From positions 264,259 through 328,258 of the forward strand of contig JAIVFJ010000060.1 in NCBI GenBank assembly GCA_025765615.1: a stretch of 64,000 nt of DNA, given 5' to 3'. Positions 1-64,000 of this stretch are shown piece by piece. Position 1 is the stretch's first letter; each line of letters starts with the position of its first letter. The DNA is from Zopfochytrium polystomum (lineage: Eukaryota > Chytridiomycota > Chytridiomycetes > Chytridiales > Chytridiaceae). Made by a program: the position numbers and the translations under genes. The notes beneath the pieces are model-generated. The model was not told the origin of the DNA, did not search any database, and saw nothing but the letters and a program-made list of their open reading frames with translations.

Positions 1-1566
1 CGCCGTGTACGACGCCATCGTCGCCCTCAACGACGAGATCGACGAGGTCCAGGCTCGGATCCGCGAAGCCACCCCCGCAAAGGCCGTCGACGAGTTCAAG
101 CTGCGCGCCGTCGCCGTCACCATCTCCGTCCACGCCGAGAACGAATGCGACGCCGAGATCCGGCTGTCGTACGCCGTCTCGGGCGCCAGCTGGACCCCGC
201 TGTACGACCTTCGCGCTCTCCTATCCGGTGAAACAGCGGGGGCGTCGTCGCCTTCTGGCGGCGATTCGTTGGAGGAGGACAAGGGCCCCGCCGCCCCCAA
301 ACACAAGGCCGCCGCGGCCGCCGCCTCCGCCGACCGACATCGCGTCTTGCTGCATTACCGCGCGTCCGTCTCCCAGCGCACTGGGGAGCCCTGGGACAAC
401 GTCGCCTTGACTCTCAGCGCCGCGTCACCGCAGATAGGATCGGCTGTGCCAACCCTCTCGCCCTTGATGGTCCGCGAGACGCCGCACTTCGCCGCCCGTC
501 CTTCAGGTTTCAGCAGCCGAGCCCCCTCATCAGCATATCGAAAAACTGCCTCAGTGCAAGAGGAAGTTGACGAGGCCACAGAACGGCTCAGAGGCAGCAT
601 AGAAAGAATCATGTCGCGCGGTGAGAAATTGGAGTCGCTCGAATACCAATCAGCACCACTGGAGTTCCGTTCACGCGGCACCGCTGTCGTCCACAACTCG
701 GTCACAGCCAGCTTTGTCATTCGCGGACTCTCTACGATTCCCAGCGACAGCGACAGCGAAGCAAAGTCGCAGTCGCACAAGGTGTCCGTAGCCGAGCTAG
801 CTTTCGACAATGTCGACCTGGAATGGGTAACGGTTCCAAAGGCGCTGGCGACTGTTTTCCTGCAGGTGAGTTTGCTATCAGCTGTTTTTTGTTTTTCGTG
901 TGGAACCGCGTCGGGTTCGATTGATGGCGATAAACGCTAACGCAACTTGCGGACCGCCGGGCCGAAATCACCAACCCCTCCTCTTTCCCAACGCAGTGCA
1001 AGGTCAAAAATACGTCCGACTACCCCCTGCTCCCCGGCCAGTCCTCGGTATTCTTTGGCAACTCGTTCGTCGCCAAATCGTCGATCCCGCTCGTCGCTCC
1101 GCACGAGAGCTTCTCCGTCTCCCTCGGAGAAGACAGCGCCGTCCGCGTCACCTACCACCCGCGCATCAAGCGCCTCCTCCAGCCTACCTCCGCCCTCTTC
1201 ACCGCCAGCATCAGCACCACCTACTACAGCCAGGGCATCACGGTCCACAACGCTCGCCTCACCCCGCTCCGCCGCCTCGTCGTCCGCGACCAGCTCCCCG
1301 TCTCCGCTGACGCCAAAATCAAGGTCAACGTCCTCGCCCCCGCTGAAATGCCCGTCGGCCCCGACAGCTGGATGGGCGCGACCGTCCGTGACGGCGTCCG
1401 CGCGCGCTACGCTCAAAAGAACGACGAGAGCCCTTCTGACGGAGACGCCGGGAACGGCATCGTCGAGTGGCTGTGCGCGAACGTTGCCCCCGCCGCTGTG
1501 TTCGACTTGACGCTGGCGTGGGAGATCTCGGCTCCCTTGGAGATGCACTGGTCGATACAGCTGTAG
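1..1566 (+). CDS. DUF4139-domain protein, 3' part (5' end outside window)
   Basis: Two exons are visible: 2-865 (open at the left edge) and 997-1566. They are joined in phase 0 across a 131-bp GT-AG intron (donor GTGAGT after TVFLQ), and the stop is at 1564-1566. The readable product is 288 + 189 residues. The left part has the beta-rich DUF4139 signature with the short motif SWTPLYDLR, and the second exon carries the C-terminal beta-sandwich (VTYHPRIKRLL, then an ending in WEISAPLEMHWSIQL). This family, often called mucoidy-inhibitor-A-like, occurs in bacteria, fungi and animals; its biochemical role is unknown. The usual N-terminal DUF4140 region would lie upstream of the window. The gene converges on the NLR-like gene, with 354 bp between the stops. 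The family call is fairly sure; no function can be assigned. Confidence 0.8.
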
Positions 1567-1920
1567 TGTAACTGGCTGTGGGGCGCTGCTCAGGGTTGGG
1601 AGGGATTCAGGCGTTTTGTCATAGCGGGCTTTTGTTTGTTCCTCTCTCTTTTTCTTGGAACCATCCTTCGCATCCAGCGTCCTTTGCGCCTCGATTTACA
1701 AAGGGAAATGTCATCACCCTCACGCTCTCGATGAAATCGAGCTATACAACAGCGTATTCATATATCTTTCAGAGCAAATGTGTGTTGCGATGGTGGAACT
1801 TGAGGAGTTGCTTGCTGGCCAAAAAGGGCATAGATGAAGGGGAGGAGGAGAGAGAGAGAGAGAGAGCGGAATCCAAAGAACCAGAGCGCAAGAGAGCGAC
1901 TAACTCCATCGTCGTCTCTG
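1567..1920. other. Convergent intergenic region
   Basis: This is the tail-to-tail spacer between the DUF4139 gene and the NLR-like gene. It holds a short GA tract near 1851-1866 and otherwise only presumptive 3' UTR sequence. No further gene is supported. Confidence 0.5.
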
Positions 1921-4900
1921 TCAGCCGAACCACGCCGTGTCCACCGCCACCGCCGGCATGGCGATAGCGAGCGCCATTCCCGCCCCCAGCGCGAAAAACC
2001 GCGACTCGTCCACAATTTGGATTTCGCCGCGGAGCTCGGGCGGCAGCCAGAACGGGACCAGCGCGTTCTCAAGAGCAACCCACCCGGCGTCCACCGCCGC
2101 CGCCGCCGCCGCCTCCGCTGAAGGCACACCAACCGAGCCGCCTCTCGCAACGAGGCCCTGATCTGCAAACACGTCGATCCACTCCACGTCGTCTCCAACC
2201 GCCGCCTCATCCGCCTCCATCCCGGCGCCGTCGCCGACGTCGCCGCCGCCGCCGCCAGTCCCGCGCTCCGCGAGCACCCGCGAAAACTCCCGCCCCGTCA
2301 CCGAGTCCCACACCAACACGGCGCGCCCGCCGTCCCGCCGCCCAAACGCCACCCACCGCCCGTCTGCGCTCACCGCCGCCGCCACCGCGTCGTCCCGCCG
2401 CACCGTAAACTTGTGCACCTCCAACCCCGTCGCGACGCTCCACACCCGCACCGAGCGGTCGTCCGCCGCCGACACCACCAGCTGCCCGCCGCCCCCGTCG
2501 ACGTTGCTGATCCCCACGCTCGTCACCGCCCCGCGGTGCCCCTCCAGCCGGTGCACCTCGCGCCCCGTCGCTACGTCCCACACCCGCACCGTCTTGTCCG
2601 CGCTGCCCGACACCACCAGCCGCCGGTCGCCGCTCACCGCCGCGCACTTGACCCGCTTCGCGTGCCCGCCGCCGCGCTCGTCCGGCGATTCGCCGCTCGA
2701 GGCGCTCCAGATGCGGATCAGCTGGTCGTACCCTGGGAAAGAAGGCGCGGCGAGTCGGGGTCGTAAGATTTTGCGGTTTCTTTACCCCCCAACTTGGGGA
2801 GGCGGGGGAGGCGGGGGAGGGGGGAGGGGAGGTAGGGGGAGGTATTCTCAGACAACTGACCGCCAGACACGATGAACCGGCCGTCCGGACTGTACGCAAG
2901 CGAGTGAATCTCCGTGTGGTGCGACTGTAAAATCTGCAGCTGCTCGCCCGTGTCCGCATTCCAAACGCGTATCGACTTGTCGGAGCTCCCCGAGACCACG
3001 CGGCCCCCGTCGGGGCAGAACGCGACAGAGTGCACCTCGCTCTCGTGCCCGATGCACACGGCGAGCTCTTGCCCCGTGTTCGCCGACCACGTCCGCACCG
3101 TCGTGTCGTAGCTGCCGGATACCAGCCGCTGGCCGTCCGGGCTGTACGCCACGCCGTTGACGTAGCCCAGGTGGCTCGTTATTCTTAACGCCTCTTGGCC
3201 TTGTTCGAAGTCGTAGATGTAAATCATCTTGTCTCTGAGTCAAGGCAGGATTAGGACAATCGATGACCGTGAGGGTGCTGAGCAAGCTCTCGATGTTTTT
3301 TGGGGGAGAAGGGGTAGAATACCTGCTTCCAACAGCGAGAAATCGCCCGAGGGGATTAAAGGCCACCGACGTGGTGTAAAAGGCGGCATTCCACTGGCCT
3401 GCCCGCCCCCGGCCCCCAAACTTGAACAGCTGCTTTCCCGTCGCGACGTCCCACACCCGGGTCGTGCAGTCCATGCCGGCAGAGGCGATCCGCGCGCCGT
3501 CCGGACTGAACGCGACCGCGGACGTCCACCCGACGTGCCCGACCAACTCGCGCAGCTTTTCCCCAGTCTCTGCGTCCCACACAAACACCTCTCCCCGCTC
3601 GCCCCCCGACGCAATCATCCGCCCGTCCGGGCTAAACGCCGCCCCGTGCACCTCCCCGCTGTGCCCCACCAGCCGCCGAACCTCCTCCCCGGTCGCCGCC
3701 TCCCACACCCGCACCGTCCGGTCCCACGACCCAGACACCACCCGCCGCCCGTCCGCGCTGAACGCCGCCGCGTGCACAAGGCTCGTGTGCCCCTCCAGCA
3801 CGTTCACGCACCCGGACCACCGCGCCAGCCCCCCGCGCTCCGCCGCCGCCGCGCGGATCCCCGCCGGCCCGCGCTCCGCCATCAACCGGTGGAACGCCGA
3901 CTCCGACGGCGACAGCGGCACCGCGCTAAAGTACACCTGCAGCGCTGACTCGCGCAGCGGGATCTGGAACATTTGTACCGCTCGCCGCACGTCCTGCAGA
4001 AGCCCCCGCATCTTGAACCGCCCCGTCGACGGCGTTTGGACCTCCACGTCCTCGCCGACGGCTTGCTCCAGCGCGACCGTCGCCGGGACGGCGAGGGAGA
4101 CGCACTGCAGGAGGCTAAGGGCTTCAAGGAGGTGGTGCGCGTTTGCGAGGAAGAGCGAGCATAGCTGCGCGGTCAAGTCGGGGCTCAGGAAGCCTCTTTG
4201 CTCGTCGCCGACGAGCCTGGGCTGCTCGTTCAAAGCAGCAGGTCCTTCTCCTTGTTCAAGCTCGACAATCGGCTGCAACGAGTCGATCGTGGCGCAAGCG
4301 TGCTCCCAGAAATGCTTTGCCGAATACCGCACGTGCTCGGGAATGTCGCTCTTGACTTTGGCTTCAAAGTTTGGAACGTCTGCGTGAAAGCCGGGCAGCG
4401 CCAAGTTGCACATGTTGAATTTGAGGTTCCTGTTCAATGCCGTAATGCACCACTTTGCGATGAGGGCGTGGTCCTTGAAAACGTCTATTTGAAACAGTGG
4501 GTTCTTGCAGCGGGACATGTCCACCAAGTAGTCTTTGACCGACTTGTGGAAGATCCTCAACTTCTTTGTGGTTGTGTCTAGAACCAAAACGGGCTCGAGC
4601 ATCCTGATTGCCCTGTACACATCCACCGGATCATCTTCAGACAGCAAGGACACGATTCCTGTCGCGGTCAACGGCTCATGAACGAGAACAATTGTCGATA
4701 AAACGTACCGCAGAGTCGTCTGCAGAACGGTCGCGCCAAACATGCGCTCAAATGTCCGCGTGTACATTGCGTCCATGCTCCCGTCCAGCTTTCCTCCCTC
4801 TGGAAGATCCTGAATCACAGAGAGCGTGATCGAGTCTGACGATTCGAGGTACTTGCAGGCCGTGACCAGCCACACAAAGACGCCGGAAGACTTTTTCACG

Positions 4901-7371
4901 AGCGCATCGGCTCCCTCGTCGACGAGCGACGGCTCCAGCCCGTGCGCCGCGAGAAAGTGCTTGGCAAAGAAAATCTGGTCGCGATGGTTGTCTTCGTCGC
5001 TCGGCTCGATCGACTTTGTCGGCAGCATCTCCAGCGCCTCCTTGATGTCCGCCTCGGGGCGGCCCGTCACCAAAAGCTTGACCTGAGCGGGCAGCGTCTT
5101 GCTGAGCTCGGCAAACACCTGCAGGATCTCGCGGCGCTGGTTCTGCCGTCCGCACTCGTCCAGTGCGTCCACGACCAGTACCACCGACTGCCGAAGCTTC
5201 CCAGAGCTCGAGAGCTTTTGCAGCGGGACTTGGACCAGCGCCTCAAACATTTCCTGGATGGGCCGGCCGAGGATTTCGGGAAAGGTTGCCTTGATAGAGA
5301 GGAGGAGGTTGCCGTAGTGAACGCTGAACTGCGCCAATCCGAACGCCAGAGTCAAAATCAAGTTGCGCGCGCTGCTGCGGCGCTCGTCGTCGTGCTTGCA
5401 GAAAAACTGTCCGCCCAGAAGACTCTGCGCTTGAAGCTCTCCTGCGACGATCGCGGCCATGACGGATTTGCCGACGCCAGCCACTCCTCGGAGCCACATG
5501 ATTCGCTGAGTGGGTGACCCGTCATCGTCATCGTCGCCGGCGGACAGGAATCCTAGAACTTGGTCTAAAAGCCACTTTCTTGTTCCCGGCAAAAAGTCCT
5601 TTGTCAAACGATCGCGTTCCTTGTCCATCTCTGCAGACAGTGGCTTGAGCCAGCCCTCCAGTTCGTCGATGCTCTGCCGGGAGAGGTAGATTTCGGCGGC
5701 GGGTGCAATCGTTTGCTGCTCCATGACCCGTTTACTTTGAACTTCCCGCGCTTTCGTCACTATTCTGATGTTGTAATCAGCAAAACGATGTAGACGCCTC
5801 GGAGTCAGCCCAGAAGCTTCCTTACTTGTCCACATCGTTTTGGCGGTCCACTTTGGGACCCTGTAGCTTCAGGATTTCGGCAACGGTCCTGCGCACGGTC
5901 TGGCGCCTCGGACTGCGGTGGTGACAGTGGAGCTGGTCCGGGAACTCCAGCGGGTCGAATGTGCTAAACTCGAAGCTGCCCGAACGGAGTTTCCCGTCAA
6001 ACTTGACGCTGCTCCGTTGAGACAGCAGTACTGGAAGAATGTCGCATCCTTTCTCTTCTTTCATTTGCAGCGCGAGCTCCCACTGTAGCGAAAATCGAAC
6101 GCGTTTTATTTTGGTTTTTTATTTTTTTTATTTTGGAGCAACTTGTTATGCACTTTAAGGGCCACTGGAACTGTCGACGCGTTTCACTCACTTCTAGCAG
6201 CACATTGTCGGGGACCGTGTCCGCATATTTCATCTTTTCCATTCCCTTGTCCGAGCACAGCAAAATGAAGATTCCAGAGTGAAACAGTCCGGACATGAAG
6301 TTCAGCTCCCACTGCTCGCCGGCGGATAGACACTGCACGTCGAGAAACGGGTGCAGTCCGTCGTACTTGGACTCTGGCGGGAAGAGGCCGCCGTTCTTGA
6401 AGGCGCGCTCGGAAGCGATCGCGTCTTTCATTTGCCAAAAGAGCAGCTCTGCGACGTGGCTTTCGTAAGCTTGACGGTAACTGGAAATTTTTTGGGGCAC
6501 AACCCTTTAATACGGAGAGCGAAAGAGAGAGAGAGGGGGGTGGCATCTCCCGCGTTGCTTGTTCGACTTGCGAACGTTTCACCGACCTGATGAAAAATGG
6601 ATGCCGCTCCACGTCGGCTCGGCATCTCCAGTCCGCAAGGACCAAATCCTTCCAGTGCTCTGTGGCCGAGTTTGCACCGGTCATGGGTGAATCCAGAAGA
6701 GAAACAGGCTTTCCCCGCCCCCCTCCCCTTGCTCCTCTTACCGTTCGTCGGTACTTCCTGATCATGAAGTGCCGCATCCTCGTTCAACGGTTGAGCTCCT
6801 GTATCCGCGTGGAAGGGCCGCTGATAGTGCGAACGTCAAAACAAGAGTAACACCACAAAGCTCGCGCCCGGAGGACGTACGCTGTCGTTGTCATCGCCTG
6901 CACCGGCGCCGTACGCATCGCCTTTGGCGTTCGAGGTCTCGTCGAGCGTCACCTGTCGTTCGTTTTCAAGAAGGCGGTCGGTTCAATGAGCGGAACGCAG
7001 GGAAACAGTAAAACCCGCGATTCGCCCCCTTCGTCCCGTCGGGGACGCGCGCGGGCGCTTTCTTTCTTTCTCACCTCCCACTTGTACGCCTCGGCAAACA
7101 CCTCCTGGAGGTCGTCGTCGGCGCTGAGCACGTTGACCTCGTCGGTGGCCGGGTCCGTGAACTCGAGCTCGATCGTCGGCTGCTGATGCTGCTGCGCGCC
7201 TCCGGCGATCTTCCAGCCCAGCGCGACCTGCCGCAGCACGGCGTCGTAGCCGGCCGCTGGCGCCACGCGGATCTTTTTGAACTTGCCTCGGTACTTGAAG
7301 CGCACGGCGACAGTCGTCGTTGTGCTTGTGCTCGTGCCGGCGGCGGCGTCTGGCGGCGCCGTGGCCTCCAT
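1921..7371 (-). CDS. NLR-like receptor: PB1-TIR-NACHT-WD40 protein
   Basis: Nine exons, all phase-consistent: 7075-7371, 6881-6952, 6742-6820, 6587-6659, 6192-6480, 5826-6082, 5764-3323, 3234-2861 and 2732-1921. They give 1564 residues. Residues ~21-98 form a PB1-like domain with a basic first strand (RFKYRGKFKKIRV) and an acidic OPCA-type stretch (ADDDLQEV). A TIR domain spans ~175-350; its probable catalytic glutamate lies in DNVLLEWELAL, a motif split by intron 5. The NACHT NTPase follows, with Walker A GVAGVGKS (~449-456) and Walker B VVLVVDALDE. A helical linker then leads to about ten WD40 repeats (~1005-1500). Fungal NLRs of this kind act as intracellular sensors: WD40 repeats recognise, NACHT oligomerises and the N-terminal domain signals. 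A TIR effector would be expected to cleave NAD or nucleotides, which is inference. An alternative in-frame start lies 36 bases upstream at 7407. Confidence 0.85.
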
Positions 7372-7545
7372 TTGCACCGAAGATAAATGTGTGTGGAAGG
7401 TAGACACCGTGGGAATAAATAATTATCTGTTTGTCTTCCACTCAGAATAATGGCAACGAATGCTTCATGTTTGTCACACACACACACACACCCACACACA
7501 TTCATTACAACCACTATGCACATGTTCAGTTCATTCATTCGTCAA

Positions 7546-9663
7546 TTATGAGCCGCCTTCGTTCTTCTTCGCGGGCGCGGGCCTGCTTGCGCGCAGCCGC
7601 ACGACGACTCCACCACTGCCGCCCGATCCATCCGCCCACTCCGCCCCTGGCACCCTTTTCGCGAGGAATGCGCTCCACGCCGCGTCGCCGGCCGCACCGT
7701 CGCCGTTGTCGTCCCCCACGTCAAACAAAAGGAGACCGCGGAGCTCGGCGGCCGGAAACGTAAAGTACGCCTTTTGCAAAAGCGTCCACGTCCGCTGCCG
7801 CACCCACGGGAGAATCGGCTGCGCGGGGGGCGAGAAGTGGGCGGGTCGCGGGGGGTCGGGGGGATAACAGGGGAGTGAAAGAGGACACGCGATCAAAAAC
7901 CCACACAAAGGGCACCCAAGGTCGCGAATAAAAAAAAAGCACAAAGGGTAATCAAAGTCGAGCAAGCGCTCGGGTCAATTCAACCTTGAGAATCATCATC
8001 TTCCTCACCTCAACGATTTTCCGAGCCTGCGCGTCAGCGCGTCGCCAGATCCGCCCGAACGCGACAAAGTCCAAGTCCGCGAGCAGCGCCCTCTGCAGCC
8101 GCATCGCCGCCGCCACGGCGTCCGACGTCCGCACCGCCGCGGGCAGCACGCAGTAAAGACGCAGCAGCGAGTGCATCGAGAGGCCGCCGGCTGTGCGCCG
8201 TGTCGACGCTGATTGCGCACCCGCGGCGGCGGTCGCGGCGCCGGATGCGGATGCCGCCGTCGTGGTCGGGGAGTTGCAGATAAAGTAGAGCATGTACAGG
8301 CTGGTGAATTCGGCTCGCCGCGGGTACTTTGTTTGGGTGCGTTGTTTTGAGGAGCGCGAAAGGAAGCGAAGGTTCACGTCAGACGAGGTATTCCGAGCGC
8401 TGGATCAAAAAAGAGCTGTTTCGCTTGAGATGGCTTACTTGGTCGTCAGCGCCGGCCGCCGACGTGCCAGGATACACCACGCGAACAAGCCCGACAAGCG
8501 ACTTGAGGAGTTCTGCGTCGTGGCCCGCCTCTAGGCAAACCTCTGCCGACTTTTCGTACACTGGGATTTTTTTGTTTCCACACACAAAAAAAAAAACAAA
8601 AAAAAAAAAAACACTCTACTGACCCGAGACAGCAAAAGCGTCGTACACCGCTGCGGCCACGAGACCCTCCCTGAGTTTTCCTTTGAGCATGGGCGGGCGA
8701 GCGGGCGGGCGGGGGAAAGTAAGCGGAGGGAACACGCCAAACTCCCCACGCGGGCGCAGGGAAAGAAAAGCAACATCGTCTTACGAAAATTCGCCAGGAT
8801 CGGGTCCATGTCGTGCGGGCCGGGCTCTGCTTTTGCCGCCGCCCGGTCCCGCCGGTACTTTTCGACGCGGCCCACAATGTGCGCAAAGTAGGCCTCCTGG
8901 ATGCGCCGGTTCTTCAGGCTGGGTGCAAGGAGACCAGGAGGAGAAGGAGGAGAAGGAGGGAGGTCAGGACCGGCGCGGCTATGTTCCCACGAAGTTCACT
9001 CAAGGCTCCAAAACGCAACCTATTGTCGTCAAACTCGTCCGAGCCCGGCCCAAGACGGCGGCTAACGAACGTGAGACTGGAAAAGTCCGCGACGGCCGCC
9101 GGCGGCGGCGGCGGCGGTGCCGGCGCTGATGACGCTCCCTGCGCCGCTGCAGCCGCCGCGAGATCGCCGCCGTTGCGACTTGAACGCCGCCAGTCTGCAG
9201 ACTCGGCCGCCCGCCCGGAACCATACTGTCCCGAGCCGGTTTCGCCCGCCGCGCTCGTTCCGCGGCCGCCGCCGCTTCCGCGCCACGCACCTCTCCCGCC
9301 TCCGCGGCCGGTCGATCCGTGGCCACCGCCGCCGCCGCGCTGTTCTGCCCCGTCTTTGTCGTCTGGTCCCTCCGCCAGCGCCGCCGCCCAACTTGGTCCT
9401 GATGATCCTCCCCGCGCCCATCGAGCCCCTCCTCCTCCTACTCCTCCTCCTCCTCCTCCTCCTCCTCCTCCTCGACCGCCTCGACCGCCTCCTCGACTTC
9501 TTCCTCCTCCTCCGCCTCGTCCGCCTCCGCCTCGCTCCCAACGGTCTGGTGGTGGCGGTCCTTCTTCTTCTTTTTCTTCTTCTCTTGCATCATGATGATA
9601 ACGATGACGATGATGATGATGCGGCCGCTGGCCGTTGTCCGTCCTCGCGCTGTCGTCGTCCAT
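7546..9663 (-). CDS. Probable SAC3/GANP-family protein with RGG-rich N-terminus
   Basis: The 3' exons are well supported by phase: 8785-8918, 8624-8680, 8439-8560, 8009-8326 and 7546-7818. They read VYEKSAEVCLEAGHDAE and RRAEFTSLYMLYFI, close in pattern to the SAC3/GANP fold of THP3/LENG8-type proteins (typically VYE.HA..ALEAGD and NRAEFTAY.ILY). Such proteins act in mRNA export or mRNA elongation complexes. The first exon, ~9020-9663, would encode a disordered His-, Gly- and RGG-rich N-terminus ending near FSSLTFV. It can be joined in phase only through a weak donor (GTTGCG), so that junction is uncertain. A C-terminal winged-helix-like segment ends in a low-complexity tail. The gene starts 366 bp from the divergent DnaJ gene and ends 174 bp upstream of the NLR-like gene on the same strand. 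The family call rests on short motifs only. Confidence 0.5.
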
Positions 9664-10028
9664 TATTGCGATTGGCGGATTTTGAATAAAACAAAATAAA
9701 ATTTTTATGTTTGGTTTCCATTTCGTTTTTCACCGCATTTCACAATTCCAGCCTGAAAGGCGATTTTTCACGGAGTTGTGCGAAAACCGTGGAAAAGAAG
9801 GTTTTTTGTTTTCGTTTTGGAATCGAGTCGCGTCGGGGGGCAGGCAATCAGCCAATAGAGTTTTGCAAAGTGTGAATGGAAGCGAGGTTGAAGGAAAAAG
9901 ACGTTTTTGAAAAGAGATTGCGCAGACAAGGAGAAAAAAAACAAAAAAAAAATGGGAGGAAAAAAGAGTTCCAAAAATGAACAAACATAACAAACAAAAC
10001 AAAAAAAAAAAGAAAGAAAAGTAACAAA
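9664..10028. promoter_or_regulatory. Divergent promoter region
   Basis: These 365 bp separate the start codons of the SAC3-like gene (-) and the DnaJ gene (+), so both promoters must lie here. The segment is much more A+T-rich than its flanks. It contains AAAATAAAATTTTTATG-type sequence near 9690-9707 and several A-runs just before the DnaJ start. No specific factor site can be named. Confidence 0.55.
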
Positions 10029-12494
<2,466 letters not shown>

Positions 12495-12791
12495 TTTGTC
12501 GGTTGGGGTGCTGAAAGCGCACCGAGTCGCGGTGATTGGTGCCAGGGTTTGGTGGGGTGAGGGTCCAAAGCGAATGACACATAAGAAACACAAAAAAAAA
12601 AAAAAAAAAAAAGGAAAGGACAACCGCGGGTTACCCTGTTAGGAACGACTCTCGGGAAAGCGTTTTGAGTGCAGCGTCCTACTTGTGGGAACGTCCTATA
12701 CCGGAAACTAAGAAGAAAAAAAAAGAAGAAAAAAAGAAAGAAAAAAAAAAGAAAGAAAAAAAACACACCCCCAGGAGGGGGATTGGCTCCT

Positions 12792-12847
<56 letters not shown>

Positions 12848-13547
12848 TATCAAAGCGAAAAGTTTTTTCTTTTTCTTCTTCTTCTGCGCCAGACTGAAAC
12901 AAAACACCACCCCCCGCCCTGGGGTTTTACCAAGCGGAGAGGGGGAGATTCTTTCTATTTATTTATTTTTTTTTTTTTTCCTCCTCGAAAGTTGTGGGGG
13001 GGCGCGGGGGAGTATGGCGGGGGCCTTTTGCTTTCAAACATCGGCAGTGGGTGTGTGGGCCGTGATTTTGCCGCTGTGGTCGTGGTGGGTGGGTGGGTGG
13101 GTGGTGGGGTTGCTCTTGTTCCCTAAAAACTATTCTTGGCCGCTGCCCCCCGCGCCCGCCGTCCGCGTTTTTGGGGGGCATCCAAAGTTGGGGGGCGGGG
13201 GCGCTAATAGCGGGGCCGCGACGCGTCGCCAGCCGTGCCTCACTGTCCCCCTCCCCCCCGACTTTTCACTTGCCATGGTGCGGTGCTGGAGTTTCACACC
13301 GCTGTCGAGTTAGGGAAGTGGAGAATCGAAGTGATTTCACTCTGTCTCTCACACGCACACACACTCCCACACACACCCTCTCTCTCTCTCTCTCTCGTTG
13401 GGAGGGAAAGAGTTCTGCGGACGCCAATTTTTGGTTTTGGTTTTTGTCTTTCCGTTGGGTGATCCAGGAAAGCAAGGACTTCGTCTCGTCACTGCACCCG
13501 AGTCCCTTCAGCACAGCCAGACACGCTCCCCTCCCCTTCCCTTCTCA

Positions 13548-13580
<33 letters not shown>

Positions 13581-13684
13581 AAAGAAGCAAGAGCAGTAGC
13601 CCAGCGAGGAAATAGAACAACCTGACAACTACCACTAGAACAACAACATCTTGGCGTTGCCTGACCCGACGACGCATCACGACC
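12495..13684. other. Low-complexity intergenic stretch
   Basis: About 1.2 kb without a convincing gene. It contains an A-run near 12592-12612, purine-rich A/G sequence to ~12770, an (AC)n tract at ~12794-12845, a T-run near 12967-12979, several G-runs (13000-13210), a CT tract near 13379-13396 and a (GTC)n run near 13551-13580. The reading frames that cross it translate these repeats and are not genes. Confidence 0.6.
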
Positions 13685-13780
13685 ATGGGCCTCCTGGGGC
13701 TCGACCTGGGACTCATCTGCGAGGATACCACGTGCTTACACTCAGACAGCTTCGCGAAGGTGTTCTGCAAAGACGCGGGT
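13685..13780 (+). CDS. Possible first exon of a small Cys-containing protein
   Basis: An ATG at 13685 opens 32 codons with three cysteines (MGLLGLDLGLICEDTTC at the start). They end exactly at a consensus donor GTAAGT at 13781. A plausible acceptor (TTTTTTCACCAG) lies near 13975. However, joining there in phase 0 gives an immediate stop, and alternative acceptors a few bases on give a short tail of ~34 residues (ending at 14079) with no recognisable domain. The strong donor argues for a transcribed gene and the missing continuation argues against certainty. No function is proposed. Confidence 0.3.
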
Positions 13781-14713
13781 GTAAGTAGGGTGGGCGGGCG
13801 ACGCCGGCCCGTGTTCGTGTTCGTCAGGCTTTGGATACCCCACCCCCCCCCCCCCAAAAAAAAAAAAAAAAAAAAGGCCCGCGCCCCACCATCTGACAAG
13901 AGGACTTCCGGGCAGAAGAAGGCGCCGCCGACACCGTCGCGGTAACGTGAATAAAACAACCAATTTTTTCACCAGTGAAAAGCTCAAGACACGTGCGACT
14001 GGAAGTGCAGTCCCGCATATCAAGGCACGCCACAGCAATGAAACCAAGGACCAACTGTGTCCGCGGAACGCCCAAGTTTAGAGCAGACAGACTGAGCTGG
14101 TATCTATGGTCTGATGTATCTGCTTAGAGCCGCGACCGCCGTAGGTGAAGGCAAGCAGAGAAGCGTTGGTGCGGAGGCACGAGAGATGAAAACTTTGGCG
14201 CGTTTCGCCCTTTCGTTCCTTGCTTCCTTCCTTCGTTCATCGGTTTGGCAAAAGGCGACCCTGAACATCGGCGTACTTTTTATTTTATTTTTTCTTTTTG
14301 GTTCGCTGGCGCCTTGAAGCGCGGAGACACACACGGATGGGGTCGCGTCCACGGGCGGGCGCCCATCAACCACTGCGCCCTTGGCGAGGCGAAAGGCCCC
14401 GGCTGGGGTTGGACCAACCCCCACCCCCCTATTATCCATCGCTTCCTACTCTCCAAGTTGCATGGTGGAGGGGGGGCTGTTCGTTGTTGTGGGCGGGACG
14501 GTCGGCGCTCCGCCACTCTCTCTCTCTCTCGATCACGACGGCGACCACGCCGTCGCGGCTGAGCTCCCGCTGCGGCCGCTACTGCTGCTGCTACGGCCAC
14601 CTGAGGCTGCCGTCGTCGTCGTTGCCCGGGTCGTGGGCCGGCTGCTCCTGCTGACGCCGATGCGGCCGGGAGAGCCCTGCGAGACGGCGGCGGCGGCGGC
14701 GGCTGATTGTTGC

Positions 14714-14769
<56 letters not shown>

Positions 14770-15259
14770 TTGCCGCTGTTCTGGCCGTCGCATCGCCGCT
14801 GTCTCCGCCGCCGCCGTCATCGTCGTTGTCGTCATCGACCTTCCTGTCGGCGCAGACGGTCGTGTTGGTGATGGTGGCGGTGATGACGAGGGAGGCGGCG
14901 GCGCCGGCTGTGGCGGCGGTGGCGCTGCAGTTTGCGCCGAGGAGCGCCTGCGCTGCTGGCCGCCGCGGGGCGAGCGGGCGGAGGTTGTCGGGTCGGACGG
15001 CGTGGGCGTGGGACCGTCGGTGGCGGTCGTGGCGGTGGTGGCGGTGGTGGTGGGAATGTTGGTGGGAACGGTGACGCGGCGGGGGATGGGGGGGGCGTTG
15101 GCTGCGGCTGCGGCTGCGGCTGTGGCTGCGGCCGTAGCGGGAGCGGGATGAGCGGGAGGTCGGCGAGGTCGGCGAGGTCGGCCACCTTAAGGAAGATGAG
15201 GACGAGGACGACCCTGGGTCGAGCAGGACGACGCTCACCACGATGGCGGAGATGTTCAT
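13781..15259. other. Low-complexity region; possible minus-strand gene
   Basis: No gene can be supported confidently here. On the minus strand an ATG at 15259 opens a short hydrophobic peptide (MNISAIVVSVVLL) followed by Ser-, Pro/Gln-, His- and Thr-rich low-complexity sequence to ~14591, and another frame gives a polyglutamine run. The frames change repeatedly and no domain is visible. It may be a disordered-protein gene or simply repeat-rich DNA. Confidence 0.25.
14714..14766 (+). repeat. (TTG)n trinucleotide tract
   Basis: About 17 units of TTG (CAA on the minus strand) are embedded in GC-rich, repeat-dense sequence. On the minus strand it would encode polythreonine, polyglutamine or polyasparagine depending on frame. 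Confidence 0.9.
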
Positions 15260-15295
15260 TTTCTCTTTTTTTGTTTTCTTTTTTTTTTTTGTTTT

Positions 15296-15338
<43 letters not shown>

Positions 15339-15701
15339 GACCCGTCTGTCTGTCTGTCTGTCTGCCTGCCTGTCTGTCTGTAACCACTTCTTAGTGGGTG
15401 AGTTTTTTCCCTGTTTTTGCTGTGTCCGTTCCGTTCCGTTTTGTCATTTGGGTTTCCGTCGACTCTGTCTGTCTGTCTGTCCAGGATAAATAAATGTAAT
15501 AGTGGCCCGTTCTGACGTCAACAGTGCCACCGTGCAGAATGCTGAAAGAAACCATAAGAAATAGAAACAGACATCGAAAGTCCAATCCCACTCCAAGTTA
15601 GAGATAAAGCATGTGGCTCTAATTTTACAACCCCTGCGCTCAAGTCTTGGAAAACAAAAGTTTCCTATACCAATGAGTTGGACCTGTCAGAATCATGAGG
15701 A
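15260..15701. other. CT and CTGT repeats, then a transition to lower-GC DNA
   Basis: A (CT)n tract at ~15299-15337 and CTGT/CCTG repeats at ~15344-15381 and 15465-15481 mark the boundary between GC-rich gene space and the A+T-richer transposon-derived region that begins near 15530. No gene is seen. Confidence 0.6.
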
Positions 15702-16135
15702 TTGATGGACCTGATACCAATTCCAAACGCTACAATCATTGAAACGTTCCCCAGAAAGGAAAATACCACTCAGAAAGTCCCCATTTCGAGGTTACGACAT
15801 TTCACATCTCGCATACCTCTGGACTCTGCTGAGGATGCCCTGAAATGCGATGCAGAAGAGCTCAAGGAGGCCATCAAAGAATATGAAAAGGCCATGATCC
15901 TGAAACAAAGACTCACTGATCCCCAACAAACTGCACTTGGAATGAGTGTAGAACTCATGCAATGCTTTGATATTAAGTTCACTGTGAAAGACATTGACAG
16001 CCCTGTCTACAATGTCAATAAAATCCTGAGATTCAGAATAATGGAAGTTGATCCCTAACAGTATCTCCTTAAATGGACATCTTATGGTGCCTGCCATAAT
16101 AGCTGGACAGATGAAGAAGATGTTAGGTGGAACTG
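15702..16135 (+). pseudogene. Chromodomain-containing remnant (probable retrotransposon-derived)
   Basis: The frame from 15702 is open to an in-frame TAA at 16056-16058 and continues past it in the same frame. The part around the stop reads as a chromodomain: VNKILRFRIMEVDP, stop, then QYLLKWTSYG and SWTDEEDV. It matches the consensus pattern of a V.KIL..R strand, YLVKW..Y and a W..E acidic end. Upstream is a helical acidic/lysine-rich region (EELKEAIKEYEKAM). Chromodomains at the end of an integrase are typical of Ty3/gypsy chromoviruses, but no integrase motif can be read here, so the parent family is uncertain. The internal stop and the foldback element abutting its 3' end mark it as dead. 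Confidence 0.6.
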
Positions 16136-16514
16136 ACTGGTTAGCAGCAAGAGGCACAAGACAGACCCAAACCTATTGTGACTGTCAGTTATCGTTCTCA
16201 CAATGCCCATGGGAGAGCAAGCCACTGCCAATGCAGACCTGGGCACTGGCTTGTGCTGATGACAAATACTCTGAGTATTAAGTGGAACAGAAACCTGGTG
16301 TCAACAGTTTTCCTCCTCCTCTGCTCAAGCAGATAATATAGGAGAAGTTTTTACCCTGTGCTGGTCACGCTTTCCTAGCAACTATTACAGTGTGCATATC
16401 ATCATTATGTATCAATTATTCAAAACAGAGTTTTTTCTCTTTCTCTCCAAGTTGGGAGAAGGACCACCCACAAACACACATCTCCACTTCATTCACTCAG
16501 AGTAGACTGTTTAC
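16122..16514 (+). repeat. Left inverted arm of the foldback element
   Basis: This arm pairs with the reverse complement of 17111-17516. Scattered substitutions and a short indel near the inner end (a longer GAGTGAGTGAGTGG run in the right arm) show that the arms have diverged. Confidence 0.8.
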
Positions 16515-17110
16515 AAGTTGGATTGGAGTGCTGCACTTAGTGCTGCTCCCTGGAGCTTGCTGCCTCTTGCACCTCCAGCATTGTTACTGGATTTCCTGGT
16601 CCCCTTTGGCTTTGGCTTTTGCCTCCCATTGGGCCAACTCTGTGTCATGGACCAGAGAACACTGCACATTCTTTGCTAGTTTGCCACCTTTTCACAGTTG
16701 CCTTTGGTCTGAGTGTGAGAGTCTTCTCTTTGTGTAGTAAGAGAGTTTCTTTGTGTTTCTTGGGCTTCTTAAGACTCCAAACACATTGTCCTGTCTAGTG
16801 GCCCCTAGACATCTCCTTTTTGCCCATTTTCACTTTCAGAATTGGTATTTAGGTCAGATAATGAAAGAGCAATTTGGCTCCTTGGTTACAAATGGATCTA
16901 TGCAGTCTTGGAGCTCCCTCTTGTTTACATGTGTACGTAATCATGTAAATGCTTCTTATCTCTTATCTTCTCTTCCTTGTCGGTTTTGCCTTGTCATTAA
17001 TTTTTTCATTCTTTCTTCTTTTCATTTTTCTTCAAACATTTTCTTCCTTTCTCCTTTCTTTCTTTTTCTCCTTTTCTTAATGCCACTCTCCATATAAATT
17101 GCTGCCCTTT

Positions 17111-17516
17111 GTAAACAGTCTACTCTGAGTGAGTGAGTGGAAGGAGTGAATGAAGTGGAGATGTGTGTTTGTGGGTGGTCCTTCTCCCAACTTGGAGAGA
17201 AAGAGAAAAAACTCTGTTATGAATTATTGATACATAATGATGATATGCACACTGTAATAGTTGCTAGGCAAGCGTGACCCAGGGTAAAAACCTCTCCTAT
17301 ATTATCTGCTTGAGCAGAGGAGGAGGAAAACTGTTGACACCAGGTTTCTGTTCCACTTAATACTCAGAGTATTTGTCATCAGCACAAGCCAGTGCCCAGG
17401 TCTGCATTGGCAGTGGCTTGCTCTCCCATGGGCATCGTGAGAACGATAACTGACAGTCACAATAGGTTCAGGTCCGTCTTGTGCCTCGTGCTGCTAACCA
17501 GTCAGTTCTGTCTAAC
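17111..17516 (-). repeat. Right inverted arm of the foldback element
   Basis: This is the inverted partner of the left arm and also the closest in-window relative of the solo arm at 48715-49116, with which it shares the same strand orientation and both ends. Confidence 0.8.
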
Positions 17517-17629
17517 ACTATGGACTCCATCAATCTGGACGAAACTGGTTCCTGACCCTTCGCAAGTTCATTGTCGAGAAACTCAGCGCAATCAATCTCT
17601 CACTGAGCCCTGCCTCTTCTTTTGAGTAG

Positions 17630-18032
17630 ACCCTCAGCAGCAAATGTTTGAAATCATTTTTGTCTTTGTTGACGACATCAATGTCATGGCCAGCACCCAG
17701 CTCTCGTTGCAAAAATTGAGGATTCTTTTCACGCTGATTACAGCATGTCTCTCAAGGAAACCACTGTCAGCCAAGTGATTCACATCCACCTCAAGTGCAA
17801 AGCCCAAGGCATTTGGATGGGCCTAGAAGAATACACCAGGACAATTCTCACTGAAGAGAAAATGTGGGACGACCTCGATATTGCATCAACTCCAATGTCT
17901 ATCATCTTCATGCATGATGAAACGTCAATCAAACTCAGCAAGAGCGACTCAAGCTGGTATCAATCCACACTCATGAAATTCAATACCTTGCAACATTTCC
18001 CCAACATCAAAGCCCATCACATGACCGGCTAG
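17630..18032 (+). pseudogene. Copia-type reverse transcriptase remnant
   Basis: One frame reads IFVFVDDINVMAS, the catalytic YVDD-type box of reverse transcriptase. After a one-base frame change the adjacent frame, open to 18032, continues in the order expected for Ty1/copia RT: an SLKETTVSQVIHIHLK segment, then EEYTRTILTEEKMWDD and ASTPMS (compare the family pattern Y....L..F.M and STPM). The remnant is short, frame-broken and lacks RNase H, gag and LTRs. It begins about 110 bp beyond the right foldback arm. Confidence 0.65.
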
Positions 18033-18756
18033 TGCCGATTGCTGCAAATCAGAATTGGATCGAATTGGCAGTACAAGCCAAGAGGGTGATTAGCTCAGAA
18101 CGAGGTACTTTTCTTTAAACTACTGGATATCAGGCTCGCTTCTCATCTCGGCCCTAGTACGCAAAGCGAGCATTTGAAATCAAGCCACTACTTGAGCTTC
18201 CAATACTTTCAATACGTGCAATCTCCTCGGCAGGTGGGTGTTGAGCGTCGCGTGTCGCGGGCGCGAAGCTGTTGTTGCATATGTTCGCGATCGAAGGGAT
18301 CCGCCGTGGCGGAGTTTGAAAGCTGGCTGGTCGTTAAAGCAAAGCAAAGGGGGAGGGGTCGCTTGGTTCGGACAGCTTGCAGCAGCAAGCAACCGCAAAA
18401 GACTCTTTGACAGGCGCGCGCGCGCTGGCCCCTTTCCTTGCCCGCCGGCATCGTTGTCATCGTCATCGTCACGGTCATCGTCATCTGCCCCCTTCAACTA
18501 CTGCTCCGTCGCAGCCCCGCCTTGCATCGCGCGCTTCAACGCTCCAATCCGCCCCGGACGCGCAGCAGTGGCGCATCCTTTTCTGACGGAGAGCAAACCC
18601 ACCAAAGCAACAGCTCTCGACTGCCAGCGGTGAACGCAGCAAGAAAAAAAAAAAGGAATCGACGCGACGGTCGCCACACCGAACGACACTCGGTTACTCA
18701 CAACTGCAACTGTTGCTTGCGCCAGGCGTCGTCGCGAAAGAAAAAAAAAGAAAAGA
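18033..18756. other. Upstream region of the CKAP2-like gene
   Basis: Base composition returns from A+T-rich transposon remnants to GC-rich sequence near 18230. The last ~300 bp before the ATG at 18757 are probably promoter and 5' UTR. They contain a GTCATCGTCATC-type stretch near 18450-18483 and A-runs near 18643-18654 and 18741-18751. No gene is supported. Confidence 0.45.
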
Positions 18757-18923
18757 ATGGAGCTCGACGCGCCCGACGGCCTCCAACCGCTGGACAGCCA
18801 GGAGAGGATTCGCCGCCAGCTGGAGCTGTTCAAGCTGAGGAAGGAGCTCGAAAAGAGCAAGTTGAGTTGTCGCTGCTGGCGTATGCAAGTGGCATTGCAT
18901 GCCGGCTGGGAAGCGGGCGTGCG

Positions 18924-18957
<34 letters not shown>

Positions 18958-21900
18958 TGCGTGTGTGTGTTGTGTGTGTGTGTGTGTGTGCGGGGAGTGA
19001 GTGCGTGCGTGTGTAACTGCATGCGCGTGTGCGCCATTCTATGCGTGCACGCTTTCGCGATGCGCTTGTATGCCAGCGTGGCAATGCACCAATGTGTACG
19101 TCAACCCAGGCATGGGAGCGCGATTTAAGGGCCGCTCGCTCTCGCGGTTTCGCTCCCCTTGCTTACGTGTTTGACCCCTCAACTTCAACTCTTCGCGCCC
19201 CACCACACCCCTCCCTCCCTCCGCACTACCTACCCATCCGACAATCAGGGCAAAGGGACAGAAATCGCTACCGCGCGCTCCTACTCGCGAAGGCGGTGGT
19301 GGGGTCGGACCAGCCGATGTCGTCGCACTGCAGCCAGTCTCTCTGCCTGTCGAACCTGTCCGACGGCCCTCGGCATCCGACTCCTCCGCCTCCTCCTCGG
19401 CAGTGTACAAGGACCGCGCCGCCACCGCTGGCGTCCTCAACACAACCACAGCTGCTCCACTCCCCCCGCACCCAGTCGCCACCGCGTCCGCCGTCGCCGC
19501 CCCGCGAACGACAACGGCGACTGCATTGACCGCAACGAGGAAACCTGAAGCTCGCGTCCCTGCGGCTCCCTCAGCTGTGGCGCCGGCCGCTTCCTCCTCC
19601 ACGGTGCCGCCTTCGGTCTCTTCCTCCAGCGCTGCGACCGCAAGCAAGAAGCAGACTGTCACCGCCGCGCCGGCCGCCTCCACCTCCGCCGCCACTGCCA
19701 CCACGGCGGCCAGGTCCGCTGCGTCCCAACCATCCAGGCCACCCTCGTCGACCAGCGCAAGCGCAAGCGCAGCGGCCCCAGCATTGTCTAAGACGAAAGG
19801 CGTGGCAGCACCTTCCGCGGGCGGAGCTACCTTGCCGGCGAAGCCAAGGCGTGGATCACAGCCGGCGGTGACCCAAAGGCAGGTGGGAACCGTTCCGCAC
19901 GTCCGCGCGGGAAACGGATCGGCCAAGGCTTCATCCTCGTTGGCGGCAGCGGCGACGACGACAGCCGCTGCCGCTGGACAGACATCCGCCTCCGCCGGTG
20001 TTGGCCCTAGGAAGACCAAGCCTGTGCCCAAGACGCAAAGGTGAGAGTGATGGCATTGCGAGACTGCCAGTGATGGCACACTGGGGCTTACTTGGCCGAG
20101 AAACAGTGTCGGGGTGCAGTGCCCGGATCCGGACGAAGAGTGGAACCTCGGCCGCAAGCTCAAGGAGCTTTTGAAAGAGGCGGAGAGACATGTTTCAACC
20201 GAGGACGAGTACCGGAGGCTTCAGCAGTGCGTGCACGCCGTCGACGTGGTCCTCTTTAGCGGAATCTCGATAGGTGACGGACGTGTTTTGCATTGTTTCT
20301 TATCTCGGTCCTCCAACCCCGACTTGACCATACTTACCGCCGTGTCCAGGGTATTCTCATGAGCGCATGACCACGCCTGCCCTCCATCGCATCTCCGACG
20401 CTGTTGTGCGAGCAGGCGATCCCGACGACGCGCTGAAGCCATCGGCAGTGCCAGTGCAGACGGCAGTGGATGAGACGCAAGATGCGCCGCAGCCAGTGGT
20501 CCCCGAGTCACCTATTCCAAGCCCACCAAAGCTTTCTTTAACCTCGCGTGTCATGCTTGAAGATGCAAAGGAGGATACCAGAGAACAAATCGACGAGGAT
20601 CCAGCGGCTGCAACAGAGCCCGCTGATGCGACGCACATTGACATATTGCGATCGGCCGCAGACTACCTGCACCGGACCAGTATTGCTCCGGCTGCGGAGG
20701 AACCAACTATCAACTGTACGGTCTATTCCCCAATCGCTTGGGTTTATGTACACATTTCCTGACTTCTTTTTTTTGTGTTGCAGTACCGATGCGCCAGTTT
20801 GAGAAGTCGGCTGCGGACGATCAGTCATTTGATCGTAAGTGAAACTCGTTTCTGAATCCCTAATTTTTTAATGCCCAACAACTATAGTTGCGGCCGAACG
20901 AGCTCCCGAGTTCCTGATGGATGTGTCTATCGACAATGGTAGCTCAGCCTTGGACGACTCGCGCGAAATGCAGGCGACGAAGGAGGCGGAGAGGCCCTTG
21001 CCAGCGTTTGCCAATTTCGAGATTGCCCCGAGATCCAAGGGCAACGGTCACCGAAAGTCTGCGTTCGTCGCGCCAGTCGCTATGGACACTTCGGACGAGG
21101 ACGATGACGACGAGGACTTGGAAGTCGAAGAACAAGAAAACGGTGGGCGCAACATAACGAAGATGAATGGAGTTGAACCTAGCCAGGCTTCTGTTGGTGC
21201 CGCGGCAATCTTTGGGGCGCAAGCGCAGCCGAAAGGCGACGACGGACAAGATCATGGGACCCAGAGGGACGAAGTGACCGAAAAGAGCGGCGACGATGCA
21301 AGAGAAGGTGGAAAGCAGACCAGTCTCAACCATCGATCGAGTCGTGTATCCTTTGGATTCACGAGGTTTTCGGGACCCGTTGTCGAAATGATTGAACCTG
21401 AACCTGTGCGTCGAGGAGTCCAGTTTAATACGTACCGAGAGGAACCGCAGACGCGCGACGACTATTATGACGATGCGGAGGACGAAGACGACGACTCTGA
21501 CCGCACTCCAAGTAAACCAGCTGTCTCTGCGGCTGTCAGCGTTGCAGACGACAAAATGGAGAGCGATGACGATGAAGAGGACCCGGAGGTCTCGTTTACA
21601 GTTCAAAGCACGTCCTTGTCTCATTATCATTCTGCTTCCGTGACGGACAAGGGACAAGAAGTGATAGACGGGCTAAAACGTCCAATCGCCTATTCAAGCA
21701 GGGCTGATCAAGTTTTGGACGCGGACGAGCACGCCAAAGAGAACAGGCCCATTGATGACTTTGAGGACGTCGTGCCTGCGACTCCGAGCGTCGCTCCGTC
21801 AAACCGTGTATCAAAGGGTACACCACATCCCAGGCGCTCAGATAATGTTATGCAGATTGTGGAAATGCTTGGCAACGTCAATTTAGACGGTATCGAAACA

Positions 21901-22811
21901 CCCCTGGTGAAGGAGGAGACGAAGAAAGCTCACTTGGCTCGGTTCCCGAACGGCGCGGTGGACAGCGAAAGCAGCACGTTTACTGTCCTTACTCCTCGAC
22001 GAGCGAACAAGAAGGAGAAAGAAGGTAAGTGGGCGTCGCACAGACACTGGCCCCACCCACTTTGACTCAACGGCTCATTACGAAACCAACTATCCTCTTC
22101 AAATCTCCCTTTAGCTCTCGGAGTTGAAACCGTATTGACGAGCGCGAGACGGTCCATGCGATTGTTGAAGGAGCAGACAAACACTCCATTGGGAGCGATG
22201 GCCTCTAAAAACGCAACGCCGTCGAAATTCGAGGTACCCCTTGCACCAAAAGACCCAGAGACTCGAAAGGAGGTTGCTCGGCTCTTGGAAGAGAACGGTC
22301 TTGCCTACGTTCCCAACAAGGTGACTGGACATGCGTGGTTTTACCGAACTCCCCCGTTGTCTCCTTCCCCTTTCACTTTTTCTCGCACCTCCAATGACTC
22401 CTGCTCTGATGGTGTTGATGGCGAACGATTCAATAGGAGCTGGATGCCGTTGTGTCGACGCAAACGCCTCGCGAGTCTGCCAAGATGCTCGAGACATTCC
22501 GCGCGATCCGCGCCAAATCAGTTGGCAAATTTGGCGGGACGACCGGACTGACAACAAAAGAGCCTCGCATGGACAACGGCTTGCAGGGCGCGACTTCAAT
22601 GGCAAAAACGGACCTCGATGCCGCCGCTGCGAAGACTGGCGCTGGTGGCGCAGGCGGCGGTGCTGACGCTGTTTCTTCGACCTCGCGCGTGCGAGGCCGA
22701 CGAGCGACGGTGGCCGCCGACCCGCGCGGGTACAGTTCGCTTCCCAAGGCGACGCCTCGCGTAAGGAAGGCTGTTGTCGACCTGGAATTCAGGAAGGAGG
22801 CGGACAAGTAG
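18757..22811 (+). CDS. CKAP2-like cytoskeleton/spindle-associated protein
   Basis: Eight phase-consistent exons: 18757-18860, 19249-20040, 20107-20273, 20350-20715, 20784-20834, 20888-22024, 22115-22320 and 22437-22811. They give 1065 residues. The N-terminus begins with a short charged helix (QERIRRQLELFKLRKELEK). It is followed by ~270 residues of Ala/Thr/Ser/Pro-rich disorder, a helical segment (EEWNLGRKLKELLKEAERH) and a long acidic, disordered middle. Near residues 850-930 are FTVLTPRRANKKEKE, VLTSARRSMRLLKEQ and LLEENGLAYVPNKEL. Their order resembles the conserved C-terminal domain of vertebrate CKAP2 (LTPVRRS.RL, then a segment with an F/Y-x-x-x-PN motif). CKAP2 proteins bind spindle microtubules. 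The fungal role is inferred, and the similarity rests on two short motifs. The first intron contains a (GT)n tract. Confidence 0.55.
18927..18990 (+). repeat. (GT)n tract in the first intron of the CKAP2-like gene
   Basis: A GT dinucleotide tract interrupted by ACGTGC and TTG lies in the intron 18861-19248. Confidence 0.85.
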
Positions 22812-23026
22812 TTGGTGGGCGCGGTCCCGTCATGTATGGGCTGGTGGTGGTTTGGAGGTTACATTGCCGCAAACCGGTTCGCAAGGATTCGTGCAGCACA
22901 CTTCAATAAATTGGCATTTGAGATGTAGTAGGAAGGTTGAGTGACTGAGGTGGGCCAGTAAAGGTTATGCGTGTGTAGTCAAGTTCGGCCCGGCGAGAAG
23001 CCCGAGGAGCAATAGTGAATTTCTCG

Positions 23027-24549
23027 ATGGGCGGTCAACGCCAACGCGACCGTGAGGCTGCCTTGGACGAGGGCGCCCGCGACTTTCTCCTGTCGACGCG
23101 CGGCGTCACCGGTATCGTCGCGGTGCGCCACGTTGCCGACCTCTGGCGCGGAAACGGCAGGATCGAGCGCATCGTCGTGCGCCGGCGGCGGCGGCGGCGG
23201 GGGGGGGGATCCGAAGCGGCGGCCTGTTGCTGAGGACAAGGACGACGGCCTCGGAGAAGAGCAGCACGCGGACGAGGAGTATGATCACGATGACGATGAA
23301 GCAGACGAAGAAGAGGAGACCGTGGTACTCAAGACGATCGTCGTGCGTGCCCCGACCGCGCGCGACCCGGACGCCGAAAAGACCGAGCGCACGTGGGCGA
23401 GCTACGTCAACGAGCGCAACGTCTACCGCCTCTTTCGCGAGACAGCCAGCACCGCCACCGCCGCCGTCACCGTCCCCGACCTCCTCTACGATCGCATCGC
23501 CGGCGACGATCGCCGCATGGCCCTCCTCCTCTCGGACCTCGCGCCGCGCTTCCCCGTCCACCCCGGCGACCTCGACGCCACGGAACTCACTGCCGTGCTG
23601 CGCGCCATAGCAGCGTTCCACGCCCGCTTCGCGGGGCTGACGGCCGTTGCCGATCGGCAGGACGGCGACGGCAACGCTCCCGCGCCCCGCCGCCGCTGCT
23701 GCCGCTTCCGCCGCCGTCTCCACGGTCGCGAGCTACTGGGCGTTGCCGCGGCGGCGCGCAGAGTGGGCGCGTATGGCCGCCACCGGACACCGCCGACGCG
23801 GAGCCGCCGCCGCCGCTAGCGTGGAAGAGAGACTCAAGGCCGCCGCCGAGACCCTGGATGCGGTGCTGGCGCCGAGGGCCGTGGCAGGAGGAGGAGGAGG
23901 AGGTAGTGGTGGTGGTGGAGCTGCCTACCCGCGGTCGCGCGCTCGGTGCTGCACGCTCGTTCACGGCGACCTCAAGGCGGAGAACGTGCTGTTTGGGAAC
24001 TCCGACAACGGTGACGACGGAGTGGCGTTTTGCGATTTCCAGTGGTCCGGGTGGGGGAACCCCATGCGCGACCTTGCGTACCTGGTCGTCTCGTCCGCCG
24101 CCAGCGACGCGCTTGTGCCGCCGCAGCGGCGACCGCGGCAGCAGCAGCGAGCCACGCTGTCGGCGTCGGGGGACGGTGGAGACTCGGAGGACGTGGACTG
24201 GTGGGTCGCCGCGTACCGCTCCTTCCTCCCGCCGACCGCTTTCCTCGCCGCGGCCGCTGCCGCCACAGCAGCAGCACCACCAGCAGCAGCAGCGCCTGCA
24301 GACGCTGGCCACCCCGACGCGCTGTCGCGGCTACTGCAGCTCCACTTTGACGTGGCCGTCGCGGACTACATGCGCTTCCTCGCCGGCTGGGACGGCGGTA
24401 TGTGGGGCAACTGTGACTGGGCGATGCGCCGCACCGACGCCACCTTGAGGACGCTCGACGGTGGGCTGCTGCTCGCGCCGGAGGAGTACATGAGGAGGGC
24501 GAGGGCTCTGTGGTGGCCGCGGTTCTTTGTGGACTCTGCTACTGCTTGA
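23027..24549 (+). CDS. APH/EcKinase-like phosphotransferase, two frame breaks
   Basis: The reading frame starts at ATG 23027 and shifts by one base at the G10 run 23199-23208. It shifts again at the C4 run 23685-23688 and ends at 24549. Removing one base from each run would leave a single ~506-residue frame. The kinase core is clear: LVHGDLKAENVLFG (catalytic HGD....N) and VAFCDFQWSGWGNP (DFQ metal-binding motif), followed by MRDLAYLVVSS. The DFQ form is typical of EcKinase/CHK-like members of the aminoglycoside-phosphotransferase fold, which phosphorylate small-molecule alcohols; the substrate here is unknown. An acidic insertion (~residues 75-105) and Ala/Gly-rich loops are unusual. Both breaks sit in homopolymers, so assembly error is as likely as true inactivation. 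Confidence 0.65.
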
Positions 24550-25114
24550 TGACGGGTGGCGGGTCGCCCTGCGGGGTACGGTTGTGGGGTCAATTCGAAG
24601 TTTGGGTTGATGATTTCCAACTCTTGCTTCTGCGAATACTAGTTTGTCATAATTGGGACGCGCCCGTGCAGTAACCTTTTGCTCCTTCTGAGCAACCGCT
24701 CAACCAGCAGGCATTGCGCGGGGGAGGTTCAGCGTAAATATGCCCGGCCTGCTTCGCGGCAGCATCGTGCACATTGGGCTCGTAGTTGGCCGTTTTCTGC
24801 CTCAGACTGCACTTAGACTGCGCTAGGTCGACTGCGCTTAGACCCGGCCAACAACCCCCCTGCCCCTGTCCGCCGGACCGGGTCTCCCTCTGTCCGGAGG
24901 TCCCAGACGACCCAGCGCCTCGCCAAATGGTGGCCACGGCAACCGCTCGCATGGCGATTCTCGCGTACCACCGGTGGCAAAAGGCACCGCGCCTGTCAAA
25001 AGAGAAAGGGGCTCTGGAAACTTCGCTGCAACAACACTCGACTAACCTGCGTCAACGGCCTACCAACGTCGACCAACCCAGCCAACCCTCCTGCGCGTGC
25101 GTCATCCTCCACAT
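24550..25114. other. Intergenic region between two plus-strand genes
   Basis: About 565 bp of non-repetitive sequence. It must hold the 3' UTR of the kinase-like gene and the promoter of the cNMP-binding gene. A short duplication (ACTGCRCTTAGAC-type, near 24800-24842) is visible. No gene is seen. Confidence 0.45.
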
Positions 25115-27829
<2,715 letters not shown>

Positions 27830-28359
27830 CCAAAGAAAAAGGTGGTGTGGGTTAATTCACAAACACAACTAGTGTTGTGGTTGCGCTTCGCTTCCGAAAA
27901 AAAAAAAAAAAAATAGAAAGAAAACACGTAATGTCTTCTGCGCAAGGACTTCTCGCTCACTGCTCGATCGTCATGGGGTCAAAAAATGAGCAAAGATTGC
28001 AACATCCCCAAGGCACTCACTGATTTCGTTAAAAGTTCTCATGTATTGATACGCGTTTGCTTACAGACTAACAACAAAAAAAGAATAAAAACCAGAGTGG
28101 AAGCGGCGGGGACAAGGGCGGTCGAGGGAGGAGCTGCAATAAGTGACTGACTGGAAACACACACACACACACCAACACAAAGGGAAAGAAAGAAAGAAAG
28201 ACATAAAAGCGCAGCCGCAGGAAGGAAGCGAGTCCCACCGCAGAATAAAGCTGTTGCGAAGAAGGAAAAAAAAAAAAAGTTTCGCGTGGTTGAACCAAAC
28301 TAAAGGGGTTTAAAAAAGGAACCTTAAAAACGGCAAATCAGCCAGCCGATCGATTCGAT
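27830..28359. other. Convergent intergenic region
   Basis: This 530-bp spacer lies between the stop codons of the cNMP-binding gene and the giant CBM19 gene. It is A-rich, with short (AC)n at ~28157-28172 and GAAA repeats near 28185-28200. No gene is seen. Confidence 0.5.
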
Positions 28360-31300
28360 TCACTGGCAAGTCCGCGCCCACTGGTCGTCGCCGTCCGGAC
28401 CAGAGTACGACACGCACTTATTCTTCTTTCCGCAGCACGCCATGCCTTCGATGCAGGGGACCTGAATGACAAGGCTACCGTACTGGCAAACAACAAACGT
28501 GAACGGATCCCTGCACGTGCCAGACGACCCTTCCGCGTTGGCGGAAGCGCTGCACAGGCTCGGGCAATCTCCATAAGCCGCGCACTGCTTGGTCGAATCG
28601 CAGCAGAACATTCCGTCCGCAGAACAGTCCCGGGAAGCAGCCACCTCGCCGCCGACGCATTGCAGCACCGTGGTCTGGTCCTGGCTGCAGAGAGACTCGT
28701 TGCTCGGGACACCGGCGCACTGGTTCGGGTTGCTCGACGACGCCTTTTTCGTTGCAGCACCCAGAGCGGGGCAGTTGTACATAAAGTCACACGTGTTTGT
28801 GGTCGGGCAGCAAACGGTGCCAGCGGCGCACTTCATGTTCGGGTACGTGGCACCATCCTTGGTACACAACGTGAACGTGGACGAGGAAGTGCAGTACATT
28901 GAAGCGTTTCCGGCCTTGCACTGGCCAGACGGGTAAGTTGTGGCACCCGGCGCCGTGGCAGAGTAGCTGGGGCAGTTCGCTGCCACGTCGCAGAGACCAG
29001 TCGCTGGACAGCAAACACTGCCAGTGCCGCAAGAGATGCTCTGCTGGTTGGCAACATACGCATTGCTGACGCAATACTTGTACGTAGTCGGACCAGTGCA
29101 CGACGGCTGATAGTCAGCAACACCAACACAATTGTTGTACGTTGACGGAGAGGCGGACGGGGCCGTAGCGTTTTGGGTCGAAGTTGCCGAAGGTGGAACG
29201 TACACTGGAGTTGACACGGGTGCGGGAGGGGTTGATGACGGAGTCGATCCATACGTTGGTGTGGCGGATGACGCAGCCATCGCCGAAGAACTCGCGGCAC
29301 TGGCAGTCCCATAGGAGGGCGTTGTGGAAGGCGTAGATGCCGGGGACGGAGTACCGTACGAAGTAGGTGGGGCAGAGTACGGGGTCGGCGTCGCAGACGG
29401 AGTCGTAACAGGAGACGGAGACGGAGTGCCGTAGGATGGCGTGGAAGAAGCTGTGGACGGAGCGGCCGCAGTTCCGTAGACAGGGGTGGAATAAATTGAG
29501 TAAGTGGGCGCATCTGTGCTGTACGGCGTCGAAGGCGGCGTCGAAACTGGAGCCGCACTCGAGGATGCCCCGACGCTGTACACAGGGGGTGGAGACTGGT
29601 ATGATGGCGTTGGAGACGCAGAGGGGGCGGCGTACGAAGTGTACGACGGGACCTGAGGGGCAGCGGAGCAGATCGGATCAGACGCATAACGACAAGCGTT
29701 TCCGCAGCAAACAGTGCCAGGCTGGCAACTCAAAGGAGCGGTGAAAACGGCTATTACAGAAAAAAAATTTGCGGAATGAGCGTTAGCTATCGAGCCGATG
29801 CCAGGTCGCCTCGTAACACCAACCATTGTTCATGCACGAAACAAACTGCTGGCTGTTGATACAGGCAATGGCAGTGTCTGCAACTCCAGCGCAAACGTTG
29901 CCAGTGTACGCTGGTGCCGGCGCGGCTGACGTAGTACCCGGCGCGCCATAAGTAGTCTTGGTTGGTGCCACTGTCGAGTACACGGCAGAGTAGACTGACG
30001 TGACAGTGTAACCAGGAACAATTGTTGGTGGTGGGACCGGGTTCGACGACGGAACATACGCCTTTGCCCCAGCGCATACCGGATCCGACGCGTAGGTGCA
30101 CGCATTGCCGCAGCACACGGTTCCCTGAGGGCAGTTCAGCGGTGCCGTGTATACGCCTGAGAATCCAAAAGTGTGTCAGAAAACAACTGTCAAGAAAGGA
30201 ATCCTGTTGAGATAAAGACTCACTGTTGTGCAGGCAAGTCACAAACTGCGAAGCAGACGTGCAGGCAATTCCAGTGTCAGGAACGGCAGCGCAAACATTC
30301 GAGTACGCCGGGGCCTTTGGTGAAACACAAGCGTTGCCGCTGCAGACAGTACCAAGAGGGCACGGCTGAGTGCCATAGACCGGCGAGCCATTCTTGCAAA
30401 TAGCAATAGACGCAGGGTTAACGCAAGCAGTTCCTCCATCAGGGATCCCAGTGCAAATGCTGACGGGAGTCGACGGCGGCGTGTACGACGGAGGAGGCGG
30501 AATGTAAGGCGGCGGGAGAACGCCAGTGCAGGCCGCCGGTTGCAGACACTTGTTCGAATCGGCGCAGCAGACCGTTCCGGCGGGGCAGGACTGCGGCGCG
30601 TACGAGGCAAAGACACCGTTCAGACACAAGTTGAACTGAGTGTTGCTGACGCAGACAAGCTGGTTGTTCGGTTTGTTCGAGCAGACATGGGGCTTGGTCG
30701 AAGGGCACTCGCCGGGCTTAGCACAAACGTTCGGGCTGCTTCCCGAGCAGCAAACCGTGCCTGGTGCACAGTACTGGTCAAGTGCTGAAATGAGCAGTTG
30801 GTTCAAACAGAAGTTGAAAGTGTTGGCAGAGCGGCAGACGATCTGCATGTCCGGGACACCCTGGCACGGACTGACGGCAGGAGGGACGTAGGTTCCGGGA
30901 ACGTAGTCGGGCTGGCAGTATTTCGGTGGAGTGATCGGTTGTGGCGGAGGCGACACATATGTGTTGGGCGGAGGGGTGTAGAGCAGGCCACCATTAGCAC
31001 AGAGTGGGTCGTAGCTGTAGACACAGGCGTTCCCGCAGCACACGGTGCCAGCTGGGCAAGGCATCGGAGGCGTAATGGCATCTGAAATACAGAGGCAAAG
31101 ATTGGTCAAACACGCAAAAAAATGAAGCGAGGCGAGAGTGTGTCACTTACATCCGTTCAGACAGGTGGAGTATGTCGAGGCACTAACACAAGCAATGCTC
31201 GAATCAGCCTTGTTTGTGCAAATGTTGGTCCCGCACTTTGCGTCACTCGGGAAGACGCAGCCATCTCCGCAACACTTGGTTCCAGCAGGGCAAGATTGAG

Positions 31301-34300
31301 CTGCGGTTGGAAGGCCGCCCAAGCAAATGCTAAATTGGGACGGGTTGACGCAAGCAACCTTTGAGTCCGCGACGCCTGCGCAAACGTTGGACGCGGTGGT
31401 AGAAAACGTTGTCGAAACATCGGTCGGGAGCTCGAGAATGTACGAGTAGGTCTTGTACGTCAACGAAGCCTCACACTTGTTGGTCTGGGCACTGCAAACG
31501 TATCCGGAAGCGCAAGTAGTAAGACCGGGAAGGAAGTCGCCGTTGGCGCAGGTCTTGTAAGCCGTGCTTCCGATACAGAGAGTCGTCCCGTCGGCTAGTC
31601 CCTTGCAGAGCGGATCGTAAATCTGTTTGCAATTGTACTCGTAGTCGCATGTGTTGCTGTCAGCGCAGCAGACAGTGCCCTCGGGGCAGTTGAAATCCGG
31701 AGACGTCAGGAACACTGGAAAGCACGACGGTTTTATTAGTGCAAGTCGATGCACAAAAAGTAAAAAAGGGAAACCTTACTCTGGTTCAAGCAGTAGTTGA
31801 AAGATGTCTTGCTGCGGCAACGGATATGATTGTCCGCGCACTGCGCACATGTGCCATAAGTCTTGGGGACAACCACGGGAGGTGTCGGAGTAACGACGGG
31901 AGGGGTAATTGTGGGAGGTTTGTAACTGGCCGGACGAGCACACATGGGATGAGAGGGTGCGACGCATGCGTTTCCACAACAGTACGTGCCGGTGGGACAC
32001 GACACCGGCGGAGTGTACGACACTGAGGTGATGGGAAAAAGTGTGAGAGATCGAGTCAAGCAAGGTAGGTGGAGGCTTACATCCGCTCTTGCACATGGTG
32101 TACTGAGTGTCGCTGGTGCAGTAAATGGTTTGATCCTTGCAACCTGCGCAAGGCTGGCACAGCGCGCTCTGCGGATCAACGCAGCTGTTTCCGCAGCAGA
32201 CCTGTCCAGCCGGGCACGACTTGAGTCCAACGGTTGGCAGGTTGCCCTTGCAAATAGCGTAGAAGGTCGGGTTTACGCAAGCCATTTTTCCATCAGCGAC
32301 CCCTTCACAGTAGTCGGTCGGAACGTTGGCAATGGGCAACAGTTGAACGCCTTTCGGGTCGACATAGCCATTGGGCAGCTGTGTCACGCACTGTGCCTGG
32401 GGAAGACACTTGTTCGAGTCCGAGCAGCAAACGGTCCCAAACGCGCAAGATTGAGGGATCGGGGTTGTAAATTCTGCAAGTGAACACCTTTAGTATCCAA
32501 TCGGTATCAATATTGACACAACTCACGTCCTTTCCAGCACAGATTGAATTGCGTCGCCGACACGCAAAGCTGCGCATTGTCGGGAAGTCCAGTGCACTTG
32601 TCGGGCAGAGCCGGGGTGTTGGGGTTTACTGGGCATTCGCCGACTCTCAAGCATCGTTGCAGTGCCTGGCAGCAGTACGTACCAGTCGGACAATATTGGT
32701 CAGCAGTGAGTGGAAGAATCTCTGTTCACAAAAGGATTAGCATGACAGTCACGAATTAAAAGCGAAATCATACTTTGATTCAAGCAAAAGTTAAACGTCG
32801 TCGACGACGTGCAAACAATGTTGTTGTCTGCAGCACCGACACAGGAACCGACATTGGTGGGAACGACTACGGGCGGCGGGTTGTACACTGGCGGCGGAAG
32901 CGCCTGAGTTGGGGCGCACACAGGGCCAGGAGTTGTCGCGCACATCGGGTCAGAGCTGAAGACGCACGCGTTACCGCAGCAAACAGTGCCTGGTGCGCAA
33001 GGCATCGACGGCGTTATCGGCGAAGAGTTCTGGCAGAGCACATATTTCGCCGTGTCGGAACAAGCCATGCCGCCATCGGGGATGCTCAGGCAAGGGTTTT
33101 GGGGAACGCCACCACATTTCGGGTCGTCAGGGTACACGCAAGCGTTTCCGCAGCAAACAGTTCCCGCGGCGCAATTCTGATTACCAGTCGACGGAACTAC
33201 AAAAAGGACTCTCAAGAGACGGCGGATGAACGCGGGAAAAAGGCAACCTACCTTGATTGAGGCACAGGGAGAAGGACTTGGTGTTGACGCAGGCAACGTG
33301 GTTGTCGGGTAGCCCGGCGCAAATGTTTGACGACGTTGTGTACGTTGGGACATCAACCGGGGGTGCGACCGGCAACACCGACTTGCAGTTGGACAAGTAG
33401 TCGCATCGGTTCGAATCGGCGCAGCAGACGGTACCTTTCGCGCATGTCTGCGGCGCCGACGAGACAAAGGCACCTTTGCTGCAGTAGCGGAATTGGTACA
33501 GCGAAATGCAGGCGATGCCACCGTCCGAGATCGACGAGCAGGATGGAGCAGGAAGAGTTGGAATCGTCGAGGGTGGGAGGACGGAGGCGCAGTTGCCCGG
33601 ATAGTCGCACAGGTTGGATTGAGCGCAGCACACGGTACCGTACGGGCAACTTTGATCCGCAGCGTTCAAGACCGACCCAGATTTGCAGTAGTTGAAAGTA
33701 GTCTTTGAGCGGCAAATAATCGATCCGTCCTTCGCGCCGCTGCAAGACGGCGCGTAGACCGGCGGCGGAATGTACGCGGGGGTAGGCGGCGGAGTGTAAG
33801 TTGGCGCACTTCCGGGACATCCAGCCACATCGCAACGGTTGGTTCCCTCGCAGCAAACCAACCCCGCGGGGCACGTAATGTCATTCGACGAGTAAATTTC
33901 TATAGAGTTGTTCATTAGGCCCATTTGGTAAATATGCATGTGCGGATGGAAACTCACGTTGATTGACGCAGTACTTGAAAGTATTCGATCCGGTACAAAT
34001 AATCTGGTTGTCCTTCTTACCACTGCAAGTATGGGGAGGTCCATACGGGGGCGGCGCATACGTAACTGAAGTTGGGCAGTCGGCCGAGTCACAGCGGCCA
34101 GTGTTGGAACAGCAAGTTTGGCCAGACGGGCAAGACTGATCAACGGCCGAAGCGTAGGCTATGGCGAGGATTAGTCAAAATTCGGCAACAAGAAAATGGA
34201 AAACATTTGCAAACTCACTCTGGTTCCAGCAAATGTTGAAAGTCGTGGGTCCCGTGCAAACAACACCGTTATTCGAAATCCCTGAACACAAGGACCCCGA

Positions 34301-37300
34301 CGAGGGAGTGTACACTGGGGGCGACGGCGCGTATTGGGGTGGAGCAGATGAACAGGAAGCTTCACAGCGCTGCGTCGCCTCGCAACAAGTGAGACCGGCC
34401 GGACACGACTGGTCGTAGGCAGTCACTGGGGCTACGTGGAGAAAAATGATCAGATTGCAGCGCCAACAAGAGTGTGTCACGCTTACTCACTTTGACCGTA
34501 GCAGAAGTTAAAAGTAGTGGGTGACGTGCACCGGAGGCGATTGTCGGGTTGGCCAGAGCAATCGCAGGTGGTAATCGAGCTTGGACTCTTCACCGAAAGG
34601 CCCACAACGATTGGAGCGTACTTGAAAGTGCTCCCGCCCGAATACGTTGGGGCGACGACCGAACCGTAGGATACAGGGCAACCTGGAACGTCGCAGCGAT
34701 TGGATGCGGCGCAGCACACGAGGCCAGGGGGGCAGGTTTGCGACGACGACGAAACTGGCACTGGACAGAACATCAAGGAGTTAGAATGACAGAACAAAGC
34801 TTGCTTTGGACGAATAAGGTTCAACCCACGTCCGTTCTGGCACATGTTGAAAGTGTTCGCGCTAGTGCAATAAATATTTCCGTCCTTGACGTTTTGGCAA
34901 ACCGAAGGGTCATACGGCACAGGAGCCGGTGCAACGTATCCGGCACCTGGGCATCCGGCAACGTCGCACTTGTTCGTGTTCGCGCAGCAGTACAGACCGG
35001 GTTGACAGTTGATGTCGACGCTGCTCGCGGGAAGACCATTCTGGCAGATACGGAAAGAGGTCGCCGACGCGCATGCAATCTTGCCATCCGGGACCCCTTT
35101 GCAGTTGATCACAGGTGGAACGTAGGCCGGCGTGCTTGGCGTTGGCGGGACGTACGGAGTAGTAGCGCATCCAGGGTAGTCACACTTTCCTTTGCCCGAA
35201 CAGCACACGAGACCAGAAGGGCAAGTTTGCGAAGGAGTGGCGAGGCCCCCCTGGCAAAGGGTAAACGTGTTTCCACCAGTGCAGACGAAAGTCGAATCGG
35301 CCAGTCCGTCGCAGTTGATGGCGGGAGGTGTCGGGGGAACGTAAGAGGGACACGACGATTCACAAGACTGAGTCTTTTCGCAGCAAGTCAACCCTGCGGG
35401 ACAGTACTGGTCCCATACGCCACTCTTGACTGAAAGAGAATGTGTCAAACTAGAGTAACAAGCTGCCCGGTTCGTGTTCTCACCTCCGCCTGCGCAAATG
35501 TTGAACGTGTTGGGAGCCGTGCACGTCACGTATCCGTCAGCTTTGCCGACGCAGCTTCCACCAGAGTTTTTAACCTGTGGAGTCTTTGTGTAGGACCCAC
35601 TGCTGCCGTCTTGTGGAATCGGGCTGGGAGTGCCAACACAACCGGCATAGTCACAACGGTTGAGGTTGTCGCAGCAGACGAGCTTGTTCGGGCACTTCTG
35701 GTCTTGTCCCGAAAACACTGGAAGCGAGGCAGGGTCAGGAGTCGTCGAGTGAACGCACAAAAAATGGGCGGCGTACCTCCGTCGTGGCAAATGTTGAAAG
35801 TGGTGGTTGATCGGCAAATGATCTGGTTGTCCTTCTTGCCCGTGCATCCAGCAGGGTTCGGGTTGGGATTGTACGGGGGAGGGGGCGGCGGGCTGACGGG
35901 AGGTACAACCGAAGGTGTTCCGGCACAGCCTGCAACGTCGCAACGGTTGAGGTTTCCACAGCAAACAGTGGTCGCAGGGCAGGATTGATCAACCGCAGAG
36001 GCTTCGACTATATAAAAATGCAAAGAATCGTTAGTGATGTCATCCACCAAACCGCAAGTGGATCTCCAGAATCACCTCCGTTGAAGCAAATGTTAAATGT
36101 TGTCAGACTCTTGCACACAATCTGATTATCCTTCAATCCAGCGCAAGTTTTCGGGGGTGGTGTGTAGCTGCAACCCGGGTAGCCGCAAGCCTGCTGGGCC
36201 TGGCAACACTCGAGACCTGGTGGGCAGGATTGATCCACTGCCTTGACGAGGGCTGGTACAAACAGGGCAGCATGAGCGAGGCTTAACGTGAACTCGTGCA
36301 ACGTCGGCTTTTACCTCCTGACAAACAGTAATTAAGAGTGGTCTTGCTTTGGCAGACAACGTAGCCGTCGGGTTTCCCAGTGCAAGATGAGCCGTACGTT
36401 GTTGGGGGTGTCGAGGGAGCTGGAGTTGTGGGTGGTGGAACGTACGGCGCCGCACAGGTGGCATCGCAGCGCTGGGCACCTTCGCAGCAAATAAGGCCCG
36501 CTTGGCAAGTCTGGTCAGCGTACGGCTTCGCTCCGGATTTGCAAATGTTGAACGTCGTCGCAGACGTGCAAACAACGTAATTGTCGGGCTTGTTTGTGCA
36601 GCTTCCAGTGGGAACCGCTGGGATCCCGGGGGTGTAGACGGGCGGACTCGTCGCCGTTGACGCGCAACCTGCAACATCGCATCGGTTGAGACCTTGGCAG
36701 CAAACAAGACCGGCTTGACACGATTGAGGGGCAGAGTTGACTTCTGCGCCGTTCTGACAAATGTTGAACGTGGTTGCGGACTTGCAAACAATGTTGTTGT
36801 CGGGGACTCCTGCGCACGAAGCAGAGGGTGGAGCCACCGCGTACTGTGGACACCCAGCCACGTCGCAACGGCCGAGATTCGGGCAGCACACAAGACCGGC
36901 CGGGCAGTACTGGTCGGCAGCCGACGCCAAGCCTGAAGGTGGGGGAAAGAAGCAAGTAAGCTCAGATGCACAAAAAGGCGAGCAAATCTCGACGACGACG
37001 ACGACGACTACCCACCTCCATTCAGGCAGTAGTTTAGCGTGTTTCCCGACGTGCAGACAAGCGTTCCGTCCGCCTTGCCCGAGCACTGAGCATAGGTTCC
37101 AGAGTACGTTGGGGCCGGGGGAGGAGGAGGCACGTAGGTTGTCGTCGTGGTGGCGGGCGGTGTGTACTGGGTGGTGCATTCCCACGAGTACCGGCACGCC
37201 GAGACGCCGTTTGCGGCAGCGCAACAGACAGTACCTTGGGGGCAGTTGAGTGCTTGAACGATGGGGGCTGCGTGTGGTGTGGGGGGGGGCCAGCGAGTGT

Positions 37301-37770
37301 ACGAGGGTATGTATTCCTTGTCAGGCCAGTCTGCGTTCGGACTTTTTTTTTTCCTTACTCACACAAGTTGGAACACGTGACAAACGACGTCTGGCTGGTG
37401 CAGACGACCGTGCCGTCCGTCGCGGCGCCGCCGCACATGGACCCGCACGACGAGCTGCTGGCCGGCACGAGCTGGTTGTTGCAGCACTTTTGGTTGCTGG
37501 GCACGCTGACCGCAGCGCCAGACGCAACTGGCATAAAGGAAAGCAATCGTCGAGAGCAGCAATGAGTAAGGCGGGGCGTGTTGCTGTTTTACACAGAAAG
37601 TGAAACAACTCACCGTTATACCCGCAAACGTAGTACGAAGACAGGCTCGCGCAGACAATCGAACCCGCAGTCTGCCCATAACACGCGTCGGCAGACGCCA
37701 CAGAGGCCGACGACGCCAACAGCGCCGCCAAACAAGCCGCGACGGCCCTGGCCTGCCACCGGGTTGCCAT
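28360..37770 (-). CDS. Giant secreted chitin-binding protein with 36 CBM19-like modules
   Basis: Twenty exons from ATG 37770 to the stop at 28360: 37770-37614, 37527-37363, 37267-37016, 36932-36315, 36252-36076, 36007-35777, 35717-35484, 35429-34830, 34760-34491, 34431-34219, 34158-33958, 33899-33252, 33196-32774, 32721-32527, 32473-32081, 32022-31780, 31714-31151, 31081-30224, 30156-29824 and 29750-28360. All introns are phase 1; the product is 2721 residues. A signal peptide (cleavage near ASA/DA) precedes about 36 tandem Cys-rich modules of pattern C..x.DG.I.C.S..TFN.C.NG, a loop, then C.xGTVCC.....C, joined by Pro/Thr-rich linkers. This resembles CBM19 of fungal chitinases. A long Ser/Thr/Pro stretch near 29130-29690 separates the last modules. 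No catalytic domain, GPI signal or membrane segment is visible. It probably coats or cross-links chitin at the cell wall or on substrates. The last modules are the most diverged. Confidence 0.85.
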
Positions 37771-38590
37771 CTTTGGGATGGCCGTTTCGGAGGGGGGGCT
37801 TGCTAGCAAAGTCTGTTTGGGGAAAGCAGGAAGGGGGAAAGGAGGAGGACGAGTCCGGTGGAGGAAGAAGGCGCGTGGAACGCGTTCGTTGTGTTAGTTT
37901 GCCCTCTAAATTGTTTTTCCGCGGAGCGGGACGCTTCGTTTGGGTCAGGTACATGGGGAAACAAGTTCTTTCAGACCCGTGGGGTGTGTGATGTGCTCGG
38001 AGAGGGATAGAGTGGAAGCCGTAGAGGTCGCCAAAGAGGACCACTCGAGGGAGGATGAGGGGGGCAGAGGCGTTTTGGGAGTCGGCGGGTTGGATGGGGA
38101 TGGGGGGGGACCAGGAACGCGGGGGCCAACGAGTCCAAAAGAAAAACGCGTCGCGCGGGCGTGCGCACCCCCGACTTACCCCTCTTTCCTTCTCCGCTTC
38201 TCCTCCTGTGTTTTTTCGCTCCTTGTTACTTGAGCGAGCAGGGCTGTGAGTATCTCCAGTTTACGGTTTGGAAAGGAAGCGCGGCTGGACCCGAGTGAAA
38301 AACGCGGCCGATGGGCGGGGCGGGGAGACGGCGGCGTGGTCGGGAGTCTTCGGGTTGCAGCAGGAGACGGGGATGCCCAGCAGCAGCGAGTGAACCGAGG
38401 GGGGAAGGGTTGGGTTGAGAGTTGTATGTGTGTGTGTGTGCTGGAAAGGCGGGCGGGGATTTAAATAGGCGGAGGAGGTGGGAGCAGGAGCAGGAAGAGA
38501 GAGACAGAGAGCAGGAGCGGAGAGAGAAAAGAGAGAGAGAGGGAGTAACAGAGAGACAGGGGAGGGAAGTAGAGGGAGGGTGTGCGGGAC

Positions 38591-38646
<56 letters not shown>

Positions 38647-39482
38647 TGTGTGTGTGTCTGTTTGCGTGTGTGCGTCACAGTCACGGGCCTGCTTGGGTTT
38701 TTTTGTTTCTTCTGTCTGTCACTCTCGTTCGCTCTCTGTCTCTCGTCCCCCCCTGTTGTTGGATTGGGAGCTTCGCGTTCCAGCCAACAAAAATAACAAA
38801 AATAACAAAATTTAAAAAAAAAGAGAGTGAGGCAAAGCATTACTGACATGTCCCATCCTCCTCTCCTCGGACGAACATTTTGTCGGCGCGGTTCATTCTT
38901 CGGGTGTGGAGGCAACACCAGTGTTCGTAGGCACCTTTCTTTTCTTACGCATGCGTTTTCATGCAGTGCGACATCCACACCCTTAAACCCAATCAGCCGA
39001 GCACATTAGGCAGGCAAACGACTGCAGGATAGAAGGAATAAAGAGCGTTCTCTCTCTCTCCTAATTTTTTTTTTATCTGTTTGTTCTTGTTCCTGGAGGC
39101 AACAAAAAAAGAATGGGAACAAACAAGCCTGAAGCGAGGGGAGGGGGGCAAAAGAGGTTACGGAGGGGGGAGGGGAAAGAGGTTACGGGGGGAAAGCCAG
39201 CAATACCACACGGACATAAAAGCGTCTTCTCGGGCGGGAGGGGACGGAGAACTGCGTCTCCTTGCAGCAAGGTCAAGGGTGAAAAAGAAAAAAAAAAAAA
39301 GAAAAAAAAAAAGAGCAAGAAAGGATTGCAACACGCACCGAGGTGCGGTGGCACACACACACACACAAGGCTGTAGAGAAAAACCAAAAACCTCAACGCC
39401 CAGCCAGACTGAGAAAAATAACAGCAAGAGGGGGAAAAAAAACATAGGCGAAAAACAAAAACCAGGGGAGAGGTCATTCCAT
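37771..39482. other. Intergenic region upstream of the CBM19 gene
   Basis: About 1.7 kb without a supported gene. It contains the presumed promoter of the CBM19 gene (next to 37770), a (GA)n-(GT)n compound repeat at ~38592-38657 and A/G-rich sequence. The part next to 39483 would be 3' UTR of the arrestin-like gene. The long reading frames here are repeat translations. Confidence 0.5.
38592..38645 (+). repeat. (GA)n microsatellite
   Basis: About 27 GA units run directly into a short (GT)n tract, upstream of the CBM19 gene on its promoter side. Confidence 0.9.
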
Positions 39483-42400
39483 TCACAGACCGGCGTTGTC
39501 ATAGAGTTCGTTCTTTCGCCTCCAAAACTCTTCGCCGTCAATCTCACCGTCCATTAGCAGCGCCTCGAGCTTCTCGATCCGCTCCTCCAGCGTGAGCCCT
39601 GGGACAACAGGCGCGGGTGCAGGAGCCGGAGCCGGCGTCGGGGTCGGAGCCGCCATCCCCATCACACACGACAGCGGGAACAGACCCTCGTTGCGCGTCG
39701 TCAGATTGATCCCGAACCCAAACCCGTCGCTCCACGCGGTCCGCACAAACAGCAGGTCACCCACGGACACTGCGAGGTCGTCGTGCAGTTCCGGTTGGAA
39801 CCCCGTCGTCGCCGTCATCTGCCGGTTCGCCAGCCACGGCAGCTCCAGCGGCTCAGCAGCAGGGGCCGTTGCCGCCGCCGCCGCGGAATCAGGGGGCGAG
39901 ACGGCGGCAGCAGCCGCACGCACTGTTGCGGCCGCCCTCACTGTCGCCCCGCGCGACACCGTTTGGCGGGATCGCCGGCTGGTGACGCGCCTTGGCGGGA
40001 CAAGCACCTGGTCGCTCGAGGTGCTGCCCTGGGACTGGGACTGGGCCGGGTCGGTCCCAGCGCAATCCGCCGATGCGACAGCAGCGGCAGCAGTCGAGGT
40101 TTCTGGCGTAACAGGTTCTGCGGTGGTGCTGACCGGCGCTTCTGCCACCGCTGCAGCTTCCTCAAACAAGGGCGGAGGGGCCTCTACCGCCACGGCCGCC
40201 ACCTGTGGCTCCCACATCAACGTTGCTGGAGCAGCTGTAGCAGCAATCGATTCAAAAGCGGGCAGGGCGTCATGCTCAACAGGTGGCGGGTCGGCATGTG
40301 CAACGACTTCCGATGCTGGCTCCGGCTCTGGCGGGACGGTGGCGACAGCTGCGTCCAACGATGCCCCGCGTGGGGCGAAACCCCCATCAAACGGAGGAGG
40401 AAGATCGTCAACGGGTGCAGCCGAAGCAGCCGCTTCAGGAGCCGCCGCGGCAGAGACGGCGGCGAGAGATGCTCCACGAGGAGCAAACTCGCCGTCAAAT
40501 GGCGGCGGCAGGTCAGCATCGGGACCCGGCAAGTCCGTACTCTGTGTAGGGGCGGCGGCTGCAGCAAGAGAAGCGCCACGTGGTGCAAATCCTCCGTCAA
40601 AAGGAGGGGGAAGGTCCGCATCTTCCCCTGCTGGCGGCGGGCCAGCCAGCGCCACATCTCCTTCGACGAGGTCCCTAACGACAACAGACGGAGAAGCAGT
40701 AGATGGTGGAGGCGGCGACGGTGGCGTCTGGTCAAGGGAAGCCGTGCGAGCTGGAGGCGCCGAATCATCTGCAGAGTGGAGGGAAGGAGGCGGTGGAGAC
40801 GAAGATGATAGTGACTCTCCGGCCAACGAATGAACTTGCGGCGTTTGCGCCCCATCCACAACCGAGGAGGGTGCCAGGGAGGCACCTCGCGGTGAAATTC
40901 TTTCTGTCGATAATGAAGGAGACGGAGGGGCAGCATTCGCCACAGCCAGGGAAGCCGTCCTCGGGGCATATTCCTCATAAGGCAACGGCCCAGTCCCTTG
41001 CGGGACGGGTGGAGGCGGTGAAACATCCAAATGATCGCTGACAATTGTGTAAGAGGGTAAGTCGTTCAGCTCTTCCGCTGACGTGGCAAGGTACGCATTG
41101 ATGTCACTGTTCACTTCGCCGGCTTTCGCGGGCTGTCCATCCGCGCTCGGTGCATCTGGTGGGGGTGGGGGAGATGCGACAAAGTTGAAATCCGGAGGGG
41201 CAGGTGGCCTGTCGCTCGCTCCCGGGAATAGGGACGCTTGAGGTGGAGCACGCTGCTGTGGGTGCGGTTGCTGCTCACGTTGAGCGAGAACCTCTGCACG
41301 TTCCTGAAGCATTCGAGCACGTTCACGTTCCATTTTGCCCATTGGAAGAGGAGGCGGTGGAGACGATGGAGCAAGGGACGGTGAGCGGTACCCAATAGAG
41401 TTGCCCGCAGCTGAGCCTGGTGAAAGGATTGAGGCATCGTCTGAAATATGATGAGATCCCGAGACTGAAGACGGAGCGATGGACGGTGCCTTGTTCTTTT
41501 CCTTTTTCTTCTTGATGACGCCAGAGCCAGAGTGTACAACGTTTACGAACGGCAGCCTTGACATGATTCCGTCGATAAGAACATTTACTGATCGAGTCGG
41601 TTTGTATTCGACCTTGATGCGGATTTCGTGTGTGACCAACGCCGAACCGCCGAAAGCTTTCAGGAGCGGCAAAACGTTGGGAGAAACGGCGCGTTGGTCC
41701 AGGTCCGGAGTCGCTGCCGCTGTGGGAATCTCAAGCGTGTACGTAACCTGTTCATCTTTGGTTCCAGGAACCAAGTTGGCGACATCCGCCATCCGAAACA
41801 CTTTTGTCAAGACGTTCTCTCTGACTATCGGTGCCTTTCCAGGCTCCTCGTAAGTAAAAACTTCCACCACTGAGAACTGCAGGGACTTGAAAACCAAAGG
41901 ATTCCCGAACGTATTGAGCTTGATTGTGGCGGCAGCGCTTGGGTCTCCGATATGGACAATTGCTGGAATAGTCAACTGGTAGTCGACCATACCTAGACAC
42001 AAAACAAGTCAGTGGTACACCCGAAAAATGCGGGTTTCATCTTCGTACCGTCAACCATGGGTCCCTCCAGGATTTCCGGCTCGAGTCTCTCAAAGAGCTG
42101 GCCCCTGCGAAGAGTGATCTCTTTCCTGGCTACGACAGGCGGTACTTTTGGGCGGCGCATGACGGCATAAAGCACGTACGTAATATCCTTTGACGTGGAG
42201 GAAACTGTTGGATCGGTGACGGTTGGCGGAACCATCTTGTTAACATCTACTTGAACATTGACCGTGGTTCTGTACGTGATCAAGGATCGTTTAGTTGGAC
42301 AGTCGAAAAATGGTAGACACGCGATAAAGAGCGCCACCCGTTCTGTTCTCACGAAAAGTGCTGGGCGGTTTGCTGAGGCAAGCAGGGGAGAGACGGGGTC

Positions 42401-43366
42401 CAGAAAAGCCAAGCGCAACACTCACTGTCCGGGCGGCAGATCGACGGGATTCTGTGGAGAGTATATCATCTTCACGGACTTGTGCAGTGGATGCTTGTGA
42501 ATGAGACCCGCCGCCGAATTCGACTCCGGGTCGAAGGAGGCCGCAGCTCCAGATCGCAGGGTTAGAGGGCCCTGACCGACAAAGAGAACCACGGACACGT
42601 GGGCCGACGACACGTAGGCAAAGTCACTCTTGTCGTTTGGAGTGGAGAAAGTGAGCGCGGCCGAGAAGGCCGAGTCATTGTAGCCGATGACAACAAAGCC
42701 GTTCGGGTTTGGATTCCGAGGTGAAGGGGCCGGCGCCACAATGTCCAAGGAGACTGGGACTGTACCACTGCTGGCTGCAATGGCGGAAGTCGAAGATGCA
42801 GCGGCTGCAGAGGAGGACGAGGAGGAGGATGAGGAGGAGGAAGACTGCGAAGCTTGGGGAACTGGCGGTGAGGAGGTTGAGGCGTAGGCTGAAGAGGAGC
42901 CAACGGCCGACGGCGCATTCTTGAATGGCAATGAGTTGGAGGAGGAATATACGGCGGCGGAAGAAGACGAGGACGATGGCGAGGGAAGGTTGTTTGCAGC
43001 GGTCGAGGATCGGGCGTTGGAGACCGAAAACGACGACGAGGTCGTGGATGATGGCGACAAGGGCGGTCGTGGGAGGGATGCCGAGGACGCGAGCTTTGGT
43101 GAAGACGACGACGAGGGGGAGGATGCTGAGGAGGAGGAGGAGGAGGATGACGCTGATGATGATGATGATGATGCGAACGAGGCTGCGGTTGCAGAAGATG
43201 CGGATGACGAGACGGTCAGTGTGGGGGAAAGGAACGATCGGCCGCGCCCGCCACCGCTGCCGCTGGCGCTGCTGCTGCTGCTGGTGCTGCTGCTGCCAGC
43301 GCTCTTGCTGCTGCTAGACGACGAGGTCGACGACACGGTCGTGGCCGCCTTCAGTCGCTGGAACAT
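39483..43366 (-). CDS. Alpha-arrestin-like protein with SH3 and C-terminal SHOCT-like domain
   Basis: Three phase-consistent exons: 43366-42426, 42269-42049 and 41992-39483. They give 1223 residues. The N-terminal ~215 residues are Ser/Ala-rich disorder. An arrestin-like beta sandwich spans ~225-560: VPVSLDIVAP, then ITYVLYAVMRR in exon 2 and YQLTIPAIVHIG in exon 3. A long Pro/Ala-rich tail carries a repeated DLPPPFDGGFAPRGASL-type unit three times plus single APRTASL and SPRGASL copies. An SH3 domain follows at ~1112-1163 (FQPELHDDLAVSVGDLL ... EGLFPLSCV). The last ~35 residues (LEERIEKLEALLMDGEIDG then EFWRRKNEL) resemble a SHOCT domain. Alpha-arrestins recruit ubiquitin ligases to membrane cargo; LPSY and LPYEEY are possible PY-like sites. 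Membrane-traffic adaptor function is inferred. Confidence 0.7.
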
Positions 43367-44657
43367 CTCTCCGCCTTGCCTCCCAGTCTGTCTGACGGTT
43401 TGTCTGCCTGCCTGATGCCTGCTTGTCTGTTGTGTGTGGGTCGTGGTGTCTGTCTGCGTGGTGTGTGTGTGTGTGTGGGTGGGTGGGTGGATGTTCCCCT
43501 TATAGTATTATTTATTTTTATTTTTGTTGGTTTGGTTGCTGCAGAATTCGCAGAACAGAAAATACACTGTGGAAGACACGCAACCTCGCTCGCTCTGTCT
43601 GTCTGTCTGTCTCTGTCTCTGTCTCTGTCTCTGTGTCACCCCTGCTGCTGCTGAGTGGGTGAGAAAATTCTGACGATTGTCTTCACCAGGCTCACACGCA
43701 CTGTCTCGGACGATCACACATGCCACACACACTCTCACTCCATTCCTCTCTCTCTCTCTCACCCTCCCTCCCTGTCTCTTGCTATCTGGAACGGCGAACA
43801 CAACTCACCCACAGTCTCTCCAAGAATAACCAATGGGAGGGTCGTGGGGGGTGTTGGGTTGGGTGGGTGGGTGGACCATGGTGGTAGTTGTGGTTTGGTG
43901 GCGGCGGCGTTGTTGGGTCGATTCATCTACACTTTTTACAAGGCGGCCGGCGCGGCGATTCGAATGAACACGAATTCAATGGACCAGGAATCAGGCTAAA
44001 AATTCCCAGTCCGCTCAGAAAAGGCGAAACTCTGCCATTTTCCAACATTTCTCGATTCAACTTTGCAGGCTTTCAGGGCGACGACACCAAGGTGATACGC
44101 TGAATGAGCTGACTCCAAAGCGTATCTGTAAGTTAGTTCTCCAAAAAACAATTTACAAGTGAAGCTTGAAAGGCTGACAGATAAGTGAAATAGAATGTGT
44201 GAGTTGGCGTGTGTGGTGACTGGCAATTTGACGACAAAGGGGTCTTGGAGAAACAGGGATGACTGTGCAAGCAGGTGCAAAGTGTTGGAGTTTGATTCCC
44301 CGCTGGCGTTTTCCTTTTTGAAAAGCTTGAGCTGGGTTAGAACGTGCCTTTATTAAATCTGCAAAGATGCCTTGGCTTTCTTATTGTTTCAGCAATTCGT
44401 GCAGATGCTTTAGTTTGTAACTTAATTCCTCTGTAAGGCCCAACATTCGATGATTCGATGCCGGCTGGGTCCAACAACAAAATACCATTAAATTCAGTCC
44501 TTAGAAAAGAAATATTTTTGTAATAATGAAATAACTATGACTCATTGAAGTTCCTGCTCCCCCAACCACACTAATACCAGCGCCACCACCAACAAGACAA
44601 CAACAACAACAACGAGAACATCAGCAAAACAACAATAACAACGAATGCGAGTACAGA

Positions 44658-44746
<89 letters not shown>

Positions 44747-45072
44747 AGACACAGGGATAGATTATTGGCCCAGGCCAGGTGGGCTGGCAGTCCCACTTGA
44801 ACCTTGTGAGTCTTGTGCAGCTCAAAGTGGCACACACCTTTGGGTCTCGAAGTCAACATCCTTGTTCCCTGTGTCCCATGCAGGGAACCTTTCTTCTTCT
44901 TCTTCTTCATCTTCTTTCCTTCTTCTTCTTTCCTTCTAATTTTTGTGTCCACTGTCCCGTTGCAGTCAGTCCATCTGTCAGTCAGTCAGTCAGTCAGTGC
45001 CCACTCCCCTATTGCACCCCAACGAAAGGTATGTACAATGAATACCACCAGTGTCCACCACCCACCCACCGG

Positions 45073-45108
<36 letters not shown>

Positions 45109-45345
45109 GGTGGGGAGGGTGACGTCACCCTGCGTGAGAACAAACTAACTGAACGGGGGTTTTCCGATTGAGGTGTGGGAGAGTGCGGGTTTTGGTTGTG
45201 GTTGTTCATTGACTGACTGACTGATTGGTTGGTTGGTGGTGAAGATGATGATGATGATGATGATGCATCGGCCAATGGGAGAGGCCCATCTCGAAGAAAG
45301 AGAGATTTGGTTCTGTCCGTCCAGTCTCTCTCTGTCTCTCTCTCT

Positions 45346-45376
<31 letters not shown>

Positions 45377-45524
45377 TCGCTCACAAACACACACACACAC
45401 ACACATTCTCTCTCTCTCACTCTCACTCTCTCTCTCTCCCGAAACCATTTTTCACTGATCAGCCCGCCTCGCTCTCAAACAACAACACCAACAACAACAT
45501 CAACCGCAACAACCCTCCAGCAGC
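43367..45524. other. Divergent intergenic region
   Basis: These 2.16 kb separate the start codons of the arrestin-like gene and LEU2. They contain a GTGT/GGGT run near 43459-43490, CTGT/CTCTGT repeats near 43597-43635, an A+T-richer stretch at ~44100-44560, a long (AC)n tract, and GA and CT/GTCT tracts from ~45078 to 45440. The last ~80 bp before LEU2 are CAA-rich, as is common for 5' leaders. No gene is supported. Confidence 0.5.
44661..44741 (+). repeat. (AC)n microsatellite
   Basis: About 40 uninterrupted AC units followed by AGACAC variants, in the intergenic region upstream of LEU2. Confidence 0.95.
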
Positions 45525-47366
45525 ATGTCCTCGTCGTCCTCCTCATCCGCTCCCTCCGTCATCGTGCTCCTCGGCGGCGACGGCGTCGGCCCCGAAGTCG
45601 TCGCTGAGGCCAAAAAGGTGCTCGTTGCCGTCGCAGAGGCTTCGCCGCGCGTCGCAAAAGACTCGCTGCGCTTCGAGGACCACCTCATGGGCGGATGCGC
45701 CATCGACGCTACAGGTAGGGTAAATCACACGCACACACGCACACACGCTCGCACACACGCACGCACGCACGCACGCGCGCACCCTTGCAATTCTGGGCCC
45801 TTGCCGTCCCTCCCTCTTGTTGTTGTTTCCGTGGTCTCTCTCCCTGGGCGTCTCGCCCTTTTTTCCTTCCTTTTCAATTCCTTCCTTTATCTCTTTATGT
45901 TCTTGCCCTCGTGCGTGCATCTGTTTCATCGCGCTGCTTTCATCGCCATCACCATCATCATCATCATCATCATCGTCATCGTCTTCATCTTCATCTACCC
46001 ATTCCCGCCCCGCGGCTTGCCGCCTGCGCCGATTCACGTGCAGCCGTGCAGCCCACTACCAGGTGTTGGTGATGACCACTCGCTGCCCGCTGGATCGACT
46101 TGTCGGTTTGCCGCGGAAACCCGACGGACGAACGGGCCGCCACATTTTGCAAAACTGACGGAAAACGCTCTCAAGGAGTCTGCCACATTCACACACATGC
46201 TTGAACCAAACACACTGCCCTCACAAACACCCTTCTTTCCCTTTTTCTTTTGACCGCCCTGTCTAACTAACGCCTTTCTCTCCCCTCCCGCCCTTCTGTT
46301 CAACGCACGTTGCACAGGCGTTCCACTGCCGGCCTCGACCCTCTCCGCATGCAAGTCGGCGGCGGCCATCCTCCTCGGCGCCGTGGGCGGCCCCCAGTGG
46401 CCGCGCAAGATTGCGAACGCGGACGGCACGACGACACTCACGCCGCGGCCCGAGCAGGGCCTGCTGGAGCTTCGCAAGGCGCTCGACCTGTTCGCCAACC
46501 TTCGCCCGTGCATTTTCCCTTCCCGCTCTTTGCTCGACCTCTCGCCGCTCAAGCGCGAAAAGGTGGACGGCGCGGCTTTCACGATCGTGCGCGAGCTGAC
46601 AGGCGGCATCTACTTTGGCGAGCGGGTCGAGGCGGACCACCCTGACGCGCTGCGGGCGGACCCCAGCAACCCGACCGCCTGGGACAAGATGTCGTACTCG
46701 GTCGAGGAGGTGCGCCGCATAGCGCGCGTGGCGGGCGAGATGGCGGTACTGACGACGCCGCCCGCAACGGTCACGTCGATCGACAAGGCGAACGTGCTGG
46801 CGACGTCGCGGCTGTGGCGCCGCGTCGTCACCGAGACGCTGGCGGCCGAGTTCCAGGGCGTCACGGTGCAGCACCAGCTCGTCGACTCTGCGGCCATGCT
46901 GATGATCAAGGACCCGCGCGCGCTCAACGGCGTGGTCGTGACGGAGAACATGTTTGGCGACATTCTGTCCGACGAGGCCAGCGTGATTCCGGGGTCCCTC
47001 GGCCTCCTGCCGTCGGCCAGCCTGAACGGCTGGCCGCGTCCGCGCGGCGCTGCGGCTGCGGCGTCGGCGTCGTCAAAGCCGACCGTCGGCTTGTACGAGC
47101 CGATCCACGGGTCAGCGCCGGACATTGCCGGGCAGGGGATTGCGAACCCGATCGGCACTATCCTGTCGGCGGCGCTGCTGCTGCGGTACTCGCTGGGGCT
47201 TGAGCAGGACGCGCGGGCGGTGGAGGACGCGGTGCGCAAGGTGCTGGACGACGCCAAGGACGGTGGGCGCGGGCTGCGCACGCGCGACCTCGGCGGCCTC
47301 GCGACGACGCGCGAGGTCGGCGACGCGGTCGTGGAGGAGCTCCGCAAGATTCTTGTAGGCGCGTGA
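45525..47366 (+). CDS. LEU2: 3-isopropylmalate dehydrogenase
   Basis: Two exons, 45525-45714 and 46318-47366, are joined in phase 1 across a 603-bp intron rich in AC repeats. They give 412 residues. The enzyme oxidatively decarboxylates 3-isopropylmalate with NAD in leucine biosynthesis. The sequence has the family features in order: [14 protein letters not shown] at the N-terminus, [30 protein letters not shown], the D-rich metal site in [18 protein letters not shown], and [21 protein letters not shown] near the C-terminus. Length and motifs are normal, with a small Ala/Ser-rich insertion before PTVGLYEP. The Ser-rich start ([11 protein letters not shown]) is not a clear mitochondrial signal, so the cytosol is likely. 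An AATAAA near 47681 could serve polyadenylation. Leucine prototrophy of the organism follows from an intact enzyme. Confidence 0.95.
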
Positions 47367-47929
47367 AGTAGGAAGGAAAGGTTCGATGGGCTGCTCGCTC
47401 ACGAAAAGACTGAACACACACGCACGCACACGCACACACATGAACACTCACTCACTCAGTCCCTCCCCTCCCATCCAACCCCTTCCGGACCTACTCGCAC
47501 GCGCTCCAGCACTGCTCGCTCACCAGTCTCGGCGCCGACGGAGTATTGTTCTATTGTTGTTAGTTGTTTCCTTTTTTTTTTTCCACACTCAATCTGCCTT
47601 TTCGCGTGCCACTGTAGTTGTCATTGCTTTCTTTTGTTGTTTGGCTGTTTTTCGTTTCTTCGCGGGTTTTCAGGGTGGGAATAAAGCAGGAACACCACAT
47701 TCATCCATGGACGTGAGTGCAGCACGCACGCACTCACACCGAACCCAACTGGGGAACAAACAGAAAAAATTCACACTTGCTATCACTTTCAGGTTTCTCG
47801 AAAGGGAAGAAACCCCATTGTCTGGTAGGCAGAGTATGCGGAAATCCAATTACTCTGAATTTCCATTTCCTCTGTATTCAGAGTGTTTGCCAAACAGGGC
47901 AAGGCGGCTGCCGGGATCTCCATCAATGG
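47367..47929. other. 3' flank of LEU2
   Basis: Contains short AC-type repeats near 47413-47456 and a pyrimidine-rich segment, then AATAAA near 47681. Composition becomes less GC-rich toward the mobile region. No gene is seen. Confidence 0.45.
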
Positions 47930-48110
47930 CTTGCTCTCCCCATGCGCATAACCGTGCGCCTCATGCATGATGGTGAACAGGCCGAAGGAGAAGCATTTGG
48001 CGTTGACTGCAGGGCTGAGTTCAACATTTTTCAAGGCTGCTGTATGTGGACTTGGTAGGAAGAGACTTTGGTTTAACTGAGCGGAACTATCAAATCAATC
48101 TAGGAAAATA
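47930..48110 (+). pseudogene. Broken fragment of a TIR-receptor gene
   Basis: This stretch matches 61205-61400 of the TIR-ankyrin-kinase gene. It shares the TIR-end coding segment (VRLMHDGEQAEGEAF here, VRLMQQGEQAEGEAF there), a shortened version of the intron, and the following exon start with GACTTTGGTTTAACTGAG. The intron is represented by ~22 bp instead of 51, so the piece is a DNA-level duplicate, not a clean retrocopy. Frames are broken and no TIR core remains upstream. It lies about 13 kb from the intact gene, on the far side of the transposon cluster. Confidence 0.75.
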
Positions 48111-48714
48111 AGAGTGTCACTGGTTCAGTTGCTAAAATGCCACTGAGTTGCAGTGATGATGTCTCTTCAAGCTGCACCGTTGAAGCAGAAGCTTTAATTT
48201 TTTTTTGTTTCCCACTACCCATCTTCTCCGGCGTGACGGTGTTCAAAAATCGTGAGTTTTCAAGCCAAAGTCAGTAACCTCTCAAGAAACCAAAAAAATC
48301 AAAGATATATTGGGTTACGAGGCCGCATGGCCAGCTCTTCCACGTCAGTATGCGCCAAAATATGAATATGAAAAAATAAAAATTCTGGTCCACATCCTCA
48401 CTGCCATTTGTGATGCTTTCTGCTTTCCCCTTGATTTCCTTTTCTTTTTTTTTATTCCCCCCATCATTGTGCACCTGGGTCAAGGCTTCGAGCTTGGTTC
48501 AAACGCATCGCCATTTCCTCTTCCATACCTACAAAAAAAAAACATAAATTGTTTTTAGTCTCAGCATTCCCCAGTTTACAGGTTTAAAGGACTTGTTGTT
48601 GGGACCCAGCTGGTGCCGCGCAGTGCGCATTGCGTGACCTGAGCCTCGCGGGAGGGGTCCAATTACACGTTTAGAAAAAATGCGGAGCTTGCCGTAAGCT
48701 AAGGTGCCTCCGCT
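48111..48714. other. A+T-rich spacer in the mobile region
   Basis: About 600 bp with no coding potential that I can support. A short GC-rich patch (48606-48660) interrupts it; it has no tRNA or rRNA signature that I recognise. Confidence 0.4.
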
Positions 48715-49116
48715 GTAAACAGTCTACTCTGAGTGAGTGAGTGGAAGGAGTGAACATGTGTGTTTGTGGGTGGTCCTTCTCCCCAATTTGGAGAGAAAGA
48801 GAAAAAACTCTATCATGAATTATTGATACATAATGATAATATGCATGCTGTAATATCTGCTAGGCAAGTGTGACTGGCAGGGGGTAAAAACCTCTCCTAT
48901 ATTATCTAATTGAGCAGAGGAGGAGGAAAACTGTTGACACTGGGTTTCTGTTCCACTTAATACTCGAAGTATTTGTCATCAGCGCAAGCCAGCGCCCAGG
49001 TCTGCATTGGTGGTGGCTCGCTCTCCCATGGGCATTGTGAGAATGATAACTGACAGTCACAATAGGTTCAGGTCCGTCTTGTGCCTCTTGCTGCTAGCCA
49101 GTCAGTTCTGCCTAAC
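48715..49116 (-). repeat. Solo arm of the foldback element
   Basis: Both ends of the arm are present: GTAAACAGTCTACTCTGAGT at one side and CCAGTCAGTTCTGCCTAAC at the other. It is colinear with the right arm at 17111-17516, with scattered substitutions and a small deletion near its start (the GAAGTGGAGAT segment is missing). No partner arm is found nearby, so it is a solo or truncated copy. Confidence 0.8.
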
Positions 49117-50266
49117 ATCCGCAGACTTGCTAAAAGGCATGTGCACTCGACTCAAAGCTGGGCAAAAGCATAACACCAGTTGGATTCGAACCCTGCCACT
49201 TAGCGCTTGCGCACAGTGTGAGTTGAACGTCCTGCCTCAGCAGTTGGGTACGTGTACAGCAGGCTTCGCAAGGTTGTCCTCTGTTCACAGACAGAGGTTC
49301 GGTTTGATGAAATTGGCAGATGTAAAATGCGTCTTCAGGTGTGTTAAGTCCCAGGGATACGCACGGACCAGAGAAACACAAGAACTTGAGCAGTGAAAGA
49401 GCAGAGGTTGACAGTGCTGATGCTAAAGAGCAGGAACTAAAACTGAAGAAGAAAGACTTTGGCAGGTGAAAATTGTTATGAGAATAGGGAGAGAGGAAGA
49501 AGAGAGTATGAAAGAACGCAAAAGAGTAGGTATTTTGATATAGATAGTGAGGAGACAGAGAGAGAAAACCTTGACAGGTATTTGGAAAAAGATAACAAGA
49601 TGTGTAAATGACAGCACAGGCAAAGAGGAGGAGAGAGTGAGTTGAATGGGTATTTTTGCTGAATTTTAGGACCAAAATTGGTGAAGGGGTGAGGTTTGGC
49701 AGGGTGTGGGAAAAGAAAAATTACAACAATTAGAAAAACACGAAAACACGAACTCCATTGAAGGGGTATGAGGAAGACACCAACCAAAAAGGGAAGGGAG
49801 AAACATTCAAAAACAGAAAAAAAGGAGAAGAGCGACACCAGAAATTTTTGGAAAGGATAAAAAGAAATCCGAAAACAATTAGAAAAGTGAGAAAGGATTG
49901 CGCAGCCAATAACTCCACGAAATCAAATGCCCCCACCATGAAGCTTTGAGAAGTGGTAGGGAATTGATAGACCTTTCCAATGAGCTAAAAAGCAAGCAAA
50001 TCTGTTCAGAATTCAGTCAGGGACAGGCACACAAAGTGGGGAAATTGTCACTAATTGATAGGTGGCAGTTCACCCCTGCTGTGACCCCTAAAACATCGAG
50101 TTTGGCCCTGGTTCGTGGCCTCGTCACATCTGAACGAGTAGAGTTAGCCAGCTGAAATCTTGCATGCAGAGAGATGATTGTAAGAACGACTGATCCCAAA
50201 AGGGCATCCTGAAAAATGAATCCCCCAAATTTTTGGACCCCACTGCAAATGTGCCAGTCCAGGTAA
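49117..50266. other. Spacer between the solo arm and the Helitron remnant
   Basis: About 1.15 kb, A-rich from ~49420. It shows no recognisable coding sequence. A 5'-truncated part of the Helitron may begin here, but no Rep motif can be read before ~50267. Confidence 0.4.
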
Positions 50267-53098
50267 ATGGAAAGTGAACAAAACTTGGTTGAGTTTCAAA
50301 AGCGTGGCTTGCCCCATGCCCACATTGCTTCCTGGCTGGACCCCAGTGACACACCACAGAGCCCAGATGACTATGATAGATTTGTGAGTGCAGAGCTGCC
50401 TGACCTTCAGCAGGATCCAGAGCTGTACAGGATTGTCACAGAGACCATGATTCACTCTTGCTCAGACTGTTGCAAACCTGCTGGCGCCAAAAAGTGCACC
50501 ATGGGGTATCCCAAGCCGTGGGTTGATCAGATTCAGGTGTCACCTGAAGGTGGTGTCAAGTACCAGCGCAGGAACAATGGACAGTATGGCACCCTCCAAG
50601 TTGGCTTTGAAGTGGACAGCCAGTGGGTGGTTGCATTCAACCGGTATCTGTCCAGAAAGTACCAGGTGCACATCAATGTGGAGATTTGCGCCACCATGAG
50701 GGCCATCAAATACCTCATGAAATACTTGCACAAGGGCCATGACAGAGCAAAGGTTGCAGTTGGCTCTGGAGAAGTCACTGTCTGTGTGGATGAGATCAAT
50801 GAGTTCCTCAATGCCTGCTACGTGTCTGCTCAGGAGGCTTGCTGGAGGGTCTTCCAGTTCCACATGCAAGGCCGGATACCGTCAGTCACAAGATTAGCTG
50901 TGCATCTTCCTGACCAGCAGTCAGTTTACTTTGACGAGGATGCTGATCTTGGGGAAGTCGCTGCCCTTCAGAGGGACTCCAAGCTTCTTGCTTTCTTCAG
51001 CATCAATGAGTGGGACCTTGATGCAAGGCAGTGTTTGTACTTTGAAATTCCTGAGCACTACACGTGGAGCCAGAGGCATGCCAGGTGGGCAAAGAGTAGG
51101 AGGCAGCAGGCCGCAGCAACCATTAGAAGGATGTATGCAGCAAGCCCTTGGCACTCTGAGAGATATTTTCTCTGTGCTCTCCTGGCCAATGTCAGAGGCC
51201 CTACCTCATTTGAGCACCTCAGGACTGTGGACGGAACCACCTGTGGAACATTTCAGGAAGCCTGTGTGTGACGTGGACTAACTGCAGACAATCGTGAGGC
51301 AGTTCAGTGCTTGGAGCAGGGTGTGCACGTGATGACAAGCTCAATGGAGTTCATCAGGCTGTTTGCATTGCTCCTTGCTTTCAATGTTCCAGCTGATCCA
51401 AGGGCTCTTCACAATAATTTTAAGCTTGAGATGGTTGCCGACCAGCTTCGTGCGGCTCAGCTGGAGCATGGGAATCTGGATCTTGCCTACAGACCACATG
51501 CACTGCACAGCACTGAGGCTGCTGGATGTGTCCTTGCAGAGTTTGTCAACCTCACCGTGCAACTTTCCCACCCTGCCACAGCTGGAAGAGTTCCAGCGTG
51601 AGACTTCAACTGATTTTTCAAAGGCTAAACTTGGACTACAATCAGCAGCAACTAGAGGTCATTGTGGCAAATGCTGAAAGGAGCTTCCTCCAGGAGCAGG
51701 CCTTTGCTTACAGGGCTATGGTGGATGCTGTTGAGCAATGTGGACAGCCTGGAGTCGTGCCTCCTCCGGGAGGCCGAGTCTTCTACCTACAGGGAGTGGG
51801 AGGATGTGGCACCTTTGTCTACAATGCCATCTTGGCAAAAGTCCGCAGCAGCCAAGGTCGCTTTGGACAGGGCTGCGTTGCCCATGCTGTGGCTTCTTCA
51901 GGAATAGCAGGGCTTCTGCTTGCCAGTGGCTCAACTGCCCACTCTCTATTTGCCATCCCCATTCAGCTTGATGCTGATTCTCAGTCTGGAATCAAAATGT
52001 CCACTGACCGTGCGCTGGAGCTCTACTTGGCTGATCTCATTGCATTGGATGAGATATCCATGCTTAACTCCTTGGCACTGGATGTCATTGACAGAGTCTT
52101 GCGTGATGTTGTCCGGCCCTTGGATCCTCAGATGGCTGAAGTGGTGCTTCTTGGAGGTGACTTCCAGCATACTGCACCTGTTGTGCCCAAGGCCACAAAG
52201 ACCATGATCTTGCAGGCTTCCTGCAAGTTCTCAAAACTTTGGAGGCATGTCAGGACACTTGAGCTGAGAACCAACATGAGGCTTGTCCAGGGAACTGCAA
52301 ATCAGAAAGCAGTCAACTTTGCCTGATGGTTGGCACAGGCAGCCTGCTGCAGTTTGACACTCAAGATGGGGCACCCAATCATGTCATGGTCCCAGACTAC
52401 ATCAGTACCCTCACCTTTCCTGCAAACGATGGCAGCTTCGTGTGAGACAACAGTTGGAGGCAGTCTATGATGACTTTGGTGCAGCAGCTCAGCATTCAGG
52501 AGAGGAATTTGCATCCTACTTGGCAGACACGTGTATTTTGGCTGCAAAGAGTGATGTGGTTCATCAATTCAATGAGTATGCAGTGCAGCAGCTTCCAGGC
52601 GATGCCCAAGAGCTGCTTTCAGCAGACACCCCAGTTGGAGACGATGGAGGCGACAGATTATCATCAGCCCCGAGTTCCTAAACACCCTCAGCCCTCCCAA
52701 CCTGCCTCCCCACAGGCTAACTGTCAAAGGGGGAATGCCTCGATCCTGCTTTGCAACCTGACAGATGGACTCTGCAATGGGACAGGCCTCAGCCTTCAGG
52801 AAGTCTGCCCCAACGTGCTGCTCTGTGAAGTTGTTGTGGGCAGCAGAAAAGGAGAAAAAGTCCTTCTTCCCAGAATTTCTCTGCAGCCCAGTGATTCAGG
52901 ATTTGCCTTTGAGTTCACCAGAAAGCAATTTCCAGTTTGACCTGTGTTTGCAATGTCGATCAACAAGTCCCAAGGACAGACTTTGAAAAAAGCTGGCCTG
53001 GATATGTGGCAGGATGTGTTTGCACATGGACAGTCCTACGTTGCTTTTTCCAGAGTGACATCCCCAGAAGAACTTATAAATAACTGCAAAAAACAATG
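50267..53098 (+). mobile_element. Decayed Helitron (Rep-helicase remnant)
   Basis: The open frame 50267-51271 carries the Helitron Rep motif 2 (FQKRGLPHAHI, the HUH-type metal site) and motif 3 with the catalytic tyrosines (YLMKYLHKGHD). The helicase part follows in other frames: a Pif1-like Walker A region (GVGGCGTFVYNA), Walker B (IALDEISML), the GGDFQH..PVVP motif, LCNGTGL, and a terminal [11 protein letters not shown] plus [13 protein letters not shown] ending in a stop at 53096-53098. Walker A lacks the invariant lysine, and at least three frame changes occur (near 51.3, 51.6 and 52.3 kb and again before 52.95 kb). The 5' end is truncated before Rep motif 1. The helicase could not work as read. 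Element termini (5' TC, 3' hairpin with CTRR) were not identified. Confidence 0.8.
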
Positions 53099-53862
53099 AA
53101 GAAAGAAACGGACCAACTATTAGAAATGTGGTTTACAATGACTTGGTGAATCATCTTAGCTAATTGATTTTCTGCATCTTCTCAAGCTCTCTATGTGATT
53201 TTTCTACTTAATGAAATTTCCCCTTTTTTTCCCTTTTTTTTTGCAAGGACTGTTTAAATAAGTCAACAGGCATCCCCTGTATAAAAGTATGACCCTGTCA
53301 GAAAGCAGGATCGATTCAGGTCGACGTTCAACCGACACTGCACCCATCAGCTGCGGATGTCGATGCATCGAAACTGATTTAGTGCGATATTATTAATACG
53401 AATACGAAATGAGCCTGCTGAGCACCAGGGCCAATTCTGTCTCTCCCCCGCGAAAAGTGAACCTCTACTCTGGACACGAGCCAACTCCCCCCTCCCATCA
53501 CTCGCTCCAGATTGTGCAGCTGACAGGAAGACGCTTCTCTGAACCTCTTTCTGATTCTCAATGAACGCCACCCCGCGGCTGCTTGCTCGCTTTCTGGTGC
53601 AATGGTGTGTGAGGTAGAGAGATACACCCCACACAAGCAAGATGTCCTGGGGGCGTCCTGACTTGTCAGTTCCTTCCCAGAGATTTTTCAAGGTTGGCGG
53701 GGAATGTGTGGGGGACCAAATGTATTGAGGATGACCAATGAAACTCCGTTCCCGCTTGTCTGAAGAAAAATTTTTTCTGTTCATCTCTGTCTTGCCCGGC
53801 GGTCAAACGACAAAAACAGTTCCCCGACGATCTCACAGACGTCCCCCCAACAACCGACGTTT
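53099..53862. other. Spacer between two transposon-related units
   Basis: About 760 bp. The first ~200 bp are A+T-rich, with T-runs near 53223-53241. The remainder is of mixed composition and may contain the promoter of the next gene. No gene is seen. Confidence 0.4.
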
Positions 53863-53898
53863 GTGTTCCGAACGTCAGCAAAACGACACCCAAATTCC

Positions 53899-56800
53899 AT
53901 GGGCTCTCAATCGCTTTACTTTTGCCTGCTCTGCAGAATCGAACTCAAAGTAAAGCATTTGTCGCAGATTCACCTTCACAACTTATCAGACAAGCATAAG
54001 CGGCTTGAGTGGCTCAATCGTGTTGTAAACGTACCATCGGTTGTTGAGGCTGATGTTGCGCTGGAGATTCTGTCAGCTCAGAGAACTGACGAAACGGGAA
54101 ACAGGGGGAATCAGCCATCATGTGCGATCCCCCCATCATGTGGACCCCAGGAGTTTGACACAGGTCCGGACAGAATGAACGAGGTTCAAGGCAATCGTGA
54201 TGGAGAATTATTGGACCATATGTCAAATGCTGACAGCAAAAGGGACCCAACGGACAGCAGTTCAAACTCCTCGCATTCAAGCGATTCAAGCAACAAAAAT
54301 TCCGACATGAACAGCGCTCCCAACAGCAGCGATTCGAGCCCGGAAAAACGATATGCAACCTCTCTGCCAGATACAGTCACGTCAGAAAGCAGCAAGGGAG
54401 AGGCTGGTTTGGAACAGCAAGAAAAGGAAAGTGACCCGAAGGGTTCGTTTTCCCAACAGCCGTTCGATCCTCTATTCACAAGGAAGTACAGCATCCAAGA
54501 TATGAAGCTTGCGTTTTTTTTCTACCAAGAGGCTTCACTCTTTTCAGACCCTGTGAAAGTGGCCATATTGGATCTCCTTCATCAGCTTGGGGTTGAAAAT
54601 GTTCCATCCTTAAGCAAAATTAAACGGGTGATCACAGATTGTGTCGACCTTTGTGGAAATGAGCCAAAAAAAGCGCTCACTTCAACAAACAAGGTCATTC
54701 ATCATAATTCCATCGCGGATATCTTGAGAATGGAGTTGGGAAAAAAGGAAGTTTGGAACAACATGACGTTTCTTCCACACTTTGATGAGTCGTTGACTGA
54801 TATATCTGGATGCACAAAATGGAGAGAACATGTGCAATCGCCAATGTGGAGAACAGAAACTCAGGATTTGTTCTCAGGGGAAGTTTACATGTTACAGAAG
54901 TCTACTGAGTCTTCTGGAAAACTTTATCTCATCACTACATTTGGATACTACGGACAGGATGTTGTTTGGCGAGGGTATCGCTGTCAAGTGCATGCCGACT
55001 CCCTTGTAAGAGTTGACCTATCCACTCAGGTTCAACATAGGGTTGGCAACGGGTCAGATCTCAAGTTTTGTGATATGAGTTCCTTAATTGTGGAAGAAAG
55101 GAGCGGCCTTGATCAACCATGGAAATTATCAAGAATGAAGTTTGGCCCATCAACCCTCCGAACTCGTGCTGCTGGAGTGCTTGTTGTCATTATTCTTATC
55201 GCTCTCTTTAGCGACGACACAAGTGGCAATACTTCAAAAAAATGGAACAAGTATGAATCATGGATCATGAGCTTCCCTGGACTACAGGCAGAACTGCGAA
55301 ATAGACCTGAGCATGTCCACTTTCTAACGACCTCAAAATCTGCTGCTGGCTTTGAATCAGCAGAGGTCATTTCCAATGAGTTGCGAATAACCAGAGACGG
55401 AGTTAAAGGAGTGAACCCATTGACTCATGCTCCTATCCTAATTGTTACATCAGTTCTATCTGTTGTTGGGGATAATCCCATGCACTCAGTCATTGCCTCG
55501 CACACAGGTACACTTTCGAATCGACCATGCCGTCTTTGTCGAAGAAGTGGCTGGAAGAATGAAAAGGATCCGATGCGGGCAAGAGCAAAGCTACTTGAGT
55601 TTATTGGCCCCCAACAGCATCCAAGTGCCGGTATTAAAGATGGACATAGTGTGAAAAACTTTCTCGCTTCTTTACATCGAAGGGTACTGGAGGGTGACAT
55701 AGAAGTTGGTAAAGCTATCTCATTGGCGGCAGAAATGGGCATCAAAGACAAGCATTTCGAGCATGGGCTTATGCAGCCACATCGTCCGTTAATGATGAAT
55801 CCGTTGCTTGGTATATTGTGTGACAATTTACGTTCTAAAACTAACTCGAACTGAGGCAAAATGAACGAGGAACCTTTCTTTGATCTCTCATTGGATTGTC
55901 CAGTTGAAATTCTGCACACCGTAAACCTTGGGGTTGTCAAGTATTGTATGCAAGAGACGATAAGATCTCTGAATGATGCGAAGAAGCAGGAGCTCAAAGC
56001 ACGAATTGAAGGGGTCGATAATTCTGGGTTTTCAATTCCGTTTCGCGGACACGAGATGGTTGTATTGTCTATATAAACGTGACGCTGACAGTCCCATCAC
56101 TATAGGTCAAGTATGTTGGGTCTCTAAACGGAAAAGACTTCAAAAACTTCGCCCAAATATCTGTTTTTGCTTTACGTGGTCTAGTTCCAGCAAATGTTCA
56201 AACGCTTTGGGCCTCCTTGGCTGCGCTTGTAGTAATTATCAACGGAGGCGAAATTAGAAATATCGAAAACTATTGTGATCATCTGGACCGGATCCTCAAT
56301 GCAATGGTGAATGCAATCCTCGTCAGCCCCTATTGCTGGAAAATGATCAAGCCAAAGCTTCATCTCCTACGAGAACTTCCGTTCTATGTGAAGAGGTTTG
56401 GACGACCAAAGGATTATGCCTCAGAAACGCAAGAGAGCTTTAATAAGCATATTCGCAGCAACATTATCGGTTCAAACAGGCAAAACACGTCGAAAGATGT
56501 TGCATTAGCTTTTGCACGGCAAGCTGCCGCTCGACATCTTACTGCAGGAGGGCTTTATCAAGTTGGTTCAATTTGGCAGTCGTTGACAATTGATTTCTAC
56601 CCCCCACAAATTCGAATGCGTAAGTGAAGATGCCACTGTACCCAACAGCTAACTACGACTTTTAAATATATATGTATATCTAGACCAATTAACTGCCGAA
56701 TCTCCTCCATTGCAATTGGCTCGAATTGGCACAATGCTTTTGAAGCAGGAGGATGGAGAAAACACGTTCGGGGAAATCATATCATTCAAAGCCCACGACC

Positions 56801-57598
56801 AACTTCACGTACGCAAATACAGGCTAAACGGACAAATGGAAAATCACTGTCCTGTCATGGAGCCCAGCGGTGAAACAGACACATGGCAGAGTGGTTATAA
56901 CTGTGAACAATATTTATACAGTGAATTGTCCCCACTTCTGCGACGAGTTGTGCATAATTTCGTTGAAGCCTATTAAAAACGAGTCGCAGCGGTCAATGCA
57001 GTATGTGAAGCACAACAGCAGCAGGAAATTGCGCATTCTCAACATATACTGTACTTCTACGTTTGATCTACTTTATGATGCTGGACTCATCGAAATTTCC
57101 TCCCTTGGGTCATCAGAGGTTTTGGAAGCAGCACTCGATGAAGCAATGTTATCATTCTCTAGTCGAACAAAGAAGGCGAAAAGGGTTGAAGAGGTTTGTG
57201 TTGCAAAATCCAAGCGACTTCGAACAGCAGGTATTCAGAAGCAAACACCAGCAGCAGACCTGCATGAGCCAACGACCATTGCAGAATTGCGGCGTAATAT
57301 AGATATTTTCGAGCCAGTAGCTGTAACAGCTAATATTACTTCTCAATCAACCGAGCCATTGATTGGAACAACAGGCAAGAGGAAGGCCAACAACCGTACG
57401 ACTGACTCGGAGAAGAAAGTATTGTCAAGCTACTTGGATGATTTTACGATTGGAGTGAGTGTTGTGGATGAGGCACTTGCTGCGGTGAACGAGAACAACG
57501 AACGACAATGGACAAAAAAACAAGTCTCTGACTGGCTTTCCCATGCAAAACGATCAGCGAAAGGGAAACAATCTGCCAAGGATCCGTCAGAGCCATGA
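53899..57598 (+). CDS. Putative fungal transposon-encoded transposase-like protein, apparently intact
   Basis: Five exons read through in phase: 53899-55810, 55856-56061, 56106-56619, 56684-56869 and 56922-57598. The introns are 45, 44, 64 and 52 bp, and the product is about 1164 residues. The N-terminus has a C2H2-like finger (FCLLCRIELKVKHLSQIHLH), followed by an acidic/Ser-rich linker. A core region contains CPVEILHTVNLGVVKY, KYVGSLNGKDFKNFAQ, KPKLHLLRELPFYVKRFG and ALAFARQAAARHLTAGGLY. This combination is familiar from very abundant, TE-associated proteins of mushroom genomes, probably of the Plavaka/KDZ group; I am not certain of the exact family. The C-terminus is Lys-rich and resembles a nuclear-localising tail. 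The catalytic acidic triad could not be assigned by eye. Unlike the adjacent Helitron, no frame break is needed. Confidence 0.55.
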
Positions 57599-57998
57599 AA
57601 CCCTGGAAGAGGAGATCAAGTAGCGTATTGGAATGCGGATTGAGATCGGAATCTATAATAGCAGCTATGAATCAATCATTGGTGCTCATAAGAAGATAGC
57701 TGCTCGCGTTGGCCATGCTCGATGGAGGAGAAACAGAGAGAGAAAATAACTTGACATGAATTGACAGAAAAATTTGCCTTTCCAGCATCAATGAGCCGCT
57801 CGTCACAGGGCACCATCGCGGGCACCATCCCCTCGTCGAGCAGCGAGCTTCAGCCCCTCGTTTGAAGAAGAGCAAGACTTAGCACCTACTGAACGTATGC
57901 ATGAGGAAACTTACGAGTAAGAGCTGGCTCCACCACCCACACTGGACGAGATTTCCGCAATCAGCAACACAACCCTGACACAACCGCACCACGATCAG
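57599..57998. other. Spacer downstream of the transposase-like gene
   Basis: A 400-bp stretch of mixed composition. It may contain an upstream exon of the next hypothetical gene (an ATG near 57790 opens a short Ser-rich peptide), but this could not be joined. Confidence 0.35.
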
Positions 57999-59360
57999 AT
58001 GGGCCAATTCAAAATCAGCCACACAAAAACACTGCCCCGAACGAGAGAAGTAACTTTCAGGCGCTCCCTTTCAACCGGCCCAACAAGCGACGACGAATCG
58101 CTGGTGGATCTAATAGGTGAGAGTACAGATCACCTTCGGCGCAGGTATAGGCCCAGGTTGGCAAAATGTTCTTCTCAGTACGAGACTGCACAACATGGTC
58201 AGTTTTGGTCCATAACTGACATCTCTTCTTCACGGTCCAGGGGAATTCTGTCAGGTAGTCGAATGGCCACTGCTGATCCAGGAACGCCAGCGTGGCTGCG
58301 TCTGGCCGAAGTTTTGATCGCGCGTGGGCTAATTTCAACCGACTCTATCCCACATCTTCGGAACTTCAGGGTGAGAAAACGGCTAATATCTCGAGCTGCT
58401 AGGGCTCATTTCGGCTTCAGGAACTAGATGTTGAAGGCATGCTCACCATTACAGTACGGTCTGATTGCGTTTGGTCCATCATCTGGAACAAACGCATCTG
58501 TCCCGTCCTATTTGACTGTAACTATATAGTCGCCTCCTGCAAGTTTTTGCGCTTTTCTCACTGGGTTGATTTTAGGCAAATATAAAGCGCTTTTGCATGC
58601 AATACCTGTGCAAAGTTGACCCTTTTCCGCAAGTCTCGGTGAAAGCATCAAAGGCGCAGGCCGATCTGTTCAAACAGGCATCTATAACGATAGTGAATTT
58701 GATGCCATGTGCTGAAGAGTGCTGCATGTGGATAAAGGTGGGTGTTTAGTAGATTTGTATTACCTTGTATTAAGTTTCTTGATCAGAATGTTTTGCTTCC
58801 AAAGAATGGCTACGATCCGATTGAGTCGCTTCCCATCATAGAGTCGCTCAACGGATTGTGCTCGAAAAGTATGTCTTCAATCAAGTCGACGTGGAAAGTT
58901 GCAGTGAGAATGTGTCAACTGTCTCTCCTTGCTTTTACAAATATTTGGGCAGATAAACGAAGAGATCAGCGAAGTATCTCCTTCACCAGAAAGTCTTGTG
59001 TCGAGGCTCTACGCTGAGCACGAGTCACTTTTCGTGACTGACCAGAAGATCACGTTTGCAGATGAAATCAATTATCGCCGCAAGATGCTTTGCTTTGATT
59101 TACGTATGTGTTCGCTGTTCGGAAAGTGCAACCACTGACTTTTGGCTCAGATGTATACAGCCGTTGTGCTGAAGAGACATCCTGTCAAGCTTGCTGGGTG
59201 TGACTACTGGCTCTATACAAACTGCTATCTACAGAAGTTTGAGGCTCTCTCCAAAGAGGCTCAAAAGGGGGTGGTGTCAAAGTATGAGCTCTACATTCGA
59301 CCTCGGCCAAACGAACTACCACTAATCAATGCAGCGACTGAGCTCCAACTTCCAGCTTAA
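57999..59360 (+). CDS. Hypothetical multi-exon protein in the mobile region
   Basis: The 3' part is well defined by phase: exons 58576-58737, 58787-58903, 58953-59103 and 59161-59360 (stop). They encode about 210 residues with no domain I recognise. Visible features are a Cys-containing segment (MPCAEECCMWIK), an acidic helix (INEEISEVSPSPESL) and a basic/aromatic C-terminal part (VVLKRHPVKLAGCDYWLY). Upstream, an exon near 58421-58528 (ELDVEGMLTITV) and one from 57999 look coding, but their junctions are unresolved, so the start is provisional. An AATAAA-like signal (AAAATAAAATATAATA) follows at ~59436. It may belong to the preceding transposon or be an independent gene. No function is proposed. 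Confidence 0.45.
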
Positions 59361-60158
59361 CCCTCTTTGCTTCCTTCTACATTGTAGAACTTTGACACCC
59401 AACCTTGCCTTTCTTGTTGACTGTGCTTCTCTTTAAAATAAAATATAATAGTGCACACACACTGATAATAGTTGTTTGTTGGATGAAATCAAAGTGTTTC
59501 CGGAGTGTTCACGGATGTCATGCATATGTATACTGAGCAATGTCTGCAGCTTGTATGATGATGGAAGTTGTTCCAAAGAGTCTGTAAAACTTCTTTGGGG
59601 GAGCATTACCACATGCCGCAGGAATGTTTCTGACATGTGTCTGGGACGTCTCGACGATTGTTCGAGAGCAACAACAGTCTGGAGTTAGGGATCCCTTCCT
59701 CAATGTTTTCTGAGACATTCTCAGAAGAAGTCGACGTTTGTCTCCAGCAGAAATTCGAGACATTCCCCAACCACATTTTGTGTTGGGGGTGTAGAGAGAG
59801 AGAGACACAGAGAGAGAGAGAGACAAACGAGAGCGCCCGTGGACCTTGACGACAGAATTTATTTGTTTGGTGGTCCCCTTCCCACCGTTCCCTCCCAGAA
59901 GGCGCGTGTGCGTCGTGCATCGCGGTCCTCCCGCACCCTTGCAACACCAATCCTCCTCCGATCGCAGCAGATCCCGTTCTGCCCGTCGCTTGCGAGTCTG
60001 CCACTACTGGTGGGATTACTGCCCAATGAAACCGTGCAGCAACTCCCAGAACTGATACCTTCTACGTGTAGTTGGCTTTTTCACACGCAACAAGTCCCGT
60101 TCCCAATATCATCTTGCCGTCTGTGTGAGAAGTTGGGAGCCTGCACCGTCCCCCTACG
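59361..60158. other. Upstream region of the TIR-ankyrin-kinase gene
   Basis: About 800 bp containing the presumed 3' UTR of the hypothetical gene, an (AG)n-type tract near 59800-59823 and the likely promoter/5' UTR of the next gene. An open frame from 59839 runs through the true first exon in another frame and is a shadow. Confidence 0.45.
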
Positions 60159-63100
60159 ATGGTCAAAGCTGTTAATGAAGACGGAGGCACGATCGCCCTC
60201 GCCGCCCCAGTCTCGAATCAAGAGGAACGCACATTCGATGCATTTCTTTCGTACTCGTATGTGCCGATTTGAAGATTTTGACCGTTCCATATTTATTTTT
60301 CGGGAATTCGTTAGGGGGGCAAATCAAGAGGTCGTCCGACAGATTTACAATGACCTCACAGTCAAGCATGGCTTTCATATTTGGTTCGATCTAAACAATA
60401 TTAGTGGTAGCCTGGGCCGTGCAATGGCCGAAGGAGTCAACAATAGTCGTGTGTTCATCCCAGTATTGTCCAGGGATTTTCAGGTAAAGTGTGCATTAAA
60501 ACAACTGATTGCATCTCATTTCAACTGACAAGAGGACTGTAGTCCTCAGATAATTGTTTGTTGGAGTTGAGATATGCAAAAGACAGAAAAAAACCCATGA
60601 CTCCAGTCCGACTGCTAGACCCCAAGGAAGACCCCACCGGAGAGGCTTTTGCAACAACTGCAGGGTAAGCCCTGATGGCAGTTTGAAATGCTCTTAAGTC
60701 CCCACTTTAAATTTTTCAAAGGCTTTTTAAAGTTGATTTGTTAGGAATTGTCTATGATTCTGTGGAGTGGAATGATCGCATTTCTCTGCTTGCAACGAAA
60801 ATCAAATTTCACATGAGTCCGCCACCGCCCATGGCTGCCCGGGAATTTGATGCATTCCTGTCCTACCAGTATGAACTCCACAGCTCACTGAATGCTTGTT
60901 ACCTGTTCATCTTACACTTAGTTTAGATTAAAGAGCGAGGAAGTTGCAACGAAAATTTATGAAGACCTCACGGCCAAGCATGGCCTCAATGTTTGGTTTT
61001 TCTTGAATAATATTGGTGGATCTGTGAACAACTTAGCAGCTATGACACAAGGAGTTCATTCCAGCAAGGTGTTCATACCTGTCTTGAACTTGGCCTATCA
61101 GGTAAAGGACGCCAGAAGCTGGAGATAATCTGAAGTTTCGACGCTTAAAAAGGAATCCAGGCCTCAGAGAATTGCATGTTTGAGATGAGATATGCGTATG
61201 AATTGAGAAAACCCATGACTCCAGTGCGCCTCATGCAGCAGGGTGAACAGGCTGAAGGAGAGGCATTTGCCATGACTGCAGGGTAAGCCCCTTCAATTTT
61301 CTTGACTGAAACTCCCAGTTCAACATTTTCAAGGTTGCTGTATGCGGATTTGGCAGGAAAAGACTTTGGTTTAACTGAGTGGAACAATCAAATCAATATC
61401 CTTGTCAAGGAAATCAGGCGTGTCAGCAGTGTAGTTGCGAAAACGACACAGTATGCAGTGATGTCGCCTCTGCACCTTGCTTCTCAGGAGGGAAATGCTG
61501 CCCAGGTCATGTTGCTGCTGCAACACGGTGTCAATGTAAACACTGTGAACCAAGAAAAGTCAACTCCACTGCACTTTGCGTCATCGAAGGGATATTTGGA
61601 CATTGTCAAGTTGCTTGTGCTTAAAGGCGCCAATGTGAATGCCGAGAATCTGAAGCAGGAGACACCGCTGTATCTGGCAGCAGGTAATGGACACTTGGAA
61701 GTGGTCAAGTTTCTTAGGCGCCAAGGATCTGATTTGAATGCGTGGAATTCTGACAAGCCCAAACCCCTCTATGTCGCTACCGAAAATGGGCATATGCAAG
61801 TCGCTCAGTGGTTGCTGGAGCAGCGCGCAGACGTTAATTTCGTGAATGTGCAAGAAATTGCTGCACCATCGTCCTTGGTTGAGCTGCAGACGGATGTTTT
61901 GAATATCAACATTGGAACACAAAAAATTCCATCAGCTGAAAAACGCGCTATAATTCCTCGTGCTGAAGTTCACGCAGTTGTGGGTCGGCGCAGCAGCAGC
62001 GGCGGTCTCGACAGCAACCAAATTATCAAAGAGCTGGAGTCGATTCCGATGGGCATGACTCTCGATCAGACCATTGCTCATCCACTTCAGACGCCACTGG
62101 CCGGGATTGATTCTGACGGTGACAGTCTCGGCTATGGCTCTCACGAATCTGCGCCACACAGTGTCACCAACTCTCCTCTCGACTACACTGGAGAATCAGC
62201 CCCCTCGTCCTCTGCGCCCAACTCTTCCAATCATCGCGTCGCCCGAGAAGTCGCAGAAATCCGCTTCGATGTGAGTTGAACTTTTCACAATCTCCTCCAT
62301 TTTTAAAACCTCTTCGGTTATGTGTTGCGAAGGCAATGATCAGCTACGCATGGAAGGACGAGAGTAAAGTCCGGCCGATTGCAGAATCTCTGCAAAAAAT
62401 GGATTTTCGAATTTGGCTGGATGTAAGAAATATGGGCGAAGACACGATCGACTCTATGATAGAAGGGATCACTCAGTCGGCTGCCGTGATTGCATTTATT
62501 TCTGATGACTATGTTGAGTCTCACAACTGCAAGAAGGAAATTAAATATGCGAATGAAATGCGCAAGCCTATTATCCCGGTTCGTTTAAATGATTCGCCCG
62601 CTGTATCAATAAGTGCAGCAGCATTCATTACAGCAGGACAGCTCTGTAAGTTCACCAGAAACTACGGTTACTGTTGCTTACGTCTCTTTGCTTTCGTTAA
62701 ACAATTTCAACGTCGTAAAATCAAAAGATGTTGATCTTAAAAATGGGGTTACCCCTAAATCGCACTTGGAGATTGCAGACAGGCTCAACAGGTTGTCTCT
62801 TTCTGGACTGGACGCTATCACAATTTCGAGCGATGACGTGGTGGTGTTTGACGACGACGATGATAGTTTCCTTGGCGATGGATCTGTGGGCACGGTCAGC
62901 AAAGGCCTCTATCTCAACACAACAACTGTAGCTGTAAAAACTATGAAGCTGCGAAAATTGAGCACTAGCGCCAAAGACCAGCTCATCAACGAGGCCAAAG
63001 TTCTTTCGAGATCCCGCCATCCCTTCGTAATTGGGTTCCAAGGATTGATTAAAAACAAAGGCGTCTATTCGCTGGTCCTCGAGGTGATAACTTTTTTTTT

Positions 63101-63878
63101 CATCAAAATTTACAACTCACGCCCCTATTCCTGTTTTTCATGTAAAGTACGCCACACTTGGGTCGTTGAGTGAATATTATCGAGACCCAGCTCACAAGAA
63201 CACACCGCTTCACGAACGAGTCCCGCTCCTGTTTCAAATTGCTTCAGGCATGACCTATCTTCACGATACTTTGGGCATCGTCCACAACGATCTCAAGAGC
63301 CCGAACGTACTCCTCACCCGGCTGGAACCGAGAGGACTTGTGGCAAAGATCACCGACTTTGGCCTCAGCAAGATAAAGGATGAGACCCGAAGCGCTACGA
63401 CCAACGCAAAGGTCGATGGATCGCTCCTCTGGATGGCCCCCGAGCTCCGGAGGATCCGCCCAAAGGTTTGGGTCCCGTCGTTGTATTTGTCCCAATGAGG
63501 CGTTGGCCCCTTTTTAACGCTTGGTTCGTTTTCATCTCGACCCCCACCTCCCCGTAGGTAACGCAGCGCAACGACGTCTTCTCCTTTGCAGTGCTGATGA
63601 CCGAAGTCGTTAGCTGGATTGGAGTGTACGGACGGCCGTGGGGCACGCACATGATCGCCGTGATCGACGCGTTGCGTGACGAGCACCAGCGCCAGGAGCT
63701 CCTGGACGAGCTCCAGACGGAAGTGTTCCGTTCTTCTGAAACCACCGTCGGAGCCGCTCTGTTTGGGCTCTTTCGGCGCTGCTGGGATTTCGACTGGGCC
63801 TCACGCCCCCGGTTTCGCGCGGTGTGCTTGGAGTTGACGGACTTGGAGCGCCGCTCGCTTATCTCCAGGAATGCCTGA
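60159..63878 (+). CDS. TIR-TIR-ankyrin-TIR-protein kinase receptor-like protein
   Basis: Eleven phase-consistent exons: 60159-60256, 60315-60483, 60543-60664, 60722-60868, 60927-61101, 61161-61282, 61334-62270, 62333-62645, 62728-63083, 63148-63465 and 63558-63878. They give 1025 residues. TIR1 (~23-130) opens with FDAFLSYS and has NCLLELRYA. TIR2 (~168-278) opens with FDAFLSYQ and has NCMFEMRYA. About four ankyrin repeats (~320-450) follow (SPLHLASQEGN, TPLHFASSKGY, TPLYLAAGNGH, KPLYVATENGH). TIR3 (~591-690) has ISYAWKDES, DFRIWLDVR and NCKKEIKYA, so a possible catalytic Glu is kept in all three. A TKL-like kinase completes the protein: LGDGSVGTV, VAVKTMK, VHNDLKSPNVLL (HND instead of HRD), ITDFGLSK and MAPEL. 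The kinase looks catalytically competent but non-RD. Sensing through ankyrin/TIR with kinase output is inferred. Introns of TIR1 and TIR2 coincide. Confidence 0.9.
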
Positions 63879-64000
63879 GCGAGCGAAAGGCGTGCTGTCC
63901 CTTTTGCGAAGCGGAATCGAAAAGCTCTCTCTCGCCCTCCCCCAACCGTCCTCCTTCAACGGTTCTTCGACCTCTAATGCCTTGGTCGTTGCGTGTCGAT

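What the first reader, a model, noticed from the sequence alone, without database searches (positions are those of the whole stretch)
60159..63878. Three-TIR, ankyrin and protein-kinase fusion
One protein carries TIR-TIR-ANK-TIR-kinase. TIR plus kinase combinations are rare in fungi and look more like plant or protist receptor systems. All three TIRs keep a glutamate at the corresponding place, and the kinase keeps Lys, catalytic Asp, Asn and DFG but has HND where HRD is usual, as in non-RD innate-immunity kinases. It could be an all-in-one cytosolic sensor whose TIR enzymatic activity and kinase signalling are coupled.
Basis: partly seen in the sequence, partly recalled or inferred. Interest (0 to 1): 0.85.

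Follow-up and report, generated by a model that had tools for sequence, protein, structure and literature searches.

The report
Chytrid TIR-TIR-ankyrin-TIR-kinase chimera
A chytrid fungus carries a gene that appears to join parts of two of its own immune-receptor-like gene families, one of the TIR-NACHT kind and one of the TIR-kinase kind, into a single predicted signalling protein.

Summary
Eleven exons (60159-63878, +) splice cleanly into 1025 aa in TIR-TIR-ankyrin-TIR-kinase order.

The genome changes the reading. TIR3 and kinase belong to an expanded family: 15 further TIR-then-kinase arrangements in 14 fetched stretches, 11 of 15 with LRR matches downstream. TIR1 and TIR2 belong to another expanded family, TIR-NACHT(-ankyrin) NLR-like genes. 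A tree separates the two origins (98/97), and exon lengths agree. The gene is thus a chimera: a TIR-TIR-ANK front fused before the N-terminal motif of a TIR-kinase gene. The junction lies inside one 937-nt exon with no in-frame stop and no in-frame start codon between ankyrins and motif.

Glutamates and kinase catalytic residues are kept, but TIR2 lost an otherwise fixed Asp. HND is general to this kinase clade, TIR-less members included, so it is not a TIR-linked immune mark. Kinase-TIR fusions are published in choanoflagellates; a red-algal one has a different kinase lineage. No transcripts were available, and the contig ends 122 nt after the stop, so a C-terminal LRR cannot be excluded. Function is inferred.

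The parts
60159..63878 (+). whole gene model, 11 exons (60159-60256, 60315-60483, 60543-60664, 60722-60868, 60927-61101, 61161-61282, 61334-62270, 62333-62645, 62728-63083, 63148-63465, 63558-63878), 1025 aa
   Evidence: splicing and translation; Pfam
60231..60806 (+). TIR1 (exons 1-4; ends estimated from residues 25-158), putative catalytic Glu E97
   Evidence: internal exons 169 and 122 nt as in TIR-NACHT loci
60840..61430 (+). TIR2 (exons 4-7; ends estimated from residues 170-310), Glu E245 kept but F instead of the D found in the other chytrid rows; possibly weakened
   Evidence: internal exons 175 and 122 nt
61464..61850 (+). ankyrin repeats (four Pfam stretches; ends estimated)
   Evidence: Pfam Ank
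61851..62012 (+). linker where the two modules meet; coding frame open, no ATG in frame (one ATG out of frame at 61894, 2-codon ORF)
   Evidence: 0 stops in the coding frame of exon 61334-62270, 12 and 13 in the other two frames
62013..62084 (+). motif SNQIIKELESIPMGMTLDQTIAHP, which lies N-terminal to the TIR in the TIR-kinase family
   Evidence: matches of the window linker or the P0002 N-terminus upstream of the TIR in 12 of 15 TIR-kinase arrangements; upstream of the TIR in P0002-P0004, near the N-terminus in P0002 and P0003
62259..62765 (+). TIR3 (exon 8 plus flanks; ends estimated), Glu E659
   Evidence: model of exon 8 best matches AbTir
62865..63830 (+). protein kinase domain (PF07714 scores above PF00069), HND catalytic loop
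   Evidence: tree
63876..63878 (+). stop codon; the contig ends 122 nt later, so an LRR-bearing 3' extension as in paralogues cannot be checked

Best explanation
It is one real gene, a chimera seen once in this genome. A TIR-TIR-ankyrin front, related to this fungus's TIR-NACHT(-ankyrin) NLR-like family but without a NACHT, stands in frame in front of a member of its TIR-kinase(-LRR) family. Shown by sequence: the parts, the two origins of the TIRs and the open junction. Inferred: the protein is cytosolic; the ankyrins (and possibly an unseen LRR) bind a ligand or partner; clustering brings the TIRs together, TIR1 and TIR3 cleave NAD+ or recruit other TIR proteins, and the kinase is switched on by the same clustering. 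Because its front TIRs match the TIR-NACHT receptors and its third TIR matches the TIR-kinases, the likeliest special role is a bridge that couples NLR-type assemblies to kinase output by TIR-TIR contact.
For: Clean 11-exon frame; domains; exon lengths shared with both parent families; TIR1 and TIR2 with 7 TIR-NACHT rows at 98/97, TIR3 in a 16-row set with the 14 TIR-kinase TIRs and one more at 96/90, all three window TIRs as one clade rejected by the AU test (an earlier tree had already been seen); 15 further TIR-kinase arrangements; NACHT-type domain (NPHP3_N over its cut-off) after the TIR in 8 of 8 sampled TIR1/2-like loci; motif of the TIR-kinase N-terminal region inside the same exon as the ankyrins, with no stop and no in-frame ATG between; nearest solved TIRs by sequence include Cat1 and AbTIR for TIR3 and Cat1, L6, Roq1, RPP1 and AbTIR for TIR1, weak matches; that all of these cleave NAD+ is partly from entry names, partly recalled; Glu present in 14 of 15 TIR-kinase TIR rows and 7 of 7 TIR-NACHT rows; kinase part of paralogue P0002 modelled with 22 of 28 ten-residue blocks at pLDDT 70 or more; no 19-residue window of mean hydropathy 1.6 or more in the window protein, the highest being 1.57 inside the kinase.
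Against: No transcript. No near-identical deposited protein came back in three searches with length limits, so no public model of this fusion was seen. No match of the linker region 61851-62012 itself was identified. No second locus with this order was found: ankyrin matches on the TIR strand in 0 of 15 TIR-kinase arrangements, and only part of the candidates was scored genome-wide (95 of 255). The last intron has a weak donor (GTTTGG) and GC 0.54, the other nine introns 0.31-0.44. An internal start at 61794 inside the last ankyrin cannot be excluded. The TIR3 fold also matches MyD88 and Toll-type TIRs, which do not argue for an enzyme. TIR2 lost an otherwise fixed Asp. Catalysis, ligand and bridging are untested.
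Confidence: 0.75

Rival explanations
1. Two adjacent genes: a TIR-TIR-ankyrin gene followed by an ordinary TIR-kinase gene, merged by the choice of exons.
For: The TIRs of the two halves belong to two separate families, and the motif at 62013 lies upstream of the TIR, close to the start, in deposited paralogues P0002 and P0003.
Against: Exon 61334-62270 is open in the coding frame throughout (0 stops against 12 and 13). In-frame ATGs near the junction lie only inside the last ankyrin (61794) and inside the motif (62049, 62055); the one ATG between ankyrins and motif (61894) is out of frame and stops after 2 codons. The first gene would have no stop without a further intron.
Confidence: 0.13
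2. Non-functional product or assembly chimera, made by recombination between duplicated TIR loci near a contig end in transposon-bearing DNA.
For: The gene ends 122 nt from the contig end; a Helitron-like helicase lies at 50-52 kb; TIR2 is altered; at least one relative (L046) has a degenerate TIR without the Glu.
Against: All 11 exons are intact with kinase and TIR key residues kept, although its kinase is at most 55% identical to the nearest row of the tree, which is hard to keep without selection.
Confidence: 0.1
3. Truncated view of a larger receptor: the true protein continues past 63878 by a splice into an LRR beyond the contig end, giving TIR-TIR-ANK-TIR-kinase-LRR. This is compatible with the best explanation.
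For: 11 of 15 TIR-kinase arrangements have LRR matches within 4.5 kb downstream of the kinase on the same strand; P0002 and P0004 have LRR in the same protein.
Against: The last exon reaches an in-frame stop after a complete kinase domain; 4 of 15 relatives show no LRR, one of them (in L040) cut by the end of the fetched stretch.
Confidence: 0.3

Closest known systems
Choanoflagellate 'Kinase TIRs' and 'Kinase TLRs' (Richter et al. 2018, eLife, PMC6040629; passages read)
   Same: TIR and kinase in one protein, in one class without membrane span, in the other with LRR; the authors suggest that it bypasses recruitment of kinases. They also note ankyrin repeats with TIR in choanoflagellates.
   Different: The order given there is kinase then TIR; here TIR precedes the kinase, with ankyrins and two further TIRs. 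The paper calls both classes unique to choanoflagellates in its data set, which held five fungi.
TIR-kinase(-LRR) family of the same genome (P0001-P0004; arrangements in L032, L033, L035-L046)
   Same: motif upstream of the TIR in 12 of 15, 313-nt TIR exon, kinase with HND
   Different: no TIR-TIR-ANK front; LRR matches after the kinase in 11 of 15
TIR-NACHT NLR-like genes of chytrids (L033, L052-L058; Chytriomyces hyalinus P0123 with TIR at 143-275, NPHP3_N and WD40; TIR in chytrid NLRs is mentioned as reported in PMC9815663, passage read)
   Same: TIR1/TIR2 sequence and exon lengths; ankyrin matches downstream in 5 of 8 sampled loci
   Different: no NACHT in the window gene; a third TIR and a kinase instead
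TIR-kinases of the Gracilariopsis chorda (red alga) type, P0036 and nine listed look-alikes, most without an organism name
   Same: TIR_2 followed by a kinase of the PF07714 type
   Different: separate kinase lineage (AU p 0.004, 5 rows), HRD catalytic loop in P0036, no Glu in the aligned column in 5 of 5 rows
Fungal LRR-kinases: four Batrachochytrium dendrobatidis genes with LRR and kinase are mentioned in PMC2939053 (passage read)
   Same: LRR and kinase in one chytrid protein, as in the paralogues
   Different: no TIR mentioned; not compared here
Plant TIR NADases (L6, RPP1, Roq1)
   Same: TIR domain, with TIR1's Glu aligned to a Glu of L6
   Different: no NB-ARC here; the kinase has no plant affinity

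Membership tests
TIR domain (Pfam TIR_2) | match over the curated cut-off | tested here: met
   194.9 bits against 28, 3 stretches
NAD+-cleaving TIRs | glutamate at the catalytic position (position recalled) | tested here: met
   E659 aligned with a Glu of Cat1 and AbTIR, E97 with a Glu of Cat1 and L6; E245 by multiple alignment only
NAD+-cleaving TIRs | NAD+ hydrolysis | not testable with these tools
   needs an assay; fold search also returns adaptor and receptor TIRs
Active protein kinases | G-loop, VAxK Lys, catalytic Asp, Asn, DFG | tested here: met
   present in the sequence; PF07714 and PF00069 matched
Non-RD innate-immunity kinases of plants | residue before the catalytic Asp is not Arg | tested here: met
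   HND; but general to this chytrid clade
Non-RD innate-immunity kinases of plants | kinase groups with plant receptor kinases | tested here: not met
   window kinase lies in a Z. polystomum set of 9 rows at 100/99, with other chytrids at 100/98; the two plant receptor-type rows are elsewhere
Z. polystomum TIR-kinase family | N-terminal motif, 313-nt TIR exon, kinase | tested here: met
   the place of the kinase next to the other TIR-kinases is weakly supported (85/47)
Z. polystomum TIR-kinase family | LRR after the kinase (11 of 15) | tested here: inconclusive
   stop at 63878, contig ends 122 nt on
NLR / STAND proteins | NACHT or NB-ARC domain | tested here: not met
   no such family up to E 1
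Choanoflagellate Kinase TIRs | kinase and TIR together, no membrane span | tested here: met
   (hydropathy only)
Choanoflagellate Kinase TIRs | common descent | not tested
   no choanoflagellate sequence was put in the trees

The most novel reading that the evidence does not exclude
Fungi independently evolved a class of intracellular TIR-kinase(-LRR) receptors, and in this chytrid the class is wired to the TIR-NACHT NLR repertoire by a hybrid protein that carries the TIR types of both: a one-protein coupling of NLR-type TIR assembly to kinase signalling.
Probability: 0.3. Interest if true: 0.8.

Novelty: new variant of a known kind. Interest (0 to 1): 0.62.

Why it matters
LRR and TIR receptor systems are usually described as features of animals and plants; a 2010 survey with 49 fungal genomes (PMC2939053, passages read) found LRR receptors absent from 45 of them. 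An early-diverging fungus with parallel expansions of TIR-NACHT and TIR-kinase-LRR genes, plus a gene that joins them, offers a natural test of how TIR assemblies get coupled to kinases, and suggests that TIR-kinase proteins arose more than once.

Tried and rejected
Two-gene reading: weighed by the stop and ATG survey of the junction exon and kept as a rival. Common origin with red-algal-type TIR-kinases: rejected on the kinase tree, where this group was named in the script before the tree was seen; the tree holds long branches and a warning about them. The three TIRs as a simple tandem triplication: rejected, but after one search had shown a first tree. HND as a sign of innate-immunity kinases: dropped, since relatives without TIR share it. 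Paralogue counts from six-frame searches are lower bounds (95 of 255 candidates scored), the LRR count uses a 4.5-kb limit and could include a neighbouring gene, and two of the 15 TIR rows are divergent (L045, and L046, which lacks the Glu). From the tree I left out five red-algal-type rows, a duplicate row of L033 and the L046 row; L058 gave a partial TIR and was left out of both TIR trees. The place of the red-algal-type rows is weakly supported and not used. In the AlphaFold model of P0002 the TIR part is below pLDDT 50, so only kinase and LRR are used. A phage-collection search had no match and no bearing.

Full report
Organism. The window is the last 64 kb of contig C60 (328,258 bases) of an 80.16-Mb, 761-contig genome. 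Deposited Zopfochytrium polystomum proteins P0001-P0004 lie on contigs whose lengths equal those of C162, C62, C129 and C241 of this genome. I infer that the genome is that of this chytrid (Fungi, Chytridiomycota).

Gene model. Pfam gives three TIR_2 stretches, ankyrin repeats and one kinase. Relatives support the boundaries: TIR-NACHT loci have an internal TIR exon of 169 nt in 7 of 7 and of 122 nt in 4 of 5 measured (119 in the fifth); window TIR1 has 169 and 122, TIR2 has 175 and 122. The 313-nt TIR3 exon has AG before it in 14 of 14 paralogous exons and GT at the same end position in 11 of 14. The TIR-NACHT exons were found by maximising the match to window TIR2, so they lean towards it, but the GT and AG sites are in the DNA.

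Two parent families. Searching the own genome with TIR3-kinase gave 129 matches, the window's own included; TIR_2 gave 85. Twenty stretches were then fetched. Fourteen of them (L032, L033, L035-L046) hold 15 TIR-then-kinase arrangements, L040 holding two; in L034 the TIR and a kinase lie more than 4 kb apart, and in L047-L051 no kinase match follows. LRR matches follow the kinase in 11 of 15, the N-terminal motif precedes the TIR in 12 of 15, and ankyrin matches on the same strand occur in 0 of 15. TIR1/TIR2-like genes are another family: in 8 of 8 sampled loci (L033, L052-L058) the reading frame after the TIR matches NPHP3_N, a NACHT-type P-loop domain, over its cut-off; PF05729 NACHT itself is matched in 7 of 8, at or over its cut-off in 4. 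Ankyrin matches follow in 5 of 8 by tblastn; several stretches are short or interrupted.

Origin of the parts. In a maximum-likelihood tree of 31 TIRs, TIR1 and TIR2 form one side of a branch with 7 TIR-NACHT rows (98/97), TIR3 lies in a 16-row set with the TIR-kinase TIRs (96/90), and holding the three window TIRs together is rejected. Identities: TIR1-TIR2 53%, TIR1-TIR3 38%, TIR2-TIR3 36%. The kinase lies in a Z. polystomum set of 9 rows (100/99) that includes TIR-less kinases P0005-P0007, and with three kinases from Dinochytrium and Phlyctochytrium at 100/98. Its exact place next to the other TIR-kinases is weak (85/47). Uniting chytrid with red-algal-type TIR-kinases (5 rows, of which only P0036 carries an organism name in the listing) is rejected (AU p 0.0043).

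Junction. Exon 61334-62270 runs from the end of TIR2 through the ankyrins to the edge of TIR3. The coding frame has 0 stops, the other two 12 and 13. In-frame ATGs near the junction lie only inside the last ankyrin or inside the motif. The motif SNQIIKELESIPMGMTLDQTIAHP resembles a stretch upstream of the TIR in P0002-P0004 (ILRRLKTIPRNLTVDEVIAHP in P0002, about 30 residues from its start). The fusion point is therefore just before the N-terminal region of an ordinary TIR-kinase. Exon 7 begins as the TIR-NACHT exon does (LLYADxAGK...) and then passes to ankyrins instead of the NACHT.

Database view. Region 560-1025 had 334 hits, 120 listed, out of 7996 scored candidates (a capped set). Among the 120, TIR_2 and kinase occur together in P0001-P0004 and in ten further proteins including P0036 of the red alga Gracilariopsis chorda; I fetched nine of these ten (all but P0040), which look like one family. 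None of the 120 lists an ankyrin Pfam entry with them. Region 1-320 of the first 590 residues had 1 hit (Rhizophlyctis rosea). Region 15-320 with longer length limits had 5: Z. polystomum P0122 and Chytriomyces hyalinus P0123, both with NPHP3_N, and three weak tapeworm TIR proteins. In P0123 the TIR is at 143-275, before the P-loop domain and WD40; in P0122 it is at about 1095-1236, after it. No near-identical deposited form of the window protein was returned.

Function. TIR3's best solved matches by sequence are Cat1 (E 4.7e-5) and AbTIR; MyD88 and Toll-like receptor TIRs follow at about 0.002-0.008. TIR1's are Cat1 (E 0.0026), L6, Roq1, RPP1 and AbTIR. All are weak. The exon model of TIR3 (mean pLDDT 79) best matches AbTir, E 7.3e-5, with a TIR-STING and MyD88 close behind, so the fold does not decide between enzyme and adaptor. 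The Glu column is E in all three window TIRs, 7 of 7 TIR-NACHT rows and 14 of 15 TIR-kinase rows (A in L046), and A in 5 of 5 red-algal-type rows; window TIR2 alone among chytrid rows lacks the Asp of the W-x-D stretch. HND appears in all 16 catalytic-loop motifs recovered from 15 stretches (one extra pattern match in L036, HPD, is on the other strand; one of the two kinases of L040 gave no motif) and in 7 of 113 returned proteins with the motif, namely P0001-P0007 of this species. No 19-residue window of the window protein reaches a mean hydropathy of 1.6, the highest being 1.57, which fits a cytosolic protein.

Literature. Searches: 'Zopfochytrium' (7 papers), 'TIR domain' with 'chytrid' (14), 'TIR domain' with 'early-diverging fungi' (0), a five-term search (231, 20 listed), a six-term search (30, 15 listed), 'kinase TIRs' (1), three spellings of TIR-kinase (2). 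In those listings and in the passages that I read of six papers, none describes fungal TIR-kinases; subscription papers are largely not held. Choanoflagellate Kinase TIRs are described in PMC6040629 (passages). PMC9815663 states that TIR had been reported in NLRs of Chytridiomycota (passage), whereas a 2014 survey (PMC4986451, passages) found no NLR hits in chytrids. PMC2939053 mentions LRR-kinase genes in Batrachochytrium (passages).

Verdict. A real and unusual gene: a new variant of a known kind (kinase-TIR proteins) in Fungi, with good evidence for chimeric origin and only inference for function.

Noticed in passing
window 2851-5868 (-), with WD40 continuing at 2719-3239 (-): A NACHT-WD40 protein (NPHP3_N, NACHT, WD40), another NLR-like gene in the same 64 kb.
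   Followed up: partly
window 50267-52323 (+): Helitron-like element: rolling-circle initiator and Helitron_like_N matches below their cut-offs, then a PIF1 helicase.
   Followed up: partly
window 28360-37893 (-): Long run of ORFs with cysteine-rich repeats; the two ORFs tested have no Pfam match.
   Followed up: partly
window 46254-47363 (+): Isocitrate/isopropylmalate dehydrogenase-like gene (PF00180, E 4.8e-106).
   Followed up: no
   Followed up: no
L055:1528-2373 and downstream (-): A TIR-NACHT gene whose P-loop domain match stops at profile position 100 of 164, followed by ORFs that read like a retroelement gag region; not tested further.
   Followed up: no
P0122 (Z. polystomum, 1370 aa): Deposited model with the P-loop domain before the TIR (TIR_2 at 1101-1211): either a C-terminal TIR or two neighbouring genes merged.
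   Followed up: no
L042: TIR followed by two kinase domains in one locus, deposited as P0001.
   Followed up: partly
L056:1-483 (+): A TIR-NACHT gene whose TIR exon frame extends about 130 residues upstream of the TIR with no match tested; a possible extra N-terminal domain.
   Followed up: no
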